Assembly: GCA_021770065.1 (NCBI GenBank)
Contig: JAETRR010000002.1
Span: 186,001-250,000, forward strand
Direction: 5' to 3'
Length of the DNA stretch: 64,000 nt
Source of the DNA: Lachnoclostridium sp.
GTDB lineage: Bacteria > Bacillota > Clostridia > Lachnospirales > Lachnospiraceae
Shown here: positions 1 to 64,000 of the stretch, one piece after another
How the letters are laid out: each line of letters opens with the position of its first letter
How positions within the stretch are numbered: the first letter of the stretch is position 1
Made by a program: the position numbers and the translations under genes
Notes under the pieces: generated by a model
Told to the model about the DNA's origin: nothing
The model's database searches: none
What the model saw: only the letters and a program-made list of their open reading frames with translations

Positions 1-764
1 AGCATGGAGGAATTGATCTCCTTTCCCGTACAGGCGTAGATCAGCATCCGTTCCGCACCCTGGGGATATTTGGTCTCCAGTACTTTTACCTCCATCCGGC
101 TTTCTTTTCCGGCTGCAAGCTGCAGTGCCGTGATGGCATCGCGTTTGCTGTCCTCAATGGCAAAGATGCCCGCTGCCCGTTCAAACAGACTTAAGATCAT
201 CTTCATCCCCATAACAAGCCACTCCGGATTCTCCACCATACGCCGGTAATCCGAGGTCAGATAAGGCTCACATTCGGAGCAGTTTACAATCACAGTACGT
301 ATTTTTTTGGGGTTTTTCACGGCCAGTTTTACATGGGTCGGGAAACCGGCGCCGCCCATTCCCACAATTCCCGCTTTCTGAATCCGCAGAATCCGCTCCC
401 CCGGCTCCAATTCCTGCCAGGGCTGAAACTGTTCGATGGGCATCCGTTCATACTGATTGTCATTTTCCACTATAATTGATAACACCAGGTTTCCGGAAAC
501 AGTCATACGGGGCTCAATGGCCGTAACGGTTCCGGATACCGATGCATGTATGGGGACAGAGATATAACCGTCTGCTTTGGCAATGACCTGTCCCTTCAAA
601 ACCCGATCTCCTGCCTTTACTACAGGAACGGCCGGGCCTCCGATATGCTGCGATACCGGATAAACCAGTTCGCCCTTGGGATAATATTCCCGAATCGGCT
701 TTTCACGGGTAAATCGTTTCCGTTTATGGGGATGAATTCCGCCTTTAAAAGTTGAATGTGCCAT
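1..764 (-). CDS. rnfC: RnfC, electron transport complex subunit C (3' end outside window)
   Basis: The first ~254 residues of the peripheral RnfC subunit of the ferredoxin:NAD+ oxidoreductase (Rnf) complex, which couples reduced-ferredoxin oxidation to ion pumping at the membrane and carries the NADH/FMN site. I read the N-terminus MAHSTFKGGIHPH, a barrel-sandwich stretch (GDRVLKGQVIAKADGYISVP), the glycine-rich GMGGAGFPTHVKL nucleotide/FMN motif and NCSECEPYL, all typical of RnfC. The ATG at 762-764 is preceded by a GAGAGGA ribosome site. The gene runs off the left edge, where rnfD-G-E-A-B would be expected. The identity is firm; that the rest of the complex follows is inference. Confidence 0.93.
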   Translation of the reverse strand, partial: MAHSTFKGGIHPHKRKRFTREKPIREYYPKGELVYPVSQHIGGPAVPVVKAGDRVLKGQVIAKADGYISVPIHASVSGTVTAIEPRMTVSGNLVLSIIVENDNQYERMPIEQFQPWQELEPGERILRIQKAGIVGMGGAGFPTHVKLAVKNPKKIRTVIVNCSECEPYLTSDYRRMVENPEWLVMGMKMILSLFERAAGIFAIEDSKRDAITALQLAAGKESRMEVKVLETKYPQGAERMLIYACTGKEINSSM

Positions 765-789
765 AAATTCCTCTCATCTTTGTCTCGTA

Positions 790-1683
790 CTACTTTTTTC
801 TGCGGTCACGCAGAGCCTGTGCTCTGGACTTCATGTGGGGATATGCGTTCATAGCCCGGTTCGTAAACCGGCTTCCGCGGTTTTGAACCGCTTCATACCG
901 GCTTCGGAAAAGCGCAATCCGTTCCTCAATCTGAGTCTTACGCTCTTCCTGCCTGCCTTTGAATTCTTCACCGCCAAAAGCCACGGCGGCATCAAACCGT
1001 GCTTCCAGGCGTCTTCGAAGTTCTGTACCATGTTCAAATCCGGGATAAGCAAAAAGCCGCTCTTTCAGTTCCTCTGTAGACCGGAACAGTCTTGAGGACT
1101 GTATATATTCGGAAAGCTCGTCTATAACGGCATCCATATTCCGGAGCTTTTCGCCAATCTGCATTGCATTCATAAAGGACATTCCAAAATCTACAGCATA
1201 CACGAGAGAGGCTGCCCCAACAAGTATCTTTCCCACAGATACGGAATACAGGCTTACAATCCGTTCCACGATTGGATGGAAGCCGTAAAATAATATAATG
1301 GAAAAAATTCCCCATCCCAGAGAAGCGCCCAGACAGATCCTTCCCTGAAAATTGTATTTATTCCGGCTGTAATCCCACCAGCTCGTGTGAAAGATATTTT
1401 CCATCAGGACTGCCGTAAGATATTCCAGTATGGTAGGAACCACTACGCCGCCCAGATAAAGCAGCAAAAGATTCCCGGAAACTGGTTTTAAAATGAGGTA
1501 GACGCTCACTGCTCCAAAGCCGTAGATCGTACACACCGGCCCTGTCACAAAACCGCGGTTTACCAGTTTCTTTTCCTTAACGGATACATAACAGCTCTCC
1601 CACACCCAGCCCAGAAAGCTGTAGATAAAGAGCCAGTTTAAAATGTGATAGAGATCTGTGCCTCTGATCTGCAGTTCCCACAT
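790..1683 (-). CDS. Putative membrane protein of the PF06541 (CmpB-like ABC permease) family
   Basis: A 297-residue protein with about five hydrophobic segments in its first ~175 residues (for example LFIYSFLGWVWES, which contains the family's hallmark FLGWVWES) and a charged, arginine-rich helical tail of ~120 residues. The family is annotated as putative ABC transporter permease, but no ATPase lies nearby and its function is unknown. The start is supported by TAGGAG 9 nt upstream. It ends 25 nt before rnfC, so the two may be co-transcribed, although no functional link is evident. Confidence 0.8.
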   Translation of the reverse strand: MWELQIRGTDLYHILNWLFIYSFLGWVWESCYVSVKEKKLVNRGFVTGPVCTIYGFGAVSVYLILKPVSGNLLLLYLGGVVVPTILEYLTAVLMENIFHTSWWDYSRNKYNFQGRICLGASLGWGIFSIILFYGFHPIVERIVSLYSVSVGKILVGAASLVYAVDFGMSFMNAMQIGEKLRNMDAVIDELSEYIQSSRLFRSTEELKERLFAYPGFEHGTELRRRLEARFDAAVAFGGEEFKGRQEERKTQIEERIALFRSRYEAVQNRGSRFTNRAMNAYPHMKSRAQALRDRRKK

Positions 1684-1858
1684 AAAAGCATGCTCCTATT
1701 CCGGTTGTACATTATTTGAATGATATATTTTTGCCTTATGTATCTCCCTACAAGGCGCGAGGACACGCACGCTCGTGCCTGTCCTCCCGTCAGCTTATCT
1801 CACTTTTCAATTACTGCAGGCATTGTGCCGGCCTCTGCGGCATCTGTCCGGCCTGTGC

Positions 1859-2986
1859 TTATTCTTCCTCTTCGGCAATTGCATCAATATCTACATCTGC
1901 CACATCATCATCATATTCCTGCACCGGATCATTCTGAGGTGACTGAAGAGCTTTCATGCTCAAGCTGATCTTCCGATCCTCCTCATTGAAGTCAACAACC
2001 TTTGCCTCGATCTCCTGTCCGATAGAAAGAATATCCGCCGGCTTTTCCACATGTTCTCTGGAAATCTGAGATACATGGAGAAGTGCATCCACACCCGGCT
2101 CCAGTTCAACAAAAGCACCGAAGTCCGTCATTCTTGCAACTCTTCCCTCTACGATGTTGCCCGGTGCATACTTCACTGCAGCATCCAGCCAGGGATTCTG
2201 ATCTTCAAACTTCAGACTTAAAGCAATCTTTGTATCATTGATATCTTTAATCAGAACCGTAATCTCCTGGCCTACCTTGAATACCTTCCTGGGATTCTCC
2301 ACACGGCCCCAGGACATCTCGGAGATATGAAGCAGGCCGTCGGCACCGCCCAGATCTACAAAGGCGCCAAAGTCGGTTACATTCTTAATCACACCGTCTA
2401 CCACATCGCCCACATGAATCCGCTCGAAAAGAGCTTTCTGCATCTCGGCCTTCTCTGCCATCACAAGCTGCTTCCGGTTGCCGATGATTCTGCCTCTTCT
2501 GGGATTGAACTCTGTAATGATAAAGCTGATCTCCTGGCCTTCATACTTGGCCAGATTTCTCTCGTAAGTATCGGATACCAGGCTGGCGGGAATAAATACT
2601 CTGGATTCGTCCACAACAACGCTCAAGCCGCCTTCCAATGCCTGGGTTACCGTTGCGGTTATTACCTCCTCATTCTCAAATGCTTCTTTCAGGCGCTTGC
2701 TCGCTCTCTCTGCCGCCAGTCTCTTGTAGGTCAGGAGTACTTGTCCCTCCCCGTCGTTTACCTTCAGTACTTTTACTTCCATAGTATCCCCGACGGATAC
2801 GCAGGTGGTCAGATCCACCGGAGTGTTGCTGTATTCGTTCTTGGTAAGAATACCGTCTGACTTGTAGCCTATGTTTAAGATGATCTCATCTTCTTTGACA
2901 TCAATAACAGTGCCCTCGACAACCTCTCCATTCCGTATTGTTTTTAATGAATCTTCCAGCATTTGTTCAAAACTTAATTCCGACAT
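1859..2986 (-). CDS. rpsA: 30S ribosomal protein S1
   Basis: A protein of 375 residues with four S1 RNA-binding repeats, at roughly residues 17-87, 103-167, 186-258 and 271-345. The last two carry the classical TDFGAFVDLGGADGLLH and TDFGAFVELEPGVDALLH cores, and the C-terminus is acidic. It probably aids mRNA recruitment to the 30S subunit. I chose the MSELSFEQ start because an ideal AGGAGG lies 9 nt upstream; an in-frame start 18 nt further out lacks one. The start lies inside the 3' end of ispH in another frame (20-bp overlap). In many relatives the two are one fused polypeptide; here they are separate and probably translationally coupled. Confidence 0.93.
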   Translation of the reverse strand: MSELSFEQMLEDSLKTIRNGEVVEGTVIDVKEDEIILNIGYKSDGILTKNEYSNTPVDLTTCVSVGDTMEVKVLKVNDGEGQVLLTYKRLAAERASKRLKEAFENEEVITATVTQALEGGLSVVVDESRVFIPASLVSDTYERNLAKYEGQEISFIITEFNPRRGRIIGNRKQLVMAEKAEMQKALFERIHVGDVVDGVIKNVTDFGAFVDLGGADGLLHISEMSWGRVENPRKVFKVGQEITVLIKDINDTKIALSLKFEDQNPWLDAAVKYAPGNIVEGRVARMTDFGAFVELEPGVDALLHVSQISREHVEKPADILSIGQEIEAKVVDFNEEDRKISLSMKALQSPQNDPVQEYDDDVADVDIDAIAEEEE

Positions 2987-3818
2987 GTTTTTGAACCTCC
3001 TCAATAATTTTCTTTGGGGTGGAAGCCCCTGCGGTAATACCTACGCAACGAATGGATTGCGATGACTTTAAATCCAAATCCTCTAGTTCCTGTATATGGT
3101 AAGTATTTTCACATTCCTTTTTACATATTTCAAATAGCTTCTGTGTGTTGGAGCTGTGGCTTCCGCCTATGACAATCATGGCATCAACCCGGGATGCAAT
3201 CTGCCTGGCTTCTGTCTGCCTCTCCTCCGTAGCACTACAGATCGTATTTAAAACAATTATATCATAACCCTTTTTTGAAATAATTTCAACTAAATCTTTA
3301 AATTTCTTGTAGTTAAATGTCGTTTGGGATACGATGCACAGCTTTTCTCCTGCTCCGATTGTAAAGTTCTGGGCCTCTTCTACAGATTCTACCACAAAGG
3401 AAGGGGTCCGGCACCAGCCGCGTATCCCTTCTACCTCCGGATGTCTGGCGTTTCCGATGATGAGGATCTGTCGGCCTTCTGCCTCTTCTTTTTGGACGAT
3501 ACGGTGGATTTTGCGGACGAAAGGACAGGTGGCGTCTATCAGACGGATGCCTTTCTGCTCCATAAGATCGTAGATTTCTTTTCCTACGCCGTGGGCACGA
3601 ATGATGACGGTGCCTTCTGTCAGATTCAGAAGCTCTTCTTTTGTATTTAGAACGCGGACGCCCTGGGCTTCTAGCTCTTTTACGACGGTTTCGTTGTGAA
3701 CGATGGGTCCGTAGGTGTAGATGGGGGAGGTTCCTTCTTTTATCTGGGTATGTACAGTGTCTACGGCTCTTTGTACACCAAAGCAGAAGCCGGCGGTTTT
3801 GGCCAGTATTACTTCCAT
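2967..3818 (-). CDS. ispH: 4-hydroxy-3-methylbut-2-enyl diphosphate reductase
   Basis: The last enzyme of the MEP isoprenoid pathway, reducing HMBPP to IPP and DMAPP with a [4Fe-4S] cluster. The three cluster cysteines are visible at Cys12 (AGFCFGV), Cys98 (DATCPFV) and Cys194 (TICSATEERQ). The active-site residues His41 (IVHNE) and His126/Glu128 (ARHPEVEG) are also present, along with the GGSHSSNTQKL substrate loop. The 283-residue length is normal for the free-standing enzyme. Its ATG overlaps the end of cmk by 10 bp, and AAAGGA lies upstream. The order cmk-ispH-rpsA is a standard clostridial block. Confidence 0.96.
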   Translation of the reverse strand: MEVILAKTAGFCFGVQRAVDTVHTQIKEGTSPIYTYGPIVHNETVVKELEAQGVRVLNTKEELLNLTEGTVIIRAHGVGKEIYDLMEQKGIRLIDATCPFVRKIHRIVQKEEAEGRQILIIGNARHPEVEGIRGWCRTPSFVVESVEEAQNFTIGAGEKLCIVSQTTFNYKKFKDLVEIISKKGYDIIVLNTICSATEERQTEARQIASRVDAMIVIGGSHSSNTQKLFEICKKECENTYHIQELEDLDLKSSQSIRCVGITAGASTPKKIIEEVQKHVGIKF

Positions 3819-4489
3819 GAATTGTCCTTTCTTATCTTTACCAGTGCAAGGATTTTCTCTGTAACTTCTTGAATTGTGAGATTTGAAGAATCCAGAAGAA
3901 CGGCGTCTTCAGCCTGCCGCAGAGGCGAATGCTCCCGGGTCATATCCTGGTGATCACGCTTTTCGATATCGGCTTCAATTACTTTGAGATCGCACGCTTC
4001 TCCCTTTGCTGTCAGTTCGTCGTAACGCCTCTTTGCCCGGCATGCCGTCGAAGCCGTCAGATATATTTTTACGTCGGCTTTTGGGAGCACGCAGGTTCCG
4101 ATGTCTCTTCCATCCATTACCACGTTTTCCCGGCTTGCCAGTTCCTGCTGCAGCTCAACCAGTTTTTTCCGTACATCCGGATTCGCGGAAGAAACAGAGG
4201 CCATATTTCCTACTTCTTCCGTGCGCAAAAAGGCTGTTACGTTCTCTTTGTCAAGAAGCACCTGCTGGATCCCGTCCTTATAGGCAATCGTAATATCTGC
4301 CTCGCGGCTGGCCGCGCTGATCTTTACGGGATCATCTGCCGGAATTCCTTTTCTCAGTAAATATAAAGCCATGGCCCGGTACATTGCTCCTGTATCCACA
4401 TAAATAAAACCGAGCTTCTTCGCAATTTCCTTCGCAATCGTACTTTTTCCGGCTCCGGCCGGACCGTCAATAGCAATCTGATAACTCAT
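3809..4489 (-). CDS. cmk: (d)CMP kinase
   Basis: Cytidylate kinase, 226 residues, phosphorylating CMP/dCMP with ATP in pyrimidine nucleotide synthesis. The P-loop is GPAGAGKST (residues 9-17), followed by the family motif VDTGAMYRA and, later, MDGRDIGTCVLP and TASTACRAKRRYDEL from the CMP-binding and lid regions. The start has AGGAG about 10 nt upstream. Its stop overlaps the ispH start, indicating coupling. Confidence 0.96.
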   Translation of the reverse strand: MSYQIAIDGPAGAGKSTIAKEIAKKLGFIYVDTGAMYRAMALYLLRKGIPADDPVKISAASREADITIAYKDGIQQVLLDKENVTAFLRTEEVGNMASVSSANPDVRKKLVELQQELASRENVVMDGRDIGTCVLPKADVKIYLTASTACRAKRRYDELTAKGEACDLKVIEADIEKRDHQDMTREHSPLRQAEDAVLLDSSNLTIQEVTEKILALVKIRKDNSWK

Positions 4490-4577
4490 AATATATTACT
4501 CCTGTTCCTTTTATATTTTGTTCCTTTAGGGCAGATAGACAAGCCGGCATGTCCGCCCGGCCCGCTGCCCGCAGGAA

Positions 4578-5804
4578 TCAAACGGCATTCGCGGCCGCAT
4601 AGGCGGTAGACCATGCGATCTGGAGGTTGAAACCTCCGGTGACTGCGTCCAGATCCAGTACTTCACCGATGAAATAGAGTCCGGATACGAGTCTGGATTC
4701 CATGGTGGAGGGATGGATCTCCTTAACCGATACGCCTCCCCGTGTAATAATCGCTTCCTCAAATCCCCGAAGTCCTGTAATGGTCATTTCCAGATTTTTG
4801 ATAAACCGTAGGAAGCGCTGCCGCTCTTCTCTGGAAATCTCATGGACTTTTTTGTTCGGATCGATGCCTCCCAGGGATATCATCACCGGGGTCAGCCTGG
4901 CAGGAAAAAGTCCGGATACCGCATTTTTAAAGGCTTTGTTTTTATGTTCGGTAAATTCCCGGAGGAGCCGCCTGTCAAGCTGTTCCAAAGTAAGGGCAGG
5001 CTTCAGATCGAGCACAAGGGTGAGTTCCTGTTTTGCCGCAAGCTTTCCTGCATAGCTGCTGGCTGTGAGAATCAAGGGGCCGCTGACACCGAAATGGGTA
5101 AACAGCATCTCTCCAAATTCCCGGTACAATTCCTTTTTGCCGTTCCGAATGCGGATCTCTACATTTTTCAGGGAAAGTCCCTGGAGCTCTTTTACAAAGG
5201 CCTCCCGGATATTGAACGGAACAAGGGAAGGCTGGCAGGGAGTTACTTTATGTCCAAGCTTTTCGGCGAACCGGAAGCCGTCCCCGGTAGAACCGGTACT
5301 GGCATAGGACAGTCCCCCGGTTGCCGTAAAGACGGCATCTCCCGGTATCCTCCTTCCGTCAGCCAGACAGATTCCGACGGCCCGTCCCTGTTCGGTCAGA
5401 ATATCCGTTACCTCTGTGTGCAGATGAACCTGAACTCCTGCCTGTTTCATCTGACGGCGCAGTCCGTCAAGCACATCTGCGGAACGATCCGATTCCGGAA
5501 AGACCCGGTTTCCGCGCTCCACCTTAAGCTTTATGCCTGCATCCTCAAAAAAGTTCATGGCATCCCGGTTGGTAAAGCCGTAAAATGCACTGTAGAGAAA
5601 TTTTTTGTTGGAACATACGCCTGCAAACAAAGCATCCATCTCACAGGCATTGGTGAGATTGCAGCGGCCTTTGCCCGTGATATAGAGCTTCTTTCCCGTT
5701 TTTTCGTTTTTCTCAAAGATATGGACCTCGTGACCGTTTCTCGCGGCGAATACCGAGGCCATCATTCCGGCGGCTCCGCCGCCGATGATTAGAATTTTAC
5801 TCAT
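4578..5804 (-). CDS. HI0933/BaiN-like FAD-dependent oxidoreductase (aminoacetone oxidase family)
   Basis: A 408-residue flavoprotein. The N-terminal dinucleotide-binding motif ILIIGGGAAGMMASVFAARN is followed by an FAD ribose-binding glutamate (HIFEKNEK), GKGRCNLTN and the C-terminal FIGEVLDLDAVTGGFNLQIA, all diagnostic of the HI0933 family. Family members have been called aminoacetone oxidases, and one (BaiN of C. scindens) is a bile-acid 3-dehydro reductase, so substrate cannot be assigned from sequence. I placed the start at 5804 because GGAG sits about 10 nt upstream and the longer frame would run into the GNAT gene. Its location upstream of cmk is the usual one, suggesting a housekeeping role. 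Confidence 0.85.
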   Translation of the reverse strand: MSKILIIGGGAAGMMASVFAARNGHEVHIFEKNEKTGKKLYITGKGRCNLTNACEMDALFAGVCSNKKFLYSAFYGFTNRDAMNFFEDAGIKLKVERGNRVFPESDRSADVLDGLRRQMKQAGVQVHLHTEVTDILTEQGRAVGICLADGRRIPGDAVFTATGGLSYASTGSTGDGFRFAEKLGHKVTPCQPSLVPFNIREAFVKELQGLSLKNVEIRIRNGKKELYREFGEMLFTHFGVSGPLILTASSYAGKLAAKQELTLVLDLKPALTLEQLDRRLLREFTEHKNKAFKNAVSGLFPARLTPVMISLGGIDPNKKVHEISREERQRFLRFIKNLEMTITGLRGFEEAIITRGGVSVKEIHPSTMESRLVSGLYFIGEVLDLDAVTGGFNLQIAWSTAYAAANAV

Positions 5805-5823
5805 TTTTTCTGTCTCCGATGGG

Positions 5824-6609
5824 TCAGACCATACAATATCCCCGAATCTCATAAGCCGTATAGGGATGATCCGGTTCATATCCAAGCTGCTCTGCCAGTG
5901 CGGCGCTTTCCCGGTTCTGGGCATCCCAGCTTGGATACAGGCCCCGGTTCAGGCATTCCAATATCAACGCAGATCCGCAGATACGGGCGAGTCCCTTTCT
6001 TCGGTGATCCTTTCTGGTGTCAATCTGAATCTCGATTCCCTCCCTGTAAGAAGAATAAGAGGATGCGCCTGCGATTACCTCATTGTCCTTTAAGACTGCA
6101 AAGCCGAGGCCCAGCCTTTCATATTCTGCAAAATTCTCATACTGTCCTGTCAGATCCCGGCTCCATTTTCTGTTCAGGCACCGGAAGTACAGCTCCCTGT
6201 CAATCGGTCTTATCTCATATTCCTTTGACAGGCGGAAAACTGTTTCCCGAAGCTTTTGTCTGTCAAATACACCGGGATCCTTCTTGAAGGCATATCGTGT
6301 AACTTCCTGTGCCTTCTCTTTCCAGCATTCCCGTATAACCCGGCTCCAGGCCTCATTTTGAGGAATCATAATCATAAAATCCCTAATGCTGCCCTCCGGC
6401 CTGAAAGCTGCAAGGGTATGGCATGGTTTTCCGGCCAGGAAGCAGAAATCTCCAAGAACAGCCAAAGCCGAAGCCGGCTGCTTTGGATGATCTCCATAGA
6501 CACTTCCCATAACGCCCTGCAGACAGGACCAGATAAGCGTTTCCTCCCAGCCCGCAAACAGTGCTGCCGAACATTCCGGCTGCTGCATTTTTTCTATATT
6601 TCTTTCCAC
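5824..6609 (-). CDS. GNAT family N-acetyltransferase
   Basis: A 261-residue protein whose C-terminal ~120 residues show the GNAT fold: LGFAVLKDNEVIAGASSYS (beta strands 3-4), then EIQIDTRKDHRRKGLARI with the acetyl-CoA pyrophosphate loop, then ALAEQLGYEPDHPYTAYEI. The overall shape resembles the PF12746 group with a large N-terminal domain. The longest start is a GTG at 6609 with AAGGG upstream; an ATG at 6588 is the alternative. The substrate is unknown. It sits 19 nt upstream of the flavoprotein gene and is probably co-transcribed with it. Confidence 0.75.
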   Translation of the reverse strand: MERNIEKMQQPECSAALFAGWEETLIWSCLQGVMGSVYGDHPKQPASALAVLGDFCFLAGKPCHTLAAFRPEGSIRDFMIMIPQNEAWSRVIRECWKEKAQEVTRYAFKKDPGVFDRQKLRETVFRLSKEYEIRPIDRELYFRCLNRKWSRDLTGQYENFAEYERLGLGFAVLKDNEVIAGASSYSSYREGIEIQIDTRKDHRRKGLARICGSALILECLNRGLYPSWDAQNRESAALAEQLGYEPDHPYTAYEIRGYCMV

Positions 6610-6627
6610 TCTTTAGCCCTTTTCCTA

Positions 6628-8241
6628 TTACTTCAGTTCCACAACCTCCCAGGTCTCTGTTCCTTCCAGACAATTCATGGTAATCCGATCGCCCGGCTCA
6701 TAGCGGACAATTCCCACGAAATCAGCCAGGTTGATTTCAAAAATGTCATTGGAATTTTCCAGCATCAGATAGTAATAAGTGTTACCTTCAATCACACCGG
6801 GAGTAATCCTGCGGATAATACCGGTACGTTCCTGAATGGCATCCGTGTCTGTCTTTGTGATTTGATTTTCCGCCATCAAAGCCCGGTAGGATTTTTCGCA
6901 TTCTGCGGCCGTATCGCCGATAGCTACGATCTGATAGCGCTGAATATTCACCATGGCGTATTTCTTTACCAGGCCGGCCCCGTCCTTTAACGCAAGAAAA
7001 TAGGTCGGCTCCCCGGATATGTTGAGAAGCAGAGGAAATGCAGCCCGGTAACCCAGATTCTGCACCTGTCCTTCTGCAGAGGACATGGCGGAATACTCTT
7101 CCGCACCGGCGCATGTATAGTAACGCGTTTCCATAGTTCTTTGGTTCATCAGCACAAATCCCACATTTGATTCATCCCCCGACACGGATGTGACGCCCGT
7201 GTATACCCACACGTCATCGTCCATGGCAATGTAGTTATAACCGTCCGTGGTACGCAGACAGCCGCGCTGCCCTAAAATGCTGTTAAAATAGCCGTTTTTC
7301 AGAATACCGTGATAATCATAGAGTTCTACAAGCAGATCTGCCGGATAGACACGATCCACCCATTCCGGGACCTGTGCTACGTCCATACTCTGGGTTTCCC
7401 CGGTAATGGCATTGCACAGAACCACCTTCCCGATGGTCTGGCCGCCGAACAGGCCCACGTGAAACTGTTTCACCGGACAGATCCAGTACGGCGTTCCCTC
7501 ATCATCGATCTCAAAGCTGAGCTGATCGAAAATGTAGGTGGGATAGTTGAAACGCAGGTGACGGTAAATATTTCTTCCGAAATACTCGGACATGGAATAC
7601 CGGATGGGTTTGGACAGCTTGACGCACTCTGTCTCCTGGGTTGCCATATCAATCATAATATACGCAGGGATGCCGTCTGCCTGGTTGGTCAGCCATTTGA
7701 TTGGGCTGGCATAGACAAGAGGCGTTACGCGGACGGGCTTTCCCTGGTAATTGATCTGGCTGTAAAGGCTGCTGACCTCAAACTGGGACACGTATTCCAC
7801 CATGGTACCCATTTTCCGGTTCCCCAAAAGCTCGGCAGAGGCTTTGTCAAGGAGCGGAATCTGGTTGTAGTCCACAGGCTTGATATCCTCCGTAAATTCG
7901 CGGTTTTCTACGGTGAGAAGCTGCTGGTATTTCTTTGCATTGACAATGGGTGAGGACAACAGGCTTCCAATCAGCAGTACCAGAACCAGCAGGCCCAGGA
8001 TCCCAAAGCCCAGCTTTGTGAAGGTGAAGCCTTTTTCCTTTTCATACTCCAGTTTTCCGTTCTTTGTGAGGCGGAATTTTTTAAAGGAGAATAAAAGGAC
8101 GATGACAGCCCAGCCGCAGATTAAAAACATCCACGTTCCTGTGGAATGGATGTTGAAGGCCGGTATGGTTACATAATAGTAGATGCAGGCTGCCAGAAGA
8201 AGCACAATAATAAGAGGCAGCTTTTTCAGGGAATTTTTCAT
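6628..8241 (-). CDS. Conserved membrane-anchored protein of unknown function
   Basis: A 537-residue protein with an N-terminal hydrophobic segment (residues ~8-28), a second at ~36-52, a third at ~75-93, and a long, beta-rich, probably extracytoplasmic region of ~430 residues. I recognise no catalytic motif. The tail (GDRITMNCLEGTETWEVVEL) resembles a small beta-barrel. An AAGGAAG ribosome site precedes the ATG. It lies downstream of the TPM and zinc-ribbon genes on the same strand, across a 130-nt gap, so the three may form an envelope gene cluster. No function is proposed. Confidence 0.6.
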   Translation of the reverse strand: MKNSLKKLPLIIVLLLAACIYYYVTIPAFNIHSTGTWMFLICGWAVIVLLFSFKKFRLTKNGKLEYEKEKGFTFTKLGFGILGLLVLVLLIGSLLSSPIVNAKKYQQLLTVENREFTEDIKPVDYNQIPLLDKASAELLGNRKMGTMVEYVSQFEVSSLYSQINYQGKPVRVTPLVYASPIKWLTNQADGIPAYIMIDMATQETECVKLSKPIRYSMSEYFGRNIYRHLRFNYPTYIFDQLSFEIDDEGTPYWICPVKQFHVGLFGGQTIGKVVLCNAITGETQSMDVAQVPEWVDRVYPADLLVELYDYHGILKNGYFNSILGQRGCLRTTDGYNYIAMDDDVWVYTGVTSVSGDESNVGFVLMNQRTMETRYYTCAGAEEYSAMSSAEGQVQNLGYRAAFPLLLNISGEPTYFLALKDGAGLVKKYAMVNIQRYQIVAIGDTAAECEKSYRALMAENQITKTDTDAIQERTGIIRRITPGVIEGNTYYYLMLENSNDIFEINLADFVGIVRYEPGDRITMNCLEGTETWEVVELK

Positions 8242-8371
8242 TTCATTTCTTCCTTTCGGTCTGGATAAAGCAGAAGTATCAATTACTATACTTGTTTAGG
8301 TATAGGAGGTATTTTACTCTGTTTTTCGTTTTTTTACAAGAAAATTTGAATTGTTCCTTATATGGAACTTT

Positions 8372-9226
8372 TTAAAAGCTGTGTCCTCCGCCTCCGCCGC
8401 TGTGTCCTCCGCCGCCGTGTCCGCCTCCGCCGCCGTGTCCGCCTCCTCCGCTGCTTCCTCTGGAGATCGGATCATAAATCTTTGTCTGATGGGTATAGGT
8501 TCCCACAATGCCGGAATGATTGAATTTTTTGTGAATATGGTTAAGTATTGCAGCGTCTTTCGGCTTTCTTAGTCTGGTAAAAAAGATAATAAGGCCGAAA
8601 TTGGCCAGGAGGGCAAGGCTCATGGCTAAGAGGGCATTGCTGATATATTTCATGGGCTGGGATATTTTCCGGCCCTCAAGCAGTGCGTGGATTTCCCGAA
8701 ATGCTTCTTCTGCACAGCCGTAATAGTCTGCCTTGGAGGCGTATCGGTAAACATTATCCGTTATTGTGTCAGCATAGGAAGCGGTTATTATCCCGTAAAC
8801 TGCCCCGTCACTGTGAATCCAGATATTGCGGTTGTCCATATCGATAACAAACAGCGTTCCGCTGTCCGTGCCGAACTGTTCTCTGAAATACTCCCGTGCA
8901 AGGCTTTCCGTAGATCCGTAATTACTGTCCACAGTGAGAAATGCCGCATTTCCGTAGGCTGTGATTTTCTCCATGAATTCCGAAAGCTCCCGGCGCTGTT
9001 CCCCGGTAAGCAGCTCAGCCCTGTCCTCTATCACAACCCGGTAGCCCGTATCCGGATTCCGGTACGTTCCGGGCTGCTCTTTTCCATAGCACACCGGCAT
9101 CTCTGCGGACAGAACGCTTGCGCAGAGCACAAAAAGACCCGCAAGCATGCAGACTGCCCGATATCGTATGCTGTCTTTTTTTCTGCCGTATTTTCTATGC
9201 AGTTTCATCGCCTCCCCTTTTGCCAA
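8372..9226 (-). CDS. TPM-domain protein with Gly/His-rich C-terminus
   Basis: A 284-residue secreted or membrane protein. It has a signal-like segment (residues ~24-42), then a TPM domain (PF04536; the motif DRAELLTGEQRRELSEFMEK and later LFVIDMDNRNIWIHSDGAVY), then a transmembrane helix near residues 195-215. The last ~25 residues are almost only Gly, His and Ser, ending SGGGGGHSF. TPM domains occur in photosystem II repair proteins and as envelope phosphatase-like modules; the activity here is unknown. The longest start is TTG at 9226, with an ATG 18 nt in. A GGGGAGG lies only 2 nt before that ATG, so initiation is uncertain and may be coupled to the overlapping upstream gene. Confidence 0.75.
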   Translation of the reverse strand: MAKGEAMKLHRKYGRKKDSIRYRAVCMLAGLFVLCASVLSAEMPVCYGKEQPGTYRNPDTGYRVVIEDRAELLTGEQRRELSEFMEKITAYGNAAFLTVDSNYGSTESLAREYFREQFGTDSGTLFVIDMDNRNIWIHSDGAVYGIITASYADTITDNVYRYASKADYYGCAEEAFREIHALLEGRKISQPMKYISNALLAMSLALLANFGLIIFFTRLRKPKDAAILNHIHKKFNHSGIVGTYTHQTKIYDPISRGSSGGGGHGGGGGHGGGGHSGGGGGHSF

Positions 9227-10844
9227 GCTGTGGCAGCTTACGTGTGGTCAGCAGATTATGCTGATTGATAATGTCCATAATTGCCCATAATACCGTTCCC
9301 ATGCACACAAAAGCCCCTATGTAATAAAACCAGTCGGAAACGGGATTCAGCACAAGAATCACAACCGCAGACAGAATGCCGGCCAGGGGTTTTATAAGGG
9401 TGGGCAGTTTTTCCTTAAAACGGCCGCCCAGAAAGGGTTTTTTCCGGTTTCCCGATCCCCAAAAACGACTGCCCCCGGCACGTATCATAAGACTGCTTCC
9501 CGTAAAAATAAGAACAGGCAGGAGGAAAAGCATTAACCGGAGGAGCCCATCCCCTTTCCCTTCCAGTATATGGACAAGGAAAAGGATAATTCCATAAAAC
9601 AGGATCATAGTGATAAGCGCCTTTCCGAAAGGGCTCACCGGGCTTTGCCTGCGCTTTTTAACAGCCCACTCGGGAAGAGGCCTCTCTGGTGCCTGTCTTT
9701 TGGAGGAAAGCCCCGTATCATCTTCTCCCGACTCTCTGGCTAAAATATGTGTAATCTGATGATTCGAAACGGCCGTACAGAAAAGTGCCAGCAAAGCGGC
9801 AATCAGCAGAATCTTCCTGGGAGTAAAGGTAAAATAAAGATTCAGCAGGAAAAACAGAGGTACTGCCAGAATAAGAGAACCTGCCAGATAACGCTTTTTA
9901 TCTACCGGCAGATCGGCTGCCGCCTTTCCCGTCTGTCCGTTTACGACTGCATAACTGACCCGGCTGCCGTTGCGATAGGATAAAAACCAGACCGGAAGCA
10001 TGGCAAGCTCTGCAGTACTGCTGGAGGGACGAAGGGCATTTTTCAAGGCATATTCCGTCTCTCCTCTGCCTGCGCCGTAGGTTCGGCATACCGGATCCTT
10101 TGCAAGAGCACCGCAGGCGTCTTTAAGGACAAATTCCTCCGCCTCCGGCAGATATACATCTTCTTTTACATCGCTGGTATCGGCATAAAATCCGCTTAAA
10201 AAGGAAGGAGTGAATTCTTTTTTCTCTTTCAAATCAAAAGGCGCAATGGCAGCGCTTAGACTGTCCGAAAATGAGGATGAAGCGTCATAGGCCAGGCCGC
10301 TGTATTCTGCATCTACCCGGCAGTCTAACTGATAGTGCTCTGTGACCAGGTAATCTCCCTTCCGGTATGTATTCCTGCCCGGGAACATAATACGCTCCTT
10401 TTTTTCAAGGGAATAGACCCAGTAGGGCATATAGATCCCCCTAAATTTTTCGATGAGGGCCTCGTCTTTGAGTTCTTTCGGGGCAAATAAAGCCCGGCGC
10501 AGCAATTTTCCATAGGCAGCCCGGCAGTCCTCTTTTGTCCTGGTAAACGGAATGATAGAGCCGGGACGCCGTTCCCTGCTTACCCGGCTGTCCAATATGG
10601 CGGAAGCGCCGCAGAAACTGCAGAAGGTGGCGGCTGTCGTGTCCTCGCTGATCAGTGCGGCACCGCACTGGGGACAGGTGAAAACCGTCGCCTCGTATTC
10701 GTCCGGCGGACATTGTGTTTCCTCTGCATCTTTTTCCTTATAATAGCTGTAAGGATCTGCCAGGGTGCCGCAATAGGTACAGTGCAGCTGCTGCAGGGTA
10801 ATATCAAAAATCAGATTTCCGGCGCAATTGGGGCATTTGTACAT
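9195..10844 (-). CDS. Membrane protein with N-terminal double zinc ribbon
   Basis: A 549-residue protein. Two treble-clef-like zinc ribbons are formed by Cys4/Cys7 with Cys22/Cys25 and by Cys57/Cys60 with Cys75/Cys78. A soluble region with YMPYWVYSLEKK follows (found in proteins annotated as TFIIB-type zinc-ribbon or membrane-stress proteins), then four to six transmembrane helices in the last ~230 residues. The ATG has GAGGAA upstream. Its 3' end overlaps the TPM gene by 32 bp, which argues strongly for co-expression. The biochemical role is unknown; a membrane quality-control or metal-related job with the TPM protein is only a guess. Confidence 0.7.
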   Translation of the reverse strand: MYKCPNCAGNLIFDITLQQLHCTYCGTLADPYSYYKEKDAEETQCPPDEYEATVFTCPQCGAALISEDTTAATFCSFCGASAILDSRVSRERRPGSIIPFTRTKEDCRAAYGKLLRRALFAPKELKDEALIEKFRGIYMPYWVYSLEKKERIMFPGRNTYRKGDYLVTEHYQLDCRVDAEYSGLAYDASSSFSDSLSAAIAPFDLKEKKEFTPSFLSGFYADTSDVKEDVYLPEAEEFVLKDACGALAKDPVCRTYGAGRGETEYALKNALRPSSSTAELAMLPVWFLSYRNGSRVSYAVVNGQTGKAAADLPVDKKRYLAGSLILAVPLFFLLNLYFTFTPRKILLIAALLALFCTAVSNHQITHILARESGEDDTGLSSKRQAPERPLPEWAVKKRRQSPVSPFGKALITMILFYGIILFLVHILEGKGDGLLRLMLFLLPVLIFTGSSLMIRAGGSRFWGSGNRKKPFLGGRFKEKLPTLIKPLAGILSAVVILVLNPVSDWFYYIGAFVCMGTVLWAIMDIINQHNLLTTRKLPQLGKRGGDETA

Positions 10845-10916
10845 GGTTTTCTTCCTCTGAAAGCATTGTTAACGGATTTGTTACTGTTTGGCGTGAACAG
10901 TAATACGGATTTCGGC

Positions 10917-11425
10917 TTACTCACAGCTGCCGATTTTTTCATAGGCCAGTCTCGGATAGGAATCCTCCTCCACATAGATCGTTCCGCAATGGACAAAGCC
11001 GCATTTTTTCAATAGATTCTGCATCACAATATTGTCGCCATGGGTGTCTATACGTAAATGGCCGCCGCTTTGCCGGAAGGCCCAATTAGGCAGAAGCTTC
11101 CGACGCCTCCTGCCGTCCCGTTACCGGCAATCCGGTGAACGACACCGTAAGGGCCGTCGTCCAGCCATGCTCCGTTCTCTATCACCCGGTAGGCCGGTTC
11201 GATGTCCTTTCCCTGGCAAAAGAAAAATGTACCTGCAATCTGTCCTTCGCTGATACATACATAGCTGTTGCCGTTTGCGATGTCAGACTGAATCAATTCT
11301 TTCGGCGGCCAGTTTGTGGGACCCCATTGATTGGGATTCCCGTGTTCCTTCATAAATTGTCTGGCATATTGGTATAATTCCATGATGGCATGAAGATCCT
11401 TTTCCGATGCATGACGTATTTCCAT
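10917..11425 (-). pseudogene. GNAT acetyltransferase interrupted by a single-base frameshift
   Basis: The start MEIRHASEKDLHAIMELYQ and the acetyl-CoA loop region HRIAGNGTAGGVGSFCL are read in one frame, which then stops at 11048. Restoring one base near 11084-11088 (TGCCTAATTGG instead of TGCCTAAATTGG on the coding strand) gives a continuous end with NWAFRQSGGHLRIDTHGD, NLLKKCGFVHCGTIYVEED and SYPRLAYEKIGSCE, terminating at 10917. The restored protein would be ~169 residues, the usual size for this GNAT type. Either the gene is a recent pseudogene or the base was lost in sequencing. Confidence 0.85.
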
Positions 11426-11533
11426 TTCTTTTTATGCCTCCTCTGTCTGCGGGATAAAATCTGTCCCGATAAAAAGTAAACCCGTATGTATAAACGGAAT
11501 CCTATTCTCATCCTGCGGTTCCGTAAGCAGGAA

Positions 11534-11573
11534 GATGCTGCAAAGCAAGCCGGCCGGCTTATTTTACAGCATC
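11534..11573 (-). terminator. Possible transcription terminator downstream of the hemerythrin gene
   Basis: An inverted repeat GATGCTG ... CAGCATC surrounds a perfect 12-bp palindrome AGCCGGCCGGCT, about 20 nt after the hemerythrin stop codon. No clear U-run follows on the minus strand, so termination is a guess. Confidence 0.35.
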
Positions 11574-11591
11574 TCTTTTCAGTGCTTCTTC

Positions 11592-12338
11592 TCAGGCCCT
11601 TTTCTTTTCAAAAAAGGTATCAATCTCCTTCTTAATATCCGCCGGTTTGGAGCTCTTGATCAGATATCCGGCCGGTTTTAAGGGCATGACCTTAATCATA
11701 CTCTCCGGATCTCTCCTTCCTGTAAGGAAAATCACCGGAATGTCCTCAAACTTCTGAGCCTCATTTTCTTCCCCGTATACCATACGGTAATAAACGCCTT
11801 TCCCGAATTTTTCTCCGCTGTAGGCATCGCTGATGACCTGGGATTCCAGATGGAACATGTCAAATATAAGCTGAATAATCACCTTTTTCAAAGCGGCAAG
11901 CTCTTCACCCGGCAGAAGATCTTCCCACTTCCGGATTTTCTTTCCCATAATGGCCTGATCTTCTGTCAAAGTATGTCCAATCAGCCAGCCGGCACATACG
12001 CCCAGAAAATGATCAATTGTGTCAGGGGAATAATTTGACTGTTCCAACTCCCGCTCCAGTGCCGGAAGGGTATTTTCCCGAAAACCTATATGTATCATTC
12101 TGTGCTGTTCCAGTCCCTCATAGTTGATGGACTTCATATATGCTTCTTCATCGGCAAAATGTTTCATTGCATGGCCTTTAAAATATTTAATGCCTTCCTG
12201 GCATGCCCACTGCCCGTTTTTTTCCTCTTCCTTCATTGTGAAAAGCTTGTTGATAATCTTAAAAAGCCTCCGGTGTTCCTTATCGATTGTTTCCACACCG
12301 ATATTGAATTCATCCTGCCATTCAAACTGGGTCTCCAT
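11592..12338 (-). CDS. Bacteriohemerythrin with a truncated receiver-like C-terminus
   Basis: A 248-residue protein. Residues 1-~135 are a hemerythrin di-iron domain: candidate ligands are His22 (IDKEHRRL), His56, His60, Glu64 (GHAMKHFADEE), His79, His83, His122 and Asp127. Residues ~150-190 resemble the linker that in relatives leads into a CheX-like domain. From about residue 195 the sequence changes to the second half of a response-regulator receiver, with DIPVIFLTG (strand 4 and its Thr) and GYLIKSSKP (strand 5 and its Lys). The phosphoacceptor Asp half is missing. It may bind O2 or NO; the C-terminus cannot be a functional receiver. See the chimera finding. Confidence 0.8.
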   Translation of the reverse strand: METQFEWQDEFNIGVETIDKEHRRLFKIINKLFTMKEEEKNGQWACQEGIKYFKGHAMKHFADEEAYMKSINYEGLEQHRMIHIGFRENTLPALERELEQSNYSPDTIDHFLGVCAGWLIGHTLTEDQAIMGKKIRKWEDLLPGEELAALKKVIIQLIFDMFHLESQVISDAYSGEKFGKGVYYRMVYGEENEAQKFEDIPVIFLTGRRDPESMIKVMPLKPAGYLIKSSKPADIKKEIDTFFEKKRA

Positions 12339-12421
12339 GAAAAAATCTCCTTTGCCGAATATTCGCTTATATTTCTATTAAACCGCAATGAAACCCCTGT
12401 TATGGGGTTTTTGTTATGTCT

Positions 12422-12451
12422 ATTATACAACATCCTGTGTTCGGAATGCAA
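12422..12451 (-). promoter_or_regulatory. Candidate sigma-A promoter of the hemerythrin gene
   Basis: Read on the minus strand: TTGCAT at 12446-12451, an 18-nt spacer and a perfect TATAAT at 12422-12427, about 85 nt upstream of the hemerythrin ATG and divergent from the lexA promoter. Confidence 0.55.
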
Positions 12452-12490
12452 TGCTTATTGTATAAAGTTTCAGATAATCTAAACATTTGT

Positions 12491-12519
12491 TTGCATTTTT
12501 TTCGAACATATGTTATACT
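12491..12519 (+). promoter_or_regulatory. lexA promoter with embedded LexA (SOS) box
   Basis: TTGCAT at 12491-12496, a 17-nt spacer and TATACT at 12514-12519 form a good sigma-A promoter. The spacer holds CGAACATATGTT (12503-12514), which matches the Gram-positive LexA operator (CGAAC-N4-GTTCG type) except for its last two bases. A weaker match, AAACATTTGTTT (12481-12492), lies just upstream. Binding in the spacer would block polymerase, the usual autoregulation of lexA. Confidence 0.8.
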
Positions 12520-12573
12520 GATTTCAGCCCGACAGTGATAATCAGAGAATAAGAATAAAGGAGGATACCGTAT

Positions 12574-13191
12574 ATGTCCTATGGCAAGATTTCCAAGAAG
12601 CAGACAGAGATTTTAGAATATATTAAGTCACAGATTTTGAATAAAGGCTATCCGCCGTCGGTTCGCGATATCTGTGAGGCTGTGGATCTGAAGTCCACCT
12701 CTTCGGTACATTCCCATCTGGAGACTCTGGAGAAGAATGGATATATCCGCCGGGATCCCACAAAGCCCCGTGCCATTGAGATCATAGATGACAATTTCAA
12801 CCTGGTCCGCCGGGAAGTGGTCAATGTGCCAATAGTCGGCAGGGTGGCGGCAGGACAGCCTATCCTTGCTGTGGAGAATGTAGAATCTTATTTTCCCATT
12901 CCCATGGAATTCATGCCCAATGAGCAGTGTTTTATGCTGAAAGTGCAGGGGGATTCCATGATCAATGCCGGCATCTTTGACGGAGATACCATTCTGGTGG
13001 AACAGTGCCAGACTGCCCGGAACGGGGATATGGTAGTTGCCCTTGTGGATGATTCCGCCACAGTAAAGACTTTCTACCGGGAAGCCGATCATATCCGCCT
13101 TCAGCCGGAGAACGATTCCATGGAGCCCATTATCATTCCGGACTGCCAGGTTCTCGGCAGGGTGTTTGGTGTTATGCGCTTTTTCAAATAA
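12574..13191 (+). CDS. lexA: LexA repressor
   Basis: The SOS repressor, 205 residues. The N-terminal winged helix (residues 1-~70) has the recognition region [20 protein letters not shown]. The C-terminal peptidase domain has the self-cleavage site Ala93-Gly94 (VAAGQ) and the catalytic pair Ser128 (GDSMI) and Lys165 (ATVKT). An AGGAGG ribosome site precedes the ATG. It is monocistronic here and divergent from the hemerythrin gene, with its own operator upstream. All catalytic residues are intact. Confidence 0.97.
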
Positions 13192-13208
13192 GCAGATACA
13201 ACAGGCTG

Positions 13209-13263
13209 TCATTTGCCCTCAGATTACAAGGTGTCCATTCTCCTGCAGACTGAGGGTAAATGA
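13209..13263. terminator. Inverted repeat between convergent lexA and NUDIX genes
   Basis: A 14-bp inverted repeat (TCATTTGCCCTCAG against CTGAGGGTAAATGA, one G-U pair) with a 27-nt loop sits between the two stop codons. Placement suggests a two-way transcript end, but there is no U-run. Confidence 0.35.
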
Positions 13264-13272
13264 TTCAGTGGA

Positions 13273-13896
13273 TTACAGCTTACAGCCTTCCAGGAATCCA
13301 AAGGGTTTCTCCGGAGCGGCGTGGAGAAAATGCATCATCATATAAGCACACATAAGAGACACATTCTCTTCCCTTAGTATCCGCAGAACCTCCTTCCGGT
13401 CTGCAAGAACCACCTCTATCTCCTCCGTTTCCTCCTGGCCTTTGATTGAGATCTCTCCCTTAGCCGTGCCATAGACGGCGGCACAGGATTCGTCTGTCAT
13501 GCCGACAGTGGTAAAATACGGTTTGGAATAGATTGGATCTGTTTCTATAGGATGAAAGGTAAGCCCCGTTTCCTCCTTAAGCTCCCGGATACCGGCCGCA
13601 TGAAAATCTTCGCCATCATCAACCAGGCCGGCCGGAAATTCATAAATGTAAGTTCCGATACTGTAACGGTACTGCCGGATCAATACAACCCGATCCTGCT
13701 GTTCGCCGTAAAGGGCATAGATAATCACTCCGTCCGGCTTGTTTTTCCCTGTAAAGAGCTTCATATTTTCCTTATGCCGGGCCCTGGATGCGACCTGGTA
13801 TGGATGTCTGTTTCCGTTCTTGTCCTCCACTTCCAGATCATACATGTTCAGAAAACGGTTGTCTGTAACCTGTGTTACACTTAAGATTTTTCCCAT
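13273..13896 (-). CDS. NUDIX hydrolase (ADP-ribose pyrophosphatase-like)
   Basis: A 207-residue hydrolase with a perfect NUDIX box: Gly, five residues, Glu, seven residues, then RELKEETGL (the segment starting GLVDDGED). The N-terminal DLEVEDKNGNRHPYQVASRA and the central RQYRYSIGTYIYEFPAG are typical of ADP-ribose or nucleoside-diphosphate-sugar hydrolases. The exact substrate is not determinable. GGGGGA lies upstream of the ATG. It is 16 nt downstream of the DUF554 gene and probably in its transcript. Confidence 0.88.
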   Translation of the reverse strand: MGKILSVTQVTDNRFLNMYDLEVEDKNGNRHPYQVASRARHKENMKLFTGKNKPDGVIIYALYGEQQDRVVLIRQYRYSIGTYIYEFPAGLVDDGEDFHAAGIRELKEETGLTFHPIETDPIYSKPYFTTVGMTDESCAAVYGTAKGEISIKGQEETEEIEVVLADRKEVLRILREENVSLMCAYMMMHFLHAAPEKPFGFLEGCKL

Positions 13897-13912
13897 TGGT
13901 ATTCCCCCTCAT

Positions 13913-14599
13913 TCACATAAACCTGCATAGCAGAATCGGCAGAAAAACAGCCGGTATGGAATTCATAACGCAGATTTTATTTTTAAAAAGCATGTTGATA
14001 GCGACTCCCATAATAAGCAGAGAACCTACACAGGTCATTTCATTAATCACAGAAGCGGTCAGAAAGGGTTCAATAAACCGGGCACAGAGAGCCAGCCCGC
14101 CTTCGTACACCAGACACAGAACTCCCGCAAAGAGTACACCAAAACCAAGACTGGAGGCGAGGACTACGGCTGCAATTCCGTCAATGAGGGATTTTGCAAA
14201 CAGGGTACTGTGATCCAGAGATAAGCCGCTCTGAAGGGAACCCACGATAGTCATAGCCCCTGTACAGAACAAAAGACTGCTGGTGACAAAACCCTCTGCT
14301 ACCGATACCCGGCTGTCCCCGGACTGGAATTTTTTCTGAATCCACTGTCCCAGACGCTCCATATGCCCGTTTAAATCAAGAAGCCCTCCGATCACTGTTC
14401 CGGCTGCCATAGATACAATGGCAATCAGCACATTTTCCCCCTCAAAGGCTCCGCTGATGCCGATGTATATTACACAGAGGGAAAGCCCCTTCATAATGGA
14501 ATCTCCCATCCGCTTCGGCAGCCCCTTTTTCAATAAAAGCCCCACACTGCTTCCTATAAACACGGCAAGTGCATTCACGATTGCTCCTGTCAAAATCAT
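13913..14599 (-). CDS. DUF554 family membrane protein
   Basis: A 228-residue protein with about six or seven hydrophobic segments. It opens with TGAIVNALAVFIGSSVGLLL and contains GTVIGGLLDLNGHMERLG and a GAMTIVGSLQSGL stretch, all typical of the DUF554 (YdfK/YqgA) family. The family is of unknown function and may be a transporter. A strong AGGAGG lies upstream. Confidence 0.88.
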   Translation of the reverse strand: MILTGAIVNALAVFIGSSVGLLLKKGLPKRMGDSIMKGLSLCVIYIGISGAFEGENVLIAIVSMAAGTVIGGLLDLNGHMERLGQWIQKKFQSGDSRVSVAEGFVTSSLLFCTGAMTIVGSLQSGLSLDHSTLFAKSLIDGIAAVVLASSLGFGVLFAGVLCLVYEGGLALCARFIEPFLTASVINEMTCVGSLLIMGVAINMLFKNKICVMNSIPAVFLPILLCRFM

Positions 14600-14644
14600 C
14601 TGTAATATCCTCCTGTCAAATGCTGCAGCAAATGCCGTATAAAA

Positions 14645-15007
14645 CTATACTTCCAGTTCCTCTGCCTGAATCGGGGCGCCGTCCCTCCAGATACGTTCCA
14701 GGTCATAAAAAAGCCTGTTCTCCTCATCAAACACATGGATAATAATATCGCCGTAATCGAGAAGAACCCAGTTGGCCGTATTGTAGCCTTCTATCTGCCT
14801 CGGATCAAAACCTGCCTTATGAAGCTCTTCTTCCACATTGTCCACCATTGCCTGCACCTGATTTTTGTTGGAGCCGCTTGCAATAAGAAAATAGTCTGCC
14901 AGTACGCTGACCTTAGAGATATCCAGAATGCGTACATCTTTCGCCTTCTTATCCTCAAGGGCCCGGCAGGCTGTTTTTGCCATTTCTTTTGACTGTTTCA
15001 GTGTCAT
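14645..15007 (-). CDS. rsfS: Ribosome silencing factor RsfS
   Basis: A 120-residue protein that binds ribosomal protein L14 and blocks subunit joining when nutrients are scarce. Visible core motifs are DISKVSVLADYFLIASG, NKNQVQAMVDNVEEEL, GYNTANWVLLDYGDIIIHVF and the RIW near the end. I chose the start at 15007 because AGAGAGG precedes it, rather than the upstream ATG at 15031 that overlaps yqeK. It is the last gene of the rplU-obg-nadD-yqeK operon, the usual clostridial position. Confidence 0.94.
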   Translation of the reverse strand: MTLKQSKEMAKTACRALEDKKAKDVRILDISKVSVLADYFLIASGSNKNQVQAMVDNVEEELHKAGFDPRQIEGYNTANWVLLDYGDIIIHVFDEENRLFYDLERIWRDGAPIQAEELEV

Positions 15008-15027
15008 AAAGTACCTCTCTTTCTTAA

Positions 15028-15621
15028 TCATTGTCCCATATCACTTTCCTGTTCTGCCCGGTAATATTCGTATGCTCTGACGGTCATCTCATCAATTTCT
15101 CCGGAACCTTTGTCAAGATAGTTCAGGGTATCCGAAAGAATCCGGTACAGGGCTTTATCCAGATCCACAAAGGCCAGTTTCCTCACCTCGGGCAGGTTTT
15201 CCGCCTTATTCCGCCTGGGTTCAATATAATCGGCCACATAGACAATCTTATCCAGCAGGGACATATTCGGCTTTCCGGTCGTATGATTCAATATGGCACT
15301 GATGATCTCCTTATCCGTTATCCCATACTGCTCCATTGCCAGAAATGCCCCCAGTTTTGCGTGAAGCAGAAAAGGATTTCTGCGCTCTGTCTCTGTCATC
15401 TGGATATTATGCTTTTCACACAGTTTCAGCTTTTTCCCATTGGGGATACATTTGGCACAGTCGTGAAGCAGTCCGGCCATCTGAGCTTTCTGGATATCGT
15501 ATTCATAGCGCATGGCAAGAGCGGCACAGGTAAACATAACGCCCATGGTGTGCTGATACCGCCCGTCATCCATTTCATGCTTTAATTTTTTCTGGTAAGC
15601 TTTCATATCGTAATTCTTCAT
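15028..15621 (-). CDS. yqeK: YqeK, symmetrical Ap4A hydrolase of the HD superfamily
   Basis: A 197-residue HD-domain metallophosphohydrolase. The metal ligands are visible in YQHTMGV (His), LLHDCAK (His-Asp), FLLHAKLGA (His), LNHTTGKPNM and IVYVADYIEP (Asp). Family members hydrolyse diadenosine tetraphosphate to ADP. It lies between nadD and rsfS, the usual arrangement in Firmicutes. A TGAGGA site precedes the ATG. Confidence 0.92.
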   Translation of the reverse strand: MKNYDMKAYQKKLKHEMDDGRYQHTMGVMFTCAALAMRYEYDIQKAQMAGLLHDCAKCIPNGKKLKLCEKHNIQMTETERRNPFLLHAKLGAFLAMEQYGITDKEIISAILNHTTGKPNMSLLDKIVYVADYIEPRRNKAENLPEVRKLAFVDLDKALYRILSDTLNYLDKGSGEIDEMTVRAYEYYRAEQESDMGQ

Positions 15622-15630
15622 ACGAATTCC

Positions 15631-16290
15631 TCATTTCCTGTGGTTTTCGCGATATAAATTCTGTTCCCGGATGTAGGCTTCCACTGCTTCCGGTACATAA
15701 TAGCGGATGCTGCGGCCTTTCCTTACCCGTTCCCGGAGCATATTGGAAGAAATGTCAATGTTTGGTGTCTCCAGAGGCTCTATCACCGCATCAAACTCTT
15801 TTTTAAGGCGTTCCATATGCCCGCGCAGCACCTCTGTCTCCATACGGTCCCTTGTGGCTGCAAGAATCCGGCAGCACCGGCAGATTCTTTCCGGCTCCAT
15901 CCAGGTATGAAAGTGAACCAGGGAGTCCGCTCCCAGAATAAAATAGTAATCCGTATCCGGATGTTCCCGCACCAGAAATTCCAGAGTCTCATAGGTATAA
16001 TGGTAGTCCTGGGGCGTTTTTTCAAAATCGGACACCTTAAAATGTTCATTGTTTTCGGCTGCCAGCTCGGCCATGCGGGTGCGCTGCTCCATGGATGCAT
16101 GAACCTGTCCCGGCTTGTGGGGAGGATTGCCGTTGGGCATAATAAGGACATAATCCAGCCCGTAGGCCTCAAAGGCTGCTTCTGCCAGAATCAGGTGGCC
16201 TGTGTGGATGGGATCAAAAGTCCCCCCCAGTATGCCTACTTTCTTTCTTTTTTCCCCGTCACCGGGGCAGTTCAATCCGCTTCTTGTCAT
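15631..16290 (-). CDS. nadD: Nicotinate-nucleotide adenylyltransferase
   Basis: Makes deamido-NAD from nicotinate mononucleotide and ATP in NAD synthesis. The nucleotidyltransferase signature GGTFDPIHTGHL and the C-terminal ISSNMLRERVRKGRSIRY are present, as is MPNGNPPHKP. At 219 residues it is ~18 residues longer at the N-terminus than usual, because the only ATG before the catalytic motif lies 32 bp inside yhbY; GAGGGCAAGG precedes it. Translational coupling to yhbY is therefore likely. Confidence 0.94.
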   Translation of the reverse strand: MTRSGLNCPGDGEKRKKVGILGGTFDPIHTGHLILAEAAFEAYGLDYVLIMPNGNPPHKPGQVHASMEQRTRMAELAAENNEHFKVSDFEKTPQDYHYTYETLEFLVREHPDTDYYFILGADSLVHFHTWMEPERICRCCRILAATRDRMETEVLRGHMERLKKEFDAVIEPLETPNIDISSNMLRERVRKGRSIRYYVPEAVEAYIREQNLYRENHRK

Positions 16291-16552
16291 CCTTGCCCTC
16301 TTTGTAGAGTACGATTTTTTTCCCGATTACCTGAACGACCTGGGAATGGGTGCGCTCTGCAATCATTTCTGCAATTGTCCTGGGATCGTCGGCACAGTTC
16401 TGAAGGACGCTTACTTTAATCAGTTCCCTTGCAGCCAGAGCTTCCGCTATGGCTGCGACGAGCTCCGGTGTTACCGATGATTTTCCTATCTGGAAAATGG
16501 GATCCATTGTCATGGCCAGGCTTTTCAAATAGGCCCGTTGTCTGCTTGTCAT
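16259..16552 (-). CDS. yhbY: YhbY, ribosome-assembly RNA-binding protein (CRM domain)
   Basis: A 97-residue single CRM/YhbY domain. The start MTSRQRAYLKSLAM, the loop IFQIGKSSVTPELV and the core LIKVSVLQN are characteristic. It associates with pre-50S particles. TAAGGAG precedes the ATG. It overlaps nadD and is separated from obg by a 211-nt spacer with strong hairpins. Confidence 0.93.
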   Translation of the reverse strand: MTSRQRAYLKSLAMTMDPIFQIGKSSVTPELVAAIAEALAARELIKVSVLQNCADDPRTIAEMIAERTHSQVVQVIGKKIVLYKEGKDDKKRIELPR

Positions 16553-16763
16553 TGTGATATCTCCTTATTTGATGTATGGAATTTATTTACCTCGCTGTGT
16601 GGGCTGGATAATTGTGTTTTGTACAATTTACCCCGCTGTGCAAGCTCAATTGTGCTTTGCACAATTGAGCTCGCGGGCTTCGCCCTATGGAATCAGGGAG
16701 AAGCAGGCCTTTACATGCAAGCATGACGTGCCTGCTCCTCCCTGATTCCGCACAGCTCATTGC
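16553..16763. repeat. Spacer with two tandem motif copies and two strong hairpins
   Basis: This gap between obg and yhbY holds no credible ORF. It contains a perfect 13-bp stem with a 3-nt loop (AGCTCAATTGTGC at 16643-16655 against 16659-16671) and a 20-bp stem with one mismatch (GGAATCAGGGAG... at 16689-16708 against 16730-16749) whose loop itself holds CATGCaaGCATG. Two diverged copies of a ~41-nt unit beginning TTTACCYCGCTGTG start at 16586 and 16627. Function is unknown; RNA processing or attenuation inside the operon is possible. Confidence 0.6.
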
Positions 16764-18107
<1,344 letters not shown>

Positions 18108-18116
18108 TCATCTGAC

Positions 18117-18404
18117 TTATTCTGCTGCTACCGGAACGATAGAAACCTGTTTCTTATCTCTTCCTTTTCTTTCAAACCGTACAATACCGTCTGTCAGCGC
18201 AAACAATGTATCGTCTCCTCCGCGGCCTACATTCACACCCGGATGAATCTTGGTTCCGCGCTGCCGGTAAAGAATGTTGCCGGCCTTTACAAACTGTCCG
18301 TCCGCTCTCTTCGCACCCAGGCGCTTTGACTCGGAATCTCTGCCGTTCTTGGTAGAACCTACACCTTTTTTGTGTGCAAACAACTGAAGGTTCATCTGTA
18401 ACAT
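18117..18404 (-). CDS. rpmA: 50S ribosomal protein L27 with Prp-cleaved N-terminal extension
   Basis: A 95-residue protein. The N-terminus carries the Firmicutes extension [11 protein letters not shown]: in this group the cysteine protease Prp cuts after LQLFA to expose the residues that reach the peptidyl-transferase centre. The body ([35 protein letters not shown]) is standard L27. AGGAGG lies 10 nt before the first ATG, so translation probably starts three residues before the second Met. Confidence 0.97.
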
Positions 18405-18409
18405 TGGTC

Positions 18410-18730
18410 TTACACCTCCTTGAAGATCAATCTGATATATTGCTTTCCATAGTTATTCTGTACGTCTGTTAAGCCAAGCACCATGGAATCCATCAGAAGC
18501 GCCGCCTGTGAGGACAGGGGAGCTTCAAACTGGCAGGTGAGAAATCCGTTCTTCTCCTCTGCCGAAAGTCTGTCTTTGGTAAATTTCTCAATGGAATTTA
18601 CCGTATTCACCGTCAAAGCGCTGGCTGCGGCACAAATAATATCAAATCCCTCCTGGGCGTAGCCTGCATGTCCCTCCACGGAAAATCGCTGATACTGACC
18701 GGAATCCTTATATATGGTAACTGTAATCAT
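18410..18730 (-). CDS. prp: Ribosomal-processing cysteine protease Prp
   Basis: A 106-residue protease that trims the L27 extension. The catalytic dyad is visible as His21 (VEGHAGYA) and Cys33 ([10 protein letters not shown]). It lies between rplU and rpmA, as in other Firmicutes. No strong ribosome site precedes the ATG, which lies 6 nt after the rplU stop, so coupling is likely. Confidence 0.95.
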
Positions 18731-18736
18731 AACATC

Positions 18737-19099
18737 TTATACCGCTGCTTCTGTCTCAGCTTCTTCGGCAGCCTTCTTTGCGCGCGGCTTCTTCACAGAG
18801 ATCTTCTCGATCTTTACTTCTGTGTACTGCTGCCTGTGGCCGTTTTTCTTGTGATATCCGCTTTTTCTCTTGTACTTGTAAACGATGACCTTCTTGCCCT
18901 TTCCGTCACCGACTACAGATGCGGTAACAGTTGCTCCGGCCACGGTGGGAGTTCCAACTGTCATAGTGTCTCCGCCCACTGCGAGAACCTGATCAAACTT
19001 ATACTTTGAACCGGCCCCCACACCGAGCTTTTCCACTCTGATAACATCGCCCTCGGATACTTTGTACTGTTTACCACCTGTTGCAATAATTGCGTACAT
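18737..19099 (-). CDS. rplU: 50S ribosomal protein L21
   Basis: A 120-residue 23S rRNA-binding protein. [19 protein letters not shown] and the C-terminal [21 protein letters not shown] are diagnostic. The tail is extended by Ala/Glu-rich residues after [13 protein letters not shown] precedes the start. It is the first gene of the operon running to rsfS. Confidence 0.97.
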
Positions 19100-19190
19100 A
19101 TGGCACCTCCTATTATCATTACTCGCCAGCTTCGGTGATCTGCTTTTCCGTTAAAAAAGCACATACTTTTACCCCACTGTGCGGCATCCT
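19100..19190 (-). ncRNA. Putative L21 leader of the rplU mRNA
   Basis: About 90 nt of untranslated leader lie between the promoter and rplU. It can fold locally (GCACA ... TGTGC around 19161-19184) and sits where Firmicutes carry the L21 leader, thought to be an autogenous protein-binding element. I did not verify the consensus. It also contains TTTACCCCACTGTG (plus strand 19168-19181), a motif repeated in the obg-yhbY spacer. Confidence 0.45.
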
Positions 19191-19194
19191 TAAC

Positions 19195-19223
19195 AGATTA
19201 GCATGTGTCCGGTAAATTGTCAA
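19195..19223 (-). promoter_or_regulatory. Candidate promoter of the rplU-rpmA-obg operon
   Basis: On the minus strand TTGACA (19218-19223), a 17-nt spacer and TAATCT (19195-19200). The -35 box overlaps the stop codon region of the RNase G gene. Confidence 0.7.
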
Positions 19224-20425
19224 GCATTATTTTCCACCTGTTCTTTCAGGGTTTTACGCACCTTTTTCCGGGTAATTTCCACCAGGCCCAGCGGGGTCAT
19301 GTCCACCAGCACGGTTTTCACCGGATCCCCGCTGAGCTTTTGTTCCAGAAGGTCCGTCAAGGCTTTCTTGTCCTCCTCCTCATCCATATCAATGAAATCC
19401 ACGACAATGATCCCCGAAAGATTCCGAAGGCGGATTTGGCGTGCAATCTCCCCGGCAGCCTCCAGATTGATGCCAAGGAAGGTTTCACGCAGTTTTTTAT
19501 GGCCGTCGTATTTTCCAGTGTTTACATCAATGACCGTCAAAGCTTCCGTGGGCTGAATAATGAGATACGCCCCGGACTTCAGCCAGACACGTTCCTTAAG
19601 GGCAGCTTTCAATGAAGAAGAAACTCCGTAGAGCCGGTTAAGGGAGGGACTTTCGTCTGTATAAAAACGAAGCTTTCCTTTGTCTTCCGGCTGATATGCA
19701 CAGAGATACCCTGAAAGATTCTCATAGATCCGGGGATCATCCGTTACGATCTCCGAGAGCTGTTCTTTCCTTAAGCTGCGGATTCCGGCCGCATAAGCCG
19801 GCGGCTCCTGATAAACCCTGGAAAAGCAGCTCTGATGCTTTCCCACTGTCAGAACCCTGTGGCAGATTCTGCTTAAACGTTCAAATTCTTCCCGAAGCAT
19901 TTCCTCCGGAACTTCGGCCGCGTTGGTCCGTACAATGACGCCGTACTCCCCTGTAAGGAAAGGTTCCGCTATCTTACGAAGGCGCTCTTTTTCTTCCCGG
20001 GGAAGCTTTGAAGAAAGGCCGAGCTGCTTTTTTCCCGTAGTCAGCACCAGGTATTTTCCCGGAAAATTCAGATTACAGGTGACGGCAGGGGCTTTAGTTT
20101 TCACCGCCTCCCGGTTTACCTGCACCAGAAGCTCATCCCCGGGGGACAGGCTGCTTCCCTTCTTCTCCTTAATATAAAAAGGTTCTTCCTTTTCCCGAAG
20201 GGAGTAATAGCAGAGAATGCCTCCTTCAATTTCGATAAAAGCCGCTTCTATATTTTTCACGATGTTTTTTACTTTTCCGATATATATGCTGCCAAGAAGC
20301 TCCTCTTCCTCTGCCCCGAAGCAGGACAGCTCCACAGCCTTCCCGTTTTCATAAAAAACAGACAGAATGCTCTCCCGTTCCTGTTCCCTATGCCTTGTAA
20401 TTACAAGTCTTCCGTTTTGTTCCAT
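19220..20425 (-). CDS. Ribonuclease E/G family protein (RNase G-like)
   Basis: A 401-residue endoribonuclease. The N-terminal S1-like region (LLGSIYIGKVKNIVKNIEAAF) is followed by the RNase H-like catalytic region with metal-binding Asp in TVIDVNTGKYDG and IIVVDFIDMD, and ends with the TPLGLVEITRKKVRK motif. The long RNase E C-terminal scaffold is absent, so RNase G is the better match. GTGGAG lies upstream of the ATG. It follows the TIGR03936 gene by 18 nt in the order common to clostridia. Confidence 0.93.
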   Translation of the reverse strand: MEQNGRLVITRHREQERESILSVFYENGKAVELSCFGAEEEELLGSIYIGKVKNIVKNIEAAFIEIEGGILCYYSLREKEEPFYIKEKKGSSLSPGDELLVQVNREAVKTKAPAVTCNLNFPGKYLVLTTGKKQLGLSSKLPREEKERLRKIAEPFLTGEYGVIVRTNAAEVPEEMLREEFERLSRICHRVLTVGKHQSCFSRVYQEPPAYAAGIRSLRKEQLSEIVTDDPRIYENLSGYLCAYQPEDKGKLRFYTDESPSLNRLYGVSSSLKAALKERVWLKSGAYLIIQPTEALTVIDVNTGKYDGHKKLRETFLGINLEAAGEIARQIRLRNLSGIIVVDFIDMDEEEDKKALTDLLEQKLSGDPVKTVLVDMTPLGLVEITRKKVRKTLKEQVENNA

Positions 20426-20443
20426 ATCATCACTCCACAGGCA

Positions 20444-21148
20444 TTAAATTACTTCTCCCAGAGCCTCCAGAGATATCAGCTGCCGTTTATCCTTTGTCCC
20501 CGCATCCCCATAAATCTCCAGACGGTGTATGAGAAACGCAGATTCCGGAAATGTAATTCCGGCAAAAGCCGCGAATGCCTCCATCACAAGCTCCGGTTTT
20601 AAGTTCCGGACGCTTCCTGCCGCTACCTGCATAAAGATCGTGTCTTCCTGCCGTTCTATCCTGTAAATCAGAGGACGGATATCCGTTTCGCGTTCTCCTT
20701 TTTTTGACTTTTTTATGACCTGTATGGAGTCCGATGCGCAGAACCGGTCAAAGTCTTTCTGCCATCCGTCCTTCGGGGCGCACCCGTTCCGGAACCGGAT
20801 TTCATAGTCTGCCGCTGCCGTAAGCGCCATAGCATTGGAAGCCTTTCCTTCAGGAATTTTCCGGAAGGAAACTACCTCAACGCCCTCTGCCATAACCTCA
20901 TTCAGACGACGGACGGCATCCGCAGAGGAGGAGACCTCTCCCACTTCGATATCCAGGTATTCCCCGTCGCTGGTGAGCCCCACCCCGAGAGGAGAGGCAA
21001 AGGACATAATCATATGAGGGCTGAATCCCCCGGAATAACAGATATCAATTCCGGCTCTGCGGATGGCTTTCTGAAAGTAGCGCATCATGTCCAGATGGCC
21101 GATAAATTTCATTTCTCCGAATTTACGGAATTTTATCCGGATTTTCAT
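20444..21148 (-). CDS. TIGR03936 family radical SAM-associated protein (DUF2344)
   Basis: A 234-residue protein opening with RIKFRKFGEMKFIGHLDMMR, the family signature, and containing GFSPHMIMSFASPLGVG. Its partner is the large B12-binding radical SAM protein immediately upstream; in some genomes the two are fused. The biochemical role is unknown, although position beside rplU and RNase G suggests RNA or ribosome modification. GAGGAT precedes the start. Confidence 0.9.
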   Translation of the reverse strand: MKIRIKFRKFGEMKFIGHLDMMRYFQKAIRRAGIDICYSGGFSPHMIMSFASPLGVGLTSDGEYLDIEVGEVSSSADAVRRLNEVMAEGVEVVSFRKIPEGKASNAMALTAAADYEIRFRNGCAPKDGWQKDFDRFCASDSIQVIKKSKKGERETDIRPLIYRIERQEDTIFMQVAAGSVRNLKPELVMEAFAAFAGITFPESAFLIHRLEIYGDAGTKDKRQLISLEALGEVI

Positions 21149-21172
21149 AGCTGTCAGATCCTCGTTTCTTTT

Positions 21173-23044
21173 TTATATCTGATGTGCCTCCAAAAGACAG
21201 ACGCCGGATTGATACCGGCCTGCTCCGCACCCCTGGCACTGCCGGCGGCAATTGGGCGTGACGGTTCCCTCCAGGGCTTTCTCCCATTCCCGGTAAAGGA
21301 ACTTCTTTGTGACACCGCTGTCAATAAAATCCCAGGGAAAGATTTCATCCTGCGTCCGGACTCTTGCAGTGTAGAAGGAAAGATCCGTCTTTGTCTCTGC
21401 AAACGCTTCCATCCACCGTTCATTGTGGAAGTTTTCCGTCCAAGAATCAAAGAGGCACCCCTTTTCGTAAGCTTTGAGAAGAAGACCGGAAAGCCGCCGG
21501 TCTCCCCTGGCAAATACGCCTTCCAGCACCGTCACATCCGCCTCATGCCAGTTGTATCTGATACTCCTGCGGTTCAGCTGTTCCTTAATTTCCATATTTA
21601 CCGTATGGGCTCTCTCAAGGAATTCCTCCCGCGTACACATTCCGGCCCACTGGAAGGGCGTAAATGGCTTTGGCACAAAAAAGGACGTGCTCACTGTGAT
21701 CTGGCATTTTCCGGTGCGCTGCTCCTTGGGAATCTCGTAATACCGCCTGGCTATCTTCTCTGCCAGCCATGCAATGCTCTTCTGATCCTCTTCGGTTTCT
21801 GTGGGAAGTCCAAGCATAAAGTAAAGCTTCACCTTATTCCAGCCGCCCTCAAAGGCCGAACCGGCTCCTCTGAGAATCACTTCCTCCGTAAGCCCTTTAT
21901 TGATGACGTCCCGGAGACGCTGAGAGCCCGCTTCCGGCGCAAAGGTAAGGCTGCTCTTGCGGATATCCTGGACTTTGCTCATCACATCCAGGGAGAAAGC
22001 ATCAATCCGCAGGGAAGGCAGGGAAATATTGACGCCGTTACTTCCGAAGTTCTCCAATAAAAACTCTGTCAGCTCAGGAAGCTTTGAATAGTCGCTGGAG
22101 CTTAAGGAGCTTAAAGAAATCTCCTCATGCCCGGTAGCCTTCAGCATCTTTTCCGCCGATTCTTTCAGCATTTCCAGATCCCGTTCCCGTGTGGGACGGT
22201 ACAGCATTCCGGCCTGGCAGAAGCGGCAGCCCCGGATACAGCCCCTCTGAATCTCCAGAACTACCCGGTCCTGAGTCACCTTAATAAAGGGAACCAGAGG
22301 CTTTTCCGGGTAAAAGGTATGGGTCAGATCAGACACTGCCTGCCGCTTCACCCGTGAAGGAACGTAAAGGGCTTTGGGATTCATGGAGGCAATGGTTCCG
22401 TCGGGATTGTAAATTACTTCATAGAGGGACGGTACATAGATCCCCGGTATCTGCGCTGCCTTTATCAGAAATTCCTGCCGGCTTCCTCCTGCGTTCTTAT
22501 GCTCCTTATATGCATCGATCAAGGCATAATAAGAAGTCTCGCCCTCGCCGATGTAAAAGAGATCAAAGAAATCTGCCAGCGGCTCGGGATTGCAGGCACA
22601 GGGGCCTCCTCCGATTACAATGGGATCCTCCTCGCCGCGCCTGTCTGCAAAAAGAGGAATGCCGCTTAAATCCAGAATCTGCAGCACATTGGTATAGCAC
22701 ATTTCGTACTGGAGGGTAATCCCCAGAAAGTCGAAGTCCTTCACCGGGTCCTGGGATTCCAGGGCAAAAAGAGGAATCTGCTTTTCGCGCAGAATCCTGT
22801 CCAGATCTACCCAGGGAGAATAAACCCTCTCGCACCACACATCCTCTCTCCTGTTAAACATATCATAAAGGATCTGGATTCCCAGATGGGACATGCCGAT
22901 CTCATAAAGATCCGGGAAGCACATGCAGAACCGGACTTCAATCCGGGACTTGTCCTTCTGGACCGCATTGATCTCATTGCCGATATACCGGGCCGGCTTT
23001 TCTATTTTTAATAAAACAGTATCATCCAAAGCTAATTTTCTCAT
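21173..23044 (-). CDS. TIGR03960 family B12-binding-domain radical SAM protein
   Basis: A 623-residue protein. The N-terminal ~200 residues resemble a cobalamin-binding domain (CFPDLYEIGMSHLGIQILY, IVIGGGPCACNPEPLADF). The radical SAM cluster motif CIRGCRFC (CX3CX2C) lies near residue 260, and further SAM-fold strands follow. The C-terminus has a Cys cluster (CRRQCQGCGAG). The substrate is unknown. It overlaps no gene and is 24 nt upstream of its TIGR03936 partner. GAGGAT precedes the ATG. Confidence 0.92.
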   Translation of the reverse strand: MRKLALDDTVLLKIEKPARYIGNEINAVQKDKSRIEVRFCMCFPDLYEIGMSHLGIQILYDMFNRREDVWCERVYSPWVDLDRILREKQIPLFALESQDPVKDFDFLGITLQYEMCYTNVLQILDLSGIPLFADRRGEEDPIVIGGGPCACNPEPLADFFDLFYIGEGETSYYALIDAYKEHKNAGGSRQEFLIKAAQIPGIYVPSLYEVIYNPDGTIASMNPKALYVPSRVKRQAVSDLTHTFYPEKPLVPFIKVTQDRVVLEIQRGCIRGCRFCQAGMLYRPTRERDLEMLKESAEKMLKATGHEEISLSSLSSSDYSKLPELTEFLLENFGSNGVNISLPSLRIDAFSLDVMSKVQDIRKSSLTFAPEAGSQRLRDVINKGLTEEVILRGAGSAFEGGWNKVKLYFMLGLPTETEEDQKSIAWLAEKIARRYYEIPKEQRTGKCQITVSTSFFVPKPFTPFQWAGMCTREEFLERAHTVNMEIKEQLNRRSIRYNWHEADVTVLEGVFARGDRRLSGLLLKAYEKGCLFDSWTENFHNERWMEAFAETKTDLSFYTARVRTQDEIFPWDFIDSGVTKKFLYREWEKALEGTVTPNCRRQCQGCGAGRYQSGVCLLEAHQI

Positions 23045-23113
23045 ACAGTTCCATCCTCAAGTCAATAACCCCGCCGCAAGCAGCGGAGCATGAAATTTAC
23101 GAAGCTGCTGTCT

Positions 23114-25039
23114 CTATGGCAGCACTACCCGGTCCGGAACCAGGTTAGGAATCCCCACATGCCAGAAAGCAAAGAGGGACAAGAGACAGGTACACACCAG
23201 AATTCCCCGGAGCACCCTGTCCTTTTCCGGCTCCTCTGTCCTGGCCATCAGATAGGATATAAAGAACAGCACCGGCAGAAGATAACGGCCCTGGGGCTGA
23301 AAGTCTATAAACCAGGAGTTGAATACAATCAGGGCATACTGTAAAAAGCAGCAGAAAGCAACGGCTCCGTATTCCTGCCATTTCTGCCGGTCCTTCATCC
23401 GGACGAACCGCAGGGTAATCCACCCCAGAAGAGACAGGTACAAAATACCCATCACAAGATAATACCAGTCCCTTTCACCGAAGGCATAGGTTCCAAAGAA
23501 GCCGGCGAAAGTCCGGAACAGATTCTTGTGAAATTCATATTGTGTCAAAAGCTGTCCCAGGGTGATGCCTTTTCCGAAAAAGCTCATGGAATAAGCCTGT
23601 TCGATAGGGGGCGTAGAGGGCTTATAACCATATTCTGCCCGAAGCTCAGTCACTTCAATCACGACTCCCAGCTTGTTAAAGCCGTAGTACGGATAATCCG
23701 TGATGAGATACCGCACCACAAAGATTCCAAGGGTAAGCCCTGCAAGGATCAGATATTTCCGGAGCAGAGGTCCTCTCTCTTTCTTTTCCCGGTGCAGAAG
23801 GCGGATCAGCAGGATAAGGAACAAAAAGACCAGAATAGGGTAAAAAGATGCCTTTGCCCACAAAAGATGCACAAACAGAATGCTCAAAAGTCCGTAATAC
23901 AGAAGATGACGCCTCCTGTAATGCTCCTTCAAAAGCCGGTTCAGCATGCTGTTGTCTTCCAGAAGTTCATACAGGCTTAAAAAGCCCGCAAAAAAATCCA
24001 GGGCATCCGAGGTAGAGTAGCTGAAAATATACCACACCTGAGGCGTCAGCAGCAGGATCAGCAGAAGGGAATAATGCTTACGGATATTTTTAAGGATTAT
24101 TCCGGCCATGACAGAAAAGAGGATCAGACTGAACAGGCGCATCTGAACAGCCGGGTCCGCAAAAAACTGCCCCAGCTTTCCGGCATAGAAATAAAACAGG
24201 TTCCACTCAAAATGCCGGGAAGTTCCGTACACCGGGAAGCTGTCCGTGATCATATCGCTCCGGATATCCGGAGGCATAAAGTGCGTGAAATAATAATTCA
24301 CTGCCGCCTTTACATCATACTCGTCCGGGTTCAGCCAGAAGGGGCTGCGAAGCCCTGTATAAACGCACATCAGAACTGCGCCCAGAAGCGCGGCCGCAAA
24401 AAGGAAGCCTGTCCACCTTATCAGGCCGGAAGCCCCTTTCATCTCCCGGTACAGCCAGCGGTATAAAAGGATCAGAAGCACCCAGATGCCAAGGGATCCC
24501 AGAAAGCCCGCAAGAAACACCGGAAGCCGGAACTGCCGGTACAGTGAGCAGAAATCTTTTGTGGGCAGAAGCTGGGGATCCTCCCCTGTTACGGCAAAGG
24601 TAAAACCGGTCTCATCCGTGAACTGTACATGTTCATTTCCCGTAAAACAACTCCGAAGCTCCTCCCCGGTAAGTTCTATAGCCAGATATCCGTTCTGCCG
24701 GACCGTCAGCCGCTCTACCGTCAGCGTTCCCTCTGTATAGGACTGATCTAAGGGATCAATCCTCTTTAAGGAACAGTGGGTACCGTAACGGACATCCAGG
24801 AAGGAGATCCGGGCTGTCCCGCTGTTCACTACTCTGCTTCTGGCATCAGAGGGACGGACATGCTGTCTGGGGCCCGCATAAACGGTTGTTATCACCTCTC
24901 CCCTGGGATCTTCCGCAAATTCCAGGGTTACCGTGGTGTACACAGGTGTAACTGCAATGCAGAAAAGCAGCCATAAAACAATGGCTCCGGATACAGAAAT
25001 CAGATATTTTTTTTTAAGGCTGCTCCATATTTTCTTCAT
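23114..25039 (-). CDS. Large polytopic membrane protein, GT-C/DUF2142-like
   Basis: A 641-residue protein. One N-terminal transmembrane segment (residues ~15-34) is followed by a ~140-residue extracytoplasmic beta-rich domain and then about eleven hydrophobic segments. The sequence FWLNPDEYDVKAAVNYY resembles the first-loop Asp/Glu motif of GT-C glycosyltransferases and DUF2142 proteins. It probably works on cell-surface glycan precursors; the donor and acceptor are unknown. It heads a group with a 102-residue membrane protein and a second polytopic protein. Confidence 0.65.
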   Translation of the reverse strand: MKKIWSSLKKKYLISVSGAIVLWLLFCIAVTPVYTTVTLEFAEDPRGEVITTVYAGPRQHVRPSDARSRVVNSGTARISFLDVRYGTHCSLKRIDPLDQSYTEGTLTVERLTVRQNGYLAIELTGEELRSCFTGNEHVQFTDETGFTFAVTGEDPQLLPTKDFCSLYRQFRLPVFLAGFLGSLGIWVLLILLYRWLYREMKGASGLIRWTGFLFAAALLGAVLMCVYTGLRSPFWLNPDEYDVKAAVNYYFTHFMPPDIRSDMITDSFPVYGTSRHFEWNLFYFYAGKLGQFFADPAVQMRLFSLILFSVMAGIILKNIRKHYSLLLILLLTPQVWYIFSYSTSDALDFFAGFLSLYELLEDNSMLNRLLKEHYRRRHLLYYGLLSILFVHLLWAKASFYPILVFLFLILLIRLLHREKKERGPLLRKYLILAGLTLGIFVVRYLITDYPYYGFNKLGVVIEVTELRAEYGYKPSTPPIEQAYSMSFFGKGITLGQLLTQYEFHKNLFRTFAGFFGTYAFGERDWYYLVMGILYLSLLGWITLRFVRMKDRQKWQEYGAVAFCCFLQYALIVFNSWFIDFQPQGRYLLPVLFFISYLMARTEEPEKDRVLRGILVCTCLLSLFAFWHVGIPNLVPDRVVLP

Positions 25040-25086
25040 AAACTTTTTCTTATGCTCCTCAATATTCGCTCGCAGGAAGCCTGCAT

Positions 25087-25395
25087 TTATTCGGATCCGG
25101 ACATCTCTCCTTCCCCGGATATCCAGATGCTGTCCAGTGCTCTTGAGAGGGTTTCCTCAAGGTCCAGATCCTCTGTCAGATCCTTCTGGATCTCCGCGCA
25201 GATCCGTGTGCTGTCCACTTCATAGACGGATGCCTTTGTATAATCCAGTATCACATAACATAAAAAGAGACAGAGGCAGATATAAAACCGGATACGGAAG
25301 AAGCTTACCGGCTCCTCCGGTTCGGCCGGCCGGTGTCCCTGCTGTGCCAGCAGCATCTGCCGGTACTGTCCTCCTGTCTTTTGCACCTTTGCCAT
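25087..25395 (-). CDS. Small single-pass membrane protein, hypothetical
   Basis: A 102-residue protein with one transmembrane segment (FYICLCLFLCYVILDYT, residues ~37-53), a soluble N-terminus and an acidic outer C-terminus (KDLTEDLDLEETLSRALDS). A strong GGGAGG ribosome site supports translation. I do not recognise a family. It lies between two GT-C-like genes and may be an accessory subunit. Confidence 0.65.
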   Translation of the reverse strand: MAKVQKTGGQYRQMLLAQQGHRPAEPEEPVSFFRIRFYICLCLFLCYVILDYTKASVYEVDSTRICAEIQKDLTEDLDLEETLSRALDSIWISGEGEMSGSE

Positions 25396-25464
25396 AAGAT
25401 TACCTCCCGTTTGGAAGTTTGTTTGATCTTATGACAACCGGGACAAAAATATGAGCGGTCATGG

Positions 25465-26769
25465 TTACCGTTCACTTTGCGGCCGGTAACCGGGGCCCGG
25501 CCTTCTCCATTCCAGAACACAGAACATGGCCAGAAACAGAAAGCCATAGTTCATAAACACACTAGTGCGCTCCACAGAAATCCATACCGTAGGTGACATT
25601 CCCATACTGGCCTTGGAAATAACCGCACTCACCAGAAGCACAAGCATATCCAGGCATTTTTCCGCTGCTCCGAAGATGAGATAGAGTGTGTAAGCCGCAC
25701 AGAGACAGCAGACGGTATAAATAAGCATCAGAAGCCTTGCCTTATTGGGAAGTGTTCCCTGGTACCACACAACCGGCCGGTCAAATTCAAAAATATCGAC
25801 AATATAGTGAACCAGATCCATCCTGCAGTAAGGCGCAATCCCCTTAAGAGCCAGAAGTCCGGCATTGGAAGCAAAGGGAAGTCCTGCGATCAGAAGCTCC
25901 CAAATCCGCCTCTTACGTAAGGCGGCAGTCAGAAACAGGACTCCGGTAAACAGAACATAAGTCCAGTTCATTTCCTTATACAGGGTCAAAAGAACGCTGT
26001 ACCATCCCAGAAGCCCTTTCTGAAGCAGATTGAAACCGGCATATCCCGGAAACCACATATCCGCACTGAAGTCACTTCGTATCCGGTTCCCCGGACAGGT
26101 CAGAATCCCGTACAGAGATACAAAGGAAAATCCCAGGAGCAGCCAGACATACCAGGAGCCCTCACGCTTCTTTATCCGGTCACGCAGGATAAGATACAGA
26201 GCCATGGCGAGAACAAGGACACAGATCTGCTCATGGTTGATGGAAAATACGGCTGCGGGTATGGAAACAGCATACGCCCATTTTCTTCCCCGGCTCTTTT
26301 CGGGAAGGGACAGAGGGAGAAAAGCCAGAAGCAGGGCAGCCAGAGACCACCAGTAATTGACGGTAGTCGTGACCCAGCCGGCGGAGGACAGCTCCCGAAA
26401 GTCATAGGACAACAAAAGAAGCAGCAGCAGAACCGCAGCGGCCAGTGATACGGAATGATCTGTTTCCCGGTAAAAGACATACCACACAACCAGAACTGCA
26501 ATAAGCATGGACACCAGAATATCAAGAACGATCCACGCCGCAGACGGCAGCTGCACAACAAGAAGCAGAAGACCCTCGATGATACTCCGGGAAGACCAGT
26601 CATTCCAACGGTCCAGCAGTATCTCCAGAATGCCGGCATCCTCAAGGCAGGCCCGGTAGTAGGAATCGTCCCCCTCCCCGAGCTGCAGCCAGAAAAGATG
26701 GAATGCAATCACCAGGATGCCGTAAATGAAAAGTACACATTGTATTTTTTTATCCTTAAACGGCGCCAT
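25465..26769 (-). CDS. Polytopic membrane protein, DUF6056/GT-C-like
   Basis: A 434-residue protein with about eleven hydrophobic segments. The first loop contains LGEGDDSYYRACLEDAG and RWNDWSSRSIIEGL; an acidic pair followed by WSSR is characteristic of the DUF6056 family of putative glycosyltransferases. Later HEQICVLVLAMALY and the GNRIRSDFSADMWFPGYAGF loop also fit. Probably a lipid-linked sugar transferase or wall polymer enzyme, unproven. Confidence 0.6.
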   Translation of the reverse strand: MAPFKDKKIQCVLFIYGILVIAFHLFWLQLGEGDDSYYRACLEDAGILEILLDRWNDWSSRSIIEGLLLLVVQLPSAAWIVLDILVSMLIAVLVVWYVFYRETDHSVSLAAAVLLLLLLLSYDFRELSSAGWVTTTVNYWWSLAALLLAFLPLSLPEKSRGRKWAYAVSIPAAVFSINHEQICVLVLAMALYLILRDRIKKREGSWYVWLLLGFSFVSLYGILTCPGNRIRSDFSADMWFPGYAGFNLLQKGLLGWYSVLLTLYKEMNWTYVLFTGVLFLTAALRKRRIWELLIAGLPFASNAGLLALKGIAPYCRMDLVHYIVDIFEFDRPVVWYQGTLPNKARLLMLIYTVCCLCAAYTLYLIFGAAEKCLDMLVLLVSAVISKASMGMSPTVWISVERTSVFMNYGFLFLAMFCVLEWRRPGPGYRPQSER

Positions 26770-26832
26770 CCCGCATCCCCATCCTTTCCTTAATGTTTCC
26801 TCTGCCTTTTTTGGGGCTGCCAGCCCCGGAAG

Positions 26833-27921
26833 CTACCGGTTGGCAAGCTCTCTGGTAACATCCTCCCAGGTGACTCCGCGCTCTACCATAAGCACCATAG
26901 CATGATACAGAAGATCCGACAGCTCATATTTGATTTCCTCCGGATTGGGATTCTTGGCAGCAATGATAAGCTCTGCCGACTCCTCCCCGATCTTTTTCAG
27001 AATCTTGTCAATTCCCTTGTCAAAGAGATAATTGGTATAAGAACCCTCCTTGGGATGCAGCTTCCGGTCGCCGATTACCTGGTATACATGCTCAAAGACT
27101 TTTAAAGGATTGGTGCTCTGGTACTCGGTCTTTGCAATCTCGTGGAAAAAGCAGGAGTGGTTTCCCGTGTGGCAGGCTGCCCCCGTCTGGGACACCTTGG
27201 CCAGAATGGTATCGCAGTCGCAGTCCACCCGGAGCTCCTTCACATACTGGTAGTGGCCGCTGGTCTCGCCTTTCAGCCAGAGGCTCTGGCGGCTGCGGCT
27301 GAAATAAGTCATCTTTCCCGTCTCAATGGTCTTTCGGAAGGCTTCCTCATTCATGTAAGCGGCCATCAAGACCTCATCTGTCCGGTAGTCCTGAACCACA
27401 ACGGGAACAAGTCCGTCGGGACCAAGCTTGAACTCCGGCCACTCCATATTGCAGTTTAAGGGACGGGACTGCTCCCTGAAGGGCTTTAACTCATCCATGG
27501 AAATCAGCTCGCTGACATACTCTTCCGCCAGTGCTGCAGGAGCGCTGACCACATCGGAACTGTCCACAGAAGCGGCGATTTTTTCTTTTCCGAAACGCTT
27601 TGACACTTCCTCCGTGAGATCGATATTGCTCTGCTTGGCATAATTCAGAATCACCTTCGCACAGCCCGCATAGAGAAGCTTCTTCACATCCTCTGCCCGT
27701 TCAATGTGTCCGCCGGCCTTCACCGGTACCTCCGATGTGCGGCAGATTTCCTTGATTGTTCCGATGGACGCCTCATGGTCCGCCTCTGTATCCGAGCAGT
27801 CAAAAACCAGAATCTCATCTGCACCGTTGTCACTGTAGTACCTTGCCAGAACCGCCGGATCCTGCTCTTCTCTGGCCGGCTCCCTGTAAAGATAGATTAC
27901 TGCACGATTCTTTTCCATCAT
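26833..27921 (-). CDS. hisIE: HisIE bifunctional enzyme with N-terminal half-HisF domain
   Basis: A 362-residue histidine-synthesis enzyme. The C-terminal two-thirds hold HisI (phosphoribosyl-AMP cyclohydrolase, with [28 protein letters not shown] zinc region) and HisE (phosphoribosyl-ATP pyrophosphatase, [28 protein letters not shown]). The first ~130 residues look like about half of a HisF/HisA barrel ([29 protein letters not shown]), without an obvious catalytic Asp at the start. I placed the start at 27921, 1 nt after the hisB stop and with GGAAG upstream; the longer frame overlaps hisB. Confidence 0.9.
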
Positions 27922-27922
27922 T

Positions 27923-28510
27923 CTACAAACTTCCTTTCGTTGATAACACATCTGCAATTCTCGGGTCTGCTGCAACTGCCATATCAAGGGCTTTTGCAAA
28001 CGCCTTAAACATTCCTTCAATCATATGGTGGCTGTTCTCTCCGGCCAGCATTTTAAAGTGGAGGTTCATACCTGCACTGTAGGAAACCGCATAGAAAAAT
28101 TCACGGACCATCTGGGTATCCATATCTCCCGCCCGTTCAGTGGGAAATACGGCATCCGATGCATAGTAAGGCCTTCCGGACAGATCCAGGGAGCACAAAA
28201 CCAGGGCTTCGTCCATAGGAAGTATGCAGCTTCCGAAGCGCACCATCCCCTTTTTGTCTCCTATAGCCTCCCGGATAGCCTGTCCCAGCACAATTCCCGT
28301 ATCTTCAATGGTATGGTGGCAGTCTACCTCCAGATCTCCCTCTGCGCGGCAGGTAAGATCAAAAAATCCGTGGCGGGCAAAACCGTTCAGCATGTGATCA
28401 AAAAATCCTATGCCCGTAGCAATCTCTCCATTCCCGGTTCCGTCCAGATTAAGCGTAAGGGCTATCCGGGTTTCTTTTGTATTTCTCGTAAGGGACACAG
28501 TCCGGTTCAT
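27923..28510 (-). CDS. hisB: Imidazoleglycerol-phosphate dehydratase
   Basis: A 195-residue monofunctional HisB. The Mn-binding repeats are visible: [33 protein letters not shown], and later [15 protein letters not shown]. It converts IGP to imidazole-acetol phosphate. It starts 6 nt after hisD and ends 1 nt before hisIE, so it is tightly coupled. Confidence 0.96.
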
Positions 28511-28516
28511 CGTATC

Positions 28517-29818
28517 TCACTCCTTTCCCTCTTCAAAGCGGACGGCTATGGAATTGGCGTGGGCCGTAAGCCCCTCTGCCTGTGCAAAGCGGATAATATC
28601 CTCCTGCACAGATGCCAGTGCTTCCCTGGAATAATATACAAGACTGGATTTCTTGATAAAATCGTCAACGCCGAGGGGAGAGAAAAATTTCGCCGTACCA
28701 TTGGTGGGCAGCACATGGTTGGGCCCCGCAAAATAATCGCCAAGAGGCTCGCTTGCGTATTCACCGATAAAAATGGCTCCCGCATTGCGTATCTTTGTCA
28801 TTACCTGGAACGGGTCCTTTGTGACAATCTCCAGATGCTCCGAGGCTATGGCATTTGCCGTGTCGATGGCTTCCTCCATGGTATCTGCCACCAGTATCCA
28901 CCCATAGTTTTCCAGAGATTTCACCAGAATATCCTTCCTGGAAAGCCTGGTCAAAAAAGAATCCACTTCTTCTGACACCTGTTCTGCCAGAGTCCGGCTC
29001 GTTGTCACCAGAATGGCGGAGGCCATCTCGTCATGTTCTGCCTGGGACAACAGATCTGCCGCCACAAAACGGGGATTGGCCGTCTCGTCCGCCAGAACCA
29101 GGATCTCACTGGGGCCGGCGATGGAATCAATGCTCACATAGCCGTAAACTGCCTTTTTCGCAAGGGCAACATAGATGTTCCCGGGGCCTACAATCTTGTC
29201 CACCTTGGGAATGCTTTCCGTCCCAAAGGCCAGGGCGCCGACAGCCTGGGCGCCGCCTGCCTTGTAGATCTCATCCACACCGGCCTCGTGGGCGGCCACC
29301 AGCGTATTTGCGCTGATCTTCCCGTCCTTTCCCGGGGGCGTGGTCATAATGATCCGTTCCACTCCGGCTGTCTTTGCCGGGACAATATTCATCAGCACAG
29401 AGGAGGGGTAGACGGCCTTTCCTCCGGGCACGTACACGCCCACAAGAGCCAGCGGAGTAATCTTCTGCCCCAGAAGGGTTCCGTCCGGCTGACTGTCAAA
29501 CCAGCTGCTGCGCTTCTGCTTTTCGTGGAAACTTCTGATATTTACCAGGGCTCTGCGGATTACTGCAAGAAGCTCCGGATCCACTTTTGAATAGGCTTCC
29601 TCAATCTCTTCCTTCGTAACCCGGATGGTGTCCTTTGTAAGCTTCACTCCGTCAAAACGCTCCGTAAAGGAAAAGAGCGCTTCGTCTCCTTTTTCTCTTA
29701 CTTCCTCTAAAATGGCATTTACCTGCTCACCGTAAGCTCCGTAATGATTGGGACTGCGCTTAAGCAGCCCGTCCAGCAGATTTTTCCGGCTGGATGCATT
29801 CAGTGTTGTAATTCTCAT
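28517..29818 (-). CDS. hisD: Histidinol dehydrogenase
   Basis: A 433-residue enzyme for the last two steps of histidine synthesis. Key motifs are VPGGKAVYPSSVLMN, IAGPSEILVLAD, QAEHDEMASAILVT (zinc and catalytic Glu/His) and GPNHVLPTNGTAKF. The start codon immediately follows the acyltransferase stop; GGGAGG precedes it. Confidence 0.97.
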   Translation of the reverse strand: MRITTLNASSRKNLLDGLLKRSPNHYGAYGEQVNAILEEVREKGDEALFSFTERFDGVKLTKDTIRVTKEEIEEAYSKVDPELLAVIRRALVNIRSFHEKQKRSSWFDSQPDGTLLGQKITPLALVGVYVPGGKAVYPSSVLMNIVPAKTAGVERIIMTTPPGKDGKISANTLVAAHEAGVDEIYKAGGAQAVGALAFGTESIPKVDKIVGPGNIYVALAKKAVYGYVSIDSIAGPSEILVLADETANPRFVAADLLSQAEHDEMASAILVTTSRTLAEQVSEEVDSFLTRLSRKDILVKSLENYGWILVADTMEEAIDTANAIASEHLEIVTKDPFQVMTKIRNAGAIFIGEYASEPLGDYFAGPNHVLPTNGTAKFFSPLGVDDFIKKSSLVYYSREALASVQEDIIRFAQAEGLTAHANSIAVRFEEGKE

Positions 29819-30865
29819 TTATGTCCTCCCAAGTAAATGTTTGAAACGGCGGTTAAAAATCCGGATAATGGGAATCTCTGCAATGCAGACCATCACTGCT
29901 ATCTCCAGATAGAGGACGGTATCTGTCACAGGAATAAACTTCCTGACAAAAAACATCCCCAGTGATACATAGTATACCACGAACATTCCCGCATGTGTAC
30001 ACATAATTATCAAAGAATTCTGTCCCAGATAAGAAAGGACACGGCTCTTTGGCAGGGCTTTCAGTATGTTCAGAAGTCCCGCGCAGGATACGGCGGCAGG
30101 CACATAGTGCAGGGGCGAGATAAAAAGGTAGTGCAGATCCATAACCGGAAGGCGCCCGCTCAAATATACCCCTGCACCTGAAAGCACGGTTCCTGTTATA
30201 AACAGCGCTGATTTTTTCCTGCTGCCTTCCGCTGTTTTTCCATACCAGCGTCCCAGCAGAAAAAAGGGCAGCACAATCAGTACGCGGAGAAGCACAATCA
30301 GAATCCCCGTAATGGCATACCAGGAAAGCCGCTCCTCTGCGGTGGAATATTCCGTTAAGCCAAGAACCAGGGCCGCTTTTAACGCAACACCTGCCAGGGA
30401 GAAAACAAGAAGACACAGGATCCATTCCGAATATGGTTTCTCCTTAAGCAGTCTGCACAACAGGGAAAACAGAATACAGGAAAGAAAGTAGGCCGGCAGA
30501 AACCACAGCGTATAGATACCGTATCCGGTGAGGCTCTCCACAAATTCCTTCATAAGCTCTCTCCCCGTAATCCGCTCCGGCTGCACGAAATATTCAAAGG
30601 TGCGCATGGTAAGCAGGATCAAGGAAAAGGAGACATAGGGAACCAGGATTCCCTTTGCTCTCCTTATACACTGCTCCTTAAAGGAAGTCTCTGAAGCTTC
30701 TTTTGTATAGCTCAGGACACCGCCCACAGTAAAAAACAGGGGCATATGAAAGGAAGAGATCCACCGCTGGATATCCGGATTAAGATACTCGATGTGGCCG
30801 AGGACTACCAGAAAGATTCCCACGCCTTTTGCCATATCCAGATAATAAAGTCTTTTCTTCGGCAT
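29819..30865 (-). CDS. Acyltransferase family 3 membrane protein inside the his operon
   Basis: A 348-residue integral membrane acyltransferase with about ten hydrophobic segments. It opens with RLYYLDMAKGVGIFLVVLGH, containing the conserved His used in acetyl transfer, followed by SFHMPLFFTVGG. Relatives O-acetylate surface sugars (OafA/fucose 4-O-acetylase type). It is wedged between hisZG and hisD with no spacing to hisD, so it must be co-transcribed with the his genes although it has no known histidine role. Confidence 0.85.
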   Translation of the reverse strand: MPKKRLYYLDMAKGVGIFLVVLGHIEYLNPDIQRWISSFHMPLFFTVGGVLSYTKEASETSFKEQCIRRAKGILVPYVSFSLILLTMRTFEYFVQPERITGRELMKEFVESLTGYGIYTLWFLPAYFLSCILFSLLCRLLKEKPYSEWILCLLVFSLAGVALKAALVLGLTEYSTAEERLSWYAITGILIVLLRVLIVLPFFLLGRWYGKTAEGSRKKSALFITGTVLSGAGVYLSGRLPVMDLHYLFISPLHYVPAAVSCAGLLNILKALPKSRVLSYLGQNSLIIMCTHAGMFVVYYVSLGMFFVRKFIPVTDTVLYLEIAVMVCIAEIPIIRIFNRRFKHLLGRT

Positions 30866-30933
30866 ACAATCTCCCTCTTAAAAAAACGGAACCATCTGCA
30901 CCCGGTCAGCCGTATGATTGTTCAATAAATTCA

Positions 30934-32586
30934 TTACAGAACAGCCTGCAGATCCCGTATCAGTCCGGAAATCCGTTCATGCTCCAGCTTCATGCTCACC
31001 TGGTTCACAACCATGCGGGCGGAAAGGGGCATGATCTCTTCCAGAACCTCCAGACCATTTTCCCGAAGGGTAGATCCGGTCTCCACAATGTCAACAATAA
31101 CCTCCGAAAGCCCCACTAAAGGAGCCAGCTCAATGGAGCCGTTCAGCTTAATGATCTCTGCGGTCTGATGCTTTTGGCTGTAAAAATAATCCTTTGCAAT
31201 ACCCGGATACTTGGTAGCCACCCGGATCTGCTCCTGGTGGTTCAGCTTTTCTCTGGCCGCTGCAGGTCCGCAGACACACATGCGGCATTTCCCAAAGCCC
31301 AGATCCAGAACCTCATACATCTTCCGTCCCTCTTCCGCCAGAGTATCCTTTCCCACTACGCCGATATCCGCGGCGCCGTATTCTACATAAGTGGGCACAT
31401 CCGGTCCTTTAGCCAGGAAAAATTTGAGTTTTTTCTCTTCATTTACAAAAATCAGCTTCCGGCTGTCTGGATCCTTCATTTCCTCACAGGTTATTCCTGT
31501 CTGTTCCAGAAGTTCCAGTGTTTTTTTTGCGAGCCGCCCTTTGGTAAGGGCTATGGTCAGATAGCGCTCTTTCCGGTAAACAGGATCCCGGCCTGCGTTT
31601 TCATTTCTTTTGACAGCGCGCATAAGCTGATCTATGACAATGGCAAAGCCCACAGCCGGGAGCTCCCGTCCAAAATGAGAAAGCAGTGTATCATAACGTC
31701 CTCCTTTTACAATGGGCTCTCCGTAACCGTAGGAATAGGCCCGGAAAATAATTCCCGTATAATAATTATACTTGCTCAGCATTCCCAGGTCAAAGCTTAC
31801 ATACGTCTCGCAGGATAATTCCCTTAAGCCTTCATAAATGTCTTCCAGCCGGTCCAGGGCTTTTCGGGCTTCCTCGTTGGCAGTGAGCTCCCTCGCCCTT
31901 GCGATTACCTCCAGGCCGCCGGAAAGAGTCGTCATTTCAAGAAAAATCCGGCGGAGATCATTGGGAAGTTCATATTCTGAAAGCAGCTCTTCGGCTCCGA
32001 ACCGGTTCTTATCGGAGATCAGCTGTCTTAATCTCTTCTCGGTTTCACTGTCAATCCCTGCATCTTTTAACAGGCTTTTAAAAAACATTACCTGGCCAAT
32101 GCTGACTTGAAATTCGTAAAGCCCGGATTCTTTTAACGCCTTGATAAGAAGGGAAAGCATCTCGACATCTGCTTCTACGCTTCCGTCCCCCATAAGCTCT
32201 GCGCCTAACTGCGTGCTCTCTTTTAAGCGGCCCAGATACTTATCATAATTGATAAAGGTATTTCCCATATAGCAGAGACGGATGGGTGTCTCGTCATGGA
32301 AATACCTGGATACAGCCCGGGCAATGGAAGGTGTGATATCCGGGCGGAGCACCAGAGTATTGCCTTCGCGGTCAAAAAATTTATAGAGTTCCCGGGAGGG
32401 AACCGTACCTACCTCCCTGGAAAATACGTCAAAAAATTCAAAGGTAGGAGTCTCGATTCCCTGATACCCCTCTCCTGCCAGCACCCGGTAGAGCTGCTGC
32501 TGAAGTTCAAATTTTTGAATAAATTCATTTCCATAAATATCTCGGACGCCCTCGGGGGTATGTAAAATCTGTTCCTGGTTCTTCAT
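30934..32586 (-). CDS. HisZ-HisG fusion: ATP phosphoribosyltransferase regulatory and catalytic subunits in one chain
   Basis: A 550-residue protein for the first histidine-pathway step. Residues 1-~335 are HisZ, a HisRS-like paralogue ([50 protein letters not shown]). Residues ~345-550 are short-form HisG ([32 protein letters not shown], and the PRPP loop [13 protein letters not shown]). Normally these are two genes whose products form a hetero-octamer. The start at 32586 has AGAGAGG 10 nt upstream. It is first in the his operon. Confidence 0.93.
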
Positions 32587-32656
32587 TCTGTCTAAACCTC
32601 TCTCTGGCCTGCAATTTATCACTTTATTCTGCTAATACGATAAATTGACAGGTGCT

Positions 32657-32685
32657 ATTATATAACATTTATTTTGTACTGTCAA
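32657..32685 (-). promoter_or_regulatory. Consensus promoter of the his operon
   Basis: On the minus strand a perfect TTGACA (32680-32685), a 17-nt spacer and a perfect TATAAT (32657-32662). The -35 lies in the last codons of recU. The leader to the hisZG start is only ~65 nt, too short for a T-box. Confidence 0.85.
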
Positions 32686-33202
32686 TCGCCCTTTGAATGC
32701 CGTCAAGATAAGGCACCAGATATCCGCCATGGGGGATCAGAACATATTCCGGATCAAGCTCTTCATGCCGGAAGCTTTTCCGCCCTCCGTTCCTGGCTCT
32801 GTCCCAGAATCGGCGCATCATTTTATAGGTGAGAAAATACAGTTCGTTCCGATGGGAAAACAGCAGGATTAGGAAGGCAATCCCCTCCTGCTTCTCAAAA
32901 TCCTCCATAAATTTCACCTGATGGTCATGGATATTCTGGAGCGGAAAGGTATCACTGTCGCATTCCTTGGCATCAAAGCACACGGGAATCCCCTGGACAG
33001 CGCCGATATAATCCACTGTACTCTTCTGTTCAAAATAAGCCAGCGTAATGTGCCGGTGCTCTTTGTCGATCTTGATGGGAGTGATGGGGGTGGGCACTTT
33101 CTGGATTAGTGCAAGCCCCTGTTCCCGGTATTTTTCATTTGTTCGGTTTATAAGCTCTTCTAGGGCGGAGCCTCTAAGACCTCTGGAATTCCAGGTTGCC
33201 AT
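32669..33202 (-). CDS. recU: Holliday junction resolvase RecU
   Basis: A 177-residue endonuclease that cuts Holliday junctions in recombination and repair. The N-terminus (WNSRGLRGSALEELINRTNEKY) and the PD-(D/E)XK-like catalytic stretch (STVDYIGAVQGIPVCFDAKE) are diagnostic, as is the later FLILLFSHRNELYFL. AAAGGA precedes the ATG. The adjacent ponA-type gene often found with recU is not present here. Confidence 0.92.
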   Translation of the reverse strand: MATWNSRGLRGSALEELINRTNEKYREQGLALIQKVPTPITPIKIDKEHRHITLAYFEQKSTVDYIGAVQGIPVCFDAKECDSDTFPLQNIHDHQVKFMEDFEKQEGIAFLILLFSHRNELYFLTYKMMRRFWDRARNGGRKSFRHEELDPEYVLIPHGGYLVPYLDGIQRAIDSTK

Positions 33203-33256
33203 AGTTCCGAATCCTTTCTTACAATATCCGTTCTTTTACCGGGATGCCGATCTGCA

Positions 33257-33790
33257 TTACAGGATCTGTACCAGTGCCCACGGAATCAGCATGGCAAGCA
33301 CTGCCGCATACAGAAGATCCAGCCAGAAAATACTTCCGACAGAACAGGCATAGATGATTGCCACAAAGGGCGCGGCAATTATTTTCCATACAAGGCTTAC
33401 ATCCGGATTTTTAAGTATGCGGTTAATTATAACCTTTGCATCCCCTCTGCTTGGAAAGGCATGCATTAAAATTGAGAAGCCCAGCCAGCCGAGCAGGAGT
33501 GTCAGAGGATTATTATACTCCTGAAAGACCACAAGGTCAATGGATGCCGGAAGAAGAATCACCATTCCCAGTACGCTGTTTATAAAAAACGGGCCCATGC
33601 AGGTAAGAAATACTTTAAAAGGACGATCCGTGGATTCATGGATTACATAGCCGTTCGGATTATTCATCTGAAAATATTTTATTTCATATACCTTTAGGCC
33701 GCAGAGCATGCAGAAAATCTGATGCGCCAGCTCATGGACGATTACTCCCGGAAAAGTTATCAGTGAAATTACAATTCCTGGTATGATCAT
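33257..33790 (-). CDS. M50-like membrane zinc metalloprotease
   Basis: A 177-residue protein with about four hydrophobic segments and an HExxH motif (VIVHELAHQIFC, near residues 18-29) embedded in the first helix, as in site-2-type proteases. A second candidate metal ligand could lie in HAFPSRGDAK. It is shorter than SpoIVFB-type enzymes and lacks a PDZ or CBS domain. Its ATG overlaps the stop of the TPR gene by 4 nt, so the two are coupled. The substrate is unknown. Confidence 0.75.
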   Translation of the reverse strand: MIIPGIVISLITFPGVIVHELAHQIFCMLCGLKVYEIKYFQMNNPNGYVIHESTDRPFKVFLTCMGPFFINSVLGMVILLPASIDLVVFQEYNNPLTLLLGWLGFSILMHAFPSRGDAKVIINRILKNPDVSLVWKIIAAPFVAIIYACSVGSIFWLDLLYAAVLAMLIPWALVQIL

Positions 33791-34581
33791 TGTGTATCCT
33801 CCTCCAGTGCTTCCAAAGCAGCCAGTCCCTCTAACGCTTCTTCGTCCCGCCCTTCTTTCGCAAGAGCCGCCTCCAGAAGTTCCCGGGCTTTTGTCAGATT
33901 TCCCCGGTTCCGCTCTTCATTACCCAGAAGAACCCGCACGTTGAAAAGTTCCGGGTCTTCTGCATAGGTTTTCTGCAGGCATCCATAATACTCTTCCGGA
34001 TCGCTGGCTGTGATTCCTTCGTAATAGTACAGGAGGGCCTGATCCTGTTTTTCATCTTCGTGCAGTTTTTCAAGCTCGTCACGAAGCCGGCCAAGCTTTT
34101 TTTCTTCGCTTTCATCCGCCTCTGCTTCCAGTTCTGCTGCCAGTTCTTCAAGGGCATCACAGGTCCGGTAATAACTTTCGAGACGCCTGGAGTACCGCAT
34201 CATTCTTGCATACTGTCCGTCGCTTAAACTTTTTCCTATCAGATATTCATTGAATACATGTGCTGCCAGATCATAACAGCCGGTGTCCATAGAAAGCTCT
34301 ATAAGCTTAAGAGTTACAGGCAGAGAGTCAGGATGCTCTTGCAGAACCTCATAAAGATCCTGCAGAGCGGCAGAGGTTTCGCCCGTTCTTGTACGTTTTT
34401 CTGCTTCACGGAAAATCTTATAATCCGAAAAGGTTTCGGGAAACATTCCCATAGAAATGCCTGCCAGAAGCAGGGAAGCCAGCAGAAAAAGAAAAATCGG
34501 AAGGGGAATGCGCTTGTTCTGTTTCAAGTCCATTGTTTCGAATCCTGGTCCAAGAGAATGGCGTCTGCTTTGATCATCCAT
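33787..34581 (-). CDS. Membrane-anchored TPR protein
   Basis: A 264-residue protein with one transmembrane segment near residues 26-46 (IFLFLLASLLLAGISMG), followed by tetratricopeptide-like helices including ALQDLYEVLQEHPDSLPVTL and the C-terminal AEDPELFNVRVLLGNEERNRGNLTKARELLEAA. A highly charged Glu/Lys stretch interrupts the middle. I used the start at 34581 because GGGAGA precedes it. It is translationally coupled to the metalloprotease gene, suggesting a shared envelope task. Confidence 0.7.
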   Translation of the reverse strand: MDDQSRRHSLGPGFETMDLKQNKRIPLPIFLFLLASLLLAGISMGMFPETFSDYKIFREAEKRTRTGETSAALQDLYEVLQEHPDSLPVTLKLIELSMDTGCYDLAAHVFNEYLIGKSLSDGQYARMMRYSRRLESYYRTCDALEELAAELEAEADESEEKKLGRLRDELEKLHEDEKQDQALLYYYEGITASDPEEYYGCLQKTYAEDPELFNVRVLLGNEERNRGNLTKARELLEAALAKEGRDEEALEGLAALEALEEDTQ

Positions 34582-34675
34582 GGTATTTCTCCCTGTCATA
34601 AACATATTTTTTTGTGAATATTATTTCAAATTATATAATAAATCTGAAATAAATGCAATCTTGCGACAGCTTCCT

Positions 34676-36175
34676 TTACCGGGATGCGCTACAGCTCTCC
34701 TCATGGGTATTGAAGCATACAGAATCTATTACTTTTTTACTTGTCTGATTATAAACGACAATATTGAGCCCTCTGTGATTGACCGCATACTCTGTTCCGT
34801 CAATTAAAACGGAACAGCTGTTTCCGTGTTCAAAACCGGCACTGTTGATTGTATAAGAACTTCTTCCCTTCCTGATAGTTCCTATTTCCTCCAATTTTCC
34901 ATATTCCGCCTTTTCTGTGACAGTTCCCGGGGCTATCACAGCAATATAACTGCACCAGGACTGTCCGGCCAGCGCCGCGTCCAATCCCAGCTTCTTTAAC
35001 CCGGAAATCATCTCCTCGTCAAGTGCCTTCGAAGCCTCGTCCTTGACTGCCATAAATACAACGTAACGCGGATCATCCAGCATATCCAGATATTCACAGA
35101 AATCTTCTTCCGTCCGCAGCCGGATGTCTTTCTGAACTTGATCGTAATATTGTCTGGTACTCTCCCACTGTTCGTCTGCTCTGCTTTCGATTTTACAGAC
35201 ATCCTGCAGGATTTTTCCGAGACGGGAAGCCAGCTTTACAGAACCGCAGAGGCTTACATGCCCCTGATCCACGTTATCTACAGCAAAATCCCATGCTGTT
35301 TCTTCGTATAACTCCTTTTCATTAAAATCATAAAACAATAATTGATACTCATCGGCAATTTCCCGAATGGCATTATATCTGCCTATATCCTGATATACGC
35401 TCGGTGTCTTGACAAGGATCAGTTCGATCCCGTTATTTTGGCAAAGCAGTATCATTTTTTTCAGATACTCTTTCATCAGTTCTTCCATGCTTTCGCATTC
35501 TGTTGAGCTGCCCTCTATAAACGGTTCATATTCCGCATTGGAATTCCATGTCAGAGGCGTAAAACCTTTCAGCTCGTAGTGTCTTCCCGTCTCCTGAAGC
35601 GTAAAATCATTTTCTTCCAGATGTTTCCATCTGGCATGGTAACGAATGACGGGCAGATAGTAACTCAAAACAGACTGCTTCTCGTCTATAGAGCATACTG
35701 TATGGACGGCTTCTCTTTTTACGGAGGACCACCGCATATAATCCAAAGATTTTCTGGTGAACGCTTCTTCCGTATTCAGCGGCTCTTTCGTATTATATGG
35801 AAACAAAAAATAACACTCCAGAATAACAGCTTTCGGGCTCTGGTAACGCAGAGCTTCTTTGAGCCAATAATAAGACATAACCAGATTCTGCTGTTCACTT
35901 CCCAGATTATAGCTGGTGATTCCGTATTGATTGTACAGCTCCTGCGGATTGAATGCAGAGACCGCATGGCTGCTTCCTAAGAACAGTACATCTATGGTAT
36001 CTTTTTCCATCTGATAAAAACCGAGGTGCGTGGATGTTGTCGGCCACATATCCATGTATAAAAATTTGGGAGTCAGAAACCGGCCCAGGAATAATACAAG
36101 CATTCCCGTAATCAGAAACAGCAAGATTCCTTTTAGTATAAATTTCTTATGACTAAGCACATTAAAATCCCCCAT
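34676..36175 (-). CDS. SGNH-like surface acylation protein with C-terminal ILEI-like domain
   Basis: A 499-residue protein. An N-terminal membrane anchor (residues ~13-33) is followed by an SGNH-hydrolase-like domain with VLFLGSSHAVSAFNP (block I Ser) and, near residue 290, DFAVDNVDQGHVSLCGS (block V-like Asp/His region). The C-terminal ~90 residues (SYTINSAGFEHGNSCSVLIDG, RGLNIVVYNQTSKKVIDSV) resemble the interleukin-like EMT inducer fold seen on bacterial surface proteins. It is the partner of the overlapping MBOAT gene. A GTG at 36160 after GGGGGA is an alternative start. Confidence 0.75.
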   Translation of the reverse strand: MGDFNVLSHKKFILKGILLFLITGMLVLFLGRFLTPKFLYMDMWPTTSTHLGFYQMEKDTIDVLFLGSSHAVSAFNPQELYNQYGITSYNLGSEQQNLVMSYYWLKEALRYQSPKAVILECYFLFPYNTKEPLNTEEAFTRKSLDYMRWSSVKREAVHTVCSIDEKQSVLSYYLPVIRYHARWKHLEENDFTLQETGRHYELKGFTPLTWNSNAEYEPFIEGSSTECESMEELMKEYLKKMILLCQNNGIELILVKTPSVYQDIGRYNAIREIADEYQLLFYDFNEKELYEETAWDFAVDNVDQGHVSLCGSVKLASRLGKILQDVCKIESRADEQWESTRQYYDQVQKDIRLRTEEDFCEYLDMLDDPRYVVFMAVKDEASKALDEEMISGLKKLGLDAALAGQSWCSYIAVIAPGTVTEKAEYGKLEEIGTIRKGRSSYTINSAGFEHGNSCSVLIDGTEYAVNHRGLNIVVYNQTSKKVIDSVCFNTHEESCSASR

Positions 36176-37574
36176 AAATAAAATCCTGCGCATAAAATCC
36201 ATAACCATATGTTCCGAAAACAAAAATCGTGATAATCACACCTATATAGATGATCCAGCGGAATAACAGGTGCTGTTCTAAAATCCAGTCGCGAATACAC
36301 ATTTTCTGCTGGCAGATACTGACTTTTATCAGCAGGAGCACAGAGAGGAACAATGCGGTCCATTCCTGCAGGTCAACTCCTGTCTGAAGCAGCGCGCCAT
36401 TGAAAATAATCCATGGATTATATACCCGAAACATGGATTTTATCATCTCTATCCCGATCGACAGGCTCTCTGCCCGGAAAATAATCCAGGCCAGCATAAC
36501 CAAGAACAGTGTGCTTGTAGTCTGGATTATTTTCCGAAACATGCATTTTTCCGGCATTTTCAATCGACTGAATACGAACTCCCGGGCAGGATATGTAATT
36601 TCTCCGGCAATCTGATAACAGCCATGCATAAGTCCCCAAAAAAGATAGCGGAATCCCGTTCCGTGCCATACACCGCTGACAGCAAATGTGAGCAGTAAAT
36701 TTATATATTTCCTCAGCCTTCCCTTTCTGTTTCCGCCAAGAGGAATGTAGATATAATCCCGGAGCCAGGTGCTTAATGTAATATGCCATCTTCTCCAGAA
36801 ATCTTTGATCGTTCCGGCCATGTAGGGATGATTAAAATTATCCGCCAAATGAATGCCAAACAGGCCTGCGGCTCCTTTGGCAATGCAGACGCACGCAAGA
36901 AAATCCGTGTATAACTGAACACTGTACAGAATACCGGCCAGCAGAATGAAGGTGCCGGCATACTTCCTGTAATGATCAAAAACTTCATTTACAAATACTG
37001 CGGACTTATCTGCAATCATAAATTTCAGAAAAAATCCCCATATAATAAGATGAATTGCTTTTGTGATATCTTTCTCCGAAAATCGATGCCCCTGATATAA
37101 CTGCTTTCCCAGCTGTTCATATCGGGGGATCGGGCCCTGGACAATCTGCGGAAAGAACAGAACATAGAGTGCGTATTGGAAAAACCCGGGCAGTTTCTCT
37201 ATTTTTCCATGATAGATATCTGCCAGATAGGATATAATCTGCAAAGTATAAAAGGAAATTCCCACTGGTATCAGCCATGGCGTATTTCGTCCCAACAAAT
37301 GTTTCAGAATAAGCAGAGGCAGGGCTGCCTGTACTACAGCCAGAACGAATATGATTTTTGCAGCAGTATTCCGCTTCTTAAAAATCAGGATGCCTGCGCC
37401 ATAGCTGATAATAATTGTCAGGAAAAGCAGCCAGCACATCTTTGGAGACAGCCGCAGATATATGCAGATACTTCCTGCCAGAAGAACATACCATCTGTGT
37501 GACGCCGGAACTATATAGTAAAAGCATACCAGTAAGAGCAGGAAAATATAAAACTCAACTGTCAGAAAATACAT
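36162..37574 (-). CDS. MBOAT family O-acyltransferase (AlgI/DltB-like)
   Basis: A 470-residue polytopic membrane acyltransferase. The family core is clear: FFPQIVQGPIPRYEQL, FWRRWHITLSTWLRDYIYIPLGGNRKG and the catalytic-His region FAVSGVWHGTGFRYLFWG. It probably moves acyl groups across the membrane onto a cell-wall or exopolysaccharide, with the downstream SGNH protein finishing the transfer. The ends overlap by 14 bp. By eye this pair is more AT-rich than its neighbours, which might reflect transfer. Confidence 0.92.
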   Translation of the reverse strand: MYFLTVEFYIFLLLLVCFYYIVPASHRWYVLLAGSICIYLRLSPKMCWLLFLTIIISYGAGILIFKKRNTAAKIIFVLAVVQAALPLLILKHLLGRNTPWLIPVGISFYTLQIISYLADIYHGKIEKLPGFFQYALYVLFFPQIVQGPIPRYEQLGKQLYQGHRFSEKDITKAIHLIIWGFFLKFMIADKSAVFVNEVFDHYRKYAGTFILLAGILYSVQLYTDFLACVCIAKGAAGLFGIHLADNFNHPYMAGTIKDFWRRWHITLSTWLRDYIYIPLGGNRKGRLRKYINLLLTFAVSGVWHGTGFRYLFWGLMHGCYQIAGEITYPAREFVFSRLKMPEKCMFRKIIQTTSTLFLVMLAWIIFRAESLSIGIEMIKSMFRVYNPWIIFNGALLQTGVDLQEWTALFLSVLLLIKVSICQQKMCIRDWILEQHLLFRWIIYIGVIITIFVFGTYGYGFYAQDFIYGGF

Positions 37575-37583
37575 CTCGGTTCC

Positions 37584-38570
37584 TCATTTATCTTTTGTTG
37601 TTAATATTTCAAAAACCTGCGGCAGAGGGGCGGTAAACTGCCGTCCGGAGAGATTCCCCAGTGTTCCTGTAAGCGGAGGAAATTCCAGCCGGAAAGCATG
37701 GAGAAGCTGATGCTCAAGACCAAAGCGTTCCCGAAAATATCGGTTTATCCCGGGAACTCCATACTTGGCATCACCAATCAGAGGATGGCCGATACCTGCC
37801 AGGCAGGCCCGGATCTGATGGGAGCGGCCGGTAATCAGATGAACCTCCAGACAGGTGTATTCCCTTCCTCCTTCCGAAATAGTCTCAAGGGGAACATATT
37901 CGGTGCAGATAAAACGAGTGTTTTTCTGTTCTTTTTCAAACACAGAGGCCTGGTTGGTTCTCTCATCTTTTTTCAGCCATCCCTCTATCCGCTGCTGCTT
38001 TTCAATAACCCCCGATACGATACAACGGTAAAATTTGCGCAGTTTGTGTTCGCGGATAAGTTCATTCATGGCCTGAAGTCCGGCAAGGCTCTTTCCGGCA
38101 GTAACCAGTCCGCTGGTATTCCGGTCCAGACGGCTGCAGATTCCCGGGCGGAAGCTTCGAAGCTCTTCCTCATTTATCTGGCCGGATTCCAAGAGGTAGC
38201 CGATTATCAGTTCTACCAGGGAAACATCTTCCGGCCCTGCCTTCTGCGAAAGCAGACCGGCCGGCTTGTCCAGGATGAGAATGTGGGAGTCCTCATAGAT
38301 AACGGACAGCCGGGGCGTACCGGCCGGCTTTTCTCCCGTATAGATCCGGGAAGTCGTAAAGTTTTCTATAGTTTCATCCGAGAGAAACAGGCAAATCTCA
38401 TCTCCTGTCCTCAGACGTTCGTTTCCCTCGGCTTTTCTTTTATTCAATGTGATATTTTTTTTCCGAAGCATCTTGTAGAAAAAACTTTTGGGCGCTTTAT
38501 CCATATATTTTGCCAGGAATTTATCCAGTCGCTGATCTGCTTCGTTGGGTTTAATAGTAATAATTTTCAT
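37584..38570 (-). CDS. RluA family 23S rRNA/tRNA pseudouridine synthase
   Basis: A 328-residue enzyme. It has an N-terminal S4 RNA-binding domain (DQRLDKFLAKYMDKAPKSF) and then the catalytic domain with the RLDRNTSGL motif carrying the nucleophilic Asp, followed by GRSHQIRACLAGIGHPLIGD. It isomerises uridines; the target site (RluC/D type) cannot be told. GGATC lies before the ATG. It follows the MBOAT gene on the same strand but is probably independent. Confidence 0.93.
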   Translation of the reverse strand: MKIITIKPNEADQRLDKFLAKYMDKAPKSFFYKMLRKKNITLNKRKAEGNERLRTGDEICLFLSDETIENFTTSRIYTGEKPAGTPRLSVIYEDSHILILDKPAGLLSQKAGPEDVSLVELIIGYLLESGQINEEELRSFRPGICSRLDRNTSGLVTAGKSLAGLQAMNELIREHKLRKFYRCIVSGVIEKQQRIEGWLKKDERTNQASVFEKEQKNTRFICTEYVPLETISEGGREYTCLEVHLITGRSHQIRACLAGIGHPLIGDAKYGVPGINRYFRERFGLEHQLLHAFRLEFPPLTGTLGNLSGRQFTAPLPQVFEILTTKDK

Positions 38571-38607
38571 AAAATGATCCTATCATAAAATCCGTTTACA
38601 GGCAATC

Positions 38608-38645
38608 AAAAAAGTGTAAAGCCCTTCATCAAAAGACTTTACACT
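38608..38645 (-). terminator. Intrinsic terminator of the 55-residue ORF
   Basis: On the minus strand AGTGTAAAG and CTTTACACT form a 9-bp stem followed by six T residues, 32 nt after the small ORF's stop. Confidence 0.8.
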
Positions 38646-38676
38646 CTGTTTTATAAGTTTTTTGTTTCTGTGAATA

Positions 38677-38844
38677 TTATTTGATATCTAATTCACTTGT
38701 GACAATCCCGAAAGATTCAAGTTTTGCCTTAACTAATGTTAATTGGTAATTTAATTCTTTTTCTACGTCATCAGCATTTTTAATACGCTGCAGGTTGGAA
38801 TAAACATCAATTAAGTTATTGATCATTTCCTTATCACTGAGCAT
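38677..38844 (-). CDS. Small conserved-looking protein, 55 residues
   Basis: An ORF reading MLSDKEMINNLIDVYSNL at its start and ending GIVTSELDIK. AAAGGTGG ends ~7 nt upstream of the ATG at 38842-38844, and an intrinsic terminator follows. The composition (charged, amphipathic, no Cys, no transmembrane segment) suggests two helices forming a hairpin. It is AT-rich relative to its neighbours. I do not recognise the family. It is divergent from glnN. Confidence 0.75.
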   Translation of the reverse strand: MLSDKEMINNLIDVYSNLQRIKNADDVEKELNYQLTLVKAKLESFGIVTSELDIK

Positions 38845-38953
38845 ATGTTCACCACCTTTTATTGTGCTGTTTCTATGATGGTTTCATTATATCAGATACG
38901 GGCACTCGGTGTAAAGTTTTCATAGTTAGAAAAATATTTTTTTAAAATTCCTC

Positions 38954-38981
38954 TTGACAATCTCAAATATCCGAGTATACT
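38954..38981 (+). promoter_or_regulatory. Promoter of glnN
   Basis: TTGACA (38954-38959), a 16-nt spacer and TATACT (38976-38981). The predicted start near 38988 lies only a few bases ahead of a terminator hairpin. Confidence 0.75.
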
Positions 38982-38995
38982 ACATTTCGTAAGCA

Positions 38996-39032
38996 AAGGA
39001 GCTTTGGGCATCTGCCCGAAGCTCCTTTTTTT
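38996..39032 (+). terminator. Intrinsic terminator in the glnN leader (attenuator candidate)
   Basis: AAGGAGCTT (38996-39004) pairs with AAGCTCCTT (39019-39027), with an inner GGGC/GCCC and a 4-nt loop, followed by seven T residues. It lies between the glnN promoter and its ribosome site, so most initiations should stop unless the hairpin is prevented. Confidence 0.8.
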
Positions 39033-39077
39033 GATCCAGAATTCTTTCAGTATCCCTAAAGGAGAGGAGACAACGTT

Positions 39078-41177
39078 ATGAACAAAGAAATCCCCGAATT
39101 GTATGGAAGCATGATATTTGGCGACAAGGTAATGCGCAGCAAGCTGCCGAAGGATATGTACAAGGCGCTGCGGAAAACCATCGAGAACGGAACCCATCTG
39201 GAACTGGATGTGGCTAACTCCGTAGCCGTAGCCATGAAAGAATGGGCAGTGGAAAACGGAGCCACTCACTATACGCACTGGTTCCAGCCCATGACCGGCT
39301 TCACCGCCGAGAAACACGACAGTTTTATTGCTCCCGCCGGAGAAGGCGAGGTCATTATGGATTTCTCCGGCAAAGAGCTGGTAAAGGGCGAGCCGGACGC
39401 CTCAAGCTTTCCTTCCGGCGGCCTGCGCGCCACCTTCGAGGCCAGAGGCTATACTGCCTGGGATCCTACCTCCCCGGCATTTATCAAGGATAAGACCCTC
39501 TATATCCCCACTGCTTTCTGCTCCTACAGCGGAGAGGCTCTGGACAAAAAGACGCCCCTGCTGCGCTCTATGGAGGCTCTGAGCAAAGAAGCCGTAAAGG
39601 TTCTGCACCTTCTGGGGAATGAAAGCGTCACACGCGTTTCCACCACCATCGGACCGGAGCAGGAATACTTCCTGGTAGACAAAGAGCTGTACAAACAAAG
39701 AAAAGACTTGATTTTCTGCGGAAGAACCTTGTTCGGCGCTCCGGCTCCCAAGGGACAGGAAATGGAGGATCACTACTTCGGCGCCCTCAAACCCAAGGTT
39801 TCCGCCTACATGCACGATCTGGATGTGGAGCTGTGGAAGCTCGGCATTCCGGCCAAAACCAAGCACAACGAAGTGGCACCGGCACAACACGAGCTTGCCC
39901 CTGTCTTTGACACGGCAAATGTGGCCGTAGACCACAATCAGCTCACTATGGAGATTATGAAAAAGGTGGCCGAGAAGCACAATATGGTCTGCCTCCTTCA
40001 CGAAAAACCCTTCCAGGGAATCAACGGAAGCGGCAAACACAATAACTGGTCCCTAATCACCAACGAGGGCGTCAACCTTCTGAATCCCGGGCGCACACCG
40101 GCCAAGAATCTGCCCTTCCTGGTATTTTTAATGGCTGTCATCAAGGCCGTGGACGACTATGCGGATTTGATGCGGATCTCCGCCTCCAGTGCCGGAAATG
40201 ATCACCGTCTGGGCGGCAACGAGGCTCCGCCTGCCATAGTATCCATTTTCCTGGGCGACGAGCTGACAGCCGTCCTTGACGCCATTGAAAGCGATACCCA
40301 TATGGGAAAGCAGGAGGCCGTGCAGATTGACATCGGCGCCCATGTACTGCCCCATTTTGTAAAGGATAACACAGACCGCAACCGCACTTCGCCCTTTGCC
40401 TTCACCGGAAACAAATTCGAATTCCGGATGCTTGGCTCCTCCGCTTCCGTAGCCACACCCAACATTGTGCTCAATACTGCCGTAGCCGAGGCACTGGCGC
40501 AATTCTATGAGGAGCTCAAGGGAACGGCGCCGGAAAATATGGAGCAGGCCGTTCACGAACTGTTGAAAAAAGCCATAAAAAAGCATAAAAAAATTATTTT
40601 CAACGGAAACGGATACTCCGAAGATTGGATCGAAGAAGCGAAAAAACGCGGCCTTTACAACCTGGTGTCCACTCCCGACTGCCTGCCGCAGTTTATCGAG
40701 GATAAAAATGTGGATCTCTTTACCAGACATCACATCTTTACCAGGGAAGAAATATTCTCCCGCTATGAGATATTACTGGAAAACTACACCAAGACCGTGC
40801 TCATTGAGGCCCGGACTCTGGATGAGATGCTGACCAAGGACTTTCTGCCGGCCGTCAATGCCTATGCCGGTGAGACTGCCAGAAGCGCGGCTTCCAAAAA
40901 AGACTTTCTGCCGGGCTTATCCGTGGACGCAGAGGAAACACTCGTATCCGAACTGACCGAATCCTACGGAGCGCTCACAGAGGGAATCAAAGAATTAAAA
41001 GCTCTGATTTCCAAAGCCGCTGCCGCAGAGGAAGCACTTAAGGCAGCCGACATCTGTCACAGAGAACTTCTGGTGAAAATGGATGAGCTGGCCGAAACAG
41101 CAAACAAAGCAGAGGCGCTGATACCAGACTCCTTCCTTCCTTATCCGACCTACGATCAGCTTCTCTTCTCGCTGTAA
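39078..41177 (+). CDS. glnN: Glutamine synthetase type III
   Basis: A 699-residue GSIII, making glutamine from glutamate, ammonia and ATP. Family motifs are [17 protein letters not shown], the catalytic [43 protein letters not shown] and [17 protein letters not shown]. The length matches the type III class of Bacteroides and clostridia. GAGAGGAGA precedes the ATG. Codon use (many C-ending codons) is typical of a highly expressed gene. It is followed 10 nt later by purF. Confidence 0.97.
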
Positions 41178-41187
41178 GAGGTTTATT

Positions 41188-42609
41188 ATGAAAGAAAGTT
41201 TTCACAGATCAGCAGCTTCTATAGAAGAATCACGTATCAAAGAAGCCTGCGGTGTGTTCGGGATCTTTAACCCGGACGGTGAGGAGGCGGCCGGTTCCAT
41301 TTACTATGGGCTGGCCTCCCTGCAGCACCGCGGCCAGGAATCCTGCGGAATCGCCATCTGCGATACAAAGGGACCCAAGGGAAACATGAATGTCCGCAAA
41401 GGCATGGGCCTGGTCCATGAAGTATTTTCGGAAGCCGCTCTAAAAGAATTAAAAGGAAATCTTGGCGTGGGCCATGTCCGCTACTCTACCACCGGGGAAT
41501 CAAACCTCAATAATGCCCAGCCCCTGGTTCTGAACTACATTAAAGGAACTCTCGCACTTGCCCACAACGGAAATCTCATCAATACCGAAGAGCTCCGCAA
41601 AGAGCTGGTCCGCACAGGAGCAATCTTCCAGACTACTGCGGATTCCGAGGTAATTGCCTATCACATCGCCCGTGCAAGAGTTTATACAAGCTCGGTAGAG
41701 GAAGCCATCCAAAAAGCCGCCGCCAAAATCAAAGGCGCCTACGGCCTGGTAATTGCCAGCCCGAGAAAGCTGATCGGCGTAAGAGATCCCTTCGGCTTAA
41801 AACCGCTCTGCCTCGGCAGACGCGGCTCTTCCTATATCATCGCTTCCGAAAGCTGTGCACTCCACGCCGTGGGAGCAGAATTTGTCCGGGACATTCTTCC
41901 GGGGGAAATCCTGACCATTTCTCAGAGAGGCATAACCTCCAACCTGCAATTATGCCAGAAAAAGCAGGCACACTGTATTTTTGAATACATATACTTTGCC
42001 CGGCTGGACAGCACCCTGGACGGCATCTCCGTCTATGAATCCCGTCTGAAAGCCGGTGCAGCCCTGGCAAAAGCCTATCCGGCAGACGCCGATCTGGTAA
42101 CCGGCGTTCCCGATTCCGGCCTTGCCGCCGCCCAGGGTTTTGCCGGCGAATCCGGCATTCCCTTTGGTCTGGCCTTCCACAAAAACAGCTACGTAGGCCG
42201 GACCTTCATCAAGCCCACCCAGGAAGAACGAAAGTCCGGAGTGCGCCTGAAGCTGAGCATTCTGGAAGCCGCCGTAAAAGGAAAAAATCTGGTACTTGTA
42301 GACGATTCCATAGTCCGTGGCACCACCATAGCCAACCTGATACGCCTGCTGAAGCAGGCCGGAGCCGGAAAAGTACACGTAAGAATCAGCTCACCCCCCT
42401 TTTTGCACCCCTGTTACTTCGGCACAGACATTCCCTCCAATCAGCAGCTCCTGGCCGCCTCCCACTCCGTAGAAGAGATCCGCCGCTTGATCGGCGCAGA
42501 CTCCCTGGGCTATATGCGCGTAGAAGATCTGGACAGTACCGTAAACGGTCTTCCATTGTGCAAAGCCTGCTTTGACAACCACTACCCAATGGAAATCCCA
42601 CAAACATAG
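41188..42609 (+). CDS. purF: Amidophosphoribosyltransferase
   Basis: A 473-residue enzyme committing PRPP to purine synthesis using glutamine. A 20-residue propeptide precedes the N-terminal nucleophile Cys21 (EACGVFGIF). The glutaminase domain follows (LQHRGQESCGIA, GHVRYSTTGESN), then the PRPP domain with LVLVDDSIVRGTT. The C-terminal CKAC and HPCYFG cysteines suggest the B. subtilis-type [4Fe-4S] form. It starts 10 nt after glnN and so is probably co-transcribed. Confidence 0.97.
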   Translation: MKESFHRSAASIEESRIKEACGVFGIFNPDGEEAAGSIYYGLASLQHRGQESCGIAICDTKGPKGNMNVRKGMGLVHEVFSEAALKELKGNLGVGHVRYSTTGESNLNNAQPLVLNYIKGTLALAHNGNLINTEELRKELVRTGAIFQTTADSEVIAYHIARARVYTSSVEEAIQKAAAKIKGAYGLVIASPRKLIGVRDPFGLKPLCLGRRGSSYIIASESCALHAVGAEFVRDILPGEILTISQRGITSNLQLCQKKQAHCIFEYIYFARLDSTLDGISVYESRLKAGAALAKAYPADADLVTGVPDSGLAAAQGFAGESGIPFGLAFHKNSYVGRTFIKPTQEERKSGVRLKLSILEAAVKGKNLVLVDDSIVRGTTIANLIRLLKQAGAGKVHVRISSPPFLHPCYFGTDIPSNQQLLAASHSVEEIRRLIGADSLGYMRVEDLDSTVNGLPLCKACFDNHYPMEIPQT

Positions 42610-42615
42610 AAAACA

Positions 42616-42665
42616 TTGCTCCCAAAACCAGAACGTGCTGCAAAAAACTTTTACTCCCAAAACCA
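42616..42665 (+). repeat. Direct near-repeat flanking palindromic element A
   Basis: CTCCCAAAACCAG occurs at 42619-42631 and again at 42653-42665, each followed by a similar run (GCTGCAAAAAACTTTT versus GCTGCAAAAGAAGTCC). It looks like a partial duplicate of the left edge of the element. Confidence 0.6.
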
Positions 42666-42874
42666 GGGTCAGCTGCAAAAGAAGTCCTCCGGATTTTCCG
42701 ATATCAAGTGTCCGGCTGTTCGCGCACACACTGTCTGATGTGGACGGACATTACCAAAATACCAGCCGTTATAAAAATATAACAAGGTAATGTCCATCCA
42801 AAGCAGACAGTGTGTACGCGAACCGTCCGAACACGGATATGGAAAATCCGGAGGACTTCTTTTGCAGCTGACCC
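42666..42874. repeat. Palindromic element A (90-nt arms, 30-nt loop)
   Basis: Arms 42666-42755 and 42786-42874. The outer 34 bp pair perfectly and the inner ~55 bp pair with scattered mismatches, including GGACATTACC against GGTAATGTCC at the loop. It lies between the convergent purF and deoC genes, with only ~11 nt to deoC. A second family member is at 56604-56817. No ORF is apparent. A two-way terminator role is possible, but the length greatly exceeds a normal terminator. Confidence 0.85.
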
Positions 42875-42885
42875 GTCCGTCCCAA

Positions 42886-43551
42886 TTAATACCCCGAACT
42901 CGCCTCATTCTTCACAATCTTCACAATCCTGCTCGTCCCGAGCCGATCTGCCCCAAGCTCCAGGAACTTTTCCGCATCTCCCATAGAAGAAATCCCCCCG
43001 GCAGCCTTCATCCGTACACCCGGTCCGATATGCTCCGAAAACAGCTTAATATCCTCAAAAGTCGCTCCGGCCTTAGAAAATCCGGTAGAAGTCTTAATAA
43101 AATCCGCCCCGGCATTCGTAACCGCATGGCACAAAGCAATCTTCTCTTCATCCGTAAGAAGACAGGTTTCAATAATTACTTTCAGAATTTTATCCCCGCA
43201 TGCCGCTTTAAGCGTCCGGATCTCTTCCTCAATGGCATCAAACTTTCCGTCTTTCGCCCAGCCGATATTAATGACCATATCGATCTCATCCGCACCATTT
43301 AAAAGCGCGTCCTTCGTCTCAAACTCCTTAGCTGCCGTAGTCATATACCCGTTGGGGAATCCGATTACCGTACAGACAGCCATCTTATCCTGTACATAAT
43401 CCTTCACCTGCTTCACATAGCTTGGAGGAATGCACACAGATGCCGTCCCATAAGCAATCGCATCATCACAAATCTGCCGGATCTCCTCCCATACAGCCGT
43501 CTGCGTCAGCAAAGTATGATCCACATGTTTCAAAATCTCTTTTACATCCAT
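42886..43551 (-). CDS. deoC: Deoxyribose-phosphate aldolase
   Basis: A 221-residue class I aldolase splitting 2-deoxyribose 5-phosphate into acetaldehyde and glyceraldehyde 3-phosphate. The Schiff-base lysine motif [15 protein letters not shown] and the strand [13 protein letters not shown] are visible, and the start [11 protein letters not shown] is typical. It is the last gene of the nucleoside operon. GGAGAA precedes the ATG. Confidence 0.97.
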
Positions 43552-43611
43552 TCTTATTCTCCTATTCCGGTTTTACATCCCCTAAACAGTACACCTTCCT
43601 TTAAAAAAAGA

Positions 43612-44322
43612 TTAGGCTAATTCCAAAGCAATCTCCATCATCTTTCCGAAGCCGACCTGCCGATCCTCTGCGCTCAGAGCCTCGCCCGTATAAATATGAT
43701 CCGAGATTGTCAAGAGACAAAGCGCCTTCTTCCCGGCCTTCGCCGCATTCATATAAAGAGCCGCTGCCTCCATCTCCACTGCAAGCACACCCATACTTCT
43801 CCACAGATCATTGGCATCACTCTTCGCATTGTAGAACACATCCGAAGACAGCACATTTCCGACAACCACATGAGTTCCCTGCTCCTTAGCGACAGCAATG
43901 GCCTTACTCATAAGCTCATAATCCGCTGTAGGTGCAAAGGTTCCGGGAAGTCCGAACTGGTACGCATAATTGGAATCCGTGCAGGCGCCCATGCCCACGA
44001 CCACATCCATCACCTTCACATGATCCTGCAGGGCACCGGCCGAACCAATGCGGATAATATTATCCACATCATAAAAATGAAAGAGCTCATAAGAATAAAT
44101 TCCAATGGACGGCATTCCCATACCGGCCCCCATCACGGAAATCTCTTTCCCGTGATACGTTCCCGTATAACCGAACATGTTCCGGACCGTAGTCACCAGT
44201 CTCGGATTCTCCAGATAAGTCTCCGCAATATATTTTGCACGCAGGGGATCTCCCGGCATCAGAACCGTCTTTGCAAAATCTCCCTCTTTTCCCCCATTGT
44301 GGGGAGTTGGTACTTTAGACAT
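43612..44322 (-). CDS. deoD: Purine-nucleoside phosphorylase, DeoD type
   Basis: A 236-residue hexameric-type phosphorylase cleaving purine (deoxy)ribonucleosides. Motifs: MPGDPLRAKYIAETYL (phosphate site), GAGMGMPSIGIYSYEL, RIGSAGALQ and LAVEMEAAALY. It starts 4 nt after the YczE-like gene and precedes deoC by 60 nt. Confidence 0.97.
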   Translation of the reverse strand: MSKVPTPHNGGKEGDFAKTVLMPGDPLRAKYIAETYLENPRLVTTVRNMFGYTGTYHGKEISVMGAGMGMPSIGIYSYELFHFYDVDNIIRIGSAGALQDHVKVMDVVVGMGACTDSNYAYQFGLPGTFAPTADYELMSKAIAVAKEQGTHVVVGNVLSSDVFYNAKSDANDLWRSMGVLAVEMEAAALYMNAAKAGKKALCLLTISDHIYTGEALSAEDRQVGFGKMMEIALELA

Positions 44323-44326
44323 TTTA

Positions 44327-44953
44327 TTACTCCTCTCTCAACCAATATTTTTTCAAAATCTTCGTAAAAAACTGAATCACCGGACCTACAGCCAGGGCGG
44401 TAATCACCGTAACCACCCCCAGCCTGCCGCCCAGAAGCGTTCCCAGAACCACCATGGCCAGGTCAAACCCAATCTTCACATACCGGTATTCTTTTTTCAG
44501 TACATCGCGAAGCACCAGCACTACTCCGGTAAAAGGATCCACACCGATATCCACTGTAATATAAACAGCGACACCCAGGGATAACAGCACACATCCCAGC
44601 ACACTAAACACAATACGCACTCCGACATCCTCCGAAGCCCCCAGCAGCCGGTAGATAAAATTTCCAAAATCCACACAAAAGCCGTAAGGCAGAAGATACA
44701 CAAAAGTACCGATGCTGACATAGCGTCTTCCTGTAAAAAAGAGAAGCACCAGAAGCACAATATTTACCACATTGGATGCCGTTCCAAGCTGAGCCTGGCT
44801 CATACCGCTGACACTGCGGATTCCGTCATAAACGATTCCGACAGGATCATTTCCAAATCCGGCGCAATTATTAAAAGCAACCCCCACGCCCACAAGGAGA
44901 ACCCCGAAAGCCGCGGCGAGAATACTTTTCCATGTAATCTTATGCTGTTCCAT
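44327..44953 (-). CDS. YczE/YyaS/YitT family membrane protein
   Basis: A 208-residue protein with about six hydrophobic segments and the family's FNNCAGFGNDPVGIVYDG and ITVDIGVDPFTGVVL repeats, which look like an internal duplication. The function is unknown. Embedded in the nucleoside operon (gaps of 10 and 4 nt), it may transport a related compound or a product such as a sugar or base. Confidence 0.82.
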   Translation of the reverse strand: MEQHKITWKSILAAAFGVLLVGVGVAFNNCAGFGNDPVGIVYDGIRSVSGMSQAQLGTASNVVNIVLLVLLFFTGRRYVSIGTFVYLLPYGFCVDFGNFIYRLLGASEDVGVRIVFSVLGCVLLSLGVAVYITVDIGVDPFTGVVLVLRDVLKKEYRYVKIGFDLAMVVLGTLLGGRLGVVTVITALAVGPVIQFFTKILKKYWLREE

Positions 44954-44963
44954 GAGACACCTG

Positions 44964-45899
44964 TTATTTCGACTTTACAAAAATTTTCCCGTTTGCCGCC
45001 GGTGTATGGGCCTTGCCCACAAACAGTACCAGTGCCAGGATAGTCACAATGTACGGAATCATGGAAATCAGGTTGGGCGAAACCGTATTGCTCTGTCCGG
45101 CCAGGGTCTTAATGCCGCTGCAGAGTCCGAAAAGCAGGCAGGCCTTCGTAGCGCCCCCGGGAGAAAACTTTCCGAAAATTACTGCCGCGATCGCGATAAA
45201 ACCCTGTCCCACGATTACGCTCGGACGGAACTGGTTGATGGTTGCCAGTGTTACAAAGGCTCCGCCGAGTCCTGCCAGGAAACCGGACAGAATCACACAG
45301 GTATAACGAACCTTGTACACGTCAATCCCCAGGGATTCACAGGCCTCCGGATGCTCTCCCACTGCACGCAGGTGTGCGCCGAACTTTGTCTTATAGAACA
45401 CAAACCAGCAGACAAGGGCAAGAAGGAACACCAGATAAGCTACCGAGTACACATTCAGCACGTTGCTCCAGAAGGAGCCCGCCGGAAATACGCCCTGGAA
45501 CAGCTTTGGAAGCTTGCAGCTTGGATCCATGGCCGGTGTGTCCGAAGAATTATTGTACATTGCCTTACATAAGAATACCGCAAGGCCCGGTCCAAGGAAA
45601 TTAATTGCCGTTCCGGCAATGGTCTGATCCGCATGGAAGGAAATACAGGCCACCGCATGAATCACTCCGAACAATGCCCCGGCCAGACCGGCACAGAAAA
45701 ATGCAATCCATCCGTTTCCGGTGGTCAGGCCCATAACCGCTCCCGTAAAGGCGCCGATCGTCATCATTCCTTCAATTCCGATATTGACAACGCCGCTGCG
45801 CTCGGAAAAACAGGAACCGAGAGCTGCCAGCAGAAGCGGCGGTGTGGCGATTAAGGTTGCATTGATAAGTAACCCGAGATCTTTAATAATCACATCCAT
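44964..45899 (-). CDS. Nucleoside ABC transporter permease 2 (NupQ/YufQ-like)
   Basis: A 311-residue permease of the branched-chain/ribose-like class (BPD_transp_2). Visible: SERSGVVNIGIEGMMTIGAF, GAHLRAVGEHPEACESLGIDV (the EAA-like coupling loop) and VGQGFIAIAAVIFGKFSP. It forms a heterodimer with the permease encoded immediately upstream. The start at 45899 lies 1 nt after the preceding stop with GGAGGG upstream. The context (BMP-type binding protein, deo genes) supports nucleoside import. Confidence 0.9.
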   Translation of the reverse strand: MDVIIKDLGLLINATLIATPPLLLAALGSCFSERSGVVNIGIEGMMTIGAFTGAVMGLTTGNGWIAFFCAGLAGALFGVIHAVACISFHADQTIAGTAINFLGPGLAVFLCKAMYNNSSDTPAMDPSCKLPKLFQGVFPAGSFWSNVLNVYSVAYLVFLLALVCWFVFYKTKFGAHLRAVGEHPEACESLGIDVYKVRYTCVILSGFLAGLGGAFVTLATINQFRPSVIVGQGFIAIAAVIFGKFSPGGATKACLLFGLCSGIKTLAGQSNTVSPNLISMIPYIVTILALVLFVGKAHTPAANGKIFVKSK

Positions 45900-45900
45900 T

Positions 45901-46968
45901 CTACTTTCCCTCCTTTTTGCCGAAACGGGCAAACAGCACCCGGAAAATCTGGGAAATAGCGATAAACAAAATAACGCATCCCATAATAATGTCTACAACC
46001 TCTGAGGGCGCTTTCACAATACTGAGCTTGGATCCGCCGTATTTCATGGCGCCATAGAAAAGCCCGGAAAAGATGCAGCCGATGGGACTGGAGGAGCCAA
46101 TCAGGGCTACCGTGATTCCCTCGAAGCCAAAGCCTTCCTGTCCGGCAAACTGGCTTAAACGCCCGGACATGCCCAGGATCTGTACGGCACCGCCGAGGCC
46201 GGCCAGCGCGCCGGAGATGCCGAGAGCCGTCAGAACAGACCGGTCTGCATTGATACCCGCATACAGAGCGCCGTTGCTGTTAAAACCTACAGCCTTTAAT
46301 TTATATCCCAGAGTTGTTTTTTCAATAATTATCCAGATAATTATGGCAGCTGCAACCGCCATAATAATGCCCCAGTTAGCCGCACTGCAGTCGAGGGCCT
46401 TGCGCACTCCCTCCGGAAACAGCAGTCTTGCGGAATCCAGTACATCCTTGGAAGCCTCTCCGCCGCCTTCCTTGTGGATGACCGCCAGATTTACCACATA
46501 ATTGGACAGGTAAAATGCAATCCAGTTGAACATAATAAAGGAGAGAACCTCATGGATTCCCCGTTTTACCTTCAGAAGTCCTACAATCAGAGACCAGATC
46601 ATTCCCGCCGCCGCTGCCGCTATGATACACAGAGGCACATGAATCACAGCCGGAAGATCCAGCAGAATTCCGAGACTGCAGGCCGTCAGGCCTCCCACAA
46701 CAAACTGCCCCTCCGCGCCGATATTGAACACGCCGGTGCGGAAGGAAAAGGCTACGCTTAACCCCGTGAAGATCAGAGGGCTGGCATAAATCAATGTCCA
46801 GAACAGATATTTGGGTTTCCCAAATATACTGTTAAGCAGTTTTCCATAAGCCACCGCCGGACTGATTCCCGCAATCAGCAGGAATACGGCTCCGATAATA
46901 AAGCCCGCCGCAATAGCGATCAAGGTATAGAATACATTACTATCCAAGATACTCTTCTTTTTATTCAT
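45901..46968 (-). CDS. Nucleoside ABC transporter permease 1 (NupP/YufP-like)
   Basis: A 355-residue permease. It opens with a hydrophobic helix after MNKKKSILDSNVFY and contains GVFNIGAEGQFVVGGL, YKLKAVGFNSNGALYAGI and GEGFGFEGITVALIGSSSP-like family segments (here GQEGFGFEGITVALIG). It overlaps the ATPase gene by 8 bp. It is paired with the following permease. Confidence 0.9.
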   Translation of the reverse strand: MNKKKSILDSNVFYTLIAIAAGFIIGAVFLLIAGISPAVAYGKLLNSIFGKPKYLFWTLIYASPLIFTGLSVAFSFRTGVFNIGAEGQFVVGGLTACSLGILLDLPAVIHVPLCIIAAAAAGMIWSLIVGLLKVKRGIHEVLSFIMFNWIAFYLSNYVVNLAVIHKEGGGEASKDVLDSARLLFPEGVRKALDCSAANWGIIMAVAAAIIIWIIIEKTTLGYKLKAVGFNSNGALYAGINADRSVLTALGISGALAGLGGAVQILGMSGRLSQFAGQEGFGFEGITVALIGSSSPIGCIFSGLFYGAMKYGGSKLSIVKAPSEVVDIIMGCVILFIAISQIFRVLFARFGKKEGK

Positions 46969-48505
46969 GCCCCTTACCTCCTGCCATCATAAAGCCAAGC
47001 TCTTTCTCGTCCGCATCTTTTCCTGGAACGCTTCCCGTGATCTGCCCGTCAAAGATAACCTCAATCCGGTCAGACAGGCTCATAATTTCATCCAGCTCAA
47101 AGGATACAAGAAGGACCGCCCTGTTCTTATTCCGCTGCTCTACCAGATATTTATGTACAAACTCAATGGCTCCCACGTCAAGGCCGCGGGTGGGATTCAC
47201 CGCGATCAGAAGCTCTTTGTCGTTGGTTACCTCTCTGGCAATGATAACCTTCTGCTGATTTCCGCCTGACAGGGTTCCAGCCGGTGCAGCTTCACAGCCT
47301 CTCGGCCTTACGTCGAACTTTTCAATCAGTTCTACGGCATGATCCCGGACAGCCTTTCGGTTCAGCATATGCTTCTTTGCAAAAGGCTCTTCCTCAAAAT
47401 GCTGAAGGATCAGGTTATCCTCATTGGAAAATTCCAGAATCAGTCCATGCTTCTGGCGGTCTGCCGGAATGCTTGAAATGCCGCTGTCAAAAGTTTCTTT
47501 GGGTGTTTTGTTAAATACATCCTTTCCGAGAAGAGATGCTTCGCCGCTGTCTGCCTTTCTAAGGCCTGTCAATACCTCCACAAGCTCTGTCTGTCCGTTG
47601 CCGTCCACACCTGCAAGACCTACAATCTCGCCTCTTCGCACGGTCAGATTAAGACCTTTCAGAATTTCCACATCCCGATAATCCTTTGCATGGAGATTTT
47701 TTACCTCCAGAACCACTTCTCCCGGTGTCATTTCCTTTTTGTCGACCTTGAAGTTCACGTCACGGCCCACCATCATAGCTGCCAGCTCATTTTCATTGAC
47801 TTCATCCACCCTGACGGTACGGATGTATTTTCCCTGCCGGATGATCGTACAGGTATCGGAGCAGGCCGTAATCTCTTTCAGCTTATGGGTAATCAGGATT
47901 ACGCTCTTGCCGTCTGCAGTCAGATTCTCAATGATCTCCATCAGTCCCTCGATCTCTTGAGGCGTAAGAGAAGCTGTGGGCTCATCCAGAATCAGGGTGT
48001 CCGCGCCCCGGTAGAGCACTTTCAGAATCTCCACTCTCTGCTGCATTCCCACGGAGATATCCTCTACCTTTGCGTCCGGATCCACCTTCATTCCATACCG
48101 CTCCGAAAGCTCCAGAACCTTTTCCCTGGCTGTATTGTGATCGATCACCAGCCCTTTTACAGGCTCCACGCCAAGGATGATGTTATCCGCAACGGTAAAC
48201 GGCGGAATCAGCATAAAGTGCTGATGAACCATTCCGATTCCGATGTCGATGGCATCCTTGGGACTTGAAAAATGGACCTCCTTCTCATTGATAAAGATCT
48301 GTCCGCTTGTGGGCTTATACAGTCCGCAGAGTACATTCATCATGGTACTCTTGCCCGCGCCATTTTCTCCTAAAATGGCATGTACCTCTCCTTTGTGTAC
48401 GGTGAGATTGATGTGGTCGTTGGCTGTGAAATCGCCGAACTTTTTCACAATATCCTTCATCTGGATGACAACCCTGCTCTCATCCATATGGCTCACTTTT
48501 CCCAC
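46961..48505 (-). CDS. Nucleoside ABC transporter ATP-binding protein (NupO/YufO-like)
   Basis: A 514-residue protein with two ABC domains in tandem. Domain 1 has Walker A GENGAGKST and signature EDISVGMQQRVEIL with Walker B LILDEPTAS; domain 2 has GVDGNGQTEL as a degenerate Walker A and GTLSGGNQQKVIIARE with VNPTRGLDVGA as a degenerate Walker B. This asymmetry is normal for sugar/nucleoside importers. I placed a GTG start at 48505, since GGAGG lies 8 nt upstream; an ATG at 48487 is the alternative. Confidence 0.9.
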   Translation of the reverse strand: MGKVSHMDESRVVIQMKDIVKKFGDFTANDHINLTVHKGEVHAILGENGAGKSTMMNVLCGLYKPTSGQIFINEKEVHFSSPKDAIDIGIGMVHQHFMLIPPFTVADNIILGVEPVKGLVIDHNTAREKVLELSERYGMKVDPDAKVEDISVGMQQRVEILKVLYRGADTLILDEPTASLTPQEIEGLMEIIENLTADGKSVILITHKLKEITACSDTCTIIRQGKYIRTVRVDEVNENELAAMMVGRDVNFKVDKKEMTPGEVVLEVKNLHAKDYRDVEILKGLNLTVRRGEIVGLAGVDGNGQTELVEVLTGLRKADSGEASLLGKDVFNKTPKETFDSGISSIPADRQKHGLILEFSNEDNLILQHFEEEPFAKKHMLNRKAVRDHAVELIEKFDVRPRGCEAAPAGTLSGGNQQKVIIAREVTNDKELLIAVNPTRGLDVGAIEFVHKYLVEQRNKNRAVLLVSFELDEIMSLSDRIEVIFDGQITGSVPGKDADEKELGFMMAGGKGHE

Positions 48506-48519
48506 TCCCTCTACCTCCT

Positions 48520-49365
48520 TTAAATAATTATAATGTCTTGAAATCCGCAGCTTCTTAAGATATCCGCCAGTTTTTCCAGGTACTCCCTGTCCGGCACCCG
48601 GCACCCGGCATATTCCCTGCGCACGCCCATGGGCCTGTAGGCAATCACCTTTATACGAAATGGGCAGACCGCCAGATAGGGGGCAAGAAATTCTCCTGTT
48701 CTGCGTATACTGCGCTCCGTATCATAAAGATCGGGAGCGATTACAGTTCTTACTTCATACAGCTTCTTATGTTCTGCAAGCCAGACCGCATTGGAAAGCA
48801 CCGTCTCATTGGAGGCTCCTGTGACCGCCCGGTGCTCTTCGCTGTCAAAGGCTTTGATGTCCAGCATAACTCCGTCTGTCACTTCCATCAGATCTGGATA
48901 GTCACAAAAGGGAATGGTTCCGTTGCTGTCAATCAGGGTGGTAAGCTTATCCTTTTTTGCCAGACAAAACAGCTCTGTAAGGAAATCCGGACGGAGCATG
49001 CACTCTCCTCCGGATACGGAAATGCCCCGGATAAATGGTATCTGGCGTTTTATCCGCTCGTAGGTCTCCTTAGGCGTCAGCTCCTCCGTCCGCGGAGAAC
49101 TGTCATGGGGACAGATATGGATACAGGTGTCACACTGGACGCATTTGGAAGCATCGAAGCGCACCTTTTTGTTTTCCATGGACAATGCGCCTGCCGGGCA
49201 ATGCTCCACACAGAGTCCGCACTGCCTGCACATACCTCTTGTCTCCGGATTGTGACAGTATCTGCAGTCAATGTTGCAGCCCTGGAGAAAAACCGCCGTG
49301 CGGTTGCCCGGGCCGTCCACGCTGCTGAAGGGGATGATCTTATTGATTACTGCTTTCACTTTCAC
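48520..49365 (-). CDS. yjjW: YjjW-type glycyl radical enzyme activase
   Basis: A 281-residue radical SAM activase. The SAM cluster motif CNIDCRYC (CX3CX2C) is near residues 30-37. Two extra [4Fe-4S] motifs follow: CRQCGLCVEHCP and CVQCDTCIHICP. ISVSGGECMLRPDF is the conserved glycine motif. It would install the glycyl radical on YjjI, encoded ~3 kb upstream in the same orientation. The start is a GTG with AGGAGA before it. It lies between crp and the ABC ATPase genes. Confidence 0.92.
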   Translation of the reverse strand: MKVKAVINKIIPFSSVDGPGNRTAVFLQGCNIDCRYCHNPETRGMCRQCGLCVEHCPAGALSMENKKVRFDASKCVQCDTCIHICPHDSSPRTEELTPKETYERIKRQIPFIRGISVSGGECMLRPDFLTELFCLAKKDKLTTLIDSNGTIPFCDYPDLMEVTDGVMLDIKAFDSEEHRAVTGASNETVLSNAVWLAEHKKLYEVRTVIAPDLYDTERSIRRTGEFLAPYLAVCPFRIKVIAYRPMGVRREYAGCRVPDREYLEKLADILRSCGFQDIIII

Positions 49366-49435
49366 GGTCTCCTATCTTTGGTTCATACGTCTTCTGACGA
49401 TTGCCGGGCAGTATGCGAAATGTCTTTCTGCCCGT

Positions 49436-50152
49436 TTACTCAAATGCATACAGTTTATCCTCCAACAGTTCCCGTATCATCCGGTACTGCTTTTCGGAGA
49501 TGCGGATCTTCCAGCCTTCTCTTGTGATACAGCCTTTTTCCTCCAGCCCTTTTAAGGTCCGGGTCACGGTACGCTCAGAGATACCGGCCGTCTCCATAAA
49601 GTCTTTTCTGCTCATATATAAAAGACAGCTTCCGTTTCTGGCATAAGTCTGGTACATTTTGTAAAGTACCAGGTAAATCCGTTCTACTCCCTGGAGCAGC
49701 ACATAAAGGCGCTCTTTTCTTGCCTGTTTTAAAAGGTAATGCCCCACCTTCTTACATTCCATCCGGTAGGCGCAGAAATCGTGCTCAAACCATTTCCGGA
49801 AGGCTTCCCGGCCTGTTTTCAGAAACAGGCAGTCCTCGGCAGTTACCAGTGTGGTTTGATACGCATTCATCTCAAACATCAGTTCCATTACCCCGAAAAC
49901 CTCAATAGGGGAAAAACGGATAAAGCCGTAAGTCATATCCTTCACACGGTGCTCCTCGGCCACTACACTTCCTTTAAGCAGAATGTAAATATTTTTGGCC
50001 TCGTCTCCCTCTGTAATAAAAGTCTTATTGCCGGAAAGGCGGACAGGCTGAAACGCCTCCATCAGCCAGAAAGGAGCTCCAGCAAAATAGGTTTCCAGAT
50101 AAAGCCGATCCTGCTTGTTCAATTGTCGGATTAGATTGATTGCCTCGCTCAT
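49436..50152 (-). CDS. Crp/Fnr family transcriptional regulator
   Basis: A 238-residue regulator. The N-terminal cyclic-nucleotide-binding-like beta roll ([18 protein letters not shown]) is followed by a dimer helix and a winged helix-turn-helix ([29 protein letters not shown]). It lacks an FNR-type N-terminal cysteine cluster and a clear cAMP signature, so the effector is unknown. Its ATG overlaps the deoB stop by 4 nt. Being inside the operon, it likely controls the nucleoside genes. Confidence 0.88.
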
Positions 50153-51339
50153 TTCAGTTTCTTAAGAAGGGATGTCCCGATGGTTCCTTCCGGCATGGCG
50201 ATTCCGAAATTCTCAGTTATGGTTGCACCGACGGCCGCAAAGGTATCCGTCTCCGGAAGCTTTCCATGTCCCTCCATGGAGGGGGAATAAGCCAGGAAGG
50301 GGACTTTTTCTCTGGTATGATCGGTTCCCGTGTAGGTGGGATCGTTGCCGTGATCTGCCGTAATTATCAGCAGGTCATCCTCTTTCAGCAGTTCAAGAAG
50401 CACTCCAAGGTTTTTGTCAAACTTTTCGATCTCCTGTGCATATCCCACGGGATCTCTCCTGTGGCCCCATAAAGCGTCGAAATCTACCAGATTCACAAAA
50501 CATAAGCCATGAAATTCTTCTTTTGCCACATCGATAGTCTGCTCCATGCCGTGGACGGAACTTTTGGACTTTAAGGCTCTGGTGATGCCCTCACCGTCAA
50601 AGATATCCTTGATCTTACCGATGGATATTACATCCAGTCCGGCATCTTTTAAAGCGTCCAGAGCCGTTTTCCCAAAGGGCTTTAAAGCATAATCATGGCG
50701 GTTGCTTGTCCGCTTGAATTCGCCGCGTTTTTTCCCTACGTAGGGCCTTGCTATGATGCGCCCCACTTTCCACTCATCTTTCATGGTGATTTCCCGGGCT
50801 ATCTCACAGCAGCGGTAAAGTTCCTTCAGATCGAAGGTTTCCTCATTGCCGCAGATCTGCAGTACGGAATCTGCGGAGGTATAGACGATCATGTGGCCGG
50901 TGGCAATCTCTTCCTCGGCAAGCTCTTCCAATATCTCTGTTCCGCTTGCGCTTTTGTTCCCGATGATCTTGTGGCCGGTCCGCTCCTCCAGTTCCCGGAT
51001 AAGTTCCGGAGGAAAGCCGGTTTCGGTGAAGGTCTTGAAAGGCTGTTTCCCTTCCAGTCCCATGATTTCCCAGTGGCCGGTCATAGTGTCTTTGCTGCGG
51101 CTTTTTTCGTTCATTTTTGTATAGTATGCCAGAGGGCTCTCCACCGGTTCCACCTGCTTTAAGCTGCACAGGTTGGCTATGCCGAGCCGTCTTAAATTGG
51201 GGATGTCAAAAGTGTCTACGGATTCGGAGATGTGCTCCAGAGTATTTACACCTGTATCTCCATATTCTTTGGAATCTGTCATCTCTCCCACGCCCAGGGA
51301 GTCCATTACGACTACAAATACACGCTTACATTTCTGCAT
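50149..51339 (-). CDS. deoB: Phosphopentomutase
   Basis: A 396-residue alkaline-phosphatase superfamily mutase converting (deoxy)ribose 1-phosphate to 5-phosphate. Metal-binding and catalytic motifs: [11 protein letters not shown] near the start, [12 protein letters not shown] (phosphorylated Thr), [11 protein letters not shown] and [22 protein letters not shown]. It starts 3 nt after the udp-like stop. It links both phosphorylases to DeoC. Confidence 0.97.
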
Positions 51340-51342
51340 GAT

Positions 51343-52125
51343 TTATTTTTCCTTTCCCATATCTTCTTTGATGATCCTGCGCAGTGCTTCTACTGCGGTC
51401 CGGACGGCCATATCGGTGTCATGTACCACAGGGTTATTAAGGCCTTCTTTCTCACGCTCCTGGTTAGCTACTACGAGGAAAACCGAACCCGCGCGTACAT
51501 GGAGGGCGCTTGCCGCTATGAACAGGGCTGCGGATTCCATCTCGGAGGCGAGACAGCCTAAACGCTTCCAGGCTTCCCATTTGTTCAGAAGCTCATAGCT
51601 TACAGGCATGGTTTCCGGGGAGTGCTGTCCGTAGAAGGAATCTTTGCACTGTACGATGCCCGGGTGGTAATCGGTCTTCATCTCTTTTGCGGAAGCGATC
51701 AGTGCGTTCACAATGCTGATGTCTGCTACGGCCGGGAATTCGATAGGCGCATATTCTTTACTGGTTCCTTCCATGCGGATGGCTCCGGTGGCGATAACGA
51801 GATCTCCGCTTTTTACATCCAGCTGCATTCCGCCGCAGGTACCTACACGGATGAAGGTGTCGGCACCGGATTTTACCAGTTCTTCCATGGCGATGGACGC
51901 GGATGGGCCTCCGATTCCGGTTGAGGTGACACTGACTTTTACGCCTTCCAGATAACCGGTGTAGGTGACGTATTCACGGCTGTCGGCCATCAGCTCTGCA
52001 TTGTCGAAGTATTTTGCAATTTTGGCACAGCGCTTGGGATCTCCGGGAAGAATGACATATTTTCCCACATCCCCTTCCCCGACCTGGATGTGGTATTGCT
52101 TGCTTGCGTCTTCTGAATAATTCAT
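51343..52125 (-). CDS. Nucleoside phosphorylase, uridine phosphorylase-like
   Basis: A 260-residue PNP/UDP-superfamily enzyme. It has [17 protein letters not shown] (phosphate site), [29 protein letters not shown] and [15 protein letters not shown], and is closer to Udp than to DeoD. It phosphorolyses uridine and possibly deoxyuridine or thymidine. The start at 52125 has GGAGG 6 nt upstream; the longer frame lacks support. It is the first gene of the ten-gene operon. Confidence 0.9.
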
Positions 52126-52447
52126 GGTTGTCCTCCGTTTCTTATAAGTATTTGTATGCATTTCTTATTGTTCGTCATTTTTTGTCTTTTTTTAGAACTC
52201 TTTATATTATTTATATCATATATTCACAAATTAAAAAAGGACATTTGGCAAATTTAGAAAAAAAATTCATAAAAAGGGGAGGGGGGATTGTTTTGAAGGG
52301 GTGGATTGGGGATGAAGGTGGAAGTTATTTATTGGGGAGCGGGGTTGACGGGGATAGCTGGTGGAAAATAATGAGGGCCGCTGCAAAATCAGATTTCGGG
52401 ATTTTGCAGCGGCCCTTTGTATATTTTTGTGAGTTATGTGCGCGGCG
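52126..52447. other. Intergenic region between yjjI and udp: terminator, G-run cluster, promoter
   Basis: No gene is visible. It holds, from right to left, a strong inverted repeat (52374-52416), seven runs of four or more G on the plus strand (52276-52353) and a candidate promoter for the udp operon (TTGTGA 52224-52229, 17-nt spacer, TATAAA 52201-52206, on the minus strand). Confidence 0.6.
52374..52416 (-). terminator. Terminator-like hairpin after yjjI
   Basis: A perfect 17-bp stem (AGGGCCGCTGCAAAATC against 52400-52416) with a 9-nt loop, starting 32 nt after the yjjI stop. The trailing T-rich stretch on the minus strand is imperfect (CATTATTTTCC). Confidence 0.65.
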
Positions 52448-53992
52448 CTAGCGGATCTTTCTTTCCAGGATATGGCCGTTTTGGGAGGCTCCGAGGCCGA
52501 GGCCGGTGGTGTTCTGGAGGACGGCAAGGCCGCTGTCCAGTTTTTCCATTTCGGAGCGTTTTACAAGGTAGCCGGTTACGCGGATTACGTCGCTGTCACT
52601 GGAGTAGAAGGACAGATAGCGCAGATCCTGCCGGAAGGCGCCCTTGATGATGTCCAGGACAAATTCCGGATTTTTGTGTACGGTCAGATCGATGGGGAAG
52701 ATGTCGCCGGTTCCGGAGGGGAAGTATTTGTGGAAGCGGTTCAGCACTTTCAAGTGGTCGATCAGTTCCTGGGGCTCTTCTCCGATGGGGATTCGGGTTC
52801 CCGGGGTTACGTGCTCGTCTTCCGCAAGGCCCACCTGGGCGTGAAGGAGGTAATGGCCTCCGGTCACTTCGCAGTAGGGGGCTTCGTGGCTGCTGTTGAA
52901 CCGGTCTATGATATTCATGATTTCCACACCCAGATCATTGGCGGCTTCGTCGTGGCCAAAGCGTCCGGTCTTTCCCTCTTTTTCCAAAAGGATGTTTACG
53001 CACTCTGCCAGACCTACCAGGCCGAACATGGCCGTGAAGCGGTCTCTCTGCACGAAACCTTCTTTTACAAGAAAATGGTTTTCGAAGAAGCCGCTCTCTT
53101 CTACCTCAAAGCGGACACGGGCGTCCATGTACCTTGCCATAATGTCAAGGACATACGGAAGTTCGCGCTCTTTGAAGTCCTGGATATCTTTGGCACGCTT
53201 GGCGATGTTGCCCAGGATCAGACGGCAGAGGGTGTAGGAACCGCCGCCTAAGGGCAGGCCGTTGTAGCAGCTTGCGATAACGTATTTTTCGGTGAGCTCG
53301 CTTTTGAACATGGTGTGGTTGGCGAAGCTGGGCTTTGCGCTGTGCAGGGCGCAGTCGATGGCTTTCAGCGCAAATTCGTCATCTGTCACGCCTTCCTCGT
53401 ATTTCATGGTGATATTGGGCACTGCATGCTCAAGTTCGGTTTCTACCTCAAGTAGAAGCCTTCCCGCTTTGGTTGCTCTGGGACCGATGTTGGCATGGGA
53501 GAAGGAATCCAATACGGTACGGTCCACATGGATCATAAACATCCGGAGAAGCTTCCTGGCCTGCTCTTCGTCTACAGTGTCTATAAAGGGCTCCAGAAGT
53601 TCGTCGAGCTGTCCCACATATACGGGATAATTTGTGACGCTGGGCACATGCTTGTAAAATATCAGCAGGCTGTTCAGCGCCTCATAGAGATCTGTCGGAG
53701 CCGGGAGCTGAAGAAAACTGCAGCCTTCTTTCATAAATTTTGCATAGTCCGGCGCTATGTAACGGGGGCGCACCGGGGCGTGGCCCTCACTGAGATCGCA
53801 GATGCACTGCTTGTCAATGCCTGTATTAAGAAGCTCATCCAGACCTTCCGGGAGATCCAGGACTTCCATTAAGGAGTCCGCCTGATTTGCCAGATTGGTC
53901 AGCTTCTGCTCGTGGGTCAGTACGGGGCTTTCGATAATCTCCAGTATCTTTTCCCGTGTCTTGTTTACCCGTTCCATGGAAATGTCTCTCAT
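52448..53992 (-). CDS. yjjI: YjjI family glycyl radical enzyme (DUF3029)
   Basis: A 514-residue protein. The C-terminal glycyl radical loop VIRVTGYLVKRSEMEKL places the radical Gly at ~474. The cysteine that would carry the thiyl radical is not assigned; the best candidate is ASCYNGLPLGGGSYTLC in mid-protein. It is much shorter than pyruvate formate-lyase-like enzymes (~750-850). In E. coli, yjjI and yjjW lie next to deoCABD; the reaction is unknown. The start at 53992 has AGGAGG 9 nt upstream. It lies between bmpA and udp, each side having a terminator-like hairpin. Confidence 0.93.
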   Translation of the reverse strand: MRDISMERVNKTREKILEIIESPVLTHEQKLTNLANQADSLMEVLDLPEGLDELLNTGIDKQCICDLSEGHAPVRPRYIAPDYAKFMKEGCSFLQLPAPTDLYEALNSLLIFYKHVPSVTNYPVYVGQLDELLEPFIDTVDEEQARKLLRMFMIHVDRTVLDSFSHANIGPRATKAGRLLLEVETELEHAVPNITMKYEEGVTDDEFALKAIDCALHSAKPSFANHTMFKSELTEKYVIASCYNGLPLGGGSYTLCRLILGNIAKRAKDIQDFKERELPYVLDIMARYMDARVRFEVEESGFFENHFLVKEGFVQRDRFTAMFGLVGLAECVNILLEKEGKTGRFGHDEAANDLGVEIMNIIDRFNSSHEAPYCEVTGGHYLLHAQVGLAEDEHVTPGTRIPIGEEPQELIDHLKVLNRFHKYFPSGTGDIFPIDLTVHKNPEFVLDIIKGAFRQDLRYLSFYSSDSDVIRVTGYLVKRSEMEKLDSGLAVLQNTTGLGLGASQNGHILERKIR

Positions 53993-54120
53993 AGATAAGA
54001 TCCTCCTATTCATAGTTCCATAATATCCGCACTGTTTATATCTATTTTATACCATAGGAAGGGCAGGTTTGCAAAGGCCATATGGCACTTTTTACAATAA
54101 AAATTATGTAAAAGTAAAAC

Positions 54121-54162
54121 CGCCGGGACCGCTCTGTTTTTGAAACAGATGCGGTCCCGGCG
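54121..54162 (-). terminator. Intrinsic terminator of bmpA
   Basis: CGCCGGGACCGC (54121-54132) pairs with 54151-54162, extended inward by TCTGTTT/AAACAGA. On the minus strand a T-rich tail (GTTTTACTTTTA) follows. It begins 50 nt after the bmpA stop. Confidence 0.8.
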
Positions 54163-54211
54163 ATTTATGTAATTTGCTTCTTTGTTCTGCTTTTCAGACT
54201 TGTATGGAAAA

Positions 54212-55336
54212 TCAGTCTAATTCGTATACATCGCCGTAAGCAGCCTCAAACTCAGCCTGTGTAGAAGGAACTACTACTTCGCCGCTTATGATCTTGGTCT
54301 TGACTTCCTCTACTGCCTTGATGACATCATCAGTCAGAAGATCCTGTGTGGGTGCAATGTCTACGCCGCCTGCTGCCAGGTCGTAGGTGTGGATGCCGCC
54401 CTCAAGGGTTCCGTTGATAAGAGCCTGTACGGAATCGTATACTGCGTTGTCTACTCTCTTCATTGCGGATGTGATGATGGTCTCCGGTGCAAGATGTGCC
54501 TGGTCGCTGTCTACGCCGATAGCATATACGCCGTCAGCTTCGGAGCAGGCTTCGATAACGCCCTGTCCGGTTGCGCCTGCAGCATGGAAGATGATGTCTG
54601 CGCCGTCAGTGATGCACTTGTTCGCGCTGCTCTTTCCGGTTGCCGGATCTGCAAAAGAGTTGGCGTTGATCTGCTGAATCTTTACATCCGGATTGGCATC
54701 CAGTGCGCCTGCGCAATAGCCGTATCCGAAGAGGTTCATGTTCTCATTTGCCATACCGATAACGAAACCGATATTGTCGGCTTCCGTCATAAGGCCGGCT
54801 ACGTAGCCTACCAGGTAGGAAGCCTGCTCCTGCTTGAACATAAGACAGCTTACATTGTCAAGCTCAATGGTAGCATCGTCAATGATAGCAAACTTCACAT
54901 CCGGATTGGCTTCTGCTGCGGTTCTGGTAGCGTCTGCAAGCATGTAGCCTACACAGATGATCAGATCGCACTCTTCGTCAACGAAGGTCTCAATGTTGGG
55001 AACGTAATCTGCGTCTGTCGCAGACTCAAGATAGCTTGCTTCTACGCCAAGCTCATCCATGGCTCTCTGAAGGCCTTCCCATGCGGACTGATTGAAGGAG
55101 CCGTCGTTTACTCCGCCCACGTCCGTGATAAGACCGATCTTAAAGTCCGCGCCGTTGCCTGCCGGAGCTTCTGCATCTACGCCCGCATCCTCTGCCGGAG
55201 CTTCCGCATCATCGCCTGCCTGCTCACCGCTCTGCGCCGGAGCTTCTGTCTCCTTTTCTGAAGAGCCTCCTCCACATGCTGTCATGGTTGCTACCATAGC
55301 AGCGGTCAGTAATACTGCCAGAATTTTCTTTTTCAT
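54212..55336 (-). CDS. bmpA: BMP family nucleoside-binding lipoprotein
   Basis: A 374-residue substrate-binding protein of an ABC importer. The lipoprotein signal MKKKILAVLLTAAMVATMTAC ends in a lipobox Cys at 21, followed by an acidic, Ala/Glu-rich linker (~residues 28-60). The Bmp domain follows: KIGLITDVGGVNDGSFNQSA, FAIIDDATIELDNVSCLMFK, GFVIGMANENMNLFGYGYCAG. PnrA/BmpA relatives bind purine nucleosides. The start has AGGAGAG upstream. It would deliver to the ATPase/permeases encoded 6 kb downstream. Confidence 0.92.
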   Translation of the reverse strand: MKKKILAVLLTAAMVATMTACGGGSSEKETEAPAQSGEQAGDDAEAPAEDAGVDAEAPAGNGADFKIGLITDVGGVNDGSFNQSAWEGLQRAMDELGVEASYLESATDADYVPNIETFVDEECDLIICVGYMLADATRTAAEANPDVKFAIIDDATIELDNVSCLMFKQEQASYLVGYVAGLMTEADNIGFVIGMANENMNLFGYGYCAGALDANPDVKIQQINANSFADPATGKSSANKCITDGADIIFHAAGATGQGVIEACSEADGVYAIGVDSDQAHLAPETIITSAMKRVDNAVYDSVQALINGTLEGGIHTYDLAAGGVDIAPTQDLLTDDVIKAVEEVKTKIISGEVVVPSTQAEFEAAYGDVYELD

Positions 55337-55517
55337 ATGTTTCTCTCCTTTTTCTTTTTTGGCTTTCGCCGGAGGCTGTACCCGTCCGCAGATTCCGCCG
55401 TCAGGCATAGCGGCAGAATAGCTGTAGTAATTTGGGACAATCTCCTATGCCTTATCTTAACATCTTTTGAAAGAAAAAGGAAGACGGAAATTTTTTTTGT
55501 TTTTTACTGTCTTTTCC

Positions 55518-56129
55518 TCATTCCACTTCCCGAAGCCGCTCTACCACACTCTGCCGCTCTGCCATCCGGCAGGCCAGAACGGGAATCAGTGTGCCGAGAA
55601 CAAAAAATACCAGAAGCATTCCCAGAATGGGACTCCAGATCCATTTTGCCGTAAAAAACCACAGCAGATGCTCAAGCTGCGTAAGTACCAGGCTCTGCAT
55701 CAGAAGGCTTAAAGCCAGTGACAGCAGGACGGCAAGTATTCCGTAGGCACAGCCCTCCAGTATCAGCATCTCCTTAAGCTGCCGGCCGGTCATGCCAATG
55801 CTCTGAAGTACCGCCATCTCCCGGCGCCTGGCGCGGATTCCCGTCACCGTGGCATTTACAAAATTTAACATTCCCACCAGAGCCACTACCAGACTAGCCG
55901 ATGTTCCAATCAGAAGAAACATCCGGCGGAAAGACTGAAATTGATCACTGTATCCCTTTTTCGATTCAAAGTCCAGATCAGGGTCTGCATTTTCTATATA
56001 TTTATCCAGAAATTCTGTCATCCGGTCATCTGTTCCTTCTTCCATATTCACAAGACAGCTCATCCAATCCGTATATTCCAGCCCCTGCTTCCATCATATC
56101 CGTATCATCCAGGGACCGGATCTCTTCAC
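55518..56129 (-). pseudogene. C-terminal remnant of an FtsX-type ABC exporter permease
   Basis: Residues TEFLDKYIENADPDLDF onward match the C-terminal ~180 residues of a two-domain antimicrobial-peptide-type permease, including YSDQFQSFRRMFLLIGTSAS, RRREMAVLQSIGMTGRQL and the end RQSVVERLREVE. A complete permease is several hundred residues longer. The N-terminal part is missing, and upstream the frame is blocked by a TGA. It is therefore the end of a partially deleted gene joined to the ATPase remnant. Confidence 0.85.
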
Positions 56130-56387
56130 TCAGATTTTGAATCTGCATACTGTAAAGCGTCCGCAGATACTGTTCATGTCTTTTTTGTCTATCAGGACTT
56201 TGCCTTCTGTGGGGCGGTCCAGGCCGCCGAGCATATGGAGCAGGGTAGATTTGCCGCTGCCGGAGGTTCCTACGATGGCAGTGAAGGTGCCGTCTTCTAT
56301 CTTCAAGTTCACGCCGTCTAAGGCTTTTACGGTGTTTTCGCCGGAGTTGTAATATTTTTTCAGATCTCTCGTTTCCAGGATGGTCAT
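56130..56387 (-). pseudogene. N-terminal remnant of an ABC exporter ATPase
   Basis: It begins like a MacB/BceA ATPase: LETRDLKKYYNSGENTVKAL, then Walker A VGTSGSGKSTLLHMLGGLDRP, and stops being homologous after LIDKKDMNS (residue ~73). The last twelve residues (ICGRFTVCRFKI) are out of family. The signature motif, Walker B and the rest are missing. A good GGAGG remains upstream of the ATG, so the fragment may still be translated but cannot hydrolyse ATP. Confidence 0.88.
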
Positions 56388-56858
56388 ATTATAAATCCTC
56401 CATTTCTTTTTCGGTTAAGCGGCATGGGCAGCAGTGTTATGTGCGTGTGTGAATGAAGCAGATGTATTTGCAGTGGTGTGCAAATGGGATGCCTGCGCTT
56501 TATGATGGGAGTATAACATAGAAAACTTTCTCTGTTCTTTCGGGAATATAACGGAGTTGTAAGATTTGTAATGAATGCAGGTATGTATATTTTGGGGACG
56601 GACGGGGATGCCGCGAAACAGGACGCCGGGCTTTTCCATATCCTGTGTTCGGACGGTTCTCATACAGTCTGTCTGCTCTGTACGTACATTACCCTGATGA
56701 GTTTTTGTAAAGCAGAAAGTATTTTCGGGTAATGTGCGCCCATATCAGACAGACTGTATGCGAACAGCCGGACACTGGATATCGGAAAAGTCCGGCGTCC
56801 TGTTTCGCGGCATCCCCTGGTATTTTTATAATGTTTTATGGTTTTCTTTTGACGGGCG
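56388..56858. other. Gene-free stretch containing palindromic element B
   Basis: Between the ABC ATPase remnant and the 475-residue membrane protein. About 200 bases next to the ATPase hold only its leader (a TATACT-like box near 56514, with no clear -35). The rest is the palindromic element described separately. No ORF is credible. Confidence 0.6.
56604..56817. repeat. Palindromic element B (91-nt arms, 32-nt loop)
   Basis: Arms 56604-56694 and 56727-56817. The outer 34 bp have one mismatch; the inner part pairs with gaps. Inner sequence (GTCCGAACAC, GGATATGGAAAA, AGCAGACAG, GTAATGT) matches element A in the opposite orientation. It is flanked on one side by GGGGACGGAC, matching the GTCCGTCCC beside element A. 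Confidence 0.85.
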
Positions 56859-58187
56859 TTAATTATTCTGGTATTGGTTTATGAATGTCTGTATTTCGGA
56901 TTGGATTTCTTTTTTGTTTACGCTTAAGACTGTGATGGTGCGCTTTAAGGTGCGCGGCTCTTCTGTGGTTTTCGTCAGTCCGGTCTCGGTGTGTTCGTAT
57001 TTGATGAGGGTGTTGTATTCGTTGAGAATGTAGCGTTCTGTGGCTGTGAAGTTTTTGAGTTCTTCCCGGGCTTTTAGTGTTGCTCCGCTGGTATTGTAGT
57101 TTTCATTGAAGGTGATGGTGTAGCAGGTGTTCTGGTTTTGTTCTTCTTTTGTGACGGATGTTATGGCCTGGGGATTGAGGCCGGGGATTCCGGTGTAGGG
57201 CTCTATCCAGAATTCGGGTTCGTCCTGATGCTCTGTCCAAAGCTCTGCCCAGTCGGTTTCGGAAATCCATCGGCCGTCATAAGCCATTTTCCATGAAAAG
57301 GGATCTTCGGATTCACGGTAGTATTCCCGGTATATGGTGTTTTCTTTTCCCGGATCGAGAATCTGATTGTAGTATTTTTCGCCGGATGCCAGACAATAAG
57401 CGTGTGACAGGTCGTATGCATTGTTCTCGTCATAAACCGGTGCTTTCGGCTGTATGTCGGTCTCAAGGCGATAGTCCAGGCGGTAATCTGTAAGGGAATA
57501 ATAGTTAGTAATTCCCTGTTCTATCGTATTTATCATATATTGTTCTTCTTCCGGGAGCCGGGACATGGTTACCCTGTCTATTCTGGCCGTAAAAGCGAAA
57601 ACATTCAATATAATAAAATACACTGCCAAAAGTACTCCGCAGACTCCCGGAATCCATGCTTCGCATTTCCGCCCTATATCTTCTTTAGATTCATCCATGA
57701 GCAGAGCATAATGTAAATAAGCCAGGTGACACAGCCCCCAGTACAGCAGTGGGCCGGCTGCCATCATAATCCAGGGGAGCGGATGGCGGACCCCATAGCC
57801 TCCCCAGAATATAATCCAGGAAATCACTGATATCTGCAGGCCGATTGAGTAATAAGAAGTTTTTCCGCTGTTTCTGTCATAAAATTCCTGATTTCCGAAA
57901 TAGCAGCTGTACAGGAAGCGACCGCTCTCGATGATACTGATAAGTTCAATCACAAGAAGCCGCAGAAGGATTTCTATACCGGTGTCTCTGCCCATGTAAC
58001 TCTGTGACAGAGAAATGAGACCCGGCCATAACATAGCCAGTGCAAAAAGCAGCCATATCAATGCCTTATAAGACCAGTAATAGTTTTTCCACTCAATCAG
58101 CTCCATCCGTTCGTCTGACGTAATGTTTTCCGGATTCCGAAGAACATTCCATAAAATCCATTCCTTTTTCACTTCTCTGCCCTCCAT
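56859..58187 (-). CDS. Hypothetical polytopic membrane protein with extracytoplasmic C-terminus
   Basis: About 442 residues. A cytoplasmic N-terminus (KKEWILWNVLRNPENITSDE) is followed by six hydrophobic segments between residues ~40 and ~245, then a ~200-residue polar domain rich in Tyr, Glu and Asn, ending INQYQNN. I recognise no family. The start is uncertain: ATG at 58187 or a GTG at 58172 with GGAGGG upstream. It lies 17 nt after the XRE regulator gene, so regulator and membrane protein form a unit. Confidence 0.6.
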   Translation of the reverse strand: MEGREVKKEWILWNVLRNPENITSDERMELIEWKNYYWSYKALIWLLFALAMLWPGLISLSQSYMGRDTGIEILLRLLVIELISIIESGRFLYSCYFGNQEFYDRNSGKTSYYSIGLQISVISWIIFWGGYGVRHPLPWIMMAAGPLLYWGLCHLAYLHYALLMDESKEDIGRKCEAWIPGVCGVLLAVYFIILNVFAFTARIDRVTMSRLPEEEQYMINTIEQGITNYYSLTDYRLDYRLETDIQPKAPVYDENNAYDLSHAYCLASGEKYYNQILDPGKENTIYREYYRESEDPFSWKMAYDGRWISETDWAELWTEHQDEPEFWIEPYTGIPGLNPQAITSVTKEEQNQNTCYTITFNENYNTSGATLKAREELKNFTATERYILNEYNTLIKYEHTETGLTKTTEEPRTLKRTITVLSVNKKEIQSEIQTFINQYQNN

Positions 58188-58204
58188 TCCAGTTCCGTAA
58201 TATC

Positions 58205-58423
58205 CTACTGTTTTTCTAATTCCGTAATATCCTTCCAGAAGATTTCGTCCAGTGTTTTCCCCAGGGCATGGCAGATATTTAAACAAAGATTTAAAGTAGG
58301 ATTGTAATCTCCCCGTTCAATCATATTGATAGTCTGCCGGGATACTCCTACCAGCTTTGCCAGATCCTCCTGAGAATAGTCAAGCTCCGCTCTCGCCGCC
58401 TTCAGCTTTAAATTCTTTGCCAC
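58205..58423 (-). CDS. XRE-family helix-turn-helix regulator
   Basis: A 72-residue single-domain repressor: LKAARAELDYSQEDLAKLVG, SRQTINMIERGDYNPTLNL and GKTLDEIFWKD are typical of the small YgzD-like XRE group. I chose the GTG at 58423, which has AGAGGGCGG upstream; an ATG at 58444 has a poor site. Promoter and dyad operator are visible ~70 nt upstream. It probably autoregulates. Confidence 0.85.
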   Translation of the reverse strand: MAKNLKLKAARAELDYSQEDLAKLVGVSRQTINMIERGDYNPTLNLCLNICHALGKTLDEIFWKDITELEKQ

Positions 58424-58485
58424 ATTCCGCCGCCCTCTTTCCATAACCTGCACACATTCATTCGTACACAGATTTTTATAAATCC

Positions 58486-58528
58486 ATCATATCATTCATG
58501 CGACATTTTGTCAAATATAGTTGACAAA
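58486..58528 (-). promoter_or_regulatory. Promoter and operator-like dyad of the XRE gene
   Basis: On the minus strand TTGACA (58509-58514), a 17-nt spacer and TATGAT (58486-58491). An 8-bp dyad, TTTGTCAA and TTGACAAA with a 6-nt spacer (58507-58528), includes the -35 box, as expected for a repressor site. Confidence 0.7.
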
Positions 58529-58584
58529 TAGTTTATCCGGAGACGGTTTTCTTTTCCATATTCTTACGGGTATAAAAAAGAGCT

Positions 58585-59544
58585 TTAGCAGATACTCTGC
58601 CTCAGCTCATGTTTAGTCTTTTCTTGTGGATTTCCGGGCTGCCGGGGAAGGTATACAGAAAATACCGTTTCCGCTCCCGATGTGACCTTCATATAACCGC
58701 CCTGGATGCGGACAATCTCTCTGGCCAGATAAAGGCCGAGTCCCACACCTTCTTCCTCCCGGTTCTTAACCGAGCGGTAAAATCTCTGAAATATTTTTGG
58801 AATCTCATCTTCTGAAATACCACTTCCGTGATCGATTACATCAATCCTGTAAAAGAGTTCATAAGCACATCCCCGAAGAAGAATCGTATCCCCTTCACAG
58901 GTGTATTTTATGGCATTGTCCACAAGATTCCACAATGCTTCTCCCGTCCATTTCGGATCAAACCAGGCCAGTTCGCGGCCTTCTTCTATCTTCCATTCAA
59001 GCCGTACTCCTTTTTTCTGTGCCTGACAGGCCCCTTCTTCTGCAGCGCGGACCACAAGCTCCCTGACAGAGTGCATCCCGGGGGACGGCTGTATGATGCC
59101 CTGCTCCAGACGGGCTCCTTTGATAAGAGAGTCGATGAGAAATTGAAGCTTTCCGGCCTGGCGGCTGATTTGACGGGCCAGCCCGGCGGATTCCTCCGGC
59201 ACCTGCTCCTGAAGCAGTCCGGCGTACAGTACCAGATTGGCGATCGGTGTCTTGGTCTGATGGGAAATGTCAGCAACCAGACTGTGAATTTCTGCCTGTT
59301 CTTTTGAAAGTTCACGTTCCTTTCCGGCCTGACGGCTAAGATACCGGCCGAGCCTTGCCTCGAAGGAAGAAAAACGGCTTTCATCAAAATGCTGTTCTTC
59401 AAAGCTTCCATCCATAGCCGCTTCCAGCATTTGATCCAGCCGGTTAAGATGCCGGCTGGTACTGCTTTTCTGCACATAGACACAGACAGACAGTGCAAGA
59501 GCAATGATTGCAAATGCGATACAAAGCATCAAGTATTTATCCAT
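58585..59544 (-). CDS. Sensor histidine kinase
   Basis: A 319-residue kinase. One N-terminal transmembrane helix (CIAFAIIALALSVCVYVQ, residues ~6-25) with almost no outside loop is followed by a linker, then the H-box SLVADISHQTKTPIANL, N-box LVDNAIKYT, and G-boxes DHGSGI and GVGLGLYLAREIV. The lack of a sensory domain suggests intramembrane sensing, as in transporter-linked systems. It overlaps the response regulator by 8 bp. Confidence 0.9.
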   Translation of the reverse strand: MDKYLMLCIAFAIIALALSVCVYVQKSSTSRHLNRLDQMLEAAMDGSFEEQHFDESRFSSFEARLGRYLSRQAGKERELSKEQAEIHSLVADISHQTKTPIANLVLYAGLLQEQVPEESAGLARQISRQAGKLQFLIDSLIKGARLEQGIIQPSPGMHSVRELVVRAAEEGACQAQKKGVRLEWKIEEGRELAWFDPKWTGEALWNLVDNAIKYTCEGDTILLRGCAYELFYRIDVIDHGSGISEDEIPKIFQRFYRSVKNREEEGVGLGLYLAREIVRIQGGYMKVTSGAETVFSVYLPRQPGNPQEKTKHELRQSIC

Positions 59545-60247
59545 GTGAACCTCGCTGCATGCCTCCCGTCCGCTCATCTGACCAGGTATAACCGATTCCG
59601 TAGACGGTTTTGATATATCTGGGGGCAGAAGGGTTGTCCTCCAGCTTATCCCGGAGGCGTTTTACGGTGACGGACAGGGCATTTTCGTCTACGTACTGAG
59701 AACCGTCGGTCCACACGCGGTCCAGCAGTTCTTCCCGCTTGAGGGTGATCCCCCGGTTTTCCACTAACAGCTTTAAGAGCTTCTGCTCTGTTTTGCTGAG
59801 CTCAATGCGCTGATTCCCTTTGATAAATTCCATGCCGGAGAAGGAAAAATAGAATTTTCCAGTCTGATAGACCTGTAAGCCTCTGCGGCGCATTTTCCGC
59901 ATCTGGGTGTTGATCCGGGCGCGCAGCACCATCAGGCTGAATGGCTTAGTTATATAGTCGTCCGCTCCCAGCTCCAGGCCGGTGACAATCTCGGTTTCGA
60001 GATCGTTGGCCGTGAGAATTACAACCGGGATCTCCTGTTTTTCCTTAATCTCTTTTAGAAGGTTAAGTCCGCTGCCGTCCGGCAGATTCAGGTCCAGGAT
60101 CACTAGGGAGATCTCCCGGCTGTCTAAAGTTTTCCTGGCCCCGGCCAGATCCCAGGCCTGTAAAAACAGATATCCTTCTGCCTTTAATGCCAGGGCAATG
60201 CCGTTGCTGAGTGCTTTATCATCTTCTACAATCAAAATCTTTTCCAT
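59537..60247 (-). CDS. OmpR/PhoB-type response regulator
   Basis: A 236-residue regulator. In the receiver, Asp8/Asp9 (IVEDDKAL) and the phosphoacceptor LVILDLNLPDGSG are intact, with VVILTAND and DDYITKPFS. The winged-helix domain (ELSKTEQKLLKLLVENRG, RDKLEDNPSAPRYIKTVYGIGY) follows. AAGGAG precedes the ATG. Its kinase is encoded directly downstream. The likely target, an ABC exporter, survives nearby only as fragments. Confidence 0.93.
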   Translation of the reverse strand: MEKILIVEDDKALSNGIALALKAEGYLFLQAWDLAGARKTLDSREISLVILDLNLPDGSGLNLLKEIKEKQEIPVVILTANDLETEIVTGLELGADDYITKPFSLMVLRARINTQMRKMRRRGLQVYQTGKFYFSFSGMEFIKGNQRIELSKTEQKLLKLLVENRGITLKREELLDRVWTDGSQYVDENALSVTVKRLRDKLEDNPSAPRYIKTVYGIGYTWSDERTGGMQRGSHG

Positions 60248-60337
60248 AGGTTATGCTCCTTCTAGATGTCTGGTATTCGAATATATCGATTGTAGCGGAT
60301 GAACCTTGAAAAAGGATGATTCTTTTCTTAAGAATTC

Positions 60338-61027
60338 TTAAATTTTCCGTTTCATTTTCCGAAGGATATCTTTTGTCTCCTTGTCCACCCGATAGGATTC
60401 CGTAATCTTCTGAATGGCCTTGTTAAAAGTCCAGTCGTCCAGCTGATTATGCTTCAGGTAAGCCATGCTCTCCTCCGGAAAATGCACAAAATACACGGAT
60501 ACGGCCCAGGCAGCGGCCATCCGCACATAGTATGCTTCACTTACGATAGAATCAAAGGCCGCAAAGGCCCGCTCAAGATAAGCTTCCTCTGCAAAATGAC
60601 TCAGAAGCATCACAACACCAAAGCGGATCTCATATTCCTCCCGGGACTTAAGATATGGCTGAAGAAATTCCCACATCTCCTCCATGTGTTTTTTTGTCTC
60701 TTTTAAGGAGCCGCAGAACACGTCACACACCGCCCAGTTATTGATACGCGGAATAAATTCCCGGATAAGGGCAAGCCGCTTTTCAAAGTCCATCCTGGCA
60801 GAGGCTGTTACAAGCCCCTGGAGCATGTCATTTTCATACCATTCCCGGTTATTTTCCGCAAGGAAGGTCTCCCAGTCTCCCTTTGCAATTTCCTTTGCCA
60901 GTTTACGAAGATCCGGCACCCGGACTCCTAAAATATTGTCAATTCCCGGCAGAAGCCCGCTGTGGAATTCACGGTATTTATCATCTGCAAGCTCCAGCAG
61001 ACGCTGCCGCACCGTCTCTTTTGTCAT
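60338..61027 (-). CDS. AlkD-like DNA alkylation repair protein
   Basis: A 229-residue all-helical HEAT-like glycosylase. The WYENDMLQGLVTASARM, INNWAVCDVFCGSLKET and RFGVVMLLSHFAEEAYL stretches, with the conserved Trp and Asp residues, match AlkD. Enzymes of this group remove N3- and N7-alkyl purines. Its ATG overlaps the ogt stop by 4 nt, making an alkylation-repair pair. Confidence 0.88.
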   Translation of the reverse strand: MTKETVRQRLLELADDKYREFHSGLLPGIDNILGVRVPDLRKLAKEIAKGDWETFLAENNREWYENDMLQGLVTASARMDFEKRLALIREFIPRINNWAVCDVFCGSLKETKKHMEEMWEFLQPYLKSREEYEIRFGVVMLLSHFAEEAYLERAFAAFDSIVSEAYYVRMAAAWAVSVYFVHFPEESMAYLKHNQLDDWTFNKAIQKITESYRVDKETKDILRKMKRKI

Positions 61028-61533
61028 CTTATCTTTACACCTTCCAGCCGCAGCAGATATTCCTTAATATCCAGTGCCTTATTTTTTCCTGCATATCCGG
61101 TAAGACTTCCGTCCGCCCCGATTACACGGTGGCAGGGAACAATAATGGCAACGGGGTTGTTCCGGTTGGCCATCCCGACAGCCCGGCTTCCCTCAGGACA
61201 GCCGATTATCCTGGCAATCTCCCCGTAGCTTTTTGTCTCCCCGTAAGGAATCGCAAGAAGCGCCTTCCAGTCACGCATCTGAAATTCTGTCCCATGTAAA
61301 GACAGAGGAAGGTCAAACACTTTACGCTCCCCGGCAAAATACTCCGCAAGCTGACGCTCTGCCTCCAGAAGAAGCTCTGTTTTCTCCTCCGGAATATCCT
61401 GTGTCTTTGAAGAAGCACCAAAGGTAAGGCTGCAGATTCCCTTCCCGTCCTCAACAAGCTCCAGCTCTCCCACCGGCGTCCGGACCATACACTTTTTCTT
61501 ATTCAAAATAGTTGCAGCTTCTCGCTTCGTCAT
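61024..61533 (-). CDS. ogt: Methylated-DNA--protein-cysteine methyltransferase
   Basis: A 169-residue suicide repair enzyme. The helix-turn-helix part (WKALLAIPYGETKSYGEIAR) and the acceptor motif IIVPCHRVIGADGSLTGYAG are intact; Cys is the methyl acceptor from O6-methylguanine. The N-terminal start may be later (MVRTPVGE at 61488); as listed it overlaps the histidine-phosphatase gene by 35 bp. Confidence 0.93.
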   Translation of the reverse strand: MTKREAATILNKKKCMVRTPVGELELVEDGKGICSLTFGASSKTQDIPEEKTELLLEAERQLAEYFAGERKVFDLPLSLHGTEFQMRDWKALLAIPYGETKSYGEIARIIGCPEGSRAVGMANRNNPVAIIVPCHRVIGADGSLTGYAGKNKALDIKEYLLRLEGVKIR

Positions 61534-62140
61534 AATAGATCACATTCTCCTGTCTCAGGGTGATTTTTCCCTCATTCACATCCAGAATCGAAACCCCGCA
61601 GTTCTTATGTACGCCTCCATTCCAGAAATCTTTTAAATCCGTGATCGTAATGCTGCTTAACAGTCCCTTCACCACAGCCCCATGTCCGGACAGCAGAATC
61701 GTCTTGTCCTGGTAATCTTTCTGATGCACCAGTTCCTGCAGAAACTGTGTAGTCCGCTCGCAAAGCTGCCGGATAGACTCGCCTCCTTTTGGCGGCACAT
61801 ACTCCCCCGGACTCGTAAAAAACTTCTCAAAATCCGGGTCCGGTATATTCCATCCCTCTTTCTGACAGCAGAGTCCCTCATAAGATCCAAAGCAGATTTC
61901 CCGAAGCCTTTCATCCGGAATAATGGGAATCTTTCGTTCCCCCCGGATAATCTCGGCAGTCTCCCTGGCCCGTTTCAAAGGACTGGTAAAAATCAGATCA
62001 AACTCCACATCCCGAAGTCCCTCTGCCGTAAGTTCTGCCACCTCAATCCCGTTCTGATTCAGAGGAATATCCGTAGCTCCCTGCAAAAGACGTTTCGTAT
62101 TCCAATCCGTCTCTCCGTGACGAATCAAATAAATTACCAT
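61499..62140 (-). CDS. Histidine phosphatase family protein
   Basis: A 213-residue phosphoglycerate-mutase-like phosphatase. The catalytic RHG is in YLIRHGETDWNTKRLLQG, the second His is in LLSGHGAVVKG, and the partner Arg and Glu lie in SPLKRARETAEI and LREICFGSYEG. The substrate is unknown (cobC or GpmB types look alike). I chose the start MVIYLIRHGE at 62140 over one seven codons earlier. Confidence 0.9.
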   Translation of the reverse strand: MVIYLIRHGETDWNTKRLLQGATDIPLNQNGIEVAELTAEGLRDVEFDLIFTSPLKRARETAEIIRGERKIPIIPDERLREICFGSYEGLCCQKEGWNIPDPDFEKFFTSPGEYVPPKGGESIRQLCERTTQFLQELVHQKDYQDKTILLSGHGAVVKGLLSSITITDLKDFWNGGVHKNCGVSILDVNEGKITLRQENVIYYDEARSCNYFE

Positions 62141-62236
62141 TATATGCTTCACTCCTTGCATCCGTATTCATTTTCTATCTGTTTTTCAGCAGAACCGTCC
62201 GTATCCGATGGAATCTGATTCATAGATAACAGCACA

Positions 62237-63235
62237 TCAATGGTTATCCAGCGCTGCCTCAAATTCCTCCAGATTATCTTCTGTCACAAAAAAACCAAAC
62301 CCCTGGCTCTCCAATTCCGCATCTGTAACATTGTTAAAAATACGATCAATAATCATATCGCCTACGTCCTCCGTATAATGACTGGATTCATAATAGTTAT
62401 TCCTGTCTTCCGTGACGGCATTGATCCCGCTGAAATTGTAATACCCTGTCTTTTGCTGCTCACCCAGCAGCTTCAGGAAGGTGGCATACCCGAAATATTT
62501 TGATTGGGCATAGGTAGAGGAATATATGGGATTGGTAAACAAAATGAAGTTTATATCGTACTTTTCACAAAGTTCTGAAATCCTTCGTATGCTTCCCAGC
62601 GCATCATCAATATAATAGTGATAATAGGTTCCCCAATAAGGCGTGTCACCCTCCCAGTTTCCTCCCAGAGACGGGTCGCGTCTGCTGGAACCGCTCCGAT
62701 AATAGCGATCTACATAATCCGGATCCTCAATCTCATGGTCCAGGGTTACCTCCAGAGAAGAGAGTACGCCCCGGATGCTGAGATAATTGGCATAGAAGGC
62801 AAGTTTGTTCTCTCTGGGGTAAGGAATGCGGTAAAACTGCTTTTCATGGATGGAAGGCTCTACAAAACAGGAAATATTATCCACGCCCACCATAACGTTT
62901 TTCGGAATAATTCCATTCTCAATAAGCTCCTCGAGATTCTCCAGATGCTCCTTGGGAAGCCCTTCGGAGTAAGACATGTTGTACCACTTTCCTTCGGGAA
63001 TTTTTTCTACGTCAATGAAGCCTGTCCGGGAAGAACCGAACAGGAAGGAATCGAATTTATCCGGATTGTGGAGGATATACTGCATTTTGATATAATTGCT
63101 GTTGGGTTCTACACCGTTGTCACGAATCCGTCTCCAGTGGAATACGTTGTAGGGATCCGCCAGGATGGGGACGGCTATTTCCAAAATCAGTATAAATAGC
63201 ACAAAAGGGGCTATCTTTTTCAAAAAAGTTTTCAT
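62237..63235 (-). CDS. SGNH-like surface acylation protein, second locus
   Basis: A 332-residue protein. An N-terminal membrane segment (IAPFVLFILILEIAVPIL) is followed by DSFLFGSSRTGFIDVE (SGNH block I-like Ser) and, near the C-terminus, NNYYESSHYTEDVGDMIIDRI with the expected Asp/His-like pair. It has no ILEI-like C-terminus, unlike the copy at 34.7 kb. Its partner is the MBOAT gene just upstream. Function: probably completion of O-acylation of a surface glycan. Confidence 0.75.
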   Translation of the reverse strand: MKTFLKKIAPFVLFILILEIAVPILADPYNVFHWRRIRDNGVEPNSNYIKMQYILHNPDKFDSFLFGSSRTGFIDVEKIPEGKWYNMSYSEGLPKEHLENLEELIENGIIPKNVMVGVDNISCFVEPSIHEKQFYRIPYPRENKLAFYANYLSIRGVLSSLEVTLDHEIEDPDYVDRYYRSGSSRRDPSLGGNWEGDTPYWGTYYHYYIDDALGSIRRISELCEKYDINFILFTNPIYSSTYAQSKYFGYATFLKLLGEQQKTGYYNFSGINAVTEDRNNYYESSHYTEDVGDMIIDRIFNNVTDAELESQGFGFFVTEDNLEEFEAALDNH

Positions 63236-63287
63236 TCGGATCTCCATTTGTTTTTTGAAGGATACCTGTCAGTTTGTATCTGAACTG

Positions 63288-64000
63288 CTAAAACTGAAAA
63301 TATACAAACTCGTATTCGCCCAGCTGGCGGCTGTATAAGATTACGAATAATAATAAAAAGTAGAGGGCATAGCGGAGGGGTTTTTTTAAGGTTCCCAGGC
63401 GTTCCCAGATGCTTTTTGTCTGTTCCAGGTAATCGTGTGCCAGCAGTATCAGTATACATACTATGCTGATAATAAGGGTCTGTATGCCGGAGGCCTGTAC
63501 CATACCGGCCCCCTGGTAGGCATGATAGCCGTCTATAAGGTAGGCAGCCGGATTGGTGATTCCGTCCAGCAGATGGGTCAGCACATAGAATGCGTCAGAG
63601 ACAGTATTGGCCCGGAAAAAAATCCAGGTCACTGTTACAAACAGGAAGGTCAGCCCGATGCGGAGCCAGCTTTTTTTCTTTGTATCTATGTGAAAGATGC
63701 GGTTCCACTCCCGTTCCAGAATCTGACCTAAGCCGTGGATGCCTCCCCACAGAACATAGGTCCAATCAGCCCCGTGCCAGAGACCGCTGACCAGGAAGGT
63801 GACCAGCAGGTTCCATCTTGTCCGCCACGCTCCTTTACGGTTGCCGCCCAGTGGGATGTATACATAATCCCGGAACCAGGTGGACAGAGAGATATGCCAG
63901 CGGCTCCAGAATTCCCGGATAGAGGCGGAAAAGTACGGGCTTTTAAAATTGGTCATAAGATCGATGTCCAGAAGCTCTGCCGTTCCCACTGCGATATCCG
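63288..64000 (-). CDS. MBOAT family O-acyltransferase, 5' end outside window
   Basis: The C-terminal ~235 residues of a DltB/AlgI-type acyltransferase. REFWSRWHISLSTWFRDYVY, IPLGGNRKGAWRTRW and the catalytic VSGLWHGADWTYVLWGG are seen, with the remaining helices to the stop. The frame is open through to 64000 (DIAVGTAEL preceding DIDLM), so the gene continues to the right. It precedes the SGNH gene, repeating the arrangement at 34.7-37.6 kb. Confidence 0.9.
   Translation of the reverse strand, partial: DIAVGTAELLDIDLMTNFKSPYFSASIREFWSRWHISLSTWFRDYVYIPLGGNRKGAWRTRWNLLVTFLVSGLWHGADWTYVLWGGIHGLGQILEREWNRIFHIDTKKKSWLRIGLTFLFVTVTWIFFRANTVSDAFYVLTHLLDGITNPAAYLIDGYHAYQGAGMVQASGIQTLIISIVCILILLAHDYLEQTKSIWERLGTLKKPLRYALYFLLLFVILYSRQLGEYEFVYFQF

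Follow-up and report, generated by a model that had tools for sequence, protein, structure and literature searches.

Introduction

The closest described counterpart of the gene pair studied here is yjjI-yjjW of E. coli (b4380-b4379), an anaerobic-type pair whose YjjI shares 41% identity with ours and which, like ours, is adjoined by nucleoside genes. In E. coli the pair is intact and runs divergently from deoCABD, the neighbourhood named in an earlier note on the present DNA. No reaction is assigned to YjjI, a protein present in E. coli K-12, in the literature searched, from which subscription journals were largely missing. The yjjI gene of E. coli is directly activated by FNR (PMC3688515), and in ETEC CRP binds between yjjI and deoC (PMC4287617). 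A study on Y. intermedia reports that yjjI rises 4.3-fold and yjjW 2.1-fold without oxygen, and that on glucose udp falls when yjjI rises (PMC3792023). A 2011 co-expression study (PMC3228777) grouped yjjI with nitrate and nitrogen genes. No hint toward a role in nitrogen assimilation, as has been proposed, was seen among the 116 yjjI loci surveyed here.

Three further systems are comparable in part. Class III ribonucleotide reductases (NrdD) share with YjjI a ten-stranded barrel with the glycyl radical and the thiyl cysteine in the same place (Foldseek, profile alignment). The same barrel is found in the glycyl radical sugar/diol dehydratases (the PflD/YbiW anhydroglucitol-6-phosphate enzymes, glycerol and propanediol dehydratases), which carry a GCxE motif at the thiyl cysteine. 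BMP/TmpC-type nucleoside importers combine a BMP lipoprotein, one two-domain ATPase and two permeases, as does the importer of the locus described below.

Materials and methods

The window, i.e. the whole stretch of DNA analysed, comprises 64 kb of a Lachnoclostridium sp., a gut-type anaerobe. Gene starts were picked by eye from ribosome sites (yjjI 53992, udp 52125, ABC ATPase 48505, permease B 45899). Start 55336 was taken for the BMP gene because a ribosome site lies there (the ORF list opens earlier, at 55408), and for yjjI the ATG at 53992 was preferred for its better ribosome site over the ORF opening at 54013. DeoB and permease A were assigned by Pfam only; the ABC ATPase, permease B and the Crp-like regulator were also assigned by Pfam. 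The structure of YjjI was modelled from alignment A3 (45 rows, full ORF). Gene neighbours were counted by tblastn with named references in the fetched flanks of 116 yjjI loci, 55 from close relatives and 61 others; two of the latter, L089 and L148, represent a single locus, leaving 60 distinct other loci.

Results and discussion

Layout of the locus

Twelve colinear genes occupy the minus strand of the window at 42886-55336, in the order BMP - yjjI - udp - deoB - crp-like - yjjW - ABC ATPase - permease A - permease B - yczE-like - deoD - deoC. Profile searches assigned their families and bore out the twelve-gene arrangement of the earlier note; its statement that most gaps are short also holds, 7 of the 11 intergenic gaps being at most 14 nt or overlaps when ribosome-site starts are used. 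The closest relatives that carry a name belong to the Lachnospiraceae (up to 93% identity). All features given here lie on the minus strand.

The BMP-family lipoprotein, the substrate-binding part of a putative nucleoside-type ABC importer, is encoded at 54212..55336 (PF02608, 265 bits, cut-off 24), and the other importer parts are an ABC ATPase with two ATPase domains (46961..48505; two stretches of PF00005), permease A (45901..46968; PF02653, 144 bits) and permease B (44964..45899; PF02653, 148 bits). The solved chains closest to the BMP protein are 7x0r 'Lbp' (E 7e-132) and 2fqw TmpC (E 1e-49), and it is by this resemblance that the importer is putatively nucleoside-specific; the nearest NCBIfam models of the importer parts are those of a 'putative B6' transporter, all under cut-off. 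The oxygen-sensitive glycyl radical enzyme YjjI (52448..53992) scores 692 bits against TIGR04040 (cut-off 498), covering profile positions 2-497 of 497 and thus its full length, and 742 bits against PF11230; its radical SAM activase YjjW lies at 48520..49365 (TIGR04041, 375 bits, cut-off 250). Between them stand udp (51343..52125; TIGR01718, 321 bits, cut-off 280), of uridine phosphorylase type with 3qpb uridine phosphorylase as closest solved chain (E 1e-124), the phosphopentomutase gene deoB (50149..51339; PF01676, 164 bits) and a Crp-like transcription regulator (49436..50152; PF00027 and PF13545 above cut-off), which reaches no Crp/Fnr equivalog model of NCBIfam. Downstream of the permeases follow a membrane protein (44327..44953), deoD for a purine nucleoside phosphorylase (43612..44322; TIGR00107, 313 bits, cut-off 232) and deoC for deoxyribose-phosphate aldolase (42886..43551; TIGR00126, 231 bits, cut-off 117; closest solved chain 5dbu, E 1e-61). 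The membrane protein is present as the earlier note had it, but it is only distantly YczE-like, since it stays below cut-off in both NCBIfam (NF052291, 80 bits, cut-off 205) and Pfam (DUF6198, 26.6 bits, cut-off 27).

Transcription units and the split pair

yjjI is flanked on both sides by terminator-like hairpins with T-rich tracts, seen in sequence and fold. The one between BMP and yjjI (approximately 54100..54175) folds at -44.6 kcal/mol with z -8.75 (fold of 54090-54200), and the one between yjjI and udp (approximately 52365..52435) at -32.5 kcal/mol with z -7.5 (fold of 52355-52435); both were spotted by eye, neither is mentioned in the earlier note, and neither is listed by a consensus terminator scan. 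Two such strong hairpins around yjjI make a single operon of all twelve genes unlikely, and the locus likely comprises at least three transcription units, as judged from the sequence. Relatives differ: among 41 loci with BMP just upstream, a simple scan found a terminator-like hairpin between BMP and yjjI in 11 and directly after yjjI in 2. No match at gathering score was obtained when an RNA element was sought with Rfam in 40000-58000.

The window is also unusual in having three genes between yjjI and yjjW, so that the pair, intact in E. coli, is here split and placed inside an importer locus. In 111 of the 116 loci (one of them a duplicate) the distance from yjjI to yjjW is at most 400 nt; the remaining 5 gave no yjjW.

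The YjjI model resembles class III ribonucleotide reductase

Cys249 and Gly481 (numbering from 54013) are invariant in all 45 aligned YjjI rows, as are the glycyl radical motif R-V/I-T-G-Y and the SCYN motif at the cysteine. In the AlphaFold2 model (pLDDT 93.7), the best 22 Foldseek matches in the PDB are all class III ribonucleotide reductases (TM 0.59-0.70). In profile alignment 419 columns match NrdD (E 2e-18), and Cys249 aligns with the thiyl cysteine of NrdD and of PFL. The differences from NrdD are nevertheless marked. No YjjI region aligned to the ATP cone; the N-x-N active-site flap of class III ribonucleotide reductase, described in PMC12662201, occurs within the first 60 residues in 1/45 YjjI, as against NAN in 9/9 NrdD; and the C-terminal zinc site with two CxxC is found in 0/45 versus 9/9. 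By its model, YjjI is placed nearest to class III ribonucleotide reductase, yet as a predicted enzyme without cone, flap and zinc site.

Next best among the Foldseek matches are the glycyl radical dehydratases, which account in part for ranks 23-50 and some of which use cyclic sugar phosphates (PDB titles 8id0, 8id7). Their GCxE is replaced by SCYN in 45/45 YjjI, GCxE appearing once in the 45 rows and away from the cysteine, and YjjI is shorter (~500 residues versus ~780-800).

No YjjI cysteine aligns with Cys175 of E. coli NrdD, the second active-site cysteine, which serves in reduction; Cys72 is present in 42/45 rows, about a dozen alignment positions earlier. One might think of YjjI as having branched off the ribonucleotide reductase fold for a catabolic use, in which it would remove the 2-hydroxyl of a ribonucleoside or ribose phosphate, either by dehydration or by reduction using Cys72 and an external donor, for example formate; this reading we hold to be very unlikely. 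It is at odds neither with the conserved Cys72 nor with the ribo-type neighbours reported below.

True YjjI in the PF11230 genome search was confined to 20 full-length genomes and one fragment (G111); weak matches (17-41 bits) were NrdD and PFL-like proteins and were rejected. Viral contigs encoded no YjjI relative. Four matches in phage records were taken as host DNA: they are to host-like YjjI from Salmonella and E. coli, at 80-99% identity, and two of them sit in ~500 kb records of Salmonella itself.

Gene neighbourhoods of yjjI

Importer genes occur in the fetched flanks of yjjI in 48 of the 55 close-relative loci; of the 32 such loci whose flanks reach 8 kb or more on either side, 29 have them. 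Among the 60 distinct other loci they are seen in 7 (L101, L157, L158, L159, L161, L162, L173). The gene orders differ. psuK-psuG was found near yjjI in 6 loci and xpt in 4, and one locus (L162) combines mtnA, a class II aldolase and the importer, the families of these neighbours having been verified. Endonuclease III stands beside yjjI in L157, L158, L159 and L161, with a related gene in L101. On a YjjI tree of 43 rows (L101 absent after thinning at 72% identity; L108 coded as none) at least 5 changes of importer state and at least 10 of any-nucleoside-gene state are counted. L108, scored as none, carries a cut-off BMP gene after yjjW. These data suggest that the recurring context of yjjI is nucleoside metabolism generally and not the deo genes in particular.

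The association could also be indirect, YjjI-YjjW being an anaerobic module that stands on its own, serves some unrelated purpose and came to lie within nucleoside loci through chance and descent, its hosts also being nucleoside scavengers. In 42 of the 60 distinct other loci the fetched flanks, some of which are short, contain no sought gene; Vibrio, Aeromonas, Proteus, Haliovirga and a Chloroflexota plasmid are among these cases. The 48 close-relative associations may go back to one ancestral event. Against this, importer and yjjI are associated at least 5 separate times in differing orders; a rough estimate of chance with assumed figures (~2.5 BMP genes per genome, 35 lineages) gives p = 3e-4 for at least 5 lineages. 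A control set of 20 loci, all verified to hold NrdD, shows the importer in 0/20 and any sought gene in 1/20 (L184: mtnA and PNP). Moreover, although yjjI and yjjW have been separated in the window, neither has left the nucleoside locus. We therefore regard an indirect link as quite unlikely.

The earlier note had gone further and proposed that YjjI acts on a product of its locus such as deoxyribose, its phosphate, or one of the two compounds that DeoC forms, acetaldehyde and glyceraldehyde 3-phosphate. The wider part of this proposal is supported, as the link to nucleoside genes recurs in several orders and lineages; the narrowing is not. deoC and deoB accompany yjjI in the window as well as in E. 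coli, and of the 55 close-relative loci 18 have DeoC no more than 10 kb from yjjI (16 of the 32 with full flanks). By contrast, it is near yjjI in 0 of the 59 distinct other loci once E. coli is set aside, so that deo enrichment beyond the named taxa is largely lacking, while nucleoside genes in the wider sense are enriched. Also, psuK-psuG, xpt and mtnA make or use ribose phosphate or bases and yield neither deoxyribose nor acetaldehyde.

Co-occurrence in genomes

Genome contents were compared, in one phylum plus small samples, between 34 YjjI carriers and 80 non-carriers (G001-G084 less the carriers, hence not all non-carriers). DeoC is present in 33/34 YjjI genomes, but with a background of 65/80 its co-occurrence is weak (24/25 versus 65/80, p = 0.11), because DeoC is nearly everywhere, and it was discarded as proof of a link. 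A substrate among deoxyribose, its phosphates and the products of DeoC is accordingly unlikely. It is BMP and PsuG that discriminate: BMP is found in 34/34 carriers (E 1e-10, all 34 passing 1e-40 too) versus 54/80 non-carriers (E 1e-40), and PsuG in 23/34 versus 10/80, or in 8/15 versus 8/58 at family level (p = 0.0026).

PsuG being the sharpest genome-level partner, its gene standing near yjjI in the psuK-psuG loci, and the xpt product handling a base, the substrate might be a free base, or a nucleoside that is still whole and may be modified, such as pseudouridine or a further nucleoside stemming from RNA, rather than the freed pentose. We consider this improbable, since PsuG is missing from the window's own genome and from 11/34 carriers, and the phosphorylases, deoB and deoC seen among the close relatives speak for catabolism of the sugar. 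Taken together, gene content and context suggest that YjjI may serve nucleoside scavenging generally rather than deoxyribose breakdown in particular.

Conclusions

The most likely reading, which we put forward tentatively, is that YjjI, activated by YjjW, is an anaerobic nucleoside-scavenging enzyme whose substrate is a nucleoside or the pentose within it. The gene content, the conserved glycine and cysteine, the fold class and the recurrent nucleoside context are observed here; we infer that a pentose is attacked, and by elimination or dehydration, not by a full reduction. Nucleosides would be imported via the BMP-type importer and then deaminated or cleaved by phosphorylases (elsewhere by PsuG), after which YjjI would attack the nucleoside or the freed pentose unit. 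YjjW would set a radical on Gly481 that is passed to Cys249, and the Cys249 thiyl radical would abstract a hydrogen from the sugar ring, whereupon an adjacent C-O bond would break; the hydrogen abstraction is modelled on class III ribonucleotide reductase and the glycyl radical dehydratases.

Several observations weigh against this scavenging scenario. The sought genes are absent around most of the distinct other loci (42/60) and PsuG from the window genome; the co-occurrence may stem from a scavenging life style and not from a shared pathway; and xpt and the deaminases argue equally for a base as substrate. When individual sequences are used, E. coli NrdD (7e-4) matches the YjjI profile no better than PFL does (E 1.3e-4). 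The opposite course of udp and yjjI in Y. intermedia on glucose (PMC3792023) and the 2011 co-expression grouping (PMC3228777) also run counter to it.

A substrate class for the orphan YjjI would give a short assay list of nucleosides, pseudouridine and pentose phosphates. If the 2-hydroxyl were indeed removed, ribonucleosides including pseudouridine would enter the deoxyribose route (DeoB, DeoC) or yield a keto-deoxy product, and anaerobes would have a new way to ferment RNA sugars. If the pentose is the substrate, gut anaerobes would possess a radical step for the sugars of RNA and DNA that is missing from present pathway maps.

Results and discussion

The nucleoside locus with YjjI and YjjW proposed in the earlier note is real: twelve colinear genes occupy 55336 to 42886 of the minus strand, in the order BMP lipoprotein (of a nucleoside-type ABC importer), yjjI, udp, deoB, Crp-like regulator, yjjW, ABC ATPase, two permeases, a YczE-like membrane protein (with distant resemblance to YczE), deoD and deoC. 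Both the glycyl radical enzyme YjjI (TIGR04040, 692 bits, cut-off 498) and its radical SAM activase YjjW (TIGR04041, 375 bits, cut-off 250) score above the curated cut-offs. The nearest solved structures are 7x0r (‘Lbp’) and 2fqw (TmpC) for BMP, 3qpb for Udp and 5dbu for DeoC. A second DeoC gene is located on another contig of the same genome (G000:C11:81985-82602). Beside the locus, at 55518-56387, two short ORFs (ORF list, by eye) are apparently what is left of a truncated ABC exporter, one resembling the end of its permease and the other the start of its ATPase. Each side of the locus (42660-42885 and 56595-56795) carries a palindrome of about 210 bp whose outer arms, 34 bp long, are fully complementary. 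The element occurs at no fewer than 40 places in the genome (61 matches, counting both strands; of 87 first-look candidates, 40 were scored) and is similar to a MITE or a large REP element.

Terminator-like hairpins cut yjjI off from both neighbours, and most relatives differ in this. On the minus strand, strong hairpins followed by T-rich tracts occupy the BMP-yjjI gap (54090-54200; -44.6 kcal/mol, z -8.75) and the yjjI-udp gap (52355-52435; -32.5 kcal/mol, z -7.5). Both were spotted by eye and neither is in the output of the consensus scanner, as is also true of a TTGCAA-17-TATAAA arrangement read by eye 5' of yjjI (the scanner requires T at the last place). Given these hairpins and the upstream arrangement, yjjI is probably a transcription unit of its own, and udp to deoC another.

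Gene neighbours were surveyed in 116 yjjI loci (115 distinct). One genome-contig scan confirmed 582 candidates, of which the best 80 supplied the named loci; this choice is biased toward near kin, and the named genomes closest to the window among these are Lachnospiraceae. Another 25 came from 398 genomes drawn evenly from the window's phylum (YjjI matches in 26, its own included), five from Spirochaetota (matches in 6 of 198 genomes) and six from annotated records; with one locus common to two groups, 60 distinct loci lie outside the close group of 55 near relatives. Neighbour gene families were verified separately. In 111 of the 116 loci yjjW lies within 400 nt of yjjI, directly before or after it (it was not seen in the other five), whereas in the window the two are parted; that both are nevertheless kept in the nucleoside locus speaks for a tie to it.

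Importer genes (BMP or permeases) flank yjjI in 48/55 close-kin loci, 1/25 Clostridium-type and other named loci, 5/25 of the even draw, 1/5 Spirochaetota and 0/6 records. DeoC is found in the flanks of 18/55 close kin and one of six records (E. coli), and in none of the 25 Clostridium-type and other named, 25 even-draw and five Spirochaetota loci. CDA (27/55) and ADA (21/55) occur in the close group and in no surveyed locus outside it. Among the 32 close loci with flanks of at least 8 kb on each side, 29 have importer genes, 18 CDA, 17 a phosphorylase, 16 DeoC, 14 ADA and nine DeoB. Further partners are psuK-psuG (6/25 Clostridium-type loci), xpt (L090, L163, L165, L168) and, in L162, the importer together with mtnA and a class II aldolase. 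None of the nucleoside-metabolism and importer genes sought was seen in 7/55 close kin, 17/25 Clostridium-type and other named loci, 17/25 of the even draw, 4/5 Spirochaetota and 5/6 records, so that beyond the close group 42 of 60 distinct loci show none of them. The partnership of YjjI with nucleoside genes is stronger and broader than the earlier note saw; the tie to deoxyribose, its phosphate or DeoC products that it drew is not general.

An endonuclease III gene lies beside or near yjjI in L157, L158, L159 and L161 (one family), and in the unrelated L101 a gene clustering with these is near yjjI. Crp-like regulators are near yjjI in nine of the 55 close loci; loci with such genes are L112 (11224-11895), L155 (after yjjW, by eye), L035, L038, L039, L042, L048, L051, L061, L067 and L107, and in Haliovirga the regulator is immediately upstream of yjjI and divergent. 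Between yjjW and psuK-psuG, L092, L093 and L106 encode a conserved protein (about 506-513 residues) that has no Pfam match. YjjW has only about 238-254 residues in L155, L156, L157, L158, L159, L164 and L166; judging from lengths and unaligned N-termini, the ferredoxin-like insert found in longer YjjW appears to be absent there.

As a control, 20 NrdD loci of the same phylum (NrdD confirmed in all) had no importer gene, and one of them had any sought gene. A quick tree, in which 11 of 40 inner branches are weak, was built from 43 YjjI proteins; it requires at least five changes of the importer state and at least ten of the any-nucleoside state. Five chance importer lineages of 35 give p = 3e-4 in a rough binomial with our own input figures.

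At the genome level, 34 genomes with YjjI comprise 34 with BMP, 33 with DeoC and 23 with PsuG; in 80 genomes of the phylum without YjjI the counts are 54, 65 and 10. Of the carriers, the 25 from the even draw were tested against these 80; with kinship allowed for only crudely, this gave p = 4e-4 for BMP (25/25), 0.11 for DeoC (24/25) and 2e-7 for PsuG (17/25; by family 8/15 vs 8/58, p = 0.0026). By these counts PsuG is the sharpest genome-level partner of YjjI; it was not found in the window's own genome (92% complete).

The AlphaFold2 model of YjjI is confident (pLDDT 93.7, from 45 sequences). When it is compared with solved structures by Foldseek, class III ribonucleotide reductases fill the first 22 places and glycyl radical dehydratases come next. 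An NrdD profile matches YjjI over 419 columns (E 2e-18); as a single sequence PFL (E 1.3e-4) matches no worse than NrdD (E 7e-4), and YjjI therefore lies between the two by sequence. NrdD uses formate as donor and has an Asn-X-Asn flap, according to passages in PMC8463856 and PMC12662201. Numbered from 54013, Cys249 and Gly481 are invariant in all 45 YjjI. Of the reductase zinc site, the paired CxxC is present in 0/45 YjjI vs 9/9 NrdD; N-x-N occurs near the N-terminus in 1/45 vs NAN in 9/9, and no YjjI cysteine aligns with Cys175 of E. coli NrdD. By these marks YjjI is not a ribonucleotide reductase, though Cys72, conserved in 42/45 (the remaining cysteines less so), might still have a reducing role. 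The invariant Arg84, Lys227, Arg264 and Arg407 would suit an anionic substrate, e.g. a sugar phosphate.

Our literature search found no paper assigning YjjI a reaction. Passages of the sources seen report that FNR activates E. coli yjjI directly (PMC3688515), that without oxygen yjjI is up 4.3-fold, yjjW up 2.1-fold and udp down in Y. intermedia (PMC3792023), and that a CRP peak lies between yjjI and deoC in ETEC (PMC4287617). In the part seen of a 2011 resource, an NrdD-like domain is noted in YjjI and nitrogen assimilation proposed (PMC3228777). Further passages seen are expression lists in PMC9068703, PMC6643234 and PMC6561319.

Conclusions

On the best reading, YjjI is a radical enzyme of anaerobic metabolism whose substrate would be a nucleoside or its pentose unit. 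The pentose is a plausible, still tentative proposal; with greater confidence, nucleoside metabolism is quite likely the right field for YjjI.
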